Assembly: GCF_963169125.1 (NCBI RefSeq)
Contig: NC_084793.1
Location: forward strand, 219,878,652 to 219,942,651
Direction of reading: 5' to 3'
Length of the DNA stretch: 64,000 nucleotides
DNA from: Humulus lupulus
Lineage: Eukaryota; Streptophyta; Magnoliopsida; Rosales; Cannabaceae
Shown here piece by piece: positions 1 to 64,000 of this stretch (positions within the stretch are counted from its first letter, which is position 1; each line of letters starts with the position of its first letter). The notes under the pieces are model-generated. The model made no database searches. It worked only from the letters and a program-made list of their open reading frames with translations, and had not been told where the DNA came from. Made by a program: the position numbers and the translations under genes.

Positions 1-1499
1 TGGGTTCATTTTCCCTATACAGTCGATGTCCAAACTTGGTCCCGAAATTAAGAATACAAAAAAAAATAGTTTTTTACCTAAACTTTGAAATAGCATAACT
101 CACTCATTTTTAAATATTTTTTTTGTGTTTCAAAAGCTCAATTTTATGTACTCAATCTCAAAAACATCAAAGTACAATTAAATTTTATAAAATCAATAGA
201 TAGTGGACGCTTGACCCCTTGAAAATCACAGCTCAAAACTTGTATTTTGTTTTAGGGTTCTCACGAAAACCCTTAGGGATTTTGGTCCCTATTTTCAAAA
301 GTCAACACACAAGCATCATAAAAATTATTGAGGGACTACCATAGCCTTATTACATCATAAATAAGAAACTTTAAGCATTAAATATACAAAATAATGCTTA
401 AAAATAAAAACCATACAATAACAACCATTAAAAGTAAACTTTTTTTTATCTCTTGTTGTTCTTGCTCTAGGTTTTGATGTTCCTAATAGCTTTGAGTCCT
501 TCAAAACTCTTTCAATACCTTAAACAACTCTCCCCAACAACATAGATAGTTAGCTATTGAAAGACCTATGGTTAAAAACTGTACAAAGTCAATTTTTTTG
601 AAACTTTACCTTAGGGAAACCCTTCCTAGACCAAAGCTTAGGCTTCCAAGCCTTGTTAGTGTTCTTGAGGTTGAAGATGGAGAGAAAACTTGAGAGAGAT
701 TTTTCAAAAAATATGAGAGTGATTGTGAGAGACAGGGGGTCAGATTTGGGGGGGTTAGAAGGGTTTAGACTACTCTAGAATATCCTAAAACACTTTAGTG
801 TTTTACTATCCACTTGACATTAACCCTAATATTTAAAATGGGATTTAAAACTTAATTAATTTTGTTCACACCATTTAAAACCTCACATGGCCGGCCACCT
901 CTTTCTATTTATGCATTTATATTTTTTTTAAAAAGGTTAATAAACATTTCCTAAGAAGAAAAATCCAAATTGACTTTCTATAACCTTTTTCACTCATAAT
1001 AAAGTTATTATTATATTTTTTTAAAAAGAAAAAAATAAAACTTAACACATAATAATTAAATTAAATGTCTCTCACATTTAATTTAATTAATCACACAATA
1101 AAATTTAACCTAAGTTCCATTCATGGAATAAAATTCCCCAATTCGGTAAAATTAAGCATATAACACCAGATGCCCTAAAATTTCCATTTTCTCTTAGGTT
1201 TATTATTTTTGACCAAAATTTAATATTTATGAATGTATTTTATGCCAAAAATATATTTTCCATAATTTTTCATTTTATTTTCCGAGATTTTTACCCAATC
1301 AGGGTTTTTGTGTCGATCCAAGACCGAAAGTCTTATCAGGGTCAACAACTTTTAAACAAAAAATTCATAATTTGGCTAACAATAACTCATGGAAATAAAT
1401 TTCAAACAAATATAATATTATTTAAAATAATATTCTTATCTCGGGGAAAACAATCATGACCCGAGTCATTTCAAGGTACCCGAAACGTAGGACGTTACA
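1..1499 (-). mobile_element. Partial long LTR, terminus at 1499
   Basis: Non-coding, AT-rich sequence ending in GTAGGACGTTACA at 1499, the terminus style of the other long LTRs in this window (GGGCGTTACA, GGATGTTACA). The other end lies before the window, so no TSD can be checked. A purine-rich GAGAGAGATT tract near 690-740 reads as the complement of the CT-rich leader seen downstream of LTR promoters here, so the LTR probably points leftward. No ORF of interest. Family assignment is inferred from termini only. Confidence 0.55.
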
Positions 1500-2460
1500 G
1501 GGGTTCTCCTCGAGCTTCTCCTCGATAATAACCTCAACTATTACTTGGGAATTTTTTTCCATGCGAAACTACATCTAATCCGCATGCCACACCAACCTCC
1601 TATAAAGTGGTCCAAAGGTTGTCTCAATCGTGACTCTGAATTTTGTTCAGTTCCTGATAGGGGCCTCGAATGTCTATATGTATACCATCTGAATGTTGTA
1701 CCCCTCAAGCACAAGCTAGCCAATCTAACCCTAAACTTTGGGGGTGTCTCAAGGTTATAAAAGATAATCGACATCACATAGGTCAACGAGCAAACATCAT
1801 ATGGGTTGTCCTCCTCCCCAGTGAAGAGCTGGTGGTTCATGGATATAAAAGCTTTGTACGAGCAAAGAGGAAAAAAAATAGTTATGAACATAACCATTAA
1901 ACACAGTCAGAGTGAGCCATTTAATATATAAAAGTAAAAAAAAAAAAGCTTTCCAAAAGTGACCAACATCCCACGGTCGGGCCACATGTACACCCAACAA
2001 AGTAGACTCTAGCGCTCACTGCTCCACTTTGAATTTGCACTTACCTACAACATGAAACAATTAGGTAACCGGAAACACTTAGTAAGATCAACTCTACAAA
2101 AAATATATTGCATAGAAGTAGAGTTAGAAATCAATGACCGAGTCATTGAAAAAGAAACCAACAGACAAGCTTACCAAAATTAGGGTTCCAGATTAATGCA
2201 AGCCTTAAGCTAAAATGCCTAAGCGTCTTGGCAGTACAAAATTATAACCCAGACAGCTCAATCAGTAAAAGTATCAACCTGTAGAGAATAGATAATGGCC
2301 AATTCACCAATTCTAATTCTTCAAAGCAAAACTTGGGAATCTCTAATAATAGTGGGGCGTAGCACTCCTACACCATGCATAATTATTCAATAAGGGGGAT
2401 CTAAGTCTTGAAATTATCATTTCAATCATACATTCACGAGAGAGAAAACATAGCTCACCT
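1500..2460. other. Unassigned repeat-derived segment, LTR-like in part
   Basis: About 960 bp with no convincing gene. Positions 1957-2110 (GGGCCACATGTACAC, then CTCACTGCTCCACTTT and TTGCACTTACCTACAACATG) match in order a block of the 4.25-kb LTR family at 7160-7260, and the complement of about 28900-29000. Part of this stretch is therefore LTR-derived. Short overlapping ORFs at 1541-1900 on both strands resemble nothing known. The right edge, near 2460, is an abrupt switch into copia integrase sequence without a canonical TG..CA end, so it looks like a rearrangement breakpoint. Confidence 0.4.
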
Positions 2461-2587
2461 TGGGCCCAAAACCAATTACGTAAAATGTTAAAAACCTTGC
2501 AATCAGATAAGGATAGAGAGTACTTGGATAATCAATTTCAAGGCCATTTGTTGGAGTATGGGATCCTATCCCAACTCACTGCCTTGG
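2461..2587 (+). pseudogene. Copia integrase fragment, left part (level 0)
   Basis: Read in frame from about 2463, the translation contains QSDKDREYL and YGILSQLTAL. These are the copia integrase core motifs that precede the GTPQQNG block. The same protein is present in the copia array at 40320-40440. The reading breaks at 2587, where a long LTR begins, and resumes in frame at 54215 with the GTPQQNG segment after one copy of the 5-bp TSD (CTTGG) is removed. It is the oldest recognisable layer of the nest. Upstream copia sequence is missing. Confidence 0.8.
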
Positions 2588-4941
2588 TGTAAAGCGCCCT
2601 ATTCTATTACTTTATATAAACGTCACTTATCTCATAGATACTTAGAAAAATACTGCTTAAAAGATAAATTCAGTGGGGCCTTCAGAAAACATGCAAGTTT
2701 GGCTCAATAATTTAAAACAAAAATAAAGTGTTCATATGCAATGTTTAAAGAAAATAAAAAATTTATGTCCCACTGGAAAATTTAAAAATAAAGTCCATAA
2801 CATAGTTCCTTAAAACTCGGCACTTATGTTGATCATTTATTCGTTCATAGGAAACCCCCACGCCAAACACACTCAGACGTCAAAACTTCCCACATCACAA
2901 CGCGTGCCAGAGAGAAACCCTATTTGTTACATGAAAGAGGGAATTTAAGGGGGTGAACTAAAAGCCCAATAAGGAAGTACAACAAAATCAAAGATAAGAC
3001 AAGAGAGACAAGTATAACATAAAAATTCAATTCATAATATCATCATACTAATATCTCATAACCATAAATGAAACATAGTCATACATCACATTCATTCAAC
3101 ATAAGCATACTCTTTGTGATCATGGCACCTCTATTGTCCAATATAACTGGGCTGGTAAAACCTCCTCTACGAGGTAAGCAGGATCTCAGGTCCTTGAATG
3201 ACCTTGGCGCGTCCGCCCTCTGAGTTACGTCACATTCTTAGTAACTCCTTTGATGTGTTGCGTTCATCACGCTAGCAACCATCTCTTTTCATTCATCATA
3301 CAAACACATTGAATCCATTTCACATCAAAACAAAGGAAATACATGTTGCATCATACTTGTCATAAAATTTCAAGATTGAACTCCATTTTTCAATATCACA
3401 TGGTTCATCATCAAAACATAGCACATGATTTCATGTAACATAGAAGTCTTACCATTTCATAGCATAAACATAGAAATTCTAATCTAACTTCCTTACCTCA
3501 AGTCCGAGCAAAGCAAAAATGAGAAAAACTTCACAACGAGCCTATAATCATAATCAAACGTCGTCTCTTAGAATCACATAAAAATACTCATGCCCAACAT
3601 ATATACCCCACGTGTGCATGGGCCATGCACATGTGGTACAAGTTGCCCAATAATTCCAAACATACACATTTTCACATAAAATCATAAAAGAATAATGGTA
3701 ATTTTACATATTAACTCTTCATGACTACAAAGTAAAAGTCATGTGTTTGAACAATAGGCATCTATTTGAACGTAAAAATGCATTTGCATGCGACATGCGT
3801 ACGTGAGAGCTTTGTTAAAATTTATCGTTTTATAATGATAATTCCTACATACTTATTTCTTGCCTCTTAAATCAAAATTCAACAACATAAATTTAATTAC
3901 CATATTTGTTTCTCTGACTCCCAAAATTGTTAAATTTTAATACATCATATTTAATTTATAAAATAATCCATAATAATTACATTTATTATAGCATATAAAA
4001 AATGTGAGGATTTTGTAGCTATTTGGAAATGCTTAATAAGTTTCTTGCTTCTTTGAAATAACTTTGCTAACCTAAAAAAAACTACATGTTTATAAATGCG
4101 AAAATTCATAAATTAAATGTGGAAAAATTCACATTCTCATATGTATTATTTAAGACTTAAATTGTTTAGGTGTATGACTCATTAATCTTAAATAAAATAA
4201 TTATTTTATCTTAATAACTCAGTTTCAGCAACTATTTATTTTGTTTAAAACCACAAATGAAATTAAACCATAATCTTTTTCACATTTAAACAATAAATTG
4301 CACACATATAATAATGTGAAAAATACATATTTGCATTTTTAAAATACCATATTTATCATATACATAGCTTAGGGTTTAATTTATTTGATGCACTAGTTTT
4401 ATTTATCTATTTTAAAAGACTTTGCTTATTTTTAATCCAAAATTCTGACAACCATTTATTCAATCAAATTACAAAGTTGGATTAAAACTTTGTTTTTGTT
4501 TCATAAAACTCACAAAAAAATCTGCATGTATTATCACTCTTAACATGTGAAAAAAATGTGCCCTTTTTATTTACATAAAATCAAATACCACTAGAGACAT
4601 CGCATGTGCATTTCAAACATTGCTTCACCATTATACTCACAAATTATAAAAAATAAAAAAGCAAGCATAATTAACATAAAACCCACTTTTAAATCATGTT
4701 GAAACAATTTCTTAAACCAAAACTTCATGTATCATCAAATCATCATTTATAAAAGACTTAAGACAATTTCTCAATTTAACCAAATAACCTAGCATATTTC
4801 TAATGAGTATATGTGACATCAAATAAAAATGACCAACATGCATCAATAACCCCTATAGGCTGAAATCCATGTGTACAACAACACATGAAAATACCATTAA
4901 CCCCATCTACACTCACTTGAACCCTGTCATGTATCTACCAT

Positions 4942-4970
4942 CACTACAACAAAATAGGCATTTAATGGCT
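4942..4970 (+). repeat. CACTA left terminal inverted repeat
   Basis: Begins CACTACAACAAAATAGGC directly after TSD CAT (4939-4941). It pairs with the right terminus at 52959-52987 (21 of 29 positions by eye, first 8 perfect). The CACTA terminus is the defining cleavage site of the superfamily. Confidence 0.93.
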
Positions 4971-5400
4971 ATATGGGGGAGACATTGTAGACATTTAATG
5001 TCTCCCCACAAGGGAGACGTTGTTGAAGGAGCCATCTTATGTGGCCCTACGATGACTCCCATGGGGAGACTTTGTAGACATTCAACGTCTCCCCATGGGT
5101 GTCATCGTAGGGTGTACATTTTACACCCTATGATGACTCCCAGGGGGAGACGTTGAATGTCTACAAAGTCTCCCCATGGGAGACATTGTAGGTACCCTAT
5201 GATGACTCCCAGGGGGAGACTCTGTAGACATTCAACGTCTCCCCCTGGGAGTCATCATAGGGTATACGTTTTACACCCTACGATGACTCCCAAGGGGAGA
5301 CGTTGAATGTGTACAAAGTCTCCCCCTGTGAGTCATCATAGGGTACCTACAACATCTCCCATGGGGAGACTTTGTGGATATTCAATGTCTCATATCACAA
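4968..5400. repeat. CACTA left subterminal repeat cluster
   Basis: More than ten direct and inverted copies of a GGGGAGAC(GTTGAATGT or TTTGTAGAC) module and its complement, alternating with ATGACTCCC / GGGAGTCAT and a TACCCTATGATG spacer. In CACTA elements such subterminal iterons bind the element-encoded TNPA-type protein and are needed for excision (family knowledge). The matching cluster at the other end is 52590-52770. Confidence 0.88.
5194..5263. repeat. Perfect 27-bp inverted repeat inside the subterminal cluster
   Basis: Arms 5194-5220 and 5237-5263 are exact reverse complements, beginning ACCCTATGATGACTCCCAGG, with a 16-bp spacer (5221-5236) that itself carries the iteron half TGTAGACATTCAAC. 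It could extrude as a cruciform or present paired binding sites to a TNPA-like protein. Confidence 0.92.
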
Positions 5401-5884
5401 AACATTGTTGGTTTTTGTATTTTTTTTTAAAAAATAAAAAATAATTAAATAACTATTTTCAGTATATTAATTAATATAATTAAATATATTAATTAAAAAA
5501 ATATAAATTATATGCAAATTTAAATTGTGAATTTTCATTAATAAAACCGAAATGTGTATATAATATGTATTTTCTAGCTAAATATACAAAATTGTAATAT
5601 TTGTTGTTAAATAGACAAAGTTAACAAATATTACACTGGCTAGCTAGACATATAGTAAGAAAGAAAATGTAAACAAAAACAAAAATCTAATATGTGGGAC
5701 AATTACTTTGAATTATCGGTAACATATGGTTCACTCAGTGTTGTCGCATTTCATTAATTTGTGCTTGTGTATATGGCGTAGTGTTTAGCTACAAAAAAAA
5801 TACAAATTAAAATATATTAGTTAATTATTATTATTTCATTATATATACTTTAATAATAAATAAATTGTTAAGTTTGTATAAATT
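5400..5884. other. AT-rich non-coding part of the CACTA 3' region
   Basis: Between the subterminal repeats and the Ulp1-like remnant. Very AT-rich with oligo-A/T runs and no ORF or repeat module that can be named. Probably 3' UTR or degraded intron of the second CACTA gene (inference). Confidence 0.5.
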
Positions 5885-6370
5885 TATATACATACATCTT
5901 TCTTCAAGTAACGTCCAGGTCGTGAATGTTCAATGTAATCCTTCAACATCCTCATCACATAATATCCACATGCTACATTGTCTAGTTGGTGTGGACATTA
6001 GGATTGAAAAATAAAAACTTATTTTCGCACTGTTGTTCTACCAAAATATTGTATAACAACCTATTCAGAAGAAGAAAAAAGTAGTCAAAAATATAATTTG
6101 GGAAATTTGTTGTTAAAATAATTCAAATAGGAAATGTTAATTAAAAAACGTGTGAAATACCTCATGTAGAAAATGAGAACTCCTTTTCCAATCTTTTCAT
6201 TCGAATAAATTGAAGTATGTCCTCTTTGCATAAGTAAAGACTTGAAATATCCTGACCGAATACATCCTCATCTATGCCTAGATTGACACAGTCGTTGTCA
6301 TCCCAACGAGATATAATATTGTATATCTGTTCCAAAGAACTAGTGTCTTGTGTCATAGGATCAATCAAAC
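5885..6370 (-). pseudogene. Ulp1-like (C48) cysteine protease remnant of the CACTA second gene
   Basis: Two blocks read on the minus strand. At 6368-6162 a 68-aa reading frame contains LGIDEDVFGQDI and CKEDILQFIRMKRLEKE, resembling the segment before the catalytic core in plant transposon Ulp1-like proteins. At about 5990-5885 the translation contains CPHQLDNVACGYYVMRMLKD, which carries the Gln and the nucleophilic Cys (ACGYYV) of C48 peptidases. The segment with the catalytic His and Asp (WH...D) is not visible between them, so either an intron-like stretch or a deletion has removed it. Ulp1-like domains in CACTA and Mutator-like elements are known. Whether this one ever processed SUMO is unknown. 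Confidence 0.7.
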
Positions 6371-6540
6371 GTTGTATCCTTTCTCGTGGTCGTTGTGTTG
6401 AGGGAGCAATTGGTTGTTCTGGTCTGTTATTACTTCTAGAACAAGTCTATAAAATAATATAAATAATTAAAAAATTTACAAACAAATTGAAATATATATA
6501 ATAACAAATATGATTGTATAAGCATGATACATCACCTGTT

Positions 6541-6790
6541 CATGTATATCATCAGATACGATGACTGATTCCTTAGGCCACTATATAGGATGCCTAATAG
6601 CCTGAATGACTATGTACATATTCTAATGAGGATATGCAAAAGGAAGAGGCATCGCCGGCTTAATAGCATCAGTAATCACCACCTGCTAGTTGTTACCTGA
6701 CTCTTTGTCAATGATTTTTCCTGATGCAACAATATTGGATAGCAAACCAATGGCTAACTGACAACTAGATACTTGCACATTACCAGGTTG
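6541..6790 (-). pseudogene. CACTA second-gene remnant, LAVG/WP-type domain
   Basis: In one minus-strand frame the translation runs CQLAIGLLSNIVASGKIID, then VVITDAIKPAMPLPF, then WPKESVIVSDD. This order matches the domain that precedes the Ulp1-like part in plant CACTA proteins (a C.LAVG...N.VA.G pattern followed by PLP and WP). I believe it corresponds to the plant domain called DUF8039, but a profile search is needed to confirm it. At least three stop codons interrupt it. It sits between the proline-rich repeat (6860-6919) and the Ulp1-like block, so order within the ancestral protein is kept. Confidence 0.55.
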
Positions 6791-6859
6791 TAGCATTATG
6801 TATATATGTGTGTATGCATGTTCATACATAGTCATTTTCAACTATCAAATTGAAATTAC

Positions 6860-6919
6860 CTCAGGCACAAATGGTGCTGGTAGGTCGGGCTGATAGTAAG
6901 ATGGCGCTGGTGGGTCGGG
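6860..6919 (-). pseudogene. Proline-rich repeat of CACTA second gene, 3' half
   Basis: Minus-strand translation continues the P-D-P-P-(A/T)-P-S-Y-Y repeats encoded at 11194-11303 and ends PDLPAPFVPEV. A solo LTR (6920-11193) splits the repeat tract. Removing it together with one TCGGG copy restores an uninterrupted frame. Confidence 0.75.
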
Positions 6920-7719
6920 TGTAATGACCCTCCAAACATACAAGACCAGATCATGCGGAAATTTAAAACTTTTTACTTTTAACACATTGTACAGAAAATG
7001 CATATAAAAAAACTTTTAAAAGATTGTGCGCGCACACTTTTAATTTAGAAAACAGGATTACAACCACTCTTCCACAGAGTTATAACAAAACAATTATCCC
7101 AAAAGAATTAATAGCTTCCAGTTTTTTCTTTTCAAAATGGTGATCCATCAAAAACCTCCCCAGGTTAGGCCACATGTACATAGCCGCAAGCATACTCCGA
7201 CACTCACTTCTCCACTTTTCTTTTGCACTTACCTACAATATGAAACAACTAGATTTGATAAATTCTTAGTAAGAATAGCCTTGCACAAAAATATACTAAA
7301 CCCAGTAACGGGTTGCCCTAAGATAGTTACCGCTACCGGTCATTAGGGTATTGGATAAATTTCAACCCCATCATACAATTTTCAATAATAATCCTAACGG
7401 AAAAATTAAGCACATTGGTTGCGCCCAACAACCAAATTTCTTACATATCAAAACCACCTCCATTCAGAAAATCTCATAATTCAAGATATATAACCATATC
7501 CGAAATAAATACTCTGGTTATTTCTAACAACCAAGTTCACACATAACATGATAACATGCACTCAGAAAATTCCCTGAAACATACAATATATCACTCATAT
7601 CGTAATATCCTGCACTGAGAAGATTCTCAGAATATTCAAATATATTTAACACACATCATGACTAAGCAATTAAATTACAGCAAGGGATCCGGGCCACAAC
7701 CCGGTTCCATCATTTCTGT

Positions 7720-7950
7720 CATGGCTCCAACCCAGACTATATTATCATTGTCCTAGCTCCATACCATGTCCTGGCTCCAACGCGGACTATATTAGCATTG
7801 TCCTAGCTCCAACCCTGACTATATTAGCATTGTCCTAGCTCCAACCCTAACTATATTACCATTGTCCAGGCTCCAACCCGGACTATATTACCATTGTCCT
7901 GGCTCCAACCCGGACTATATTATGCTAAGGTTCTGGCTTCAACCCGAACC
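7720..7950. repeat. 32-bp minisatellite inside the LTR
   Basis: Units begin TCC(T)(A/G)GCTCCAACCC followed by GGACTATATTACCATTG. Unit starts at 7801, 7833, 7865 and 7897 are exactly 32 bp apart, with more degenerate copies on both sides (about seven in all). Confidence 0.9.
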
Positions 7951-8999
7951 TACTTACCATTTAGTCAGAGAATGCCAAAGCATTACAAGAGTAGGCATTA
8001 AGCATACCTTGGTCTTAATGAGCCAAACAAAACTAGTGTAATCTACTACTACAAGCACACACTAGTATATTCATGTTGTAGCCAAGAAAGAGAAAGAATA
8101 ACTTACTTGGAGTCCTTATCTCCCAGTCGGATCTTTAACACTGTTATTCGTTTTCCCTTTCGCCGTTACTATAATTAATACATTGTACTCAGATTAAACA
8201 ATGGCATAATCTTATAGCTAATATTCTATGATAGCTACAAGCAATAAAGTTCTCTTTGAGACTCTATACAATAGCCTCTTATACACCTTACAATGTATAC
8301 GGCCGAATTTTGTTTCAATCTTTATAGTAACATGAGAAAATCGGCCTCACCGCAACACGCTCCCCGTGTCGTGCATCTTAATATTCTTTAATCAAAGAAC
8401 TCTCTTATCGGATAATTTGTATTTTGGTTTTAGGAAAAGGAGTTTTACTCAACTAATAACTTTAGAAAAGTACTAACTTGTCGTCTTCTTACGAAAATTT
8501 ACCGTTTTCTATTATTTACCAAAATATCGCTTTTTGACCCTTTACAAATAATATCTGACAATGTTATCTCGTTCTCTTAAAGGTTCTACAAAACCCAACT
8601 CCCGTTCTTACCATTTTTATCCATAACCTATGATCTCTTCTTATATGATTTTTTAAAAGAAGGGAAATTGGAGCCTTAACTTAAAAATGGTAAAAATCAA
8701 CTTTTAAATTAACTCAAGCTGATTTGGGATTGGTTAAGTCTCCAAATCCTTAGTTATCTTTGCAAAGGATTACTTCTTCTCATTTCTAAAACTTTACTTC
8801 CACTATTTAATTTAAAGGGGGTAAAAATCTCCTTTTTAAATTTTTCCCTAAGTTTAGTTTTGGGCAAGAACTCTTAAACTATCGTTCACGTATTCTGTGT
8901 CATAAGGACGGGAACTAGGTGAAAGCCTCGCGTCAAAACTTTTTTTAGGTTAAGAGAACTAACCTCCCAAAAATCATTTTTCGTTAAGGTTCGAAATTA

Positions 9000-9590
9000 C
9001 TACCTTTCAGTTTTTAGGGCAAAATTAGAAAAATCGTTTCTCTTAAACCGTGACATATTTTTCTATTATATTTTACATGAGCCTTTAAACACATCCTAAA
9101 TAATTCCCATCAAAATTTTATAACTTTTGGAATGGCAAAACCCATTCAACTTTTTAAAGTAATATGGGCAGTGTCTGCTGCCCAGAAGTTTTTCCCAGAT
9201 TTTAAGATAACTTTGAAAATTTATTTCTCCTACACCGTAGCCTAGATCTTTCTTAAATTTTATAGAGATCTTTATACATGCCTAAATTAGCTTCCTTAAA
9301 AATTTCATGATTTTTGGAATAACAAAACGGATCAAAATGTTTAAAGCAATCTGGGCAGTGCTTGCTGCCCAGATGTTTTGTTTCCAGATTCTAGGGCAAA
9401 CTTTGAAAAATCATATCTCTTATTACTTAACACATTTTCCTCTAAACGTTTATAGTGACCCTTATACATGTTTAAACTAACACCCTACCAAATTTCATAG
9501 CTTTTGATTAGTAAAACCCTTTCAAAAGTCAAAACAATCTGGGTAGTGCATGCTGCCTAGAAATTTTCCAGATTTACATCAAAATGTCAA
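9000..9590. repeat. Three tandem copies of a 187-bp unit with an internal palindrome
   Basis: Equivalent points lie at 9165, 9352 and 9540. Each unit has the order: TTTGAAAA(T), TATACATG-like, CCTAAATTA-like, AATTTCATG(A)TTTTTGG, then CTGGGCAGTGCTTGCTGCCCAG or variants. The middle copy has a perfect 8-bp palindrome around a 6-nt loop. Confidence 0.8.
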
Positions 9591-11193
9591 AACGTTCATA
9601 ACTTGGGTTTAAAAAATACCTTTTTACGATTTTCCAAAGCCTATCATAAAGTACGCACAAGGAACTATGCAACTACACAATTATTTTTCACAAACAGAGA
9701 GAGTAGGGTACCATCTGACCCTTTGGAAGTCAGACCACAAATTCTTGGCAGCATGCATTTTCACACAACTTGGCAACACTAAGCACATCTAGCATAACCC
9801 TAGCCACATGAATGCATGCAAATCATCAAATCAACCAATATAACCCTTAAGAATTAAATAAACTCCAATGGCCAATAAAATACTCTATACAACCAGTTCT
9901 ACTAATATAAACCATAAATACTCAAGAACCAACCAAAACATTTGATGGTTCTATCTTAGAGATGAGGTTCCCTTAGCTTTTCAAACTTACTCCTTGTGTT
10001 TTATACACTCAAACCGAGCCCCAATAGCTCGACAAACAGATTTTTAAGAGAGTGTTAGGGTAGAAGATTTTAGATGAGTGGAAAAACATAAAAACTCTAG
10101 AACCATTACCTTCGTTTTCACTAGATCACCAAAAAGCTTCAAACATTAAGATTCTCCTAGAACCACCTCTCTTGAACCCTAGAATACAAGATCCATGCCA
10201 TGCATGGCCATTATATCTCATGCATGCATATCCACCACTTAGGGTTTCAGATTTGAAGAAGGGAAACAAAGTGACAAGGTTTCAGACTTACTTGTACACT
10301 AGTCTTCCTTGAGCTTCTTTTCCTTCATTGGAGAGTGAGTGTCAAAGCTTGAGGAGAGGAAGGAAATGCATCCATGGAGGCTTGGGGAAGCTCTCAGTTT
10401 TGGGAGGGTTGAGGGGAAAAGAGAAGCTTGTTTGAGCGGAAATGGGTTGAGAGAAAGTGAATAGTTTTTCTTTTGTGAAAAAAAAAAAGATTAAGGAAAA
10501 TAATGTGGAAGAGCACTAATCATTAGGGTAGTCTCTTGATCTTCCCTAGGGTAGGTTCCTAGACTCTTGAGTACACTAGCGCATAGCCTAGCCGCCCATC
10601 ACACCCTCTCTCCTCCCTTGGAAAAGACTTTTATGCTCTTGCCTATTTTTACCTCACTTTAAAGTACTTAAGGGTCATTTTGGTAATTTCACTCTCTAAA
10701 ATTCCCTAAATTTTTACCCTATAGTTTTTAAATATCTCCAAGCTTAATTAATTAAGTTAAATTTGACCCAAAAAAAATTAAATTTGTTACATATCACATA
10801 ATTTTGGTAATTTTATCAAATTGACAAAAATGTCCTTAGAGGCTCAAGCAAGAAATTTTCATTCTTAAGCCCGGTCGATTGGAATTAAATCCTCAATCAC
10901 TTTTTCTTAAATTTATTGGCTCGACTATACAGTCCCAGTTGCCAAATATTTTTATGCCATAGTATTCATCATTTTACCTAATCCGAGATTTTTCCATTAT
11001 TAGGGCTTGCCCCTCAGTCCAAGACCAATTTTCTTTGCATAGGCCTAAACCTTTTACCAAATTAGCACATCGGCTATAAAATTCACGAAATAACATAATT
11101 TCACATAATATTATTTATCAAAATAATATTTCACATAATTCTTCGTTGGCTCCAACTGGATACTAACGGGTGTTCAAAACACGGGATGTTACA

Positions 11194-11596
11194 TCGGGTA
11201 CATAGCAATATGGTGTTGGTGGGTCAGGCACATAATAAGATGGTGTTGGTGGGTCGAACACATAGTAAGATGGCGCTAGTGGGTTTGGCACAAATGGTGG
11301 GATTCAAATATTGGATCCTAAATCGCTATGTTGGGCCATGAAAGATCTCAAATTTTCCTCTTGCTTACGAAAACGTTCTTCTAGACGCGCTTCTTGTTGA
11401 CGAAGTCTTTCCTCAAACTCATTTCTCATAGCGCTAGGCGAACCAATAGCTTTTGATTTCTCTTTCATGTTGGTAGGTTTCAGAGTATCCCAAAACAATG
11501 CAGGGGACACACCGTGACCTTTAGCCCGAACATGCCCTTGTGGCTCGGGAGTGCCCAATGCCCTTGTCAACACATCATCACGACCATGGGGTTCCC
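11194..11596 (-). pseudogene. CACTA second-gene segment: coiled coil plus proline repeat
   Basis: The open segment 11573-11304 has a conserved block (RALGTPEPQGHVRAKGHGVS) followed by a charged heptad-like coiled coil (RNEFEERLRQQEARLEERF). This arrangement is typical of the C-terminal half of plant CACTA TNPA-like / Transposase_24 proteins. Downstream (11303-11194) a stop is followed by P-P-T-P-S-Y-Y-V repeats that continue at 6919. Upstream, the frame joins 29257-29213 after the solo LTR 11597-29207 and one TTCCC copy are removed. Likely role: DNA-binding partner for the subterminal iterons (family inference). Confidence 0.75.
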
Positions 11597-12228
11597 TGTA
11601 ACGCCGCGCGTTTAGGGCATTGGGGAAACATTAGTTTTGGGTATTTTAAATCCTTGTATTATGTATTATTTCAGAAGAACATTTTATGTTACAAGAAGTT
11701 CTTGATGTTTGAATGCTAGCCATATTGTGGTAAGTGGGGGTTTTTTTTAGAAATCGAGACCTTTGGTAGGGGACTTGGTCAAAAACCTTGATTGGGTAAA
11801 AATCTCAGATAAAATATTCTTGATTGAATAATTATGGAAAAACTAAGTTTGAGCATAAACTTAAAAAAAATAACTATAGGTTATTTTAATAATAAAATAT
11901 AATAAGTTTGGTGATGTCACATTATATTTAAATTGATTTTTCTCACTAAGAAAAATTAATCAAAATTGTACTCCATGCTAAATGCCTTTTTGACCTTATG
12001 TTCAAGCTTATTTGAGGATTAATATATTTAAATTAAGGGCACTTTGAGGCATGTGTGGCTGGTTATGTAGAGTGCCTGAGTGGGAAAAACTTGCCCAATT
12101 GAACTTCAAGAAAAATACCCATCATTATTTTCCCATGTTATCATCTTTTCTTATTGAAAAGAAAACTAAACTAACCCAACACAAAAACTCGCCACCCAAA
12201 GACCCCAACCGAACCTTCCCTCTCTATT

Positions 12229-12300
12229 ACTCTATTTAAAAAAAAATATCAGCACACACTCATCTCTCTCAAAGCTCTCTTCTCTCTCTAGAAACTAGAG
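12229..12300 (+). promoter_or_regulatory. Putative LTR promoter and CT-rich leader
   Basis: CTCTATTTAAAAAA, a TATA-like element, is followed about 20-30 bp later by ACACACTCATCTCTCTC and a CTCTCTTCTCTCTC pyrimidine tract typical of plant LTR transcription starts. Assignment is by pattern only. Confidence 0.45.
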
Positions 12301-14460
12301 CACCATCGAAGAAGCTCCATTGAAGGCTTTGCAAAAAGCTTGAACCAAAGTTAAGAAAAAGGGGTGAGTTCTCTTGTTCTTCTTACCATCTTTATTTTCC
12401 TTCTTCTTCCTATGTTGACCGAACCTTTAAGGGTTCTAAAACTCTATGCATGCTGGTTTAACACTCACCATAACTATCATTTCAATCCTAGGTGTAAATG
12501 ATGTAAGTTTGAGCACCATCATCTATGTGCATGCAAGCTTAGAAGGAAATTTTTGAAAAAGGTAAACCCTAGAGCGAACTCTTTTTAATCACCCCTCTCC
12601 TTTTCTTTTTCTAACTCTATAATCTTATTCTTAGTGTTTATGGGAAGAGATTTAAGTGTGTGAAGTGTTGAGAAATGGTCTGAAATGCTAAGAGGTCAAC
12701 CACCCCAAAGGCTTGAACATAAAGAGGTAAAAATCTTGATTCTTACCATAACATTTCAATGGCTTTAGCAAATCTGAATTTGATTATCGTTTTGTGAGTT
12801 AAATTAGTTATTTGGGTTTTAATAAGGTTATTTAGTGGGATGATGATGCATGCATTGTTAGGAAAACTTATACATGATCTTTATTTATTTTCATGTAGAT
12901 CTAATATTAAACAAATTAATATGAGATAACCTAGAACATGTTTCGAAAATTGAATTCAAAGAGAAACAAAGACAAGAATACTTACAGTATACGCAGTGGA
13001 ATGAAAGAGTCATTTCTTCAATTTCTCTAACTCTTGTATCCTCTCCGTCGTAGAGTATTATCAAGAAACTGAACCGATCTTCTATTTTCTTCACAGCCTT
13101 CCAATGTATCCTTAGAATCACCTAGACTAGTGTGGGAAATTCTCAACACATGAGATAGATATAGAGAGAAGAAGAGAAAATAACAAAGAGGCTTAGAAAA
13201 GGGTTTGTGTTTAGAGAGAATCTAAAACTATCAGAAAACCAGTGATTAAACTTATGACTTGACTTCTCTCTAAGCACTCCTTTTATAGACTCAATTAGGC
13301 CATTTAATTTAATTAAAAATCAATAAATAATAGTCATTTTAAAGCCCTAGGTCGAAATTATCATGAGCTTTAGGCCTATGAAATTTCTCATTTGATTATA
13401 AGCCCATTGGACTTAAAAACAAAGCCTGTATTATTTTCTATTGATTTAATTAATTAAATAATCATTTAAATCTTTTATCAAATTAATTATTTATAATTTG
13501 AACATTGATTTAAACTTATTTATTAATTTAGATACCAATTTATCTTAATTAACAAATCTGCCATGATTTCTCTTTTCTTCTCAAAATTACATAACTCTGT
13601 GAAACTATCTAAAATTGACTTGGTCAACTTTGATAATTCTAATAGATAATTAAATCAATTAATTGAGACTATCTAGATGATTTTATCCAAGGTAAAATGG
13701 GGACCATGGGCCTATGAAATCAAGCTCCAATAAGTTATCATAAATCTAACAAATAAATTTACTAACTTATTGTAATGACCTAACTATTTCTAAGACCTTG
13801 GACCATTAGATCTACTATACATAGCTACTATTTTGGGAAAGATACATAAGAAATAATATAAATTTATTAAATCTCGAAATATTGTATCAAATACATAATA
13901 ATAAAAAATATGGCATGGGTACCCATTTTTTAAAACATAAAACATAATTTTAGACTAAAGAAAATTGTTTACAAAACTAAATGCGGAAAAACATGATTTA
14001 AAAGACTAAAAATAAATAACTTCATCCTCGATCGACACGCAGTCCACACATTCCATCCATCCTCAACACACAAGCCAAGCTACCAAGAATCCTTCCGCCT
14101 TCCATATTCATTTTCCTACATCACACTAAAAATAAAGGAATGAGCCTAATGCCCAGCAAGGAAAAACTACTAACACTATAAACATACACATAAAGTCATA
14201 TCATAACATATGAAAAAAAAAACATATCATAAACATATACTATAAGCATACCATAAACATATGTCATATACTACTACAACGGCCATTATACTACTTGGGG
14301 CTTGTAAACTAAACAAGTCATATTCCCAATAGATTGGTGGGGCTTGCTATCAAGCAAGTCATATGCCCATAAATTATTGGGGCTTGCTAGCTAGACAAGT
14401 CATATGCCCAAGGTCTAATACCATACTATACATAATGTTGACATATCATAACACAACATA

Positions 14461-16807
14461 TGTAGGCCCCGGAATCCCTAATGCGGTTTAATGGCTGGAT
14501 TAGTAGGTCGAGAGGGCCATAACTGTCTAATTATGCCATTAAATGATTATATGCATGTTTATGTGAATTATATTATAATAAGATATTAAATGCATGCATG
14601 TGGGTCCACATTTCATTACGTGGGTGTTTTGGTAATTTGGTCCGTTGAGGGCATAATTGTATATTTGTATGCATGTAGGTGATATATTGTTGAGACCACA
14701 TTATACTGTGGGTTTGTTCGAGCTATTCGGCATGAGACGACCTTGGAATATTAATTAGCGGTCTAGTCATAACAGGTTTAAGTTCAAGGCTCGGGATGAG
14801 TCTTGGGGTGATTTTAATGATTAGAGCGTTGCTGGGAATTAAAGGGTAACGGGATATGAATTATTGGTGTTTGAGAATATTGAGAATACCGGGAATTGGA
14901 GATCGTTAATTATGATCAACGAGATAAGTGGGAAATACCAATTTTTCCCTTAGGAGCCTTTAGAAACCCTTATTAGACCTAGGGGTATTTTGGTCTTTTC
15001 ACCCCCATGATAGATATAAGCCATTGAAGGCTGTAGAAAGAAGAGAAAATAGAGTAACTTCAAAAGCTTCTCCCGTACCCATTTTCTTCCTGTTTTCTCA
15101 GTGATTTTTGAGCCTAACTTGAGGATTCAAGCTTGGGAAGTAAGTCTTGTGAGCTTGGGAGTGTGTTCCACCATTGAAGAGCATCATAATTTGAGCTTGA
15201 TGTAAGTTTATAGCCATTAAAATCCCTGGTTTGCTCTGTTTTAGTTCTGGTTTTCAGTTGGGATTGCTAGGTTGGATGATTGGTTTTGTTGGGAGTTTTG
15301 GCTAGGGTTCTTGTGGTTGTGATGCTTGGGGTATGTGAGGATGGTTTTTGGGTTCATTTGGCACAAAAAATAAGGTTTGGAAGCATTGGAATCGAGTTGG
15401 AATTGAAGGAGTTGAAGGAAGAGATTCCAGGGGAGTTCCTGGTTGAGGGTAGTGCTACATCGCCCATCAGAGGGTGCTATAGCGCTACACAGGTTTTTGT
15501 TGGGCGGTTTAGGGTTCTGAGTATAGCGCTGGGGCGCTAGTGAGTAGCACTATAGCGCTACTCTATTCCTCTAGAATCCTGTTTTTAGTGTTTTTAAGGG
15601 TTTTTGGCTCGAGGTTTCAATCCTTAAGGCTCGGGATCGAATCTACTCACCGTGTGGGCATGTTTCGAGGTCCCGAGAGTGGGGTTTAGGTTAAGACTCT
15701 TTCATTGTTGATTTTCATTAATGGAGGTTATAATTTGTTATGATTAGGTAACCACTAAGGAGTCAAAAGGTCGATCGTTCTCAGGAGTCACTCTTATTAT
15801 ATTTCTCGCTCGAACCAGAGGTAAGAAAATTGCACCCTGTGTATATGACATGCATGATTGTTGTTGAGGATGTTGTTTACTTGTGTATGGCATTGATTAG
15901 TCAGGGACGGCACTGGTCGCATATTACTGACCTGAGAGTCAGAAACGGCATAAGCGTCCTGAACGCAGGGCTGATTAAAGATTAGATCTAATCGATATCA
16001 GTGTTGAATGACTCTAAGGCATTAATGCTAGACCAACCCTAAGGTTGATGAAACTTATAAGCGCTTGACTAGTCTAAGCTAGTTACTCAGAGAGGGCCTA
16101 AGGCCTAGGTGACTGCTTGTCACATGGCAAGGGAGCAGAATCCCATGGTTATGACTCTATGGTCCTGAGGTAGGTTATGTTGGTGACTAGTCATCATGCA
16201 CCTATCCTGTTTAAGCTAGTGAAAGGTTCACTTATTTGTTAAGCCCTGGTGACCCTATCGTCACATGGCTAAAGGGAACTGAACCCACTTTAGTGACTAT
16301 TCCAATTGTCACTCCTCTATATTGGACTGAAAGTCCTGAATGATTATTATGATCATTGTTGATATTATATTCATGCGTTATTGTGTTTTCTTGCTGGGCT
16401 TTGGCTCATGGGTGCTATGTGGTGCAGGTAAAGTGAAAGAAAAGCTCACCCAACCTTTAGTGGAGAGCTTAGGTGGTGATGTGTACATATGCAGCCGCTT
16501 GACCACCACGGCCAAGGAGTTCTCAGAGGAACTAGGGGGTTTACCCTATTTTTGCTGCTTAGGTCGGCAGGTTTGTAAATTTGAAACAGAAATGACCATT
16601 TTGAGTTGTTAATAACTTGTAAATATTTTTATCGGCCCATGAACAGTTTTATGCGTTAAATAAATTTATCCTTTCCTTTTTATTGGGTTTCCACCTTAGC
16701 CTGTTAATAACACTAGAAGCACGTTTTTAACCAAAGGACTCGGGTAGCGAGTCAAATTTCCGTTTCACTGTTCACTGTAACTGTTCTGGGGTAACTAGGT
16801 CGTTATA
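14461..16807 (+). mobile_element. Solo LTR, 2347 bp, inside the gypsy LTR (level 6)
   Basis: Starts TGTAGGCCCCGG and ends TAGGTCGTTATA, with perfect TSD ACATA (14456-14460, 16808-16812). The partner gypsy LTR at 23870 shows the uninterrupted target, so the insertion is directly proven. It belongs to the same family as 32903-45922, 47364-49847 and 58084-60640: shared opening (...CCCTAAT...GGATTAG...GAGGGCCATAA) and a shared block GCTATGTGGTGCAGGTAAAG at 16414-16433. No internal domain. The youngest layer by nesting order. The right terminus ends in TA instead of CA. Confidence 0.93.
15440..15560. repeat. AGCGCTA-type palindromic iterons in the solo LTR
   Basis: Several copies of (T)AGCGCTA, GGCGCTA and GTGCTATAGCGCTAC cluster here. 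Equivalent positions of sister LTRs hold different self-complementary words (see findings). Confidence 0.7.
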
Positions 16808-18198
16808 ACATAAGATAACATAACATATAATATAAGCATAACATATCATATAAGCATACCAAATTCTATCCTATTTTCCTTACCAACACCAGGATATTTG
16901 AGAACAAAGACGAGATTTGGAACACTCCTAAAACCAACAATACAAATGATGAGTATTTCTAAAGAATAAAGAATGAAAAGACTAGAACTAAACCACCAAG
17001 AGAAAACTTATCGAAGAGACACCTTAAGTTCAAAGAACTTAAAAACCTAACCACAAAACCATAAAAAAAGTTAGAACCTAAATAAAAACTAATGAAACTA
17101 AGGAATCAAACATGATTGAACTTAAGAATAAGGATACCTTTGTTGACCTTATAGATTGGCCTAACTCCAATATTGAAATACTCTAATCCTTACACTCCAA
17201 GTGTTTGGTAAAGCTTAAGAATGATAAGCCTTTTTTTTTCCTTTCCCACCCAAGTGTATCACTCTTATGTTCTCACTAACACCTTGGAGTATGATCATAG
17301 CTGAAGAGTAAGTGAAAGGGCTGGGTTCTAAGTCCTATTTATAGAGTTCTAGGAATAAAGATCTTCTTTTTGGCTTTGAATAAAAATAATGAATTTAATT
17401 GAAAATATTTGAATATTCTTTAGTCAAAGGCTTAGGACTTGGTCAAATTTTTCGGAGAGAGGTTTAAGGAGTCAAAGCTTGATTTTTAAAATTAAAAACA
17501 AATAGAATCCTAACTTCTAACTCCCTAAATCTCGTAACTCTAAACTCACCTGCAGTAAAATCAACATAACTAGAGCTTTAGAACTCTGATTTAGAACATC
17601 TTTATACTGTTAGAAAGTTAAGTCAATTATCTACAAATTTCTAGAAATACTATTTTTCGAAATTCATAACATAACTGAGTTAAAAATAGGTCGGAAGTTA
17701 CAGTACCCTAAAGTTACGGAAAATCTATTTAATTATCTAAATAACAACCTAATCTACAAATAAATAAAATTGTGACAAATGTCATGCTCCTAACAGATTC
17801 TGGTGAAAAATAAGTCTTATATTTCCCTTATTTTATCATTAAAATAATAATTCTTTAATAATCATGCATATGACAAGTGTCATAATCCTATTGGCTCTAA
17901 CTAAACCTTAGGAATAACCATACTCATGACAAGTGTCATATTCTTATTGGCTCTATCAAAACCTTAGGTTATAATAATTATCATATTAATAACCAGCAAT
18001 ATTAATCAAACCTTATGTTATAATTAATATTCTTAAACTATAGGTTAAACTTATCAAATCCATAACTATTGCTAAGAGTTTCCAACTAAGTCCTGATTTG
18101 AACCAAAATCCATGAAATCTAACATACTACAAACTAATACTAGATATTCCTACTACTATTACTATCTAACTAGCTAAGTAAAATTCTTGGACTCTACA

Positions 18199-18214
18199 AT
18201 TCTCCCCTACTTAA
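18199..18214 (-). other. Polypurine tract of the gypsy element
   Basis: On the minus strand AAGTAGGGGAGAAT lies directly next to the 3' LTR start (TGTAGAGTCC). This is the expected primer site for plus-strand DNA synthesis. Confidence 0.75.
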
Positions 18215-18690
18215 AAGAATTTCGGCCCCAAAATTTACTTATCAAACAATTCCGGATACCGATCGAACATGTCTTCCTCCAACTCCCACATTGCCTCCCG
18301 TTCAGAACTATTTCTCCATAGGACTTTGACTATCAAAAACTCTTAGACCGTAATTCTTTCATCCCTCTATCTAGGATGCTAATCGGTCGTTCCTCGTAAC
18401 TCAAGTCTTTCTGGAGTGCTATCGTATCGTACTTGAGGACGTGAGATGGGTCTGACACATATTTATGCAACATCGAGATGTGAAATACATTATGAATATC
18501 TGCTAAAGCTGGCGGTAGGGCTAACCTATATGCAACTGCTCCCGCTTTGTCCAATATCTCAAAAGGACCTATAAACCTGGGACTAAGCTTGCCTTTCTTC
18601 CCGAACCGCTTCACACCTTTCATATGAAATATTCTTAAGAAAACTTGATCTCCGACTTTGAATTCCACATCACGCCGCACAGCATCCGCA
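18215..18690 (-). pseudogene. Gypsy integrase C-terminus and chromodomain-like tail
   Basis: The open part 18680-18333 contains KLSPRFIGPFEIL (the GPY/F module) and IHNVFHISMLHKYV, then DLSYEERPISILDRG. After a frame break, 18330-18215 reads KVLWRNSSEREAMWELEEDM, the tail that in Tekay/Del chromoviruses overlaps a chromodomain used for chromatin targeting. The position, just before the polypurine tract, fits the end of pol. The frame is broken near 18335. Confidence 0.85.
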
Positions 18691-18997
18691 TAACTTTTCT
18701 AACGGCTTTGAGTAGCGAGTATACGCTTTCTAATCAGCGCTACTACATCCTGAGCTCCTCTAACAGCTTCAGGTCCAAGTACTTTCCTTTCTCCTACCTC
18801 GTCCTAATGCAACAGCGATTGACCCTTCTTCCATAAAGTAGCTTGTAGGGTGCCATCCTGATTGTTGACTAGTAGCTATTGTTGTAGGAGAATTCTATCA
18901 GCGGCAAATACTTACTCCAAGATCTCGATGTAAACACCGATCCTCTATCGAATACTATTTTCTTAGAGATTCTATGCAATCATACTAGTTCTTAAAC

Positions 18998-19495
18998 TTA
19001 AACATTTGCGTATTGATCTGTTGTGTACGAAGTCTTAACAGACAGGAAATGAACTGACTTGGTTAATCTATCTATTACTATCCAAGCTGAATCATGCTGC
19101 TTACTTGTTCGTGGCAAACTCGTCACGAAATCTATGGCTATATCATCCCATTTCCATTTTGGAATGATAAGTGGTTGCAATAAGCCTGCAGGCCACTGAT
19201 GTTTTACTTTCACTTGCTGGCATACCAAGCATTTAGACACATACTCTGCTATATCTTTCTTCATTCCTAGCCACCAATATAACACTTTAAGGTCGTGAGT
19301 CATCTTGGTCGACCCTGGGTGAACTAAGTATGGTGTATTGTGCGCTTCTTCTAAAATCGTCATCTTAATCCCTTGATCGTTTGGCACGCATACCCGATCC
19401 TTATATCTTAATAACCCTTGACTTGATATTGAGAAATCTGTGGCCTTCCCTTTTCTAACTGCATCCATATGTGTTACTAACGTGTCATCATGCAC
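18998..19495 (-). pseudogene. Gypsy integrase, zinc-binding and core start
   Basis: 165-aa open segment. The HHCC zinc-binding region is visible (EEAHNTPYLVHPGSTKM ... YVSKCLVCQQVK), followed by WDDIAIDFVTSLP with the first Asp of the D,D-35-E triad and WIVIDRLTKSVHFL with the second. Reading ends before the catalytic Glu. The strand between 18690 and 18998 has frameshifted integrase sequence. Catalyses insertion of the cDNA in active relatives; this copy is broken. Confidence 0.88.
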
Positions 19496-19499
19496 TTGC

Positions 19500-20340
19500 C
19501 CATTCTGTATATCTTCTAACAGGCTTGACTGGATGGACTAGTTCGTCAGGTTACCAATGACTACTTCTATTCCAGCATTGATCAGCTCCTGCTGTAGCAA
19601 CTTTTCTATTCCAGCTAATGATGCTAGACTTCCGTAATTCTTCTTACTTAGCGCATCAGTAACTACATTTTCCTTAAGGCGTAGGCTATCACCTTATCAT
19701 TCTACATCATCACACAACCCAATCCTTGCTTTGATGCATCACAATAGACTACAAACTTATCATTGGGTGTCGGTACACAAAGTACTGGTGCTGAGCATAT
19801 ACTTGAGCAACTGGAAACTCTCTTCACACTTATCCGTCCAGTTGAACCTTTGCTGCTTCTGGGTCAGGTTGGTAAGTGGAGTGGCTATCTTAGAAAAGCC
19901 TTCTATAAACCTCCGGTAATAGCCTGCTAGTCCCAGCAAACTTCTTACCTTAGACGCGTTCTTTGGTCTTGGCAAATCTTTACAGTCGCTACCTTAGATG
20001 GGTCTACCGCAATCCCGTCCTTGGATACTATGTGGCCGAGAAATGCTACTTGTGAAAGCCAAAATTCACACTTCTTGAACTTGGCGTAAAGCTGATGCTC
20101 CTTTAGTCGCAGCAAGATCAACCTTAAATGTTTCTCATGCTTGACTTTATCCTTTGAGTACACCAAGATATCGTCAATAAATACTACGATGAATTTATCC
20201 AAGTAGTCCTTAAAGACCCTATTCATTAAATCCATAAACGCGGCTGGAGTGTTGGTAAGACCAAAAGACATAACTAGAAACTCATAATGTCCATAACGAG
20301 TTCTAAAAGCTGTCTTGGGAATATCCTATTCCCGTACCTT
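19500..20340 (-). pseudogene. Gypsy reverse transcriptase (C part) and RNase H remnant
   Basis: Segment 20271-19945 carries [12 protein letters not shown] and [13 protein letters not shown], in which FIDD is the gypsy form of the YxDD catalytic motif and retains both Asp residues. Directly upstream, [15 protein letters not shown] is readable to about 20325, where a stop follows SGYHQLKVRE. Segment 19975-19760 is the connection domain (RSLLGLAGYYRRFIEGFSKI). RNase H beyond 19760 is degraded by frameshifts and stops. Confidence 0.88.
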
Positions 20341-20820
20341 GAGCTGATGATACCCGGACCATAGATCAATCTTTAAAAACACGGTCGCTCCTCAGAGTTG
20401 ATCAAACAAGTCGTCAATCTGGGGTAGTGGGTACTTATTCTTAATTGTCACCTTATTCAGCTCGCAGTAATCTATACACATCTGCATGCTTCCATCCTTC
20501 TTCTTCACAAATAGTACCGGTGCTCCCCATAGCGAATGGCTCGTTCTAATGAAACCCAAGTCTAAGAGTTCTTCTAACTACATCTTTCACTCCTTCAGTT
20601 CGGTAGGAGCCATCCGGTATGGTGCCTTGGAGGTAGGCTCAGTGCCCGGTACTAATTCGATTGTGAAGTCAATTTTTCGCATCGGCGGCAATCCTAGCAA
20701 GTCGTCAGGAAATACCTCTAGAAATTCCCTTACAATATGTACATCTCCGACCTTTAGTGGTGTTCCTTTTACCATATGCGTAACGCTAGCTAAGAATGTG
20801 TGACATCCTTTTTCTATCAT
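20340..20820 (-). pseudogene. Gypsy reverse transcriptase, N-terminal part
   Basis: Segment 20820-20587 reads ...VREFLEVFPDDLLGLPP... followed by IDFTIELVPGTEP, the standard start of Ty3/gypsy RT. A stop at about 20584 and a later frame change separate it from the palm domain. Frame recovery between 20586 and 20340 shows fingers/palm sequence (L-R-G-A-T-V-F-K-I-D-L type) with substitutions. Confidence 0.82.
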
Positions 20821-20823
20821 CCT

Positions 20824-21200
20824 CTAAGCTTTGAGAGATGAAATAAGCGGCATATGTAATCCTAAAACTTTTCCTATATAGCATCGTTTCTGATCGTCAA
20901 GAGTCTCGAACATCACTTTCTTACGTCTGCTATCGATGGTTGTGACATGCCTTGCTAGCCCGTCCATGCCTAATATCATGTCGAAGTCTTTGATCTCTTG
21001 TTCTATTAGGTCTTCTTCTAGTTCTACGTTCTCAATTTTGATCAGTACGCCTCGTACTATCCGTGATGATAGGAAAATTTTACCCGAAGGCAACTATGTC
21101 ACAAACCTAGTTCTACAAGGTTTGTCTAATTTCTCTATCATTCCTAACGAGATATACGAGTATGTTGCTCCCGAATAAAACAATACTAGAACATATACTA
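20824..21200 (-). pseudogene. Gypsy aspartic protease remnant
   Basis: The segment 21093-20824 contains DFDMILGMDGLARH and the IDSRRKKVMFE strand typical of the C-terminal half of gypsy proteases. The active-site loop lies at about 21180-21150 in another frame, where it reads YSGATYSYIS, so the catalytic Asp of D-S/T-G-A has become Tyr. A stop codon follows at about 21102. Catalytically dead on two counts. Confidence 0.82.
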
Positions 21201-22513
21201 TCGAGGATAGGAATCTGACCTGCAATTGCTTTGTTACTAGCGTTAGCTTCTCCTTGGGTTAAGACAAATGCCCTGGTAGGAACCATCGTATTGTCCATTT
21301 TCTCCTCTTGGTTGAGCTGGGGACACTGCCTCCTTCGGTGACCTTCCTGACCATAGTTGAAGCATCCCTTGATGTTTGCATGACATTCCCCAAGATGTTT
21401 CTTTTGGCACTTAGAGCATTGCGGGTATTCTAGATAACCTGACTTATTTCCTTCGTTGATTATTCGTGCTCTTTTATCACCATTGGCCTGCTTATCATCA
21501 GGATGCCTTCTCTTTTGACCATTACTATTACTATTGCTATGCTGACGGCTGTTGTTGTGGTTGTTCCGACCATTCTGAGGTTGACCCTGTTGTTTACGCT
21601 CAGGCATACTAGCCTTCTCCTTACTAACATTCGCCTAAAACCTTTATACTTTTATTTCCGTTTCTAGAACATCGGTATAGGTAGTATTTCCCGGGTTTGC
21701 TAGCTTAACCCCTAATTCAATCTTTTGTCTAAGTCCTCTAACGAACTTGGTCACCCTCATAAAGTCAGTTGGAACCAACTCTGGTGCAAACTTGGCTAAT
21801 CTGTCGAACTGCCGAGCATATTCTACTACCGATAAGTTGCCCTGCTTCAAACTAGCGAACTCTTTGACCCTTGTAGCGATGACTGCCGAGTTGTAATACT
21901 TTTTGTGGAACAGCTCCACAAATCTTGTCCATGTCATGGTACCGACATCGTTAGTCTGCTGAACTAAGTCCCACCATATTCTAGCATCCTTCTTAAGCAG
22001 AGACGAAACACAGGATATGCGGTCCGCATTGCCGAGATACATATGCGCTAGGATCGGCTCTACATTTCTGAGCCATTCTTCTACCTCAAAGGGGCCTGTT
22101 GTCCCTTCAATGTTTAGAGTGTGTTGCTTACGAAACCACTCATAGATTGGCTCCATGTGCTGAGCTGGGTATGGCGCATAGTTCGCCATTGGCCATCCCC
22201 CATAAGGACCTACTTGATGGGGTACTTGAGCCATTTGCTGAGGCTATGGTTGCAGCTGAGGTGGAAGCTGAGTCTGAGTTTGCTGTCGCTGTTGCTGCAG
22301 TAATTCCTCCACTTGTTGTCGTAGTCATGCAATTTCTGTAGTGTTGTCAACCGGTGGCAGCAGCGCTCTTTCTTTAGCAGCAGCATTGGTTGCACGCCTT
22401 CCCCTTATGTGAACTGGAGGGGCTTCATAAGTTTCAGGAGCAACGCTTGAGGCATTGGCGTTGTTGCGAGCAAATCTTCTAAGCGATATCTTCAGCAAAG
22501 TTCTAATAGTCAA
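21200..22513 (-). pseudogene. Gypsy gag with defective zinc knuckle
   Basis: Gag probably starts near 22513 or a nearby Met. The capsid region is 22234-21644 (EEWLRNVEPILAHMYLG, ...ARIWWDLV..., the retrotransposon gag domain). A stop separates it from the nucleocapsid part at 21607-21200, which is rich in Gln/Asn/basic residues (HNNSRQHSNSNSNGQKR). The zinc knuckle reads CFNYGQEGHRRRQC, so the second Cys of CX2CX4HX4C is replaced by Tyr. Another frame change lies near 22325. Would package genomic RNA in an active element. Confidence 0.87.
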
Positions 22514-22752
22514 GGAAACATATTAGAACTTACCCTAATAGGCTCTAAGGCAAAAACTTAATCTAAGCAAACATAACTCGGACCTATTAATTATGATTTC
22601 TTATGAAAAAATGATGTAAGCCTTCTTTATGATTAAGGCCTGTTTCTAAACTTAGAAAAATAAGCCATCTTTATAATTACGAAGTCTGTTTCTAATCATC
22701 CTATATGACTTAATTCTCAGGCTCGAAACTTGTTGTTGTTCCAAAGTTAACC

Positions 22753-22818
22753 ATATTGAGGGAGGGCTGGGATCAGTAAAATCGTTCCCACTACTATGGC
22801 CCCCTAAACTCTCAATAT
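22753..22818 (-). ncRNA. Leader hairpin of the gypsy element, shared with copia
   Basis: On the sense (minus) strand an 8-bp closing stem (ATATTGAG ... CTCAATAT) encloses a core with TAGGGGGCC, then GTAGTGGGAAC, then TACTGATCCCA and CCCTCC. It sits about 240 nt upstream of gag and 360 nt after the PBS. The same core with a different closing stem is at 38014-38081. The function is unknown; a packaging or dimerisation element is an inference. Confidence 0.65.
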
Positions 22819-23174
22819 AGAACCCGGTTCATTGATTTGTATCCACCCTCACCGAACTTGGTCATTACTTATTAAATTTATTATTTATTATGATTGTAAA
22901 AAAAATCAAACTCATACATGTCATTCAAAAATAACAATGATATTTATTTGGAAAAAAAAGTTTTCACTATGTACAATCATAAATGCGAAGATAATAAATA
23001 AAATAAATAACGAAAAATAAACTACTTTACAAACATTCTTAACTGAAAACATAAGGGCTAAAACGTTAACTAAACACATAATCATAACAACTATAACATA
23101 AACAACTTACATTGGCGGTTAGATTCGGAGCTTGAGCATTTGTATCAAGGAGAACTTCATGTAAATGGACAGTT

Positions 23175-23186
23175 GCTCTGATACCA
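23175..23186 (-). other. Primer-binding site, initiator-Met tRNA
   Basis: The minus strand reads TGGTATCAGAGC, the 12 nt complementary to the 3' end of plant initiator-Met tRNA, two nt inside the 5' LTR (which ends at 23189 on this strand). Confidence 0.93.
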
Positions 23187-23188
23187 AC

Positions 23189-25271
23189 TGTAATGACCCA
23201 ACTATTTCTAAGACCTTGGACCATTAGATTTACTATACATAGCTACTATTTTTGGAAAGATACATAAGAAATAATATAACTTTATTAAATCTCGAAATAT
23301 TGTATCAAATACATAATAATAGAAATTATGGCATGGACTCGTTGATTAAAACATAAAACAAAATTTTAGACTAAAGAAAATTGTTTACAAAACTAAATGT
23401 GGAAAAATATGATTTAAAAGACTAAAAATAAATAACTTTATCCTCGATCGACACGCAGTCCACACATTCCATCCATCCTCAACACACAAGCCAAGCTCCC
23501 AAGAATCCTTCTGCCTTCCATATTCATTTTCCTTCATCACACTAAAAATAAAGGAATGAAACTAATGCCCAGCAAGGAAAAACTACTAACATCATAAACA
23601 TACACATAAAGTCATATCATAACATATGAAAAAAAACATATTATAAACATATACTATAAGCAAACAATAAACATATATCATATACTACTACAATGGACAT
23701 TATACTACTTGGGGCTTGTAAACTAAACAAGTCATATGCCCAATAGATTGGTGAGGCTTGCTAGTCAAGCAAGTCATATGCCCATAAATTATTAGGGCTT
23801 GCTAGCTAGATAAGTCATATACCCAAGGTCTAATATCATACTATACATAATGTTGACATATCATAACACAACATAAGATAACATAACATATAACATAAGC
23901 ATAACATATCATATAAGCATACAAAATTCTATCCTATTTTCCTTACCAACACCGGGATATTTGAGAACAAAGACGGGATTTGGAACACTCCTAAAACCAA
24001 CAATACAAATGATGAGTATTTCTAAAGAATAAAGAATGAAAAGACTAGAACTAAACCACCAAGAGAAAACTTATCGAAGAGACACCTTAAGTTCAAAGAA
24101 CTTAAAAACCTAACCACAAAACCATAAAAAAAGTTAGAACCTAAATAAAAACTAATGAAACTAAGGAATCAAACATGATTGAACTTAAGAATAAGGATAC
24201 CTTTGTTGACCTTATAGATTGGCCTAACTCCAATATTGAAATACTCTAATCCTTACACTCCAAGTGTTTGGTAAAGCTTAAGAATGATAAGCCTTTTTTT
24301 TTTCCTTTCCCACCCAAGTGTATCACTCTTATGTTCTCACTAACACCTTGGAGTATGATCATAGCTGAAGAGTAAGTGAAAGGGCTGGGTTCTAAGTCCT
24401 ATTTATAGAGTTCTAGGAATAAAGATCTTCTTTTTGGCTTTGAATAAAAATAATGAATTTAATTGAAAATATTTGAATATTCTTTAGTCAAAGGCTTAGG
24501 ACTTGGTCAAATTTTTTGGAGAGAGGTTTAAGGAGTCAAAGCTTGATTTTTAAAATTAAAAACAAATAGAATCCTAACTTCTAACTCCCTAAATCTCGTA
24601 ACTCTAAACTCACTTACAGAAAAATCAAGATAACTAGAGCTATATGACTTCGATTTAGACCATCTTTATACCGTTAGAAAGATAATTCAATTATCTACAA
24701 CTTTATAGAAATATTATTTTTCGAAATTCATAACATAACTGGGTCAAAAATAGGTTGGAAGTTACAATACTCTAAAGTTACGGAAAATCTATTTAATTAT
24801 CTAAATAACAACCTAATCTACAAATAAATAAAATTGTGACAAATGTCATGCTCCTAATAGATTCTGGTGAAGACTAAGTCTTATATTTCCCTTATTTTAT
24901 CATTAAAATAATAATTCCTTAATAATCATGCATATGAAAAGTGTCATAATCCTATTGGCTCTATCTAAACCTTAGGAATAATCATGCTCATGACAAATGT
25001 CATATTCTTATTGGCTCTATCTAAACCTTAGGTTATAATAATTATCATATTAATAACCAGAAATATTAATCAAACCTTATGTTATAATTAATATTCTTAA
25101 ACTATAGGTCAAACTTATCAAATCCATAACTATTGCTAGGAGTTTCCAACTAAGTCCTGGTTTGAACCAAAATCTACGAAATCTAACATACTACAAACTA
25201 ATACTAGATATTGCTACTACTACTACTACTACTACTATCTAACTAGCTAAGTAAAATTCTGGGACTCTACA
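23189..25271 (-). repeat. Gypsy 5' LTR (right)
   Basis: 2083 bp, TGTAATGACCC to GGACTCTACA. The uninterrupted copy; it carries the three 47-bp units at about 23711-23840 and a (CTA)n microsatellite at 25214-25237 that is longer than in the partner. Confidence 0.93.
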
Positions 25272-26210
25272 CTTATTAATTCCTCGTGACTCCACTATAA
25301 ACTCGGAATTACACTCTTGAATTCATAGAACGCTCTATAACAAATATAGATACACTATTAATTTTCCATCGTTACAACCATAATTGTCACTCTATCCTCT
25401 ATAGACGGTCTACAATGAGATAGGACTAAAATACCGTTTTACCCCTCATTGTATTTTATCCTTAAAACACTTGGTTCTTTGTAAATGATATTTTAGTAAA
25501 CTAATTTAATTACTGAAATGAGATCTCTATCATTTTAACACCTTGAACCAAACTAAAAGGAAACCAGCATTTCACTTCTTCATCAGAAGCTATAGATGTT
25601 CATATCTATGATTAACACTCCCACTCAATTATACTACCGAGTTCCCAAGATGAAAGTATGGGCTAGCCTGTAGGGTAAGCTGGTAACGAACAAGTCAAAG
25701 AACTCAAATAATACAATCAGTTAGAATACTAACCACTCAAAATTGAGATTGAATTGACCTATGGTCAACTATATGATATGACTAGAGTAGATAATAACGG
25801 TATGTTTACTTATCTTATCAACTGTCAATATCAGTCCAGTCCGATGTAACAAATACATCCGATCTTATCTACTTTGCTAATGTTCTGGAAAGAACATAAC
25901 ACTATAATGTGTAAGTAGATCATATCGTAGATTGGCAAGTCAGTGTAAATCCTGTGCACTGAAAAATCTTAGGACTAACCTATTTTGAACATATAACCAT
26001 ATTTATATTCCACTGTGATTACGTCACTATAAATAATATTAGCTATATGCTCGGAATTTAATAGAAGATTATATTAAACAAATAATCATGAAAATAAAAC
26101 ATGTGTACAAAGTGATTGACCAAGTCAAAAAAATGATTTCTATTCTTTTATTGATAATAAAATGAGATTACAAAGAATTTGGATTTTAATTAGGGCATAA
26201 AACCCCAACA

Positions 26211-27949
26211 TTCATGTGGTTTATGTGGTGTTTGGTCGCTTGGAATCCAAAGTTCCATAGGATTGGTTGATGCATGCTTGCTGCCAAAAACTTTCAGTGG
26301 CTTCCAAAGGGCCAAATCTTACCTAAACAACCTAATTATTCAATGATTTTTTTTAATGTATTATTTGGAAATATTACATGATTTTAACATCTTGAACAAC
26401 TGAGAAATGTTTTATATAACTCAAGTTACGAGCTTTTTGGGAATCTAGTGCAACCTGGATTAGGATTTGGCAGTTACGACCTTAAAACTTTGAACAGTTA
26501 GTTAAGTGGGTAAAAAATTATTATTTTTGTGTGAAATTTTTACTAACTATTCTGGACATATTTAATATTAATCCCATATAACAGTTTTTAAAAATTCACT
26601 ATATTTTGGGAGATATAAATTTTCCAACTTAGATGTTCAAAATTGTTTGCTGTCAAGATGGTGTTGTTACAATGATGTCCAACATGCCAAACACTAGGTT
26701 ATTGTCAAATTTTCAAGTGGGACTTTTAGAATTTCATTATTTTGGAAGATTAATTGATTTTAGAATTTTGAAACACTAAAAGACGTTATGTCTAGGTCAA
26801 GTTATAAGCTTTTTGTGATTGATGTGCAAGTTGGAGTGAAAAACTGACAACTTGAATAGTGCATGTTTAAGCAACGTTTTGACAAGTATACAATCAATTT
26901 TTTTAGCTGGTTTTAACTATTTAGACTCTTTTTATATTAATTAAAACCCTGAAATAGTTGACTAAGAAATACCCCATAGATTGTGAGTTTTCTTTTTTCT
27001 AAAAAGGTTGTCAAATCAAATTATGTTTTGGACAGATTTGGTTTTTAAACTTTGAGTCGTAATTCACTAGTCAAATCATGTTTATTTTTCTTAAAGTAAA
27101 TATAAGATAATTTTCTATGGCTTAAGGTTTAAGATTTAAGTGGCTTAAATATAATGAGGTATTATATTTTATTGAAAAATCTTAAGATAGTACTCTTGTA
27201 TGTGATAGCACTTCATTTTTCACAAAAATAATGATCACTTAGGACTAAAATTTGTTTATTTGATTAATTGAAAAAATAAAATCTTTTTTGGATAATAAAA
27301 TTTATTGGTTTCTTGATTTACTAAAAATTGACCTTTTTAATTTACAAGATTAATAAATTAAAATTTTATTTGTCAAACTTGGTAATTCTAATTTCAGAAT
27401 GTTTCCTTTACAATTTAAATAAAGCGAGAGACAGCGTTTAACACTTTTATTTTATAAGGAAAATAAGAAAGCGGCAATGAAATTTTTCTTTAGGCTTAAG
27501 AATGTGGTCTCTTTATGCAATTGGGAACGTATTTCCAAAATTTCTGGCACCATTATTTGTAGGTATTTTTTTATGAATAATGTTATAAGGCTATAAATTC
27601 AAGGGTTTAGTCTATGTTTTAAGATTTAAGAGCAAATGATTTTAATTAATGTATTAAAAATTTGTTAAGTTCATTCCTAATCGCTCAACTTAAAGACATA
27701 AACTTAATTAATCAAATGTCATAATCAATCCGAGTCACTATGTGGTTTCACTACAGTGTTATCTAAGCGGGAAGGCTCGCTTCTGGATAAAAGATTTCCA
27801 CAAGCAAGCGCTGAGGAATCCGGGTAAGACCACACGTTAATGACTAGTATAGATAACTAAGTTATAAGCTAATAATTTGAATTATTCTTAGAAGGTTTAC
27901 TCAAGATCGTGGTCCTAGAGGGTTCACACACTCATGACTAAGGTAAGCA
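26211..27949. other. Right-hand body of the 4.25-kb solo LTR, no gene
   Basis: Non-coding. Contains two or three diverged units of about 200 bp with phrases such as GTTA(C/T)(G/A)AGCTTTTTG followed by TTGGCAGTTACGACC-like text. They are positioned like the 187-bp triplication of the sister LTR at 9000-9590. Confidence 0.5.
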
Positions 27950-28330
27950 GTCCGAGTAGCTACTGCGACGACTACGAACTCCGACTAGCTACCGGGAACT
28001 AAGAAACTGGTTCGCCACCGATGACTATGTAACTAAGGTTGGTTGGCCACCGCAACATGTAAGAAGTCCGGTTTAACGCCTGTGACATAAGAATCTGGTT
28101 AAACTCCGGGACACATAAGTAAGTTGATTCCAATTTCGGCTAGCTACCGTGACAACTATGAACTCCGGCTAGCCATCAGGGAACTAAGTAAGAAACTAGT
28201 TTGCCACCGGTGACTATATATCTAAGGTCGGTTGGCCACCGCAACATGTAAGAAGTCCAGTTTAACACCTCTGACAAAAGAGTCTGGTTAAACCCCGTGA
28301 CACGTAAGTAAGTTAATTATGGAATCAAAT
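27940..28330. repeat. 28-34-bp tandem repeats grouped in two higher-order copies
   Basis: Units such as AAGAATCTGGTTAAACTCCG and GGTTGGCCACCGCAACATGT repeat. A block of about 180 bp (CTCCGACTAGCTACCGGGAA onward at about 27978) is repeated from about 28160 with changes. Located in the 3' third of the LTR. Confidence 0.8.
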
Positions 28331-28484
28331 CTCTATGACTAAGAAAGTACGTCGAATTCTTCTAGCAGTCTGGGTAACCGGTGTAACTAGTTTACACTTG
28401 TCGACGCTATGGTAAGATATGTTAAGGTATAATAAGATATGTTAAGCTATGTTAAAGGTTCCTTCGGAACCCTAAGTAAGTATG

Positions 28485-28790
28485 TGTGTTAAGATATGAA
28501 TGACTAAGTATGTATGTACATTAAGATATGAATGACTAAGTATGTATGTATGTTAAGATATGAATGACTAAGTATGTATGTACGTTAAGATATGAATGAC
28601 TAAGTAAGTATGTATGTTAAGATATGAATGACTAAGTGTGTATGTACGTTAAGTTATGAATAAATAAGTAAATATGTATGTTAAGATGACTAAGTAAGTA
28701 TGTATGTTAAGATATGAATGAATAAGTAAGTATGTATGTTAAGATATGACTGAGTAAGTAAGTATGTATGTTACAAGTATAGACTGTATA
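28485..28790. repeat. 32-bp minisatellite TAAGTATGTATGT(A/T)...
   Basis: Unit TGACTAAGTATGTATGTACA followed by TTAAGATATGAA. Starts at 28501, 28533, 28565, 28597, 28629 and 28661 are exactly 32 bp apart. Later copies shorten. Confidence 0.93.
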
Positions 28791-29212
28791 TATGCTCTGG
28801 GATTTTCTGTGTACAGGTGTACTTTCAGGATATGAATTTTGGTTATGAGGCATTACCATAAGTTTGATAGGACGTTCGCACGTTCTTAAATTTTATATTA
28901 AGGTAATCTCAAAGGCAAAGTGGATCAGTGAGCGCTGGAGTTTATCTAGGAGATTATACATGTGGACTAACCTTTTGGGAATTTATGTTTTGGGGACTAG
29001 AACCCATATGATAACTACGAAATTATTTTGGCCTTGTTGAATGTTTTAACATTATGACACTATAATTTACTTTTAAATATGTGCATAATTCCGAACTCTT
29101 GCATGTTTTGAAAAGTTTTTTTTTATATGGATTTTCGGTTACCTTATTTTTAGAAAATGGTTATGTTTTTCCGCAAATTATGTTAAAAGATTTTACGGGA
29201 TGTTACATTCCC

Positions 29213-29669
29213 ATTGACCCTCCTCAATGAGTTTTCGATAATGAGCCTATAAAATAGAAGTAATAAATTTGAGTTAGTTATATAAAAATAAATATGATTT
29301 ATATAAGTTCAAAATATAAACCAACAATGAATATAGAAAGTAACGGTATATATAAAAACTTACAATCTTTTTTTGAACCTTAGCTGCCTCTCCAATAAGT
29401 TCTCCTTCTTTACTCTTCGGTCGACTCATCGTCCATAAGTCAGCTCTATCAATATCAGATAATTGTTGCCCAGTTTGTTGTTGAAGCATCTCTTCCACAC
29501 GCACGTAGCCTCCTTTATATAGGTTGTGGTTGTATTTGTTCATTGCTCGATATTCTTGCATCTATAATCTCTTATCTTTCCACTCTAGTGTTAATCTTGA
29601 GTTGAAAAATTCTAACCATTGCTCATCATTTATGATGTCCTCAAATCCATGTGGTTTCCTAGGCGAAAA
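29213..29669 (-). pseudogene. CACTA second-gene segment, Transposase_24-like core
   Basis: Minus strand. From 29669 it reads RKPHGFEDIINDEQWLEFF. After a stop, 29561 onward reads MQEYRAMNKYNHNLYKGGYV and DIDRADLWTMSRPKSKEGEL. The (Y)KGGY...L...TG...DRADLW pattern is the core of plant Transposase_24 / PTTA proteins encoded by CACTA elements. An apparent intron (about 29360-29258, ending TTTTATAG) separates it from AHYRKLIEEGQWEPHGRDD, which runs into the 11596 segment. Confidence 0.82.
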
Positions 29670-31571
29670 TGTAGAGTCCAAGAACGTTACTTAGCTAGTT
29701 AGATAGTAGTATTATAGTATTTATAGCATTATCTTTGTAACTGTGGATTTTTTATTCAGACCGGGAATTATTTGGACACTCATAGTAGTACTTATAGATT
29801 TTCTAAGTTTAACCTATAGTTTAAGAATATTAATGTTAACCTAAGGTTTGATTATATGACTGATATTAAGGATAATATTTATTATACTATAAGGTTTAGA
29901 TAAGGACCAATAGGATTTTAAGCACATGTTATGTATGGATGATTAAGGATTAAGTATTTTGAGGATTAAATTTAATAAGGGTAAAAGTTTGAATGCTATA
30001 AGGTCAGTCAGCAGCTTTGAATACATTGAGGGCTTAGTCAAGGCTGTTTACTCCATTCAAACTTAGCTAAAAATGTGTAATTTCGTGTTTAATTAATCAG
30101 TGTGTGCTGATATATCGCAGCTATATGGGGCGATATATCGCAGCATGTAGATACGGAAAACACGAGACGATGGACGACAGCCTCGGGCATACTGGCCCAG
30201 GCGATATATCGCCTACAGGGGGCGATATATCGCCTCCTTCAGCATATTTTGAAACATTTTGAAATCGTTTTCCATTCAGCCATTCAACCTCTTGATAAGT
30301 CCAGCATCTTTTTGAACGAATCTTCAGCCTCTGCTAAACGATAATTCAAACTATTTTCACCTAAAAAGCTATTATTTTTATTCAAGTAAAATTAAGATCC
30401 TTTCATTCATAAACTCTATAAATAGGACCTAGTACCCAGCCATTATTCATCTTTTGCTCTAAGTTCAGAGGCTGCAAGTGCTAAGTGAGTGTGAGAGTGT
30501 AAACACCTGGGTTGGGGAATCATAAGCTTGATCATCATAAGCTTATCAAACACTTTGGGAAGTAAGGTTTTATAGTATTTCGGTTTGAGGTGTAGATTGG
30601 TCTTACAAGTCTCCAAGGTAACCCAAAACTCTAGTTCAATTCTGTACTTTTCTTTCAAGTCTCCTAGTCTTCTACTCAGCCTCTAACCTTAATTTTTATT
30701 TTGGTTAGGAAATCTAAGTTCTTGAGCAAAAAGGTTTTGGTAATTATGTTTCTCAAAGGTTTAGTCCTTCCATTCCTTTCATTTCTTTTTCTTCAAATCT
30801 ACTCACCCTGTTATATATGGTTTTAGGAGTGTTCCAAAAGTCCCAACTCTGTCCTCATATCCCGGTAACTTTGGTAAGGAAATAGGATAAAAATTCATAT
30901 GTTATCTTATGTTTCTTATGTTATGATAAGTGTTATGATATGTATGTTTGTAGGCTTGGGCATATGACCCATATGACTAACAAGACCCCAAATAGATTAT
31001 GGGCATATGACCTGCTTAGCTAGTAGGACCCCACTAATCTCATGGGCATATGACTTGTTTAGTCTATGGGACCCCAAGTAATAATGGCCATTATAGTATG
31101 TGTATGATAAAGTGTTATGTTAAGTTTTTATGTTTCTTATGAAATTATGTATATGAACTATGTGTTAGATTTTTCCTTGCTGGGCATTAGACTCATTCCT
31201 TTTTGTTTATATGTGCAGGAAAATAGCTATAGTGGCGGTAAGATTCATGGATGCTTGGGAGAATGTGTATCGGTGGTGAATGGAGTCAAGGAGTCGAGAG
31301 TTCGATTTTCGAGGATGTACTCTTGTTTTACCTTTTTTATGGTTTCACATGTATTTTTCCGCACTTTCTATGTAACTCCTTTTCACTTTAACTTATGTTT
31401 TGTTTTAAAGACAATGGGATCCCATACCCTACTTGATATTTTATGAGAGTAATTTCTATTTCTACAAGTTTCTAATAAATTTATGGTATTTTCGCAAATG
31501 TAAGTTTTATTAAGGATTTGTATGTATAGTTTCGTTAATGGTCCAAAAGTCTAGAGTAGTGGGTCATTACA
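29670..31571 (+). mobile_element. Solo LTR, 1902 bp, of the gypsy family at 13771-25271 (level 3)
   Basis: Starts TGTAGAGTCC and ends TGGGTCATTACA, with perfect TSD GAAAA (29665-29669, 31572-31576). It is homologous along its length to the complement of the gypsy LTRs (TTACTTAGCTAGTTAGATAG at the start; three roughly 47-bp ATGGGCATATGAC units at 30955-31085; TTGCTGGGCATTAGACTCAT at 31176). No internal domain. The CACTA frame continues when it is removed with one TSD. It differs from the resident gypsy LTRs by a cluster of GCGATATATCGC palindromes at 30106-30235. Confidence 0.92.
30106..30235. repeat. GCGATATATCGC palindromic iterons
   Basis: Four copies of (G)CGATATATCGC or a one-base variant occur at about 30110, 30130, 30202 and 30221, some extended to a longer perfect palindrome GGCGATATATCGCC. 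They are absent from the two gypsy LTRs of the same family. Confidence 0.88.
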
Positions 31572-31576
31572 GAAAA

Positions 31577-32089
31577 CTCATATGGTCTTTTCTCTAAAGC
31601 ATTGTAGATATGTTACCTTGTCGTGTCAGTCTTCCATTGTTTGAACATCTTTGTTGCATCTCTCATTGTTTGCTTTTTGGAGCTATATTCCAACTGAAAA
31701 GTTTTCTGCAAGTTTGAAATAATAATCATATTAAAGCACATATTTGAAAATCTTTAAGTAAAATAGAAGTAATTAAATCATACATTCATTAAATCCCATA
31801 TCTTTGTTTTGGTCTCCACATGAACTTCATTCCATGATTTACAGTTGATGGCCACCATAGTTCTCACTATAAAACCCAAAGTTGAACATTGATTACTTCT
31901 TGCAGTACCTGTTAGTTGACCATACTCATTGAACTTTAAAGGTATAAGATTTCATTCACTTCTATTTTTAATCAATTTATTCACCCATGTGCGTCCTCGC
32001 ACATTTTTCTCATCTGTAATCTCTGGCTCAGTATCAAGATTTTGTTGAGGATTTTCCTTCTCACCACTATCACTAAAAGGATCTGACAT
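31577..32089 (-). pseudogene. CACTA second gene, N-terminal part
   Basis: The first Met at 32089 (minus) opens MSDPFSDSGEKENPQQNLD, then NVRGRTWVNKL, the (R)GRT...N motif that begins many plant CACTA Transposase_24-like proteins. One in-frame TGA follows NRSE. Reading continues through LKFNEYGQLTG, VAINCKSWNEVH and, after an intron-like break, QTMRDATKMFKQWKTD. A solo LTR at 29670-31571 then interrupts it. The start lies about 70 bp downstream of the TNP2-like gene, both on one strand. Confidence 0.8.
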
Positions 32090-32159
32090 CTATGAAACAT
32101 AAAAATCAATATGATAAGTTATATATATAGAGAACAAAAATGTGACAAACAAAAACATA

Positions 32160-32870
32160 TCATAAACAAACCAAAATCACTTTTGCAAGTATGACAAACA
32201 TAATCATATTATACCGGTTATCAATCCATAAACCTTCACCATTTTCACCTAAACAAACACCATCATCATCATCATCAATTTCATCATTACATATTGGTGA
32301 GGTGAATGTGATTGATTCTTCTTCAATAGGTAGATCATGCAAATCACCATCTTTGGTATTCCATTGGTGTTGTAAGCACAATTGACCATTGGTTGTCTAA
32401 AGGATCATTCACATAAAGAACACTTGTTTTGCTTATGTAGCCATTATAAATTGGTTAGATTTGTGTCCTAGTCGAGTTAGGTTTACTAATGTGAAACCAA
32501 AATCTTCATATATTATGTCGTTGTCACTCTTCACCCAATCACAAAAGAAAACAGGTACTCGAGTTGTGATATAATATAACTCCCAAATTTCTTTAATTAC
32601 TCCGTAGAAAGTCATATAACTTTAAACGAGATTTTCGTCTTTCGCACTACATATTTGCATAGCTCCTGCGACAAGACTAACGCCACTATTTTGTGTGGTT
32701 CTGTTGGTATCACACTCCCTAGTATTGAATTTTGTACCGTCGATTATATATGATGAAAACTTGATGACTCTATGAGAAGGGCCTCGAGAGATCCACTTAA
32801 CAACGTCTGACACATTATTTGATGTGTGTTTCAATTCATTGACAACTTAATAGAAATAAAACTAATCAAA
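32160..32870 (-). pseudogene. CACTA TNP2-like transposase, C-terminal (DUF4216-like) part
   Basis: Minus-strand segments 32834-32622 (VVKWISRGPSHRVIKFSSYI, TTQNSGVSLVAGAMQI) and 32615-32433 (YGVIKEIWELYY, VPVFFCDWV, GFTLVNLTRLGHK) match the DUF4216 domain at the C-terminus of plant TNP2-type proteins. They continue as QVFYVNDPLDNQ and an acidic tail (DEIDDDDDGVCLGENGEG) up to 32160. Single stops separate the segments. An intron boundary (TTCTATTAAG) lies upstream at about 32850. Confidence 0.85.
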
Positions 32871-33901
32871 CAACACACCTTACTATATACTAAAAATAAA
32901 ATTGTAACATCCCAAATTCCCTAATATGGCTTAGTGCCTGGATTAGGGGGCCAGGAGGGCCATAATTGATTTAATGTGTTATTATGTGATTATGTGCGTT
33001 GTATTATTATATGACTATGTTTGCATATACGTGGGTCGTTTCTTATAAGAAGGGTATTTTTGTAATTTTGGAATGTTGAGGGCATATTTGTATATTTATG
33101 TGCATGTATGTGATATATGGGTGAGGCCACATTATTATGTGGATGTATTTGAGCTATTCGGCATGAAACAATCCTAGGAAGCAAGTTAGCGCTTTGGTCA
33201 TAACGAGGTCAATTACTGGGCTCGGGGTGAGCCTAGGGGTGACATTATCGATATTGGGTAATGGGGAAATTATTTGGTAATTATTTGAGGATATTGGAAT
33301 TAACGGGAATTGTGAGACAATAATTATGATTAACAGGATAAGTGGCAAATGACAAAATTACCATTGAGGGCTTAAATGGGCAAGGTGTAGGCTAAGGGGC
33401 ATTATGGTCATTTTGGTGCCAAGTTAGTGACTTATCACTCTTTCCCTCAGCAAAAGGAAACCTCACAGCAGCAAAACAGAGCATTCCCTCCCTCTCTTTC
33501 TCGGCTAGCTCTCTGTCTCTCTATCTTTTGGAAGTTTTTATTGAAAGCTTGGGTTTTTGAAGGATTTGAGCCAGGAACTTGTTAGGGTGAAGCTAGGAGG
33601 CCATTTCAACTATTAAGGTAATTATTTTAACCTTTGATTCCCTGAGTTTGTGAGTTTTCTGGTAGTGTTCTTGGGCTGTTCTTGAGCTTCAAAACTCAAG
33701 TATTGATTTTGAGTATTAATGGTGTTTTGATTGTGTTTGAACTTGGGTTTTGATGAGGTTGATGTATTGATGAAGTTTTGGGGTTAAATTATAAGTTTGG
33801 ATGGTGTTTAGATGAGGTTTTCATTATTAGAACTCAGGGGAAAATGCAGGGGAAGAACCAAAAGGTTCTGGGGTGTAGAGTGTTGGGGTTTTATGCCCTA
33901 A

Positions 33902-34676
33902 GAAAGGTCGTCTACCGTCCCACCATGGAATTCATCTCTCAAAGAAGCAGTCTCCCCAGACTTCTGAAGAGGAAGATGCAATGAGAAAATTTCCTTACGC
34001 ATCTGCAGTTGGAAGTCTGATGTATGCCATGTTGTGTACTAGACCAGATATCTGCTATGCAGTGAAAGTAGTGAGCAGGTATCAGTCAAACCTAGGACCG
34101 GAACATTGGATAGAAGTTAAGCATATCCTGAAGTATTTGAGACGGACTAGGGATTATATATTAGTCTACAAGGGTGGTGTTCTAAACCCTATAGGCTACA
34201 CCGATTCAGATTTGCAGACTGATGTCAATGATATGAAGTCTACTTCTGGAATGGTGTTTACTCTTGGGGGTGGAGCTGTGATTTGGAGAAGCGTAAAGCA
34301 GTCTGCAATCTCAGATTCCACCATGGAGGCTGAGTACATAGCTGCATCAGAAGCAGCTAAGGAAATAGTCTGGCTAAAGAAATTCTATTCGGATCTTGGT
34401 ATTATTCCAGAAATGGATAAACCGCTTGTGTTGTTTTGTGACAATACAAGAGCGATAGCCAACTTAAAAGAACCTCAAAGTCACAAGAGGAGTAAGCATA
34501 TAGAAAGGAAGTATCACATTATTCGAGAATATGTGGCCAGGGGAGATGTTAAGGTTATGAAGATTGCAACTGAAGACAATCTTGCAAATCCATTTACAAA
34601 GACACTACCAGAAGCTACATTTGATAAGCATATCAAGGTAATGGGATTAGTAGAATTAAGGCATTAGTTTCAATTG
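33902..34676 (+). pseudogene. Duplicated copia pol tail (RT end plus RNase H)
   Basis: The open segment 33981-34667 (228 aa) is about 96% identical by eye to residues 105-332 of the 41668-42666 segment (nine differences). It has the RNase H acidic residues in YTDSDLQTDV, MEAEYIAASEAAKEIVW and LFCDNTRAIA. It lacks all upstream pol and a start, so it is a truncated duplicate, not a gene. Its 3' end runs directly through a polypurine tract into the LTR at 34692. Confidence 0.92.
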
Positions 34677-34691
34677 GTGCAAGTGGGAGTT

Positions 34692-36552
34692 TGTTCGGGT
34701 TTTATGCCCTAATTAAAACCCAAATTCTTTGTAATCTCATTTTATTATCAATAAAAGAATAGAAATCATTTTTTGACTTGGTCAATCACTTTGCTCACAT
34801 GTTTTATTTTCATGATTATTTGTTTATCTAAACTTCTATTAAATCCCGAGCATATAGCTAATCTTATTTATAGTGACGTAAGAACAGTGGAATATAAATA
34901 TGATTATATGTTCAAAATAAGTTAGTCCTAAGATTAGTCAGTGCACAGGATTTACAATGACTTGCAAATCTACGATATGATCTACTTACACATTACAGTG
35001 TTATGTTCTTTCCAGAACATTAGCAAAGTAGAGAAGATCGGATGTATTTGTTACATCAGACAGGACCGATATTGACAGTTGATACGATAAGTAAGCATAC
35101 CGTTATTATCTATTCTAGTCATATCATATAGTTGACCATAGGTCAATTCAATCTCAATTCTGAGTGGTTAGTATTCTAACTGATTGTATTATTTGAGTTC
35201 TTTGACTTGTTCGTTACCAGCTTACCCTACGGACTAGCCCATACTTACATCTTGGGAACTTGGTAGTATAATTGAGTGGGAGTGTTAATCATAGATATGA
35301 ACATCTATAGCTTCTGATGAACATCTATATCTTGTTTCAAGGTGTTAAATGATAGAGATCTCATTTCAATAATTAAATTAGTTTACTGAAATATCATTTA
35401 CAAGGAACTAAGTGTTTTAAGGATAAAATGCAATGAGGGGTAAAACGATATTTTAGTCCTATCTCATTATAGACCTTCTATAGAGGATTGAGTGAAAATT
35501 ATGGTTGTAACAATGGATAATTAATAGCGTATCTATATTTGTTATAGAGCGTTCTATGAATCCAAGAGTGCAATTCCGAGTCTATAGTGGAGTCACGAGG
35601 AATTAATAAGTTAGTAAACTTATTTGTTAGATTTATGATAACTTATTGGAGCTTGATTTCATAGGCCCATGGTCCCCATTGTACCTTGGATAAAATCATC
35701 TAGATAGTCTCAATTAATTGATTTAATTATCAATTAGAATTATCAAAGTTGACCAGGTCAATTTTGGATAGTTTCAAAGAGTTATGTAATTTTGAGAAGA
35801 AAAGATAAATTAGGGCATATTTATTAATTAAGATAAATTGGTATCTAAATTAATAAATAAGTTTAAATCAAGGTTCAAATTATAAATAATTAATTTCATA
35901 AAGGATTTAAATAATTATTTAATTAATTAAATCAATAGAAAATAATGCATTCCTTGATTTTAAGTCCAATGGGCTTATAATCAAATGAGCAATTTCTTAA
36001 GCCTAAAGCCCATTCTAATTTCGACCTAGGGCTTCAAATTGGCTATTATTTTATTTATTTTTTAATTAAATTAAATGGCATAATTGAGTTTATAAAAGGA
36101 GTGCTTAGAGAGAAGTCATCAGTGAAGATTTCTGAGACAACAGACAAGTTTGACAAGTCACAAGTCAGATTTTCTGATAGGTTTTAGATTCTCTCTAAAC
36201 ACAAGTCCTTTTCTAAGCCTCTCAGTTATTTTCTCTTCTTCTCTCTGTATCTATCTCATGTGTTGATAATTTCCCACTCTAGTCTACGTGATTCTAAGGA
36301 TACATTGGAAGATTGTGAAGAAATTAGAAGAAGAGTTCAGTTTCATGATAATACTCTGCGGCAGAAAGGATACAAGAGTTAGAGAAACTGAAGGATGGAC
36401 TCTTTCATTCTGTTGCGTATACTGTAAGTATTCTTATCATTGTTTCTCTTTGAATTCAATTTTAAAAACATGTTCTAGGTTATCTCATATTAATTTGTTT
36501 AATATTAGATCTACATGAAAATAAATAAAGATCATGTATAAATTGCTCAAAA
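34692..36552 (+). repeat. Copia LTR (middle of array)
   Basis: Starts TGTTCGGGTTTTATGCCCTA; the end is about 36552, next to the PBS. It differs from 42691-44540 by roughly 25 substitutions counted by eye, plus a 12-bp indel (AATAATTATTT region at about 35910). The resident CT-rich and TATA-like TATAAAAGGAG at about 36090 indicate a promoter. Confidence 0.93.
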
Positions 36553-36554
36553 AC

Positions 36555-36566
36555 TGGCCTCAGAGC
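36555..36566 (+). other. Primer-binding site, initiator-Met tRNA (degenerate)
   Basis: TGGCCTCAGAGC matches 10 of 12 nt of the canonical TGGTATCAGAGC, directly after the LTR. Confidence 0.75.
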
Positions 36567-37435
36567 ATTTGGTAATCTTTATTTTCATGCATGAACATGT
36601 TTAAAATTGGATTATTTGATGTGTTTGAATAATTGGATGTTTTTTCATGTTTTTATGAAGCATATTGATTTTATGTGAATATTAGCAATTTTTTAGGTTA
36701 TTTTTGTAGTGCTTTCTATGCTATTAATTTTTATATATGCTTTATTTTGTGTAAAACATGTTAAAAATTAATGAGAAAATGGTTTTTGTTTGAAAAATTG
36801 TTCAAAAAAATTTTGAAAAATGCGCACCAGCCCAGCAAATTTTTTATTTTTTTTATTTTAAAGAAAAATAAAATTTGTGGAAATAATTATTTATAATCAA
36901 AGCCAAAATATCAAATTTGTTTTTGTATTTAAAATTGTTTTTTTACAATAAGATATTTTTGTTAGTTGAGATTTAAATAATTAGATATTTTCTACAAAGA
37001 TTCAAATTCAAATTTAAAAATAGACTAACAACTTAATTTTAAATCTTTTAATATATTAAAATATTAGAATTATGATATTAGATATTTAAGATATTTTCAT
37101 TTACATTCTTGATTTTTTTTATTAAATCTTTATTTGAAAATATAAATATCTTTTTATTCTATAGTTTTTTTAATATTTAAATTATTTGAAATTTGAATAT
37201 TGTAAGTTAGATATTTTTATGGATATTTGAATTTGGTTAACTGTTTTGAGATTTTTTAGGATTGTTATAACTATTAATATTTTATTTTATTTTTTAATGG
37301 TTAAAATATTAGCTAATAGTTATAACAACACAAGATATTTTAGAAAATAGTTAAGATATTGATTATAAAATTTAAAATTGGTTAAATTTTGAAAAATATC
37401 ATTTTCTCAACCAATTAATAAAATATTTTTTTAAT

Positions 37436-37482
37436 AAATAGGATTTAAATTAACTTTTGTTAATTGTTGATAAATCCTATTT
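37436..37482 (+). ncRNA. Leader hairpin 1, 47 nt
   Basis: 12-bp stem AAATAGGATTTA / TAAATCCTATTT, then a 7-bp stem AATTAAC / GTTAATT closing a TTTT loop, with a 5-nt GTTGA bulge on the 3' side. Perfect pairing throughout. Confidence 0.8.
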
Positions 37483-37536
37483 AAATTAAATTAATATTTT
37501 TTTTCAAATTAACCTAAAAGCAAGTTGATTGTTGAT

Positions 37537-37583
37537 AAATGAAATTTAAATTAACTATTGTTAATTGTTGATAAATTTCATTT
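37537..37583 (+). ncRNA. Leader hairpin 2, 47 nt
   Basis: Identical architecture to hairpin 1 (12-bp stem AAATGAAATTTA / TAAATTTCATTT, 7-bp stem AATTAAC / GTTAATT, loop TATT, bulge GTTGA). Three neighbouring base pairs are changed on both sides relative to hairpin 1. Confidence 0.8.
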
Positions 37584-38013
37584 CAATTGACTTATTTTTT
37601 GTAAAAATTTAATTAATCTGATTTTTTTTAAAACTCTAGATAATTAATTGTGGTATTTTTGAAAATGAAAATAATTGTGGTATTTTTGCATAAATTCATA
37701 GAATTGCTCATATAGTAACATGATCAGGCCCATCCAATTATAACATATCTGTTTGCACTATATGTGGCATTTTTGCAGTTGGACTTAGATGCATATAGTG
37801 CCTCATATGTTTGTTAGATATGTGGTATTTTTCCAAATAAAATATTCATAAAATGATAGGTTTTATTTGGGCCCATTAGAAAATGTAAAGTTTAAATTCC
37901 TCTCTAGTGGGTGATTCCACTTGTGAAGGCCTATTTGATTTGCATGACTATAATGGCCCTAATCAATTAATAACAATTAATAAAACGAAGGTTTAAATTC
38001 TTGTCTTTTGGAT

Positions 38014-38081
38014 CTTGTATGGAAGATAGGGGGCCTTTGTAGTGGGAACAACATACTGGACCCAACCCTCCTCCATACAAG
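38014..38081 (+). ncRNA. Leader hairpin 3, core shared with the gypsy element
   Basis: The 10-bp closing stem CTTGTATGGA / TCCATACAAG encloses TAGGGGGCC, GTAGTGGGAAC, TACTGGACCCA and CCCTCC. Internal pairings AGGG/CCCT and TGGG/CCCA are possible. The same ordered core is at 22753-22818 on the minus strand. Confidence 0.7.
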
Positions 38082-38879
38082 CCCAATTGTTAAGGCCCAT
38101 TTACCTGAGTTGGACTTAATTGTATAGGTTCATTATATTAGTTAAACCTAAATATTGATTAGCAACAACTTAATTCTAAATTAATTGAATTTGTTTCAAT
38201 GTGACACTTTAGAATCAATAGGAAATTATAGGACTTTGGTTTAAAAAATTTAATCTATTTAATTTTTTTTGGAAAAATCATAGTCATTAATTTTCTAAAA
38301 AAAATAAATTATAAAAGTACTACTTTTAATTTAATAATGAGCTTATTTTAAGAATTTATTCGATCTCCACCATTGGTTTAACATAGTCAATAGCTTAATG
38401 GGACCTCGAGGCGCTTTGATTCGTCCCCCTATGGAAGGTGTTCATTAGTTATTTTGACAAGGTTAGATTTCGAAAGATAGATAATTATAGTTCAAATTCT
38501 AGTAGACTCACCCCTACGGTGACTGCTAGGACTAAATCTATGATTATTGAAACCGTGGGTCTAGCTCATAAAATAAGAGATTTTGTTTTCTTATTTTGAT
38601 CGAATAGTAGGTTGTTAATAGTGGTGTCCATTATTAAATGAGTTTACAACTCTATTTAACTTGTGGTATTTTTTACTCTTGCCAACCGGGACAAGGATAT
38701 CATAGATTTGTTAAAAACCTAAAGAAATAGATATACGATTGTTTTTGGTATTTTTTCTCATATCTTACATATTTTGGTATATATTGTGCTATTTCTTAAA
38801 ATTTGTGCGAATAGAAGTTTTATTGAGCAAATGTGAATGATTTCTATTATATTGATAATTTATAGTTTTAAGTTAAGTA

Positions 38880-39510
38880 GTGCATGTGTATACTCCCATC
38901 CTTTCTCAACTTTCGATGAAGAAACTCACTGGAGAAAACTTGCTTAATTGGAAGCAAAATATCAACATAGCGTTGATTGGTGACAACTTTGAATTCATCA
39001 TGATTGAGGAATCCTCAGAACGAGCATCGTATCCGCACGTTCGTGATGGCAACATCAATACTCGCAATGGCACCATAAATGCTTGGATAGCACCATCTCC
39101 GCACATACGTGATGACACTGTGAATGCTCGAATGGCACCGTGTCGGCACATTCGTGATCAACTCAACTATGGTCTGACGCATCTCATGAACGAGCTTCAA
39201 ATTATTGAACCTATCATGGGCGGACCTAGTAAAGGAGGTGAAAATAAGCTACTGATGTTGCTGCTGATCTAGCTAAGGTTGAAGATAACCCAGCTTCGTC
39301 TTCGATAGCTGGAAACAAGAGGAAGAATGGACAAAACAACAACCCCAAGCCTGCAAAGGCGAGTGCACAACCAAGTGCACAGACGCCTAAGGGGAAGAAC
39401 AAGAAAAACAAGAAAGGTAAAGGTAAGTGTTTTCACTGCAAAGAGAATGGGCATTGGAAACAGGATTGCCCCAAGTTTCTAGTAGCTAAAAACAAAGGTA
39501 ATGATTATAG
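38880..39510 (+). pseudogene. Copia gag, core deleted, zinc knuckle intact
   Basis: The N-terminus has KKLTGENLLNWKQNINIAL, typical of copia gag. Residues about 48-95 are replaced by PHVRDGNINTRN-type repeats in place of the usual capsid core. NELQIIEPIM resumes the normal C-terminal capsid sequence before a stop at 39270. In another frame a basic Lys/Gln/Asn stretch leads to the zinc knuckle CFHCKENGHWKQDC (39428-39469), with all four metal ligands. The frameshift near 39240 splits the gene. Confidence 0.85.
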
Positions 39511-39514
39511 TTCA

Positions 39515-39718
39515 TTTATCTTGGAAACATGTGTTTTAGAGAATGATAAATTCGTTTGGATTATTGATTCTGGATCTATTGACCATGTTTGTAATTCTTT
39601 ACAGCTTCTTGAATCATGGGAGGAAGGGGACAAAGGCAGCTTAAAGCTTAGAGTTGGGAACGGAGCGTTCATTGCGGTCCAAGCTAGAGGAAAGAGCTCG
39701 TCTGAAGTTCGGAAATAA
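39515..39718 (+). pseudogene. Copia aspartic protease remnant
   Basis: WIIDSGSIDHVCNSL carries the D-S-G catalytic loop, although the usual Ala/Thr after Gly is Ser. The strand LRVGNGAFIAVQARG follows, as in copia proteases. The open frame ends at 39716. The following 39719-39840 is frameshifted protease tail. Would cleave gag-pol in an active element. Confidence 0.85.
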
Positions 39719-39844
39719 ATTTTTTAATTTTAAATGATGTCTTTTTCATTCCGAATTTTAGTAGAGATTTAATTTTAGTTTCCATGTTGCAATTAGAATG
39801 ATTTGTTATGACTTTCACAAGCTTTAATATGTCTATTTCTTTCA

Positions 39845-41197
39845 ATGGATCAATTGTGTATTTCATGTTTGGAAAACGGACTTTATATTCTGCGACCTAA
39901 CGAACCCCTCGCTCTTAATAATGATTTATTCAAAGTAGCTAAACCTAGGACCAATAACGATAATATGACGTATTTATGGCACTTGAGACTAGGTCACATT
40001 GGCTATGATAGGATTCAAAGACTTACAAAGGTAGGACCTTTGAGGGAACTCACCTTAGGTAAATTACCTGTCTGTGAATCTTGTCTAGAAGGCAAACTGA
40101 CCAAGCGTCCATTCTCTGCAAAGGGTGATAGGGCCAAAGAACCACTTGGTCTTGTGTATTCAGATGTTTGTGGACCTTTGAATGTACAAGCTAGGGGTGG
40201 TTTTGAGTATTTCGTCACTTTCATTGACGATTACTCTAGATACTCATGTCTTTACCTAATGCATAGGAAATCATAAACATTTTCAAAGTTTCAGGAATTC
40301 CTAGCAATGGCTCAGAACTAATTAAGTAAAACATTAAAGATCTTCCGATCTGATTGGGGTGGAGAATATTTGGATATGCAGTTCCAAGATCATTTAACGG
40401 AACTTGGGATTTTATCACAACTTACTGCCCCAGGTACTCCGCAACAAAATGGTGTAGCGGAACGCCGGAATAGAACTTTATTGGAAATGGTTAGATGCAT
40501 GCTCAGTTACTCAACTCTACCAACTTTGTTCTGGGGACATGCAATTGAAACCGCGAATGAAATTCTTAATGTTGTTCCATCTAAATCAATCCCCAAAACA
40601 CCTTTAGAACGCTGGAATGGTCGTGGATCTAGTTTACGCCATTATAGAATTTGGGGGTGTCTCGCTCACATCCTGAGGAAAAAGGAGGGAAAGCTAGAAC
40701 CACGAATTGAAGTTTGCATGTTTGTTGGCTATCCTAAAGGTACTCGAGGTGGACTTTTCTATAGTAATTCAGAAAAGAAAGTGTTTACTTCTACAAATTC
40801 TAATTTTCTGGAAAATGACTATGTCCAGAACTTTAAACCTCGCAGCAAAGTAGTTTTAGAGGAGATGGTTAAAGAATTGACTCCAACCAATGTTCCATCG
40901 TCATCAACTCAAGTTGGTGATGAAATTCCCACTCTTCATGTCCAACCGACGCAAGTCGATTTAAATGAAGAAAGTATCAATGTTCCTGAGCAAACAGTCA
41001 CGAAGCCTCGTCGTAGTGGGAGGGTTTCTAGGAACCCAGTTCGCTATGGTTTGGATAGTGAAACCAATATGGTTGTTGGTGACACTAGTGAGTATGATCC
41101 GTTGTCTTTCAAACAGGTAATGGCTAGCCCTGAAAAGGAACTATGGCTTGAAGCCATGAAACAGGAAATGGAGTCCATGTACTCAAATTCCGTCTAG
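39845..41197 (+). pseudogene. Copia integrase with gag-pre-integrase domain
   Basis: 39845-40276: LYILRPNEP, then the zinc-binding H/H (WHLRLGHIGYDR) and C/C (CESCLEGK), then DVCGPL with the first catalytic Asp and FVTFIDDYSRY with the second. A TAA at 40274 and a following stop break the frame. 40370-41197 resumes with LGILSQLTAPGTPQQNGVAE, in which the Glu of D,D-35-E is present, the RRNRTLLEM helix, the copia GYPKGTRGGLFY motif and the hinge RRSGRVSRNPVRYG. Stop at 41198 before RT. Confidence 0.9.
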
Positions 41198-42666
41198 GAT
41201 CTTGTGGAAGCACCTAGTGACTTTAGGGCCATTGGGTGCAAGTGGATCTACAAGAAGAAATGAGGTGTTGATGGAAATATCAAGACTTATAAAGCTCGAT
41301 TAGTGGCAAAGGTTTATACCCAAAGAGAAGGCGTGGACTATGAGGAAAATTTTAGTCCGGTAGCCATGCTCAAATCCATTTGCATCCTCTTATCCATAAC
41401 AGCCGCTCTCGACTATGAGATCTGGCAAATGGACGTCGAGATAGATTTTCTTAATAGAAAGCTTGACGAAGTCATTTATATGGATCAACTAGAAGGATTT
41501 AAAGTAGCTGGACAAGAAGGAAAAGTTTGCAAGTTGAATAGGTCCATCTATGGACTTAAGCAAGCTTCTCGTTCCTGAATCTTAGGTTTGATGAAATAAT
41601 CAAAACCTATGGCTTTGAACAAAATATTGATGAGCTCTATGTTTACCAACTGAAGGCAAATCAAATAGTGGTATTTCTGGTTCTTTATGTGAATGATATC
41701 TTACTCATTGGAAACAATGTTAAGAAATTATTAGATGTGAAGAATTGGCTGAGTACTCAATTCCAAATGAAGGATTTGAGTGAAGCAAGTTATGTTCTAG
41801 GTATCCAGATTATTAGGGAGAGAAAGAAAAGACTCTTAGCTCTATCTCAAGCAACTTACATTAATAAAGTGCTTGAATGTTTCTCAATGACAAATTCCAA
41901 GAAAGGGCGTCTACCGTCCCACCATGGAATTCATCTTTCAAAGAAGCAGTCTCCCCAGACTTCTGAAGAGGAAGATGCAATGAGAAAAGTTCCTTACGCA
42001 TCTGCAGTTGGAAGTCTGATGTATGCCATGTTGTGTACTAGACCAGATATCTGCTATGCAGTGAAAGTAGTGAGCAGGTATCAGTCAAACCCAGGACTGA
42101 AACATTGGATAGAAGTTAAGCATATCCTGAAGTATTTGAGACGGACTAGGGATTATATATTAGTCTACAAGGGTGGTGTTCTAAACCCTGTAGGCTACAC
42201 CGATTCAGATTTGCAGACTGATGTCAATGATAGGAAGTCTACTTCTGGAATGGTGTTTACTCTTGGGGGTGGAGCTGTGATTTGGAGAAGCGTAAAGCAG
42301 TCTGCAATCTCAGATTCCACCATGGAGGCTGAGTACATAGCTGCATCAGAAGCAGCTAAGGAAATAGTCTGGCTAAAGAAATTCTATTCGGATCTTGGTA
42401 TTATTCCAAAAATGGATAAACCGCTTGTGTTGTTTTGTGACAATACAAGAGCGATAGCCAACTCGAAAGAACCTCAAAGTCACAAGAGGAGTAAGCATAT
42501 AGAAAAGAAGTATCACATTATTCGAGAATATGTGGCCAGGGGAGATGTTAAGGTTATGAAGATTGCAACTGAAGCCAATCTTGCAAATCCATTTACAAAG
42601 ACACTACCAGAAGCTACATTTGATAAGCATATCAAGGTAATGGGATTAGTAGAATTAAGGCATTAG
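41198..42666 (+). pseudogene. Copia reverse transcriptase and RNase H, catalytic Asp lost
   Basis: 41303-41578 has [20 protein letters not shown] and the palm strand [15 protein letters not shown], then [11 protein letters not shown] and a TGA. 41668-42666 has LYVNDILLIGNN, where the essential YVDD is YVND, followed by the thumb (LGIQIIRERKKR) and RNase H (YTDSDLQTDV, MEAEYIAASEAAK, LFCDN). Stops at 41198, 41262 and 41577 plus the YVND change make it inactive. It ends 24 bp before the 3' LTR. Confidence 0.92.
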
Positions 42667-42679
42667 TTTCAATTAGTGC

Positions 42680-42690
42680 AAGTGGGAGTT
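42680..42690 (+). other. Polypurine tract of copia
   Basis: AAGTGGGAGTT immediately before the LTR at 42691. The same tract occurs at 34681-34691 before the middle LTR. Confidence 0.85.
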
Positions 42691-44540
42691 TATTCGGGTT
42701 TTATGCCCTAATTAAAACCCAAATTCTTTGTAATCTCATTTTATTATCGATAAAAGAATAGAAATCATTTTTTGACTTGGTCAATCACTTTGCTCACATG
42801 TTTTATTTTCATGATTATTTGTTTATCTAAACTTCTATTAAATCCCGAGCATATAGCTAATCTTATTTATAGTGACGTAAGAATAGTGGAATATAAATAT
42901 GAATATATGTTCAAAATAAGTTAGTCCTAAGATTAGTCAGTGCACAGGATTTACATTGACTTGCCAATCTACGATATGATCTACTTACATATTACAGTGT
43001 TATGTTCTTTCCAGAACATTAGCAAAGTAGATAAGATCGGATGTATTTGTTACATCAGACAGGACCGATATTGACAGTTGATAAGATAAGTAAACATACT
43101 GTTATTATCTATTGTAGTCATATCATATAGTTGACCATAGGTCAATTCAATTTCAATTCTGAGTGGTTAGTATTCTAACTGATTGTATTATTTGAGTTCT
43201 TTGACTTGTTCGTTACCAGCTTACCCTACGGACTAGCCCATACTTACATCTTGGGAACTCGGTAGTATAATTGAGTGGGAGTGTTAATCATAGATATGAA
43301 CATCTATAGCTTCTGATGAACATCTATATCTTGGTTCAAGGTGTTAAATGATAGAGATCTCATTTCAATAATTAAATTAGTTTACTGAAATATCATTTAC
43401 AAGGAACTAAGTGTTTTAAGGATAAAATGCAATGAGGGGTAAAACGATATTTTAGTCCTATCTCATTGTAGACCGTCTATAGAGGATTGAGTGAAAATTA
43501 TGGTTGTAACAATGGATAATTAATAGCGTATCTATATTTGTTATAGAGCGTTCTATGAATCCAAGAGTGCAATTCCGAGTCTATAGTGGAGTCACGAGGA
43601 ATTAATAAGTTAGTAAACTTATTTGTTAGATTTATGATAACTTATTGGAGCTTGATTTCATAGGCCCATGGTCCCCATTGTACCTTGGATAAAATCATCT
43701 AGATAGTCTCAATTAATTGATTTAATTATCAATTAGAATTATCAAACTTGACCAGGTCAATTTTGGATAGTTTCAAAGAGTTATGTAATTTTGAGAAGAA
43801 AAGATAAATTAGTGCATATTTATTAATTAAGATAAATTGGTATCTAAATTAATAAATAAGTTTAAATCAAGGTTCAAATTATAAATAATTAATTTCATAA
43901 AGGATTTAATTAATTAAATCAATAGAAAATAATGCATTCCTTGATTTTAAGTCCAATGGGCTTATAATCAAATGGGCAATTTCTTAAGCCTAAAGCCCAT
44001 GCTAATTTCGACCTAGGGCTTCAAATTGGCTATTATTTTATTTATTTTTTAATTAAATTAAATGGCATAATTGAGTTTATAAAAGGAGTGCTTAGAGAGA
44101 AGTCATCAGTGAAGATTTCTGAGACAACAGACAAGTTTGACAAGTCACAAGTCAGATTTTCTGATAGGTTTTAGATTCTCTCTAAACACAAGTCCTTTTC
44201 TAAGCCTCTCAGTTATTTTCTCTTCTTCTCTCTGTATCTATCTCATGTGTTGATAATTTCCCACTCTAGTCTACGTGATTCTAAGGATACATTGGAAGAT
44301 TGTGAAGAAATTAGAAGAAGAGTTCAGTTTCATGATAATACTCTGCGGCAGAAAGGATACAAGAGTTAGAGAAACTGAAGGATGGACTCTTTCATTCTGT
44401 TGCGTATACTGTAAGTATTCTTATCATTGTTTCTCTTTGAATTCAATTTTAGAAACATGTTCTAGGTTATCTCATATTAATTTGTTTAATATTAGATCTA
44501 CATGAAAATAAATAAAGATCCTGTATAAGTTTTCCCAAAA
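42691..44540 (+). repeat. Copia 3' LTR (right end of array)
   Basis: 1850 bp. It starts TATTCGGGTT (TG mutated to TA) and ends TTTTCCCAAAA (consensus CCTAACA), then TSD TAGAG. Confidence 0.92.
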
Positions 44541-44545
44541 TAGAG

Positions 44546-44670
44546 TTGGCGCCCCAGCGCCACTTTTGGGTGCCCAACGCTACGCAAGGGATGGCAAAGG
44601 GGTCTCTCTGACTTGGGGTAGCGCCCCAACGCTATCCATGGCACCCCAACGCTATACCTGTTTCAGCAAA
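44546..44670. repeat. GC-rich self-complementary iterons in the solo LTR
   Basis: Words GGCGCCCCAGCGCC, GCCCAACGCTA, TAGCGCCCCAACGCTA and GCACCCCAACGCTAT recur within 125 bp, in the slot that holds AGCGCTA words in 14461-16807. Confidence 0.75.
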
Positions 44671-45927
44671 GCCCATTTTTAGGGCTTGGGTAGACTTTGG
44701 GGGCTCGGGGGATGGTTCCACCACCCCGTTGGGTGGATTGGAAGTCCCGAGAGCATAGAAGTGGTCCTAGAGTTTGTTTTTAAGGATTGAATCTTATGAG
44801 ATTATTGTATTTGGTTTTGATTAGGTTACTGCTAAGGGCTTAAGGCCAGGATCGTTCTCAAGGGTTGTTATTAACTTATTTTTTACTCAAGTCTAAGGTA
44901 AGAAAACTGCACCAATTATGTGACATACATGATTATTGTTGAAGCATGTTAAGTGCTCTATATTTGGATATATGTTGCATTATGAATGCTTGACTGCATT
45001 GTTTATCTGAGCAATGCACTGACTTATTAGTTAGAAACGGCAATGGTGTTAAGTGCTGGTTGTGAAGCTCTGACTTATTTGTCAGGATCGGCAATGGAAC
45101 TGAGCGTTGGTCATATGGAATTGAATTATAAGTCAAGAGTGGCAATAGCGCAATGAACACTGGTCGATATGGTTAGATCTAATCAACAAGAGCCTTATAT
45201 GCTCGTCCGACCTATTGGTCGAAGAAAACTAAAGCGCTTGGCTAGTTTATGGCTAGTTACTCAGAGCCAGGGCTAAAAGGCTCAGGTGACTTGATGGTCA
45301 CATGGCTTAGGGCGCATGACCCCAGGATGTCTTATTAGTCATCTATTCAGGGCGCGGGACCCTAGAATGACTTAATAGTCATTAATCCAAGGCACAGGAC
45401 CCCAGAATGACTTAACAGCCATCATCTGATTAGGGCTGCAAGCCCCATAATGTTCACATGATCTTTTATTAATACTTGTATACTAGCAGTAATAAGTTTT
45501 ATTGCTGAGCCTTGGCTCACGGGTGCTATGTGGTGCAGGTAAAGGGAAAGAAAAGCTTACCCAGCCTTGAGTGGAGAGCTTAGGTGACAACGTGTACATA
45601 TGCGGCCGCTTGACCACCATGGCCAAAGTGTTTCTTAGGGTAACTAGGGTTTAACCCTATTTTTGCCGCTTAGGTCGACGGATTGTAACTTTTGAATTGT
45701 AATGACCATATTGGATTGTGAACAACTTTGAAAACAATTTTATGGGATCACATGCACAATTTAACATTTTAAATAAAATATATCCATTCCTTTTGATCGA
45801 GATTTTAACCCTGGCCCATTAATAACACTTAGATGCACGTTTATGGCCTAATGACTAGTTTAGTGAGTTAAGAACTATTTAAAGTACACAGTGTAACGGT
45901 CTTGGCCACCTAAGACGTTACAAAAAT

Positions 45928-47363
45928 AAAAAAATCAACATAATATACCTTATTTTCTATCCAACTACTAAAAGCATGATAATGTTCGTCTTGTAACCAT
46001 TTGGGGTTCCTTGAATTTGATGGACAATTTTTCTTGATCCGGTTAAAATATTCCCTTCAAAATTATATATGTTGTTAGTGAACTAATTGTGAAAGTTATC
46101 ACATATTTACATTGCATGTGCATTATATCTATGAAGATAAACTTACTCAATATAAGGCTGAATTTCATTAATAGTTTGCAATACTAGACAATGTGCTTCA
46201 TCTAGTTCATCCTGACTCACTGAGCATACAACACTACCCCGACGACTATGAATCTCAACATTATTAACTTCATTTACCTCAATCCTCTATACACCAGCCA
46301 TGTATTTGGAACAAAATTCAAATGCCTCTTCTACAATATAACATTCAACAATGCACCCTTCTAGGCGACTTCTATTTCTGACATACCCCTTAAGAATCTT
46401 CATATATTGCTCAAATGGATACATCCATCTTAAATAAATGGATCACAAAATCTCAATTCTCTAACCAAGTGAACTGTAAGATGAATCATTATATCAAAAA
46501 AGGAAGGTCGGAAGTATTTCTCCAGCTCACACAAGACCTCAGCAATTTCATCATGTAACTTGGCTAACTTAATAGGATCAATCACCTTACAACACAATGA
46601 CTTGAAAAACAAACATAACCTTACGAGTATCTCTCGAACTTTTTGAGGTAAGACAGATCGAATTGCTACTGGTAGAAAATGTTGCATTAGAATATGACAA
46701 TCATGAGATTTCATACCACTCAGAGTACAACTTTTCATGTCTACCAATGACCTTATATTTGATGAATAGAAATTTGGAACTTTTACATTAAATAGATAGG
46801 AACAAACTACCTTTCTTTCATCTTTAGTGAAGGTGTAAGCAGCATGAGGCAAGTATGTTCATCTCTTATCTATTTTCTGAGTTAATCCTACACGTATACC
46901 CATTGCAGCCAAGTCTTAATTATGTCCTTAGCTTTCCCAGGAATATTCGACAAAGTTCCAATCAAACTATCACATACATTTTTCTTTATGTGCATAACAT
47001 CTAAATTATGGTGTACAAGTAAGAATTGTCAATATTCAAGCTAAAAAAAAATAGATTTCTTTTTATAACAACTCTTGGGCTCTTCCACATCCTTAGCCCT
47101 CCAACGACCCTTCCTCTTTGTAGGTGTACGAACTTTAGGCTTACCTAACTTAAACATGATTTTAGATATCTTCTCAAGTACTTCACTCCCATTTAAAGGT
47201 TGAGGAGTTTCCTCAAACTCTTTTTCACCATTGAATTACTTTTTCCAAGTTTGATATTTATGGGTACTAATCAAGAACTTCCTATGGCCCATATAACATA
47301 CATTTCAGAAGTGTTTTAAGTATTCAAAACATGTTTTTTCTTCACAAACGGGACAAGCCTTTC
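45928..47363 (-). pseudogene. CACTA TNP2-like transposase, catalytic C part and DUF4218-like domain
   Basis: Minus strand. 47363-46862 reads ACPVCEEKTCFEYLKH, GHRKFLISTH, FNGEKEFEETPQPLNG, then VHHNLDVMHIKKNVCDSLIG, with the conserved LDVMH acid of TNP2-type transposases. 46852-46430 (140 aa) is the DUF4218-like region: MKSHDCHILMQHFLPVAIRS, KVIDPIKLAKLHDEI, YFRPSFFDIMIHLTVHLVRE. It continues to about 45950 (KWLQDEHYHAFSSW), where a GTATAT splice-donor-like sequence starts the intron hit by the 32903 solo LTR. It contains several stops. Confidence 0.88.
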
Positions 47364-49847
47364 TGTAACGCCCTGGATAAACAAGACTGTTACACTGTGT
47401 GTTTGAAATAGTGCAAGACTTGCTAATCAAGTCGTTTAGTTCGAACTGTGTTTCTAACGACACAAAAAGATTAGGTTAAAAAGGATTTTGGTTATAAACG
47501 GTTAAACTTTATTAAAACGGATGTTTGCTACATGGGATCCCAAATCATGGTTTAAATAACGTAAATACAAAATTCTTAATTACAAACAAATGACCAAGCC
47601 ACTCTAATGGCAAAATGTACGCTTTAGGTTCCCGCTCCTGTACAAATCCTCGACCGTGGTGGCCGAGCAGCTAACAATGTACACCTCGCTCCCAGAGCTC
47701 TCCAACCCATGGCCAGCTTGCCTTACCTGCACCATGTAGCACCCGTAAGCCGAAGCCCAGCAAGAAAACATAATTTCATAACATAACAGTATTAACAGTT
47801 AACAGTTCACAGAGCATAGTCCAATAACTATTTAGTTCTATCGAGCCATAAAATTCACACTAAGCAACACACTGATCAATAACCACTAGTTCAGCTCCAG
47901 ATACTCATTAAGTCACAGACAATAATCCACAATTAACACATATCAAGCAATTACTAGGGTTAATGCCCGCAGGCCGCACCCTCTGTTTAACTCACTGCCT
48001 TTGGCTCACTTAGGCCAACTCCAATGACATGCCCACTGACTCCGGCCAGTTTAACCGAGCTCAGTGATTAATAAGCTGTCCTTGGATACCAGTGTCTGAG
48101 CCGCGCCATATGCGCAAGTGTGGATTTCGGAACCCTTAGGCCGTTACCACATGTCCCCGTGGCATAATACCACCTTATGACATTCATACGATTATAGGGA
48201 ACTCTTAGTCCCAACATATTCACATGGTTTATTATGATCACATAACAACACATTCAAATATAAGGAACACTTAGTCCCATCCTATCCACATACACAAGTG
48301 CAGTTTTCTTACCTTGATGCCAAATGCTTTAATTAGAAAGGATGACCCCCGAGCACGATCCATTCCCGAGCCCTAGCTTATTACCTAGTCACAACCACGA
48401 TAATGGATTCCATTAGTATTCACATATAGGTTTTCGGGTACAAAACTAGCTTCCGGGAAAACAAATCCCACCAAGCACGGTGGTGAAATCGATCCTGGAC
48501 ACTTTAGGTATGATTCCCATGCTTTATAACTCCAAATGTTCAAGTATACATCTAAGGGCTGCGGCCCTTGAAGCCTAGCTGCGGCCCTGCACCAAAACAG
48601 AACCTAAGCCCTTCCTGGAAGAAGACACGCGACGTGGCCCTTGCCTTGGGCGTCGCGGCGCTTGCCCCTGGTCGAGCCTCCCTGGCTCATCTTCAAGCTA
48701 GGGTCGCAGCGCTCTAGAACAAAGTCGCGGCCCTTCCCTTCGAACCCAGAATTTCCCCCATTTCTAACATCCAAAACCTCATCCAAACCCATTATAAACA
48801 ATCCCATTAACACAACTCAATTATCCCAACACTCTAGCATGCTTCCAATCAGTAAAACCCAGCAGAAAATCTAGGTTAAAACCCCTCAACTCCTCATTTT
48901 AATTTATGAAACTCTCACACCCAAGAACTTCAAAACCAGTCAGAAAATCTCAGAAATTCAAACATTAAAACCTTAATTCCAAACTCACCTTTGCTGCAGA
49001 ATCAATCCCCTAAGTAAAACTGAGCTAACTCCCAAGCTCCAAACCTCAATTCAACCCTTAAATGTCAAAATCCACAATCACTTCAAAACCCAGTATAATC
49101 ACATAATTTAACTACCATAAACACACTTATAGCTTACCTTGGTGTTGATTCTATTCCTTAGATGATTCTTGAATTAAGCCCCAAAGATCCAGCCTCAATC
49201 TCTAGAAATTCCCAGCTTGTTTCCCTTTAAATTTCAGTGTTCCCTTGCCTTGTTTTTCCTTAAGAGAGAGAGAGAGAGAGAGAGAGTAGAGTATAGAGCT
49301 GAAAAGAGTCGGTTTATTTTCCTCTAAGGGTTTCCTTAAGTTTATCTTATCTGCTAAGTTAATTCCCAAGGCTCGGGGTGCCGGAACCGTCCCCGAGGCC
49401 AAAACAATAAAATTCCCCAATATTCCCGCCTAGACTTTCTAACCTCAAATATATCTCCATATATTTATTTTCATAACCCGATACCTATAATATCCCTGAC
49501 TTATCCAAAGTCAACTATTAAGCCCCGTTGTGACTTTTCCTGCTACTTGCTCCCTAGGATCGCCTCGTGCTGATAATTACAAATGCACACACCTACACAC
49601 GTATATATATATTCATCAATCTACCCACATAATAATGTGGTCTCAACAATTTATCACGCACATTCACATATATGTCCTAACGGGCCAGAATTACAATTAC
49701 GCCCTTACCATCCAAACAGGGCCCGCATTACTTATCCAATACCCATATTCATGCTTTCTTACCATTAATTCTCTTAACCTCCAATTATGCCCTCCCGACA
49801 CACTAATCAAGGCCCTGAAGCCTTAATAGTAATTTTGGGTCGTTACA
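47364..49847 (-). mobile_element. Solo LTR, 2484 bp (level 3)
   Basis: Starts TGTAACGCCCTGG and ends TGGGTCGTTACA, with perfect TSD CTTTC (47359-47363, 49848-49852). It is the reverse-oriented member of the 14461-16807 family: the complement of the TGCAGGTAAAG block is at about 47720-47745. It has an (AG)n microsatellite at 49264-49287 and GC-rich GGGCTGCGGCCC / GTCGCGGC words at 48550-48740. No internal domain. It interrupts the TNP2 gene just after the WTINDFPAYGN motif. Confidence 0.92.
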
Positions 49848-49852
49848 CTTTC

Positions 49853-51125
49853 ACACTAAACCCGGATGAATTTCCATAAGCAGGAAAGTCATTGATAGTC
49901 CACAACAATACAACTCTAAGATTACATTCTTCTTTCATGTACGCATCATAAACCTTAACCCCTTCATCACACAAATTTTTCAAATCATCGATAAGAGGTG
50001 ACAAATATACGTCGATGTCATTACCAGGTTGTTTAGGTCCCGATATCAACAAGGTCAACAAGGTAAACTTTCTCTTCATGCACACCATGGGAGTAGATTG
50101 TAAATGATAAGAATAACAGGCCAACAACTATACTTACTACTAAGAGAAGTGTGTGGATTAATCCCATCAGTCGACAGAACTAGACGAATATTACAAGATT
50201 CATTTCAATAACAAGGACACTTCAAATCAACCCTTTTCCAAGCTAGGGTGTCAGCTGGATGCCCTAATTTTCCATCATTTATTCTTTCATTAGCATGCCA
50301 CGATGAATTTTTAGCATGTTCAGCATTTCTAAACAACCAAATGAAACGAGGAATAGGAGGAAGGTACCACAAGACCTTGGCGGGTACTCCTTCCTTGACA
50401 TCCTCACCATTTATTTTCTTTTGCCAACGTGACTCACCACAAGTAGGACACATTTTTGCATCTGCAAAGCCATTCCGATATAATATGCAATCATAAGGAC
50501 ATGCATAGCTTTTTTCATATTGCATGGCTAATGAGCATAAAGTTTTCATTGATTCATAAAATGAAGTTAACATTTCATTACACTCCGAGAAAAAATCATT
50601 CAAAAAACAAGTAGTAAATCAGTCATCATTTTATCACTCTAACCATGTTTTGCTTTCAAATTGTACAACCTAAGAAGCGCGGATAACTTTGTAATTCTTT
50701 ACAACCAGGGTAAATCGGTTTCTCAACAGCACTAAGTAGTGTCTCAAACTTATATGGGTCTACTCTGTATCCATAATGTGCGTCATCAATCATATCATAT
50801 AATGTATCCCAGTTCTCCTCTACTATATTCCTCCTCACTTCATTGGGTCTACTTGGCGAAGTTGGAGCGACATGAATTTTCTACCCATGCATATACCAAA
50901 CCGTATAACGTTTGCCAATTCCATTGAAAAATAAGTGTTGTTTGATCTTACTAAGATCTATTTTCCTTACATTTCCACACTTAACACATGGGCAAGAAAT
51001 AAATTAGGTCTTTCACATTTTCTGAACAAAATCTTAAGAATAAATCAACCTTGTTTTTATATTCCATGGATAACCTATTCGCTGACATCCATTTTCTATC
51101 CAAATCTTCTCCTATGTCTATGAAA
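49853..51125 (-). pseudogene. CACTA TNP2-like transposase, N-terminal half
   Basis: Minus strand, in order. 51100-50870: DRKWMSANRLSMEY and CGNVRKIDLSKIKQHLFFNG, the transposase-associated zinc domain. 50838-50656: ENWDTLYDMIDDA...YPGCK. 50603-50205: YACPYDCILYRNGF, MCPTCGESRWQKK, KVLWYLPPIPRF, then GHPADTLAWK. 50190-50120: RLVLSTDGINPH with the conserved D-G-x-N-P catalytic region. 50127-49853: LLISGPKQPGNDIDVYLSPL and LLWTINDFPAYGN. All are hallmarks of the Transposase_21/TNP2 family that cuts CACTA ends. Frameshifts lie near 50640, 50200 and 50110. Confidence 0.9.
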
Positions 51126-52589
51126 AATTAAACAATAAAAACTAAATAAGCATACGACCGAGCATATGAAAAATTGGGCAGCATTTATTCTATATTAGTA
51201 ACCTAGTCATCTGTCAATCTAATCAAACCCAATCAAATAAGCACAACACAATTCAAATATAATAACAAAATACATAATTCTAGACAAAATCAGGCAACAT
51301 TTCCCCTATAATAGTGATCTAACCATATGTTAACAACAAGTCAAACAATTTAAACAACACACAATAAGTTTATTCCTTATAGCTCCGCAGCACACAAACA
51401 AATTTTCCAGAACCTACTTCATTAAAACACACAGTTGTCAACCTTCTCTTATCACGGCAACACGCAATTTTAATCTCAGAACCTACTTCACTATGGATGA
51501 ATATTTAAGATATTCAAACTCCTCTAACAAAAATTTAATAATACTAAAACAAGAAATAAGATAATGTACGTACCTCTTGCAATTAATAGTCCTAGCTAAC
51601 AAATTTACTTTACTTTGCAATGCACTTTGCTATTAAATTCACAACCTAAAAAATTGAATTAATTAATAAATAAAAGATTATTAAACAAATATCACTAAAT
51701 AATTGATTAACAATAATTTATTCTTGCAATTTTAGAAACTTAAAAACTTCAAATGTGTGCTTGAAATAGAAATTTTGAGGCAAAAATCTCTCTAGTTAAA
51801 ACTACAACCTACAAAATTAAATTAATTAATAAATAAAAGATTACTAAATAAATAAATAAAACATAATATATATATAATCAACCTACTTCAATGTTAATAA
51901 ATATATATACAAATATATATAATTTTTGAATTAAATAATAATATAAATAAAAAAATCATAAACATATATACTTGAATTACTTATATCTATACATGCAATT
52001 TAGTATGTAAATTAAAATTAAATTATTTTCCTTATTTTAGACATATATATATATATAATTAATCAACCTAAAAAATTAATTAAACAACTCTACACTTTCG
52101 AATTAAATAGTAAAAGAAAATAAAAAATAGTAAATAATTTGGTACAAACTATTAAAATCCCAATTCTGTATCTCAAATCTTCATTAAAATTAGTTTTCAA
52201 TCTTTAAACAAATATTTCTCATAAACCCACAAATCATACAAAAAAAAATGCACAAAAATGATTATTTCGATCATTCTAACTATAATGCATTGTTTTAATA
52301 ATGAAATCATACATCAAATCTGCTTGAAATCAAGCCAAGATTACCCAAAACTGCAACATACAAATACCCTAAAATCTCAATATTAACCCACTATAATTAA
52401 AGAAAATAAACCAAAAACCATTATCCTAACTATTATACATTAATTAAATCTTAAAAACATACCTGAAATTAATCTTTCGAGGTGAAAATCGGCCAAAATC
52501 GGAAGTTAAGATCCCCCAAAATCGCCAGAAATCGCAAGTCTCCACCTCTAGTTCGTGTGGCTCGGGGAAGAAGGTGTAATAGGGATTTA
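51126..52589 (-). other. CACTA 5' non-coding region
   Basis: Extremely AT-rich upstream region of the TNP2 gene (TATATATAAT runs at 51865-51920 and 52040). No ORF with recognisable content. Probably promoter, 5' UTR and first intron of the transposase gene (inference from position). Confidence 0.5.
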
Positions 52590-52770
52590 TACAGGGGAGA
52601 CCTCTAACATCTCCCCTGGGAAGACGTGCAGACTTCCAACGTCTCCCCTGAGAAGACGTGCACACTTCCAACATCGCCCCTGGGAACATGCAGACTTCCA
52701 ATGTCTCCCCTGGTAAGATGTCCGATGTGACACGTCTTCCCAGGGGAGACGTTAGAGGCCTTCCAATGTC
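52590..52770. repeat. CACTA right subterminal repeat cluster
   Basis: At least seven copies of (G)GGGAGAC / GTCTCCCC(T) with spacers ACGTGCAGACTTCCAA, matching the module type of the left cluster (4968-5400). Confidence 0.87.
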
Positions 52771-52958
52771 AGATAATTATATATCAATTAATTCTTTTAT
52801 TTCAATTTTTTAATTTACTCTAAATAACGTCTCCCACTACTTTTAATAACTTACCCACTTAGTCATAAACAAGAACTTTTAATGACTTACACCCTTAGAC
52901 TTAAAATATCCCTGAATACTTTTAATGTCTTACACCATTAGTGTAAGTCATTATAGAG

Positions 52959-52987
52959 AGTCATTAAAAGTTAAAATTATTGTAGTG
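52959..52987 (-). repeat. CACTA right terminal inverted repeat
   Basis: The complement reads CACTACAATAATTTTAACTT, followed by TSD CAT at 52988-52990. The adjacent 52830-52960 holds extra copies of CTTTTAATGACTTACACC and its complement. Confidence 0.93.
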
Positions 52988-53460
52988 CATCATCCTTGCA
53001 TGCCTTTACATTGAACATTAGAATCAAATAACCCATAGCAACCCAAAATATAGGGCAAACCCTAGGTGTCTATCATCAAGATCACCATGTCCCAAAACTT
53101 TAAGATCAAGACAGTCCAATAACAAGAGATTGACATAACACCATACATCATATATCATATTTTTAGGTATTCTAACAAAATCAATCAATACATAGCAAAA
53201 TTTATATAGGAACAAAAACATCAACAATCCATTAAATATAATCACAAAACCAAAAACAAAGCTAGTGATCAACTACCTCCATTGATAGAGTTCAAAACTC
53301 AATTCATCCACCACCCTTGATCACTCCCCCTAGGGCTTTTTGAACACCACAAGAACAAGAGAAGGGAAATCAATCACTAGAAAATAAGGAGAGGATCTAA
53401 ACTAAAAAAAAAAAAAAAAATCAAACAAACCAAGCATAGCCATACCTATAGAGATTCGAA

Positions 53461-53560
53461 CCCCTCTCTTTCTTCTCCTCCTTCTTCTCTTTCTTCTTTC
53501 TTTCTTTCTTTCTTCCTTTCCCTCTACCTCACGCACTCTCTCTCTCTCTCTTTCTCCTCT
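53461..53560. repeat. Pyrimidine-rich microsatellite
   Basis: (CTTT)n and (TC)n tracts in the promoter side of the 3.57-kb LTR; a 17-bp poly-A lies at 53404-53420. Confidence 0.85.
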
Positions 53561-54214
53561 AGCCGACGGTTCCCAAGAGCCAAAATGACTCTTGCCTTTC
53601 TTTCTTTCTTCCCTTTTTTATCTAACCCTAGATAAAATAACTAGCCTAATGGGAATGGGTAAGTTTCCCAATCAAGTCTTTTTTTTCCTAATTGTTTTTA
53701 TTTGATTGTCTTCAATAAAGGAAAATAATCAATAAAATAAAAAGAGACAACCTCCTTTTCCCATTTGAATTATTTTCATCAATTTGATTTATTTAATTTC
53801 CAAATGAAATAGGAAAAGAAATCACCTCTTTCCCACTATGCTTCACACGCCCCACTCCTCACTTTCACTTCCTTTTAATTTTCTTTTTAATTCTTATAAT
53901 TAAATAAATACATAAAATAAAAGGAAATAATGTGTAGGAAAAACTATTGCATGCTCACCATGCAACTATACACATCCACACACCCAATTGCTCATGTGCA
54001 TCACTACTTACCATGCACCTTGGTGCATTCAACCAAAACTCAACTTACTTACAAATTAAATTAGTAAATAGATAAAACAACTAACAATTAAATTCACATA
54101 ATTCCTACCAAACAATTCAAACAATAAAAACAATTTCTAACTCTTAACAATTATTAATAAAACAAAGCACAAAATTAATTAATCTAAAAAAACAATTTGG
54201 TGCGCTACACTTGG

Positions 54215-54581
54215 GAACCCCGCAACAAAATGGTGTTGCTAAGCATCAGAATTGCATATTGCTAGAGATGGTCCGCTCAATGATTAGTTATTCAACACTT
54301 CTTACTTCTTTTTGGGGATATGCAATTTAAACTGCTAATAATATTTTAAATTTCATACCTTCTAAAGCCACCCCAAGTACACCCTTAGAATTATGAAATG
54401 GTTCGCAAACCTAGTTTGCGCCACTACAGAATCTGGGGGTGTTCTGCTCATGTTCTAAGGAATAAGGAAGGAAAGCTAGAATTACAAACTGAAGTTTGCA
54501 TGTTTGTTGACCATCCTAAAAGAACATGTGGCGGTCTGTTCTATAGTCTTAAAGACAATAAAGTGTTTGTGTCAACAAACG
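54215..54581 (+). pseudogene. Copia integrase fragment, right part (level 0)
   Basis: Continues the 2461-2587 fragment: GTPQQNGVA, LEMVRSMISYSTL, then after stops LRHYRIWGCSAHVLRNKEGK and GGLFYSLKDNKVF. Close to the copia array protein at 40437-40800. It ends at 54581, where a TGTAATACCC terminus begins. Confidence 0.88.
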
Positions 54582-56165
54582 TGTAATACCCAATAGATAT
54601 TATCTACATTGTAATTTTTTTTATTTATTTATTGCATAATTGTAATAATACTTGTTGTATGGTATTTTTCTAATTATATAGATGCTTGAGTTATTATTTT
54701 ATTTTGGTTGTTGGGCCAAAAATAATAGAGGGGAATATTGAAGAATATTATTTCATTTTGGACATAAAAGATTTGTGGGAAAATCATTCTTGAAATATTT
54801 TTGAATAGTTTATCTTTAAGAGACATGACTAAAGGATTTATGGAATTAATCCTTGGAATAAAAGAAAATAAAGAATGAAGATTTATGTATTTTGACACGA
54901 TTTATATAAAACGAAGAATGACTTAATGGATTTTCTATATTATTCCAAGGGCCTATTTTATGGGAGATTTGATTTAAATAATTATGGCTTTATTTTTTAA
55001 TAAAATAAAGGGAAATGAAGAGCTATGGGCGTGTGAGTGAGGAGTAATTTCTATTTAATGAAAATATTTTATTTTTAGCAAGTTGAGTTATCGAAATAAA
55101 GTGGTGAGTGTAGTTTGAGTTAATTTAGGAAAATGTAGTTTATTGGGAAGACATTCTCTAGAATATTCCAAAGATTTGAATTGGACAAATTGCAAGATAA
55201 TTATGAAATAATTAGGTAAGAGTGGGAGAGGTGGCGTGTAGATGGTGAAGGAAGGGAAGAGAGAAAAACTTTCCTTTTTAGGAAAGCTAATTGGTAAACC
55301 AATTATGAGGAATTAAGAAAGATTCCCTTTCCTTGTCTTACACCCCATACCTATATAAAGAAGTAAGCAAGCCTTTCCTTGTCTTACACCCCACACTTAT
55401 ATAAAGAAGTAAGCAAGAGCTTGGGGCCTCTAGGGCTCATGACATAGAAAGAGAAGAAGAGAAAGAGAGGAGGCTAAACAAAGAAGAAGAAGAAGAAGTT
55501 AGGATTGAAGAGGTAAGTAATGGATTTTCTTTCTTCTTTTAGTTAGTTCTCTAGTGTACATAATTAATATGGAGGTTGGCTATGGATGATTAGGCTTTTG
55601 GATACAAACAAACAAAGGAGAAGAGCATAGAAGGTTCAACCACTCTTAGAAGGGGTAAGTGCGCTAAATTTTGATGGTTTGGTTTTTCCTCATCTAGTGT
55701 ATTACTAAGTTAGAATGTTGTGATATTGGTATAAGGGTTTGAAGCGCAAGAAATAGGAAAAAGGCAGCAGAGATTCGGCCACCACAAGCAAGGTAAGCTT
55801 TTCCTTTTGGTGATTTTCTTTATGTTAGTTTTTGACATTGTACAATATCCATGCTAGGATAATAATTCATGACAGAATAAAAAGATGAAGTTTGGGATTT
55901 TATAGAGGGGTTTCAGCCTATAGTCATATTGTGCCACATGTGTATGCATGGCCCATGCAATGATAACTTGAAGGTCAAGTAATAAGATAGTAGAGCTAGA
56001 ATTACCTAAGCCTAGGGTTTATGCAAGTTTGTATTTTCCTATGTTTATGAGTAATTTAAATTAAAGTAAAGTTTATTACTTTGATTTTATGAATTATTGT
56101 GAAACCTTTCCGCTATGTACTTGCAAGGACTCAAGGTAAGGAAGTTAGCTAGATGTTCATGAACA
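54582..56165 (+). mobile_element. Truncated long LTR
   Basis: It opens TGTAATACCCAATAG immediately after integrase sequence, as an LTR start would. Its block at 56117-56155 (GGACTCAAGGTAAGGAAGTTAG) matches the complement of about 3480-3515 in the 3.57-kb LTR, so it is a related LTR in plus orientation. It ends without a TACA terminus near 56165-56235, where a different copia element begins. No TSD partner for AAACG was found. Confidence 0.65.
55326..55417 (+). promoter_or_regulatory. Duplicated 46-bp TATA-box core promoter
   Basis: Two head-to-tail units (55326-55371, 55372-55417) differ at two positions. Each has CTTGTCTTACACCCC upstream of TATATAAAG (55352-55360 and 55398-55406). A purine-rich leader follows. 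Confidence 0.8.
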
Positions 56166-56210
56166 TGTGACATGTATGTTTATGATAATGTTTGCAGGGA
56201 CAAGTATTGG

Positions 56211-57015
56211 GTAGATGAGTTCTTTTGACCAATAAGTTGTATGTTACTAATATGAGTAGGAATCTTGTGAGTAGACACTTGTTGAGCAAACTGGGCATCA
56301 AAGTGGTGTTTGAGTCCGGCAAACTAATTTTATCCAAGAAGAATTAATTTGTGGGAAAAGGGTATGTGTGTGATGAAATGATGAAACTGTGTACCAAAGA
56401 CTCATGTTTTGATAATAATGCAAGCACATCTTTCTCTTATATCCTTGGCTTTGATGAAATGATGAAACTGTGTACCAAAGACTCATGTTTTGATAATAAT
56501 GCAAGCACATCTTTCTCTTATATCCTTGGCTTTGATTCTATTACTTTGTGGCACAATAGATTTGCTCATATACGATATAGTACAATTAAAAGAGTGACCA
56601 ATGTGGTTTAATTGTATGCAATGATGTTGAGCATGATTAATATGAATTATGTATTTAAATCTAAGATTATAAAGAAACCTTATCCAAGTGTTGAAATAGA
56701 ACATATTTTGTAAGATTTGATACATTGTGATTTATGTGAATTGAATGGAATAGTTCTAAATGTGGATATAGGTATTTTATTACCGTTATTGATGATTGTT
56801 CTCGATTCACATATGTGCAGTTGCTTAAGAATAATTATGAGGTCTTTAGCATGTTTAAAATCTATAAAGCCGAAGTTGAAAATCAATTGGAAAAGAAAAT
56901 TAAAGTGATTAGAAGTTATAGGGGCAGTGAATACTTTTCAATTAAATTTAATGTGTTTTGTGAGATGCATGGTATAGCGGAAAAAAAGAATAGAACATAT
57001 GTTGAAATGATATGA
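56211..57015 (+). pseudogene. Copia 2 gag-pre-integrase and integrase N part
   Basis: Begins with LYVTNMSRNLVSRHLLSKLG and GIKVVFESGKLILSKKN, the copia strand before the integrase zinc domain. A 27-residue segment is duplicated in frame (56371-56532). ITLWHNRFAHIRYS has the zinc-binding His pair; the later Cys pair is degraded. After frame shifts, 56815-57015 reads VFSMFKIYKAEVENQLEKK, IRSYRGSEYFS and CEMHGIAEKKNRTYVEM, the integrase core around the third acidic residue. At least four disruptions. Confidence 0.85.
56371..56532 (+). repeat. Perfect 81-bp in-frame tandem duplication
   Basis: Copies 56371-56451 and 56452-56532 are identical, each beginning TGATGAAATGATGAAACTGT. 81 bp is 27 codons, so the frame is kept. 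Confidence 0.95.
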
Positions 57016-57039
57016 TATTACATGCAAATTTGAGTTTTG

Positions 57040-58083
57040 TGTTATAGGTAGAAGCATCTGTTATCTGCTTGTCATATTCTAAACCGGATTCCTCTAAAGA
57101 AGAATCAAATTTCTCCATATGAGATATGGAAAGGAAAGAGGCCCAACCTAGGGTATCTCAAAGTGTGGGGGTGCCTTGCTTATTGCAAGAGCACGGAGCC
57201 TAAAAGGACAAAGTTATGTCCAAGGGCCATTAAATGTGTATTTGTAGGCTATTGCTCGAATAGTAAGGCCTATAGGCTATTAGACTTGGAGTCTAATGTG
57301 ATAATTGAATCAAGAGACCTTTATTTCTTTGAGAATTTGTTGTATAGTGACAATAAGTCACAAGAACCGATCTCATTAGAAGGAACTCAAGAGGAGTAAC
57401 CTTCAAGTAATTTAGAGCAACCGATATTGCCTAGAAGAAGCCAAAGACTTAAAGAGAATGGAACACAAAATAAAACCTCTCAAGTGGAAACTCTTTATAT
57501 AGTAGAGGGAAAACACAAGGGGGACACTTGGAAGTATCCAATGGTACTTCAAATGGAGGATGATCCTAAAAATTTCTAAGAATCTATGTCCTCAAGGGAC
57601 TCTATCTTTTGGAAAGTGGCAATAAATGATGAGATGGATTCAATTGTGTCTAACCACACTTAGGAGATTCTTGATCTACCACAAGGATCAAAGCTAATAG
57701 GTTGTAAGTGGGTATTTTGAAGAAAATGCAACATTAATAAGACCATTCAAACCTATAAGGCAAGATTGGTGGCCAAAGGGTTTAGACAAAATGATGGCAT
57801 AAATTATTTTGATACCTATGCACTAGTAGCAAGGACAACATCTATAAGATTTTTGTTTGCCTTATCATCAATACACAATCTATATGTTCATCAAATGGAT
57901 GTGAAAACGGCATTCATAAATGGTAACATCGATGAGGAGGTGTACATGGAACAACTGGAAGGGTTTGTTTTAAGGGAAAATGAACATAAGGTGTGTAATC
58001 TTGTTAAATCATTATATGGTTTAAAACAAGCACCAAAACAATGGAATGAGAAGTATGATGAAGCCATTATTTCTGATGGGTTT
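57040..58083 (+). pseudogene. Copia 2 integrase end and RT N-terminal part
   Basis: 57163-57399: MWGCLAYCKSTEPKRTKL, CVFVGYCSNSKAYRLLD (copia GY motif). 57460-57765 has LPRRSQRLKENGTQ and the RT start with three stops. 57766-58083: MVAKGFRQNDGINYFDTYA, HQMDVKTAFINGNIDEEVYM (first catalytic Asp present), SLYGLKQAPKQWNEKYDEAI. It is interrupted at 58084 by a solo LTR; the frame resumes at 60646. Confidence 0.88.
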
Positions 58084-60640
58084 TGTAATGCCCCAAATTT
58101 CCTAATAAGGTTGAGAACCTTGATTAGGAGGCCGGGAGGACCGTAATTGATTTATTATGTTATTAAGTGATCAGATACATGTTTATGTGAATTATATTAT
58201 TATATGATGATAAATGCATGCATATGGGTTTATTATAACTATAAGGGCATTTTGGTAATTTGGCCCGTTGAGGGCGTGATTGTGTATTTTCGTGCATATG
58301 GGTGAGTTATGAATGGTACCACATTATATGTGGATTTGTTCAAGCTTTTTGGCATGAGACGATCATGAAATGCAAGTGTTCGGTCTGGTCATAACAGGCT
58401 TAAGTTTGGGGCTCGGGGTGAGTCTTGGGGTGATTTTAATGGTTAGAACATTACTGGGAATTAAAGGGTAATGGGATATGATTTATTGCTATTTGAGAAT
58501 ATTGAGAATAGCAGGAATTGGAGGGTGTTAATTATGATTAACAAAATAGGTGCAAAAGGACGATTTTGCCCTTGGTGGTTGTTAAGGTTTTATTTTAGAC
58601 TTGAGGGCATTTAGGTCTTTTCACCTTTAAGGATTTATATCAGCCATTAAGGTTGTAGAAGCTTGTTAAAAACAGAGTGTTGCTTCCCTTCCCTCCCGAT
58701 AGTCATTTCTCCTCCATTTTTCTTTGAATTTTCAAGCTCTTTTTGAGGAATCAAGCCAAGGAACCAAGCTGTGATAAGCTAGGGTTATGCTCCACCATTG
58801 AAGAAGGTGTGTTGCTGAGATTGAGGTGAGTTTTTAGCCATTAGAACTCTTTTTGTTGCTCTGTTTTCCAAGTTGAGTTCCAGCTGATTTTTGAGTTGGA
58901 AAGTTGGGAATTGATTGGAGTTTTGGCTAGGGTTCTTGGGATTGTGGTGCCTAGGACATGTGGAGGTGGTATTTGGGTTAATTTGGGACTTAATTTGATG
59001 TTTGGAAGCTTTTGGTTTGGGTTAGAAATGGTGGAATCGAAGGAAGAATTTTCTGTGCAAATTATGGCTGGAGGTAGCGCTACAGCGCTACCTGAAGGGG
59101 GTGTTAGGGCGGTTTGGCTCTGTGAAGAGTGCTGGGGCCTTCTTCCGAACCCCGTTTTGAGTGTTTTTAAGGGTTTTTGTCTCGAGTTTTCAATCCTTAA
59201 GGCCCGAGATCGAATCTACTCACTGTGGGGGTACATTTCGGGGTCCCGAGAGTGGGGTTTAGATCAAGACCCTATTATTGTTGATTTTCATTAATGGAGG
59301 TTATATTGGTTATGACTAGGTGACTGGTAAAGGATTAAGGATCGATCGTTCTCAAGGGTCGTTCTTGTTCTAATTCTCGCTCGAACTAGAGGTAAGAAAA
59401 CTGCACCATGTGTATATGTGACATGCATGGTTATTCTTGATGCATGTTGGATGTCTAAATGTGATGCATGTAATGCACGAGAAACATGTGATTGAGGCAT
59501 GCTGTGAATATTTAATATGAGATTGTCCAGAGCTTAAGCCTCTGTGTTTATTCATGATCCTAATTGTGCTAGTAAGCATGCTGAATGCCCTGTATTCGGA
59601 TATTTGACATATGATATATGTTTGGTAGCATTGCTTACTTGTGTATGGCAGTGACTAGTCAGGGTCGACACTGGTCGCGTACTACGGACCTAAGATCCGA
59701 GAATGGCATAAGCGTCATGAATGCAGGGCCAACTAAAGATTAGATCTAATCGATATCAGCGTTGAATGACCTTAAGGCATTAATGCTGGACCGAAACTAA
59801 GGTCGATGAAACTTACAATAACTTGACTAGTCTAGGCTAGTTACTCAGAGCCAGGGCCAAAGGCCTAGGTGACGGCTTGTCACATGGCTAGGGAGCGGAA
59901 TCCCATGGTTCCTACTCTATGGTCATGCGATAGGTTATATTGGTGAATAATTCATCGAGCACCTATCTCGTTTAAGCTAGTGAAATGATCACTTATCTAT
60001 AAAGCCTTGGTGACCCTATCGTCACATGGCTATTGGGAACGGAACCCACCTCAGTGACTATTACAACTGTCACTCTTCTATTTGGGCTAAAAGCCCGGGA
60101 TGGTTATTATGATCATCGTTTGTTGTGTTATACTCAGCATTACGTGAACTCATTTGCTTGCTTGAATAGGGCTATCTCTGCTAGGCGTGTGCCTTATGTT
60201 TTGATGACATGTTATTACTGTTCATGAGCATATTAAGTTTTCTTGCTGGGCTTCGGCTCACGGGTGCTATGTGGTGCAGGTAAAGGCAAAAGAAAGCTGG
60301 ACCATCCTTGAGTTGGAGAGCTCAGGTGACGATGTGTACATATGCGGCTACTCGACCGCCACGGCCGAGGGTTGAAATAGGAACTAGGGTTAAACCATGT
60401 TTTGCCGCTTAGATCGGCCTTCTGAAAATATTTTCTTGTAATAGACTTTTAAATTATATTTTTGGGATCCCAATGTATACAATAAACGTTCTAATGAAAC
60501 GTTATATCTTAACCAAAAATTTTAACCCCTAAACCGCTAATCATACTTAGTTACACAATTTTGGCCAAATGACTCAATTAGCGAGTTTAGCACTGTTTAT
60601 AAGGCACACCGTAACGGTCCCTGGAGTTTAGGGCGTTACA
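58084..60640 (+). mobile_element. Solo LTR, 2557 bp, in the copia 2 RT
   Basis: Starts TGTAATGCCCC and ends TTTAGGGCGTTACA, with perfect TSD GGTTT (58079-58083, 60641-60645). Removing it with one TSD restores the RT frame. Same family as 14461-16807, 32903-45922 and 47364-49847 (TGCAGGTAAAG block at about 60266-60285). A GTAGCGCTACAGCGCTAC palindrome pair lies at 59075. TATA-like TTTATATCAG at about 58635. No internal domain. Confidence 0.95.
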
Positions 60641-60645
60641 GGTTT

Positions 60646-61743
60646 AGACACAATAATGTGAACAAGTGCTTATATTCTAAGACTTGTGATGACTATGTCA
60701 TCCTAGTGTGTCTATATGTTGATATTAAGTAATGACATGAAAGGCATAATAGAAATAAAGAGGATTCTATCTTTTGACCTCAAGATGAAGGACCTTGGAG
60801 AGGTTTATACCATACTAGGTTTCGAAGTTAGTAGAAATGTTGATGGGTATGCCTTAGGTCAAACTCATTATGTTGAGAAAATGCTTGACAAGTTTGGTCA
60901 TCTTAATATCAAAGAGGCAAACACACCCTACGATTCAAGTCTAAAGCTTGAAAGGAATGAAGGAAGAGAGGTGCCTTAACTAGAGTATGCAAGAGAAATT
61001 GGGAGTTTGATGTATGTCGAACATTGTTCTTGAGCGAATATTGCATTTGCGATTAGTAAACTAAGTAGGTTTACTAGCAATTCAAGTATCAAACATTAGA
61101 AGGTTGTGGAAAGTGTATTTGGATACCTCAAAAGGACCAAAGAGTTATGCCTCCAATATTCTAAGTTACTTAAGATACTTGAAGGATATTCCGATGCAAG
61201 TTGGATATCTGGTGCAGGAGTTAATCTCTCCAAAACCGGTTGGGTGTTCACCCTTTGTGGGGGTGTCGAACATGTATATCTCACTCAACCATGAAGTTTG
61301 AGTTTGTAGCTCTAGCGGCAACCGACAAAGAGGTCGAGTGGCTAAGAGATCTCATGATGGAGATACCAAAAACTACGGTTGATGTATCCACGATTTCGAT
61401 ACATTGTGATAGTCAAGCCACTTTGATTAGAGCTTACAGTAAGATATACAATGGGAATTCTAGACATATAAGTCTAAGACATGAATATGTAAGGGAATTG
61501 ATTGAAAAGAGTGTCATATCAATTTTGTATGTCAAATCTTGTGAGAACTTAGTGTATCTGTTTACCAAACCTTTTGGGAGAGATTTGGTGAGTTCTAAAA
61601 ATAGAAGGACGAGACTAAGAATCCTTAACAATAGATTTCCCAATGATGGCAACCCAACTCAAAACTTGTATACATTAAGTGTAGAGTTCAATGGGAAAAA
61701 ACAAGTCATTGATAAGGGAATAATTACAACATTAATGACTTAA
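60646..61743 (+). pseudogene. Copia 2 RT C part and RNase H
   Basis: At 60700-60730 the RT motif reads YVDI, lacking the second Asp of YVDD, and the frame shifts there. 60716-60979: LSNDMKGIIEIKRIL, MKDLGEVYTILGFEV, HYVEKMLDKFGHLN. RNase H follows: EGYSDASWISGAGVNLSKTG, then 61240-61743 with KFEFVALAATDKEVEWL, IHCDSQATLIRA and HEYVRELIEKSVISILYV. Acidic residues of RNase H are present but frames differ. Stops at 60977, 61033 and near 61291. Confidence 0.88.
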
Positions 61744-62196
61744 AAGTCCCATCTACGATGAGTTAATGTTGGTTGCTACTGTACATGAGGGTTAAGCCAT
61801 AGGCTTTTAATGAAATTTAGTTGAAGAGCAACAAGCATGTCCAAAGGTAGCAAAGATGTAGTAAGAATTTCACCTATGTGAACCTAGAGGTGGTGTCGCC
61901 TCTCAAGAGAGTAGTAGTTTTCTCTTCAAGTGGTTCATGAATGGATAAGCACAATGCCATAAAAGTGCTAAGCTCTAAAAGTGGAAAAAACATGAGTAAT
62001 CGGGTAATGGTGTGAGACATTATCGATTTTTATCACTCGGAATGTTGGGTTCAATCTTTTAAGAATACCTTAGCATTTTGGTAGAAGCTTTGTAGTGTTT
62101 TCACTAAGATAAGGTTCAAACCCAAGAGGTACATTATTTATACAATAATATCGTTTGGACTAGAGCATTGAGGATGTATTTAACCAAGTGGGGGAT
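61744..62196 (+). other. Copia 2 3' untranslated region and polypurine tract
   Basis: No ORF. It ends in AACCAAGTGGGGGAT (62182-62196), a canonical copia polypurine tract directly before the LTR start TGTTATGTG. Confidence 0.8.
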
Positions 62197-64000
62197 TGTT
62201 ATGTGTTGACAGCGGTTTTCGTCAACTTGAGAACATAAGAGCATGGATTCAATAATTGAGATATAACAAAATAAATAACACCATATCATATATTGGTTTG
62301 TCCCTAAAAAGATGACCTACATCCACTTAGTCACTTTTATTAATATTTAAGCTTGAAGAACCATAGTTTTCGGCGAACTTATGTTGTCGGTTGTTCTACA
62401 GTCCTCATTCACTTTAACATTACATAAGGATTGTTTGTACAAGAATGGAGTTTTTGCATTATGAATTGCCTCCCCTGTTTCTATCCCATCTCCTCTTATT
62501 TATAGTGTGGATTTTAGGGTTACATTTTAATTATGGGCCTAAACTATTGGGCTTGGCCCGTAAATAATACATTACAACACAAATATTGTTGTATTTTGAT
62601 AAATGACAACTTTGTACTCCTTTGCTAATTTTAATAGCATAGACAGTCTGCCTAGAATGAACAAGCCTAAACTTAAAAAGGGTTAACGATCGGGCATCTC
62701 TGTTAGCATTCCTCAGACAACTATAAATGAACAAGAGTAAGAGTCCTCCCGTTAGTGTGTGATGGCTTGCCTTGTGCGAACAGAGGTATATATACATAGC
62801 TAGGTGACCATACACCTCCTGCTAACATACTATAAGCTATGTTAAATGAATAGAAGTGAAAGAAATTTCTTTGGGTGAATAGAAGTAGAAGAACTTCTCT
62901 GTTAGTGCATGATGACTTCATATAGGCGAACTGGCACACTATACTTGTCTTTTAGCGCATAATGACTTCATATAAGAAAACAGGCACACTATACTTGTAT
63001 GTTAGCACATTACAAACTTTTAAGAGTGATTAAGAATAGAAAAGTGTCTTTAGACGACCAGACTCCTTTAGTTAGCGTATTAGGCTTACATTATGGGAAC
63101 AAGTCTGTTAGCGCATGCATGCTTATTTTGTGAGAACAGCAAGCGCGATTAGGACCTCTTGTTCTTGTTTTGTTCATTCTCAAGTATGTTTATGGATGAA
63201 CATATCCCTTCTTGTCGAACACAACAAACAACCTTGGCATTTTCTAAAACTATTGTATCAAATTCTATGTATGACTTGCTTCACTTATACTAATAAAATA
63301 TTTACATTTTTCTTCTAGCCATCTATATTCATTGGCCTATATGTGAATAGAACCTGGTAGTCTCTTTCTTCATCCCTGTTCGCATATAAAAAGGAACTAG
63401 TAGGCGAACAAGATTCGTGCGCCTATGTTCGTACGAAGGCACATCGGTGATCAGCTCTGTCCACCGCCTGCATGATATATTCATATACACAAACAAAGCT
63501 CCTCTGTGTATATGTTGTCTTGTATACTGTTAGGACCGATAGTCACCATATTCTATTTGTTCCTTTATTATGTACACAAAGTGACAAGAATATGAATATA
63601 ATGCCCTGCATATAAACAAACATATATTAATCCGTGCAATAACCTCACATAATTATGATACAATGAGTATAGGTACTCATTGGCGAGTAGAATATTTAAG
63701 TGGTAGGTGGCTTTCTTCTTTTACTTGTTCCCTCTAAGCAATAAAAGGTTAGGCTTTGCACGTCTCTTAATTAACACCAAATAAATGAACATGGGCAAAT
63801 AGGACGTGCTTTGCATGTAAAATTTTACTAACATACAACTTGGCTTTGGAAATTCCCAAGAGAAACTTCTCCCTCTTTGATTTTCCTATCGCAAGCGGCT
63901 ATTTTAGTGAACTTCCATAACTTCATATGGTTTCGAACGTACTTTTATACTCCTACTCGCTTGGTATAGGCTAGTCTGTGCGAATACGACCTCCTTTACA
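62197..64000 (+). repeat. Copia 2 3' LTR, incomplete at window end
   Basis: Starts TGTTATGTGTTGACAGCGG. No second copy exists in the window. It contains GTTAGCGCAT-type motifs at about 50-bp spacing (62703-63110). The end is not reached by 64000. Confidence 0.75.
62901..63010. repeat. 50-bp tandem repeat in the copia 2 LTR
   Basis: GTTAGTGCATGATGACTTCA (62901), TTTAGCGCATAATGACTTCA (62951) and GTTAGCACAT (63001) are exactly 50 bp apart. The first two share the tail GGCACACTATACTTGT. Confidence 0.88.

Follow-up and report, generated by a model that had tools for sequence, protein, structure and literature searches.

The leaders of a Ty1/copia and a Ty3/gypsy retrotransposon in the 64,000-nucleotide stretch of Humulus lupulus DNA analysed here (the window) carry the same sequence blocks in the same order, in each case enclosed by a closing stem of different sequence. 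By direct reading, both leaders follow the arrangement UAGGGGGCC-n3-GUAGUGGGAAC-n4/5-UACUG-nn-CCCA-n-CCCUCC between the two strands of a 10-pair stem, and this shared block motif is real. A sequence-only reading of the window had claimed a core common to copia and gypsy leaders, with block spacing constant to within 1-2 nt. The observation was confirmed: block order is identical in the two copies, which differ by 1 nt in the spacer and 1 nt in the 5′ junction, and a strict pattern built on the blocks gave 2,800 + 2,691 matches (5,491 in all) in the genome searched (2.478 Gb, 121 contigs), with none for the reversed control. The motif is a very abundant, probably structured leader module. Its interpretation in the earlier reading was partly supported, and we tentatively suggest that it acts in cis on unspliced genomic RNA as a signal for export and/or packaging, common to the two families by exchange or convergence. 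Coordinates are collected in Table 1.

Table 1. Motif copies, their component parts and the elements that carry them, in window coordinates.
Feature	Position	Strand	Basis and remarks
Copia LTR common to two tandem copia elements, 5′ LTR of the motif-bearing element	34692..36549	+	TG..CA ends; ends approximate
Copia PBS-like TGGCCTCAGAGC, just past 5′ LTR	36555..36566	+	Alignment of 9 copies; core 1484 nt downstream
Putative copia leader intron	36572..38865	+	Predicted; G|GTAATC donor-like to AG acceptor-like just before gag; encloses motif
Copia leader motif (Ty1/copia)	38014..38081	+	Direct reading; covariance model, 91.8 bits; pair counts
Copia P1 closing stem	38014-38023/38072-38081	+	CTTGTATGGA with TCCATACAAG, perfect 10 bp
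Copia P2	38029-38033/38067-38071	+	GGGGG with CCTCC
Copia core GTAGTGGGAAC	38039-38049	+	
Copia P3	38043-38046/38061-38064	+	TGGG with CCCA
Copia TACTG block	38054-38058	+	
Copia gag-pol region, frames interrupted	38916..42666	+	Pfam zf-CCHC, gag_pre-integrs, SH3_retrovirus, RVT_2
Copia 3′ LTR	42693..44541	+	Self-comparison; ends approximate
Gypsy 5′ LTR	23189..23875	-	Self-comparison; partner LTR 13771-14460, 94.5% identity
Gypsy PBS TGGTATCAGAGC	23175..23186	-	Core 392 nt downstream
Putative gypsy leader intron	22503..23110	-	Predicted; GTAAGT donor-like, CTAAC branch-like, TTAG acceptor-like, across copies; encloses motif
Gypsy leader motif (Ty3/gypsy), different closing stem	22751..22820	-	Direct reading; covariance model, 84.5 bits
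Gypsy gag-pol region, frames interrupted	18333..22489	-	Pfam Retrotrans_gag, Ty3_capsid, RVT_1, Integrase_H2C2, SH3_Tf2-1

A block pattern with gaps of 2-4, 3-7, 1-3 and 0-2 nt and up to 8 substitutions matched twice in the window and never in 20 dinucleotide shuffles, and of 63,932 window positions, 4 can form a 10-pair stem with the copia spacing if pairing is restricted to Watson-Crick, and 17 if G.U pairs are admitted. An unfiltered scan with a covariance model built from 19 rows, both window copies included, returned the two motifs at the scores in Table 1 and a third-best hit of 15.5 bits. The perfect copia closing stem described earlier was found exactly as read. Its gypsy counterpart, which had been called equally perfect, is present and slightly wider than first described, with nine Watson-Crick pairs and one U.G in the window; genome-wide, the third P1 pair is a U.U mismatch in 13 of 40 gypsy matches. 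BLAST at E 1e-10 did not align the copia leader with the gypsy leader, so the motif was not brought in by a recent recombination carrying its flanks.

Pfam domains bear out the assignment of the two elements to their superfamilies (RVT_2 and gag_pre-integrs for copia; RVT_1, Retrotrans_gag, Ty3_capsid and SH3_Tf2-1 for gypsy), and both window motifs lie in sense orientation with the PBS upstream and gag downstream, the core being about 880 nt from gag in copia and about 305 nt in gypsy. We take the gypsy PBS to be of the initiator tRNA-Met type. The position between PBS and gag held wherever a PBS was found upstream: among 28 copia and 32 gypsy long copies, a sense motif downstream of a PBS was seen in 42 of the 60 (the sense arrangement alone being sought). 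PBS and core are 1364-1730 nt apart in copia (12 copies) and 353-860 nt apart in gypsy (30 copies). Gypsy leaders fall into two length classes, with PBS and core separated by about 350-400 nt (5/30) or about 817-860 nt (25/30), and the motif is present in both.

Among the strict matches listed (100, from the first 56 Mb of contig 1), 17 were of the copia type (TACTGGACCC) and 83 of the gypsy type (TACTGATCCC). The earlier expectation of many matches in diverse LTR elements was not borne out, as 198 of 199 matches to four probes for other spellings had the copia- or gypsy-type spelling; the four lists overlap, some places being matched by two probes. A pyrimidine after TACTG gave 30 matches (30/30 from the two families; control 0), a probe with CCCTCC broken by a purine two bases past CCCA gave 52 (52/52; control 0), and C or G at the second spacer position gave 62 (62/62; control 0). 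The probe with a pyrimidine after AAC gave 55 matches, 54 of them from the two families, against 61 for its reversed control, and this pattern is therefore weak on its own. Those 61 matches of the reversed loose core pattern hint at an unrelated repeat family. Surrounding sequence was checked for all 30 places of the pyrimidine-after-TACTG probe, for 5 of the purine-after-CCCA probe (two of which also match the pyrimidine-after-AAC probe) and for 10 of the 62 second-spacer places plus two more, the others being assigned by spelling. The ten checked second-spacer places comprised six ordinary copies, a gypsy copy with an internal deletion (L110) and three copies changed after the core. The latter (L113, L117 and L118) are gypsy copies that switch to other sequence immediately past the core; the foreign part of L113 begins CACTACAAGAAA, a start that in our judgement resembles the end of a CACTA transposon.

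At the stringency tested, the motif is thus confined to two families, one copia and one gypsy. No third family carrying it was found by the four spelling probes, all of which hold GTAGTGGGAAC fixed and would therefore overlook families whose core has changed. Viral contigs gave no match to the strict pattern or to a GGGGGCC form, and bacterial and archaeal genomes gave no pattern match; a single match to a looser pattern in the viral contigs was taken as chance given the size of the collection. No Rfam family reached its gathering score in the window. The best permissive Rfam match to the copia motif was MIR1507, on the antisense strand, at 22.5 bits against a cut-off of 73, and to the gypsy motif mir-287, at 15.1 against a cut-off of 80. 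This below-cut-off match between the copia hairpin and the MIR1507 precursor model spans 38004-38089 on the minus strand and is probably due to chance, arising from the long stem.

Conservation has no sharp boundary at the motif. Copies fetched by the core show high identity from about -60 to +200 in copia (16 copies) and from about -120 to +100 in gypsy (14 copies), indicating that the motif belongs to a wider conserved leader region; because the core was a fixed part of most fetch patterns, its invariance in such copies is by construction. A core-independent gypsy set was therefore drawn through the 3′ flank (3,301 matches, control 0), the flank sequence including the last stem base. In a first set of 20 copies, taken as every fifth among the 100 matches listed, AGGGGGCC, GTAGTGGGAAC and CCCTCC were identical in 20/20 and the exact core was present in 16; TACTG (0.980) and CCCA (0.963) were no better conserved than the 5′ flank (0.964), and the P1 strands scored 0.895 (5′) and 0.980 (3′). 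A second set of 20 hand-chosen copies, nine of them picked because they were listed without an exact core, had the exact core in 4. Over all 40 flank-found gypsy copies the three blocks scored 0.982-0.988 and the 5′ flank 0.946. In copia, the TAGGGGGCC block, which was not selected for, scored 0.874 and fell below the flanks at 0.915 and 0.946 (30 copies).

The fold used for pair counts comprises the closing stem P1, a P2 helix of GGGGG with CCUCC containing one G.U, and a P3 helix of UGGG with CCCA, with long loops common to the families. Counts were made on 70 covariance-model matches (30 copia and 40 gypsy) from 69 sources, giving 63 distinct rows. Over all helices, 96.1% of 1,197 cells are standard pairs, against 40.8-60.7% when the 3′ side is slid by 1-3 columns. 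In P1, seven of ten pairs differ on both sides between copia and gypsy with pairing kept. The suggestion that selection had kept the stems paired agrees with this contrast between families; within them, no common compensatory change was found among the 30 copia and 40 gypsy matches, the only double change being at pair 4 in a single copia row. Gypsy P1 variation is one-sided: pair 2 has C or U with G, pair 6 is U.A or U.G, and pair 3 has A or G with U in 26 matches and an unpaired U.U or C.U in 14. Three of five covariation measures, namely paired cells, double-change cells and the covariation score, lay above every one of 500 shuffles. The other two did not exceed chance: seven pairs showed a double change (shuffle mean 6.2), a figure reached by 140/500 shuffles, and the number of pair types was reached by 414/500. 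The stem test rests on a single evolutionary contrast, copia versus gypsy, in a model-fitted alignment, and the constancy of P2 and P3 is little informative because fetch patterns fixed P3 and partly fixed P2. Two outcomes had been named in the sequence-only reading as counting against it: restriction to two families, which was found, and absence of covariation, which holds within families only.

Single-sequence folding was only moderately better than shuffles in the sense orientation (copia z -2.3, gypsy z -1.6), and for copia the antisense strand folded better still (-3.6), so folding energy alone is no proof of RNA structure. An H-type pseudoknot pairing UAGU with ACUG was set aside by eye, as its loops seem too short. 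Within the copia motif, GGGCCTT at 38031-38037 could pair with AAGGCCC downstream at 38092-38098, a possible alternative fold.

Both leaders look like introns enclosing the motif, a feature absent from the earlier reading and firmer in gypsy than in copia. Aligned gypsy copies have a donor-like site, ACCGCCAA(T)|GTAAGT, about 75 nt past the PBS start, and shortly upstream of gag a CTAAC, a pyrimidine-rich run and TTAG; in copies with a PBS, GTAAGT is present in 28/30 and CTAAC..TTAG in 26/30. Column identity at these splice-like sites is mostly 0.9-1.0 against a mean of 0.815 (32 copies), which places them at the 77th to 92nd percentile of 9-mers, above average and not unique. Of the 12 copia copies with a PBS, 11 have the donor-like site G|GTAATC directly behind it, and 19 of 28 copia copies have TTTGTAG ahead of gag; the donor-like columns score 0.73-0.87, at the 23rd percentile of 9-mers, and the acceptor-like site lies at the 86th (15 copies). 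The window leaders are A+T-rich and crowded with ATGs (76% A+T and 38 ATGs in copia; 69% and 19 in gypsy), so that ribosomes are unlikely to reach gag on unspliced RNA by plain scanning. A junction pattern designed to find spliced gypsy insertions gave 0 matches (control 0); since both junction anchors are exact in 9 of 30 gypsy copies, about 30% of such insertions would be detectable. This zero fits a spliced RNA barred from replication and equally fits no splicing at all. If the putative introns are removed, the motif would stay on unspliced genomic RNA only.

We consider, as our tentative first choice, that a ~70-nt structured cis-acting RNA signal resides in the leader RNA of two high-copy LTR families, in which a closing stem of variable sequence would present a G/C-rich core that is the same in copia and gypsy. 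With the order PBS, donor-like site, motif, acceptor-like site and gag, only unspliced genomic RNA would retain the motif, which could mark that RNA for nuclear export and/or packaging. A factor shared by the two families may be the reader; as the Gags are unrelated between copia and gypsy, a host protein would be more economical in this role, and likelier, than two separate Gags. The core may have spread by template-switch exchange or arisen by convergence, the stem diverging under a pairing constraint. Our confidence in such a signal on unspliced RNA is lowered by the copia donor-like site, which is not conserved above average. A common host factor predicts further families with the motif, of which none was found. 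An unlikely extension would make the motif a host-read RNA 'passport', with one core in the leader introns of two superfamilies giving nuclear exit or particle entry; unrelated elements would then compete for or share one host factor.

Retroviral packaging signals (psi) lie downstream of the splice donor and separate genomic RNA from gag mRNA. The motif is similarly a leader RNA, probably structured, between PBS and gag, past a donor-like site that is here predicted, but unlike psi it is common to two superfamilies with unrelated Gags, and its acceptor-like site precedes gag instead of env. Another kind of precedent is the RNA transport element, of which the retroviral CTE is one. Mouse IAP and musD elements carry such elements as well (RTE and MTE, respectively; PMC12786077). 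The hop motif may be likened to RTE, MTE and CTE by description, as a compact and probably structured part of unspliced retroelement transcripts that an export factor of the host may recognise, and by this analogy export is a natural first candidate for its function. The same 2025 review states that no study has directly addressed how plant LTR RNAs are exported, that plants rely on TREX and not on a TAP/NXF1 receptor, and that plant LTR retrotransposons generally lack introns (PMC12786077). In the BARE1/BARE2 system, a plant copia element is reported with RNA in a spliced and an unspliced pool and with conserved signals for dimerisation and packaging, and BARE1 is a precedent for separating genomic RNA from gag mRNA by two such pools; the BARE1 intron differs in being 104 nt long and at the gag/pr border rather than in the leader, and the BARE1/BARE2 account as available describes no core in common with gypsy (PMC3735527). 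Plant retrozymes with hammerhead ribozymes are likewise structured RNAs borne by plant retroelements (PMC4918200), but the motif has no Rfam match at gathering score, hammerheads included. Among titles and abstract openings, no paper on the motif and no such element common to plant copia and gypsy was found, and none of the listed literature matches to the motif sequence string concerned retrotransposon leaders by title.

An open question in plants is how LTR retrotransposons set apart the RNA to be translated from the RNA to be replicated, and how the unspliced form gets out of the nucleus. A 70-nt element present in thousands of copies in two superfamilies would make this separation, and export, testable with reporters, and the leader-intron context provides a testable mechanism. 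Such an element would also demonstrate convergence on, or exchange of, cis-acting RNA signals between unrelated elements.

Several other explanations were weighed against a signal on unspliced RNA. It is possible, though on balance doubtful, that the module was acquired by an old template switch without any shared function and is now a relic. Occurrence in two families only, at the stringency tested, would fit such an exchange, and in Triticeae LTR elements have been proposed to undergo template switching with one another (PMC1950507), yet the stems and flanks differ between the families while the core blocks match and both stems pair; moreover, a relic would lose core and flank alike, but in the 20 flank-selected gypsy copies three blocks are invariant and the flank varies, albeit by a small difference. 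A role in translation, as an IRES, ribosome shunt or enhancer taking ribosomes to gag through a long AUG-rich leader, appears rather improbable to us. The many ATGs of both window leaders favour it, and translation in plant pararetroviruses is described as controlled by structured leaders with short ORFs (PMC5902531), but the unequal core-to-gag distances argue against it and the predicted splicing would take the motif out of gag mRNA. That same splicing could instead be what the motif regulates, its fold slowing removal of the leader intron and thereby setting the ratio of genomic RNA to gag mRNA; we regard this as improbable, for although the motif is inside both putative introns, it lies far from both copia splice-like sites, and leader splicing is itself a prediction.

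The G/C-rich blocks within A+T-rich leaders, the modest sense z-scores and the better folding of the copia antisense strand would suit an element acting at the DNA level, such as a cluster of transcription-factor sites or a palindrome, but the P2 G.U pair, present in 62 of 63 distinct rows, and the gypsy P1 variants, often U.G or G.U, suit a sense RNA, and we consider a DNA-level element very unlikely. We attach the least credence to a self-cleaving ribozyme or an exoribonuclease-resistant RNA: many nucleotides common to the families do lie in the loops of a compact predicted fold, but no Rfam family was matched at gathering score and the permissive matches fall far below it.

The window consists of nested LTR retrotransposons. 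The motif-bearing copia element comes after a truncated copia element with which it has one LTR in common, and self-comparison gave 98.1% identity between 33900-36541 and 41899-44528; the whole of 33879-44541 is a tandem copia pair in an LTR-internal-LTR type arrangement with a common LTR, this identity extending over 2.6 kb. The segments flanking the gypsy region, 12854-13771 and 25267-26210, match the two halves of the copia LTR in reverse, suggesting insertion of the gypsy element into a copia LTR. Within the gypsy element, 16807-18198 is repeated at 23870-25271, beyond the 5′ LTR (1.4 kb, 96% identity), as if a partial second gypsy element adjoined it. Part of another gypsy subfamily occupies 29925-31572 on the plus strand and resembles the sequence upstream of the leader in seven of the genomic copies (L001, L002 and L004-L008). 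An array of direct and inverted repeats at 5045-5391 shows strong self-complementarity on both strands.
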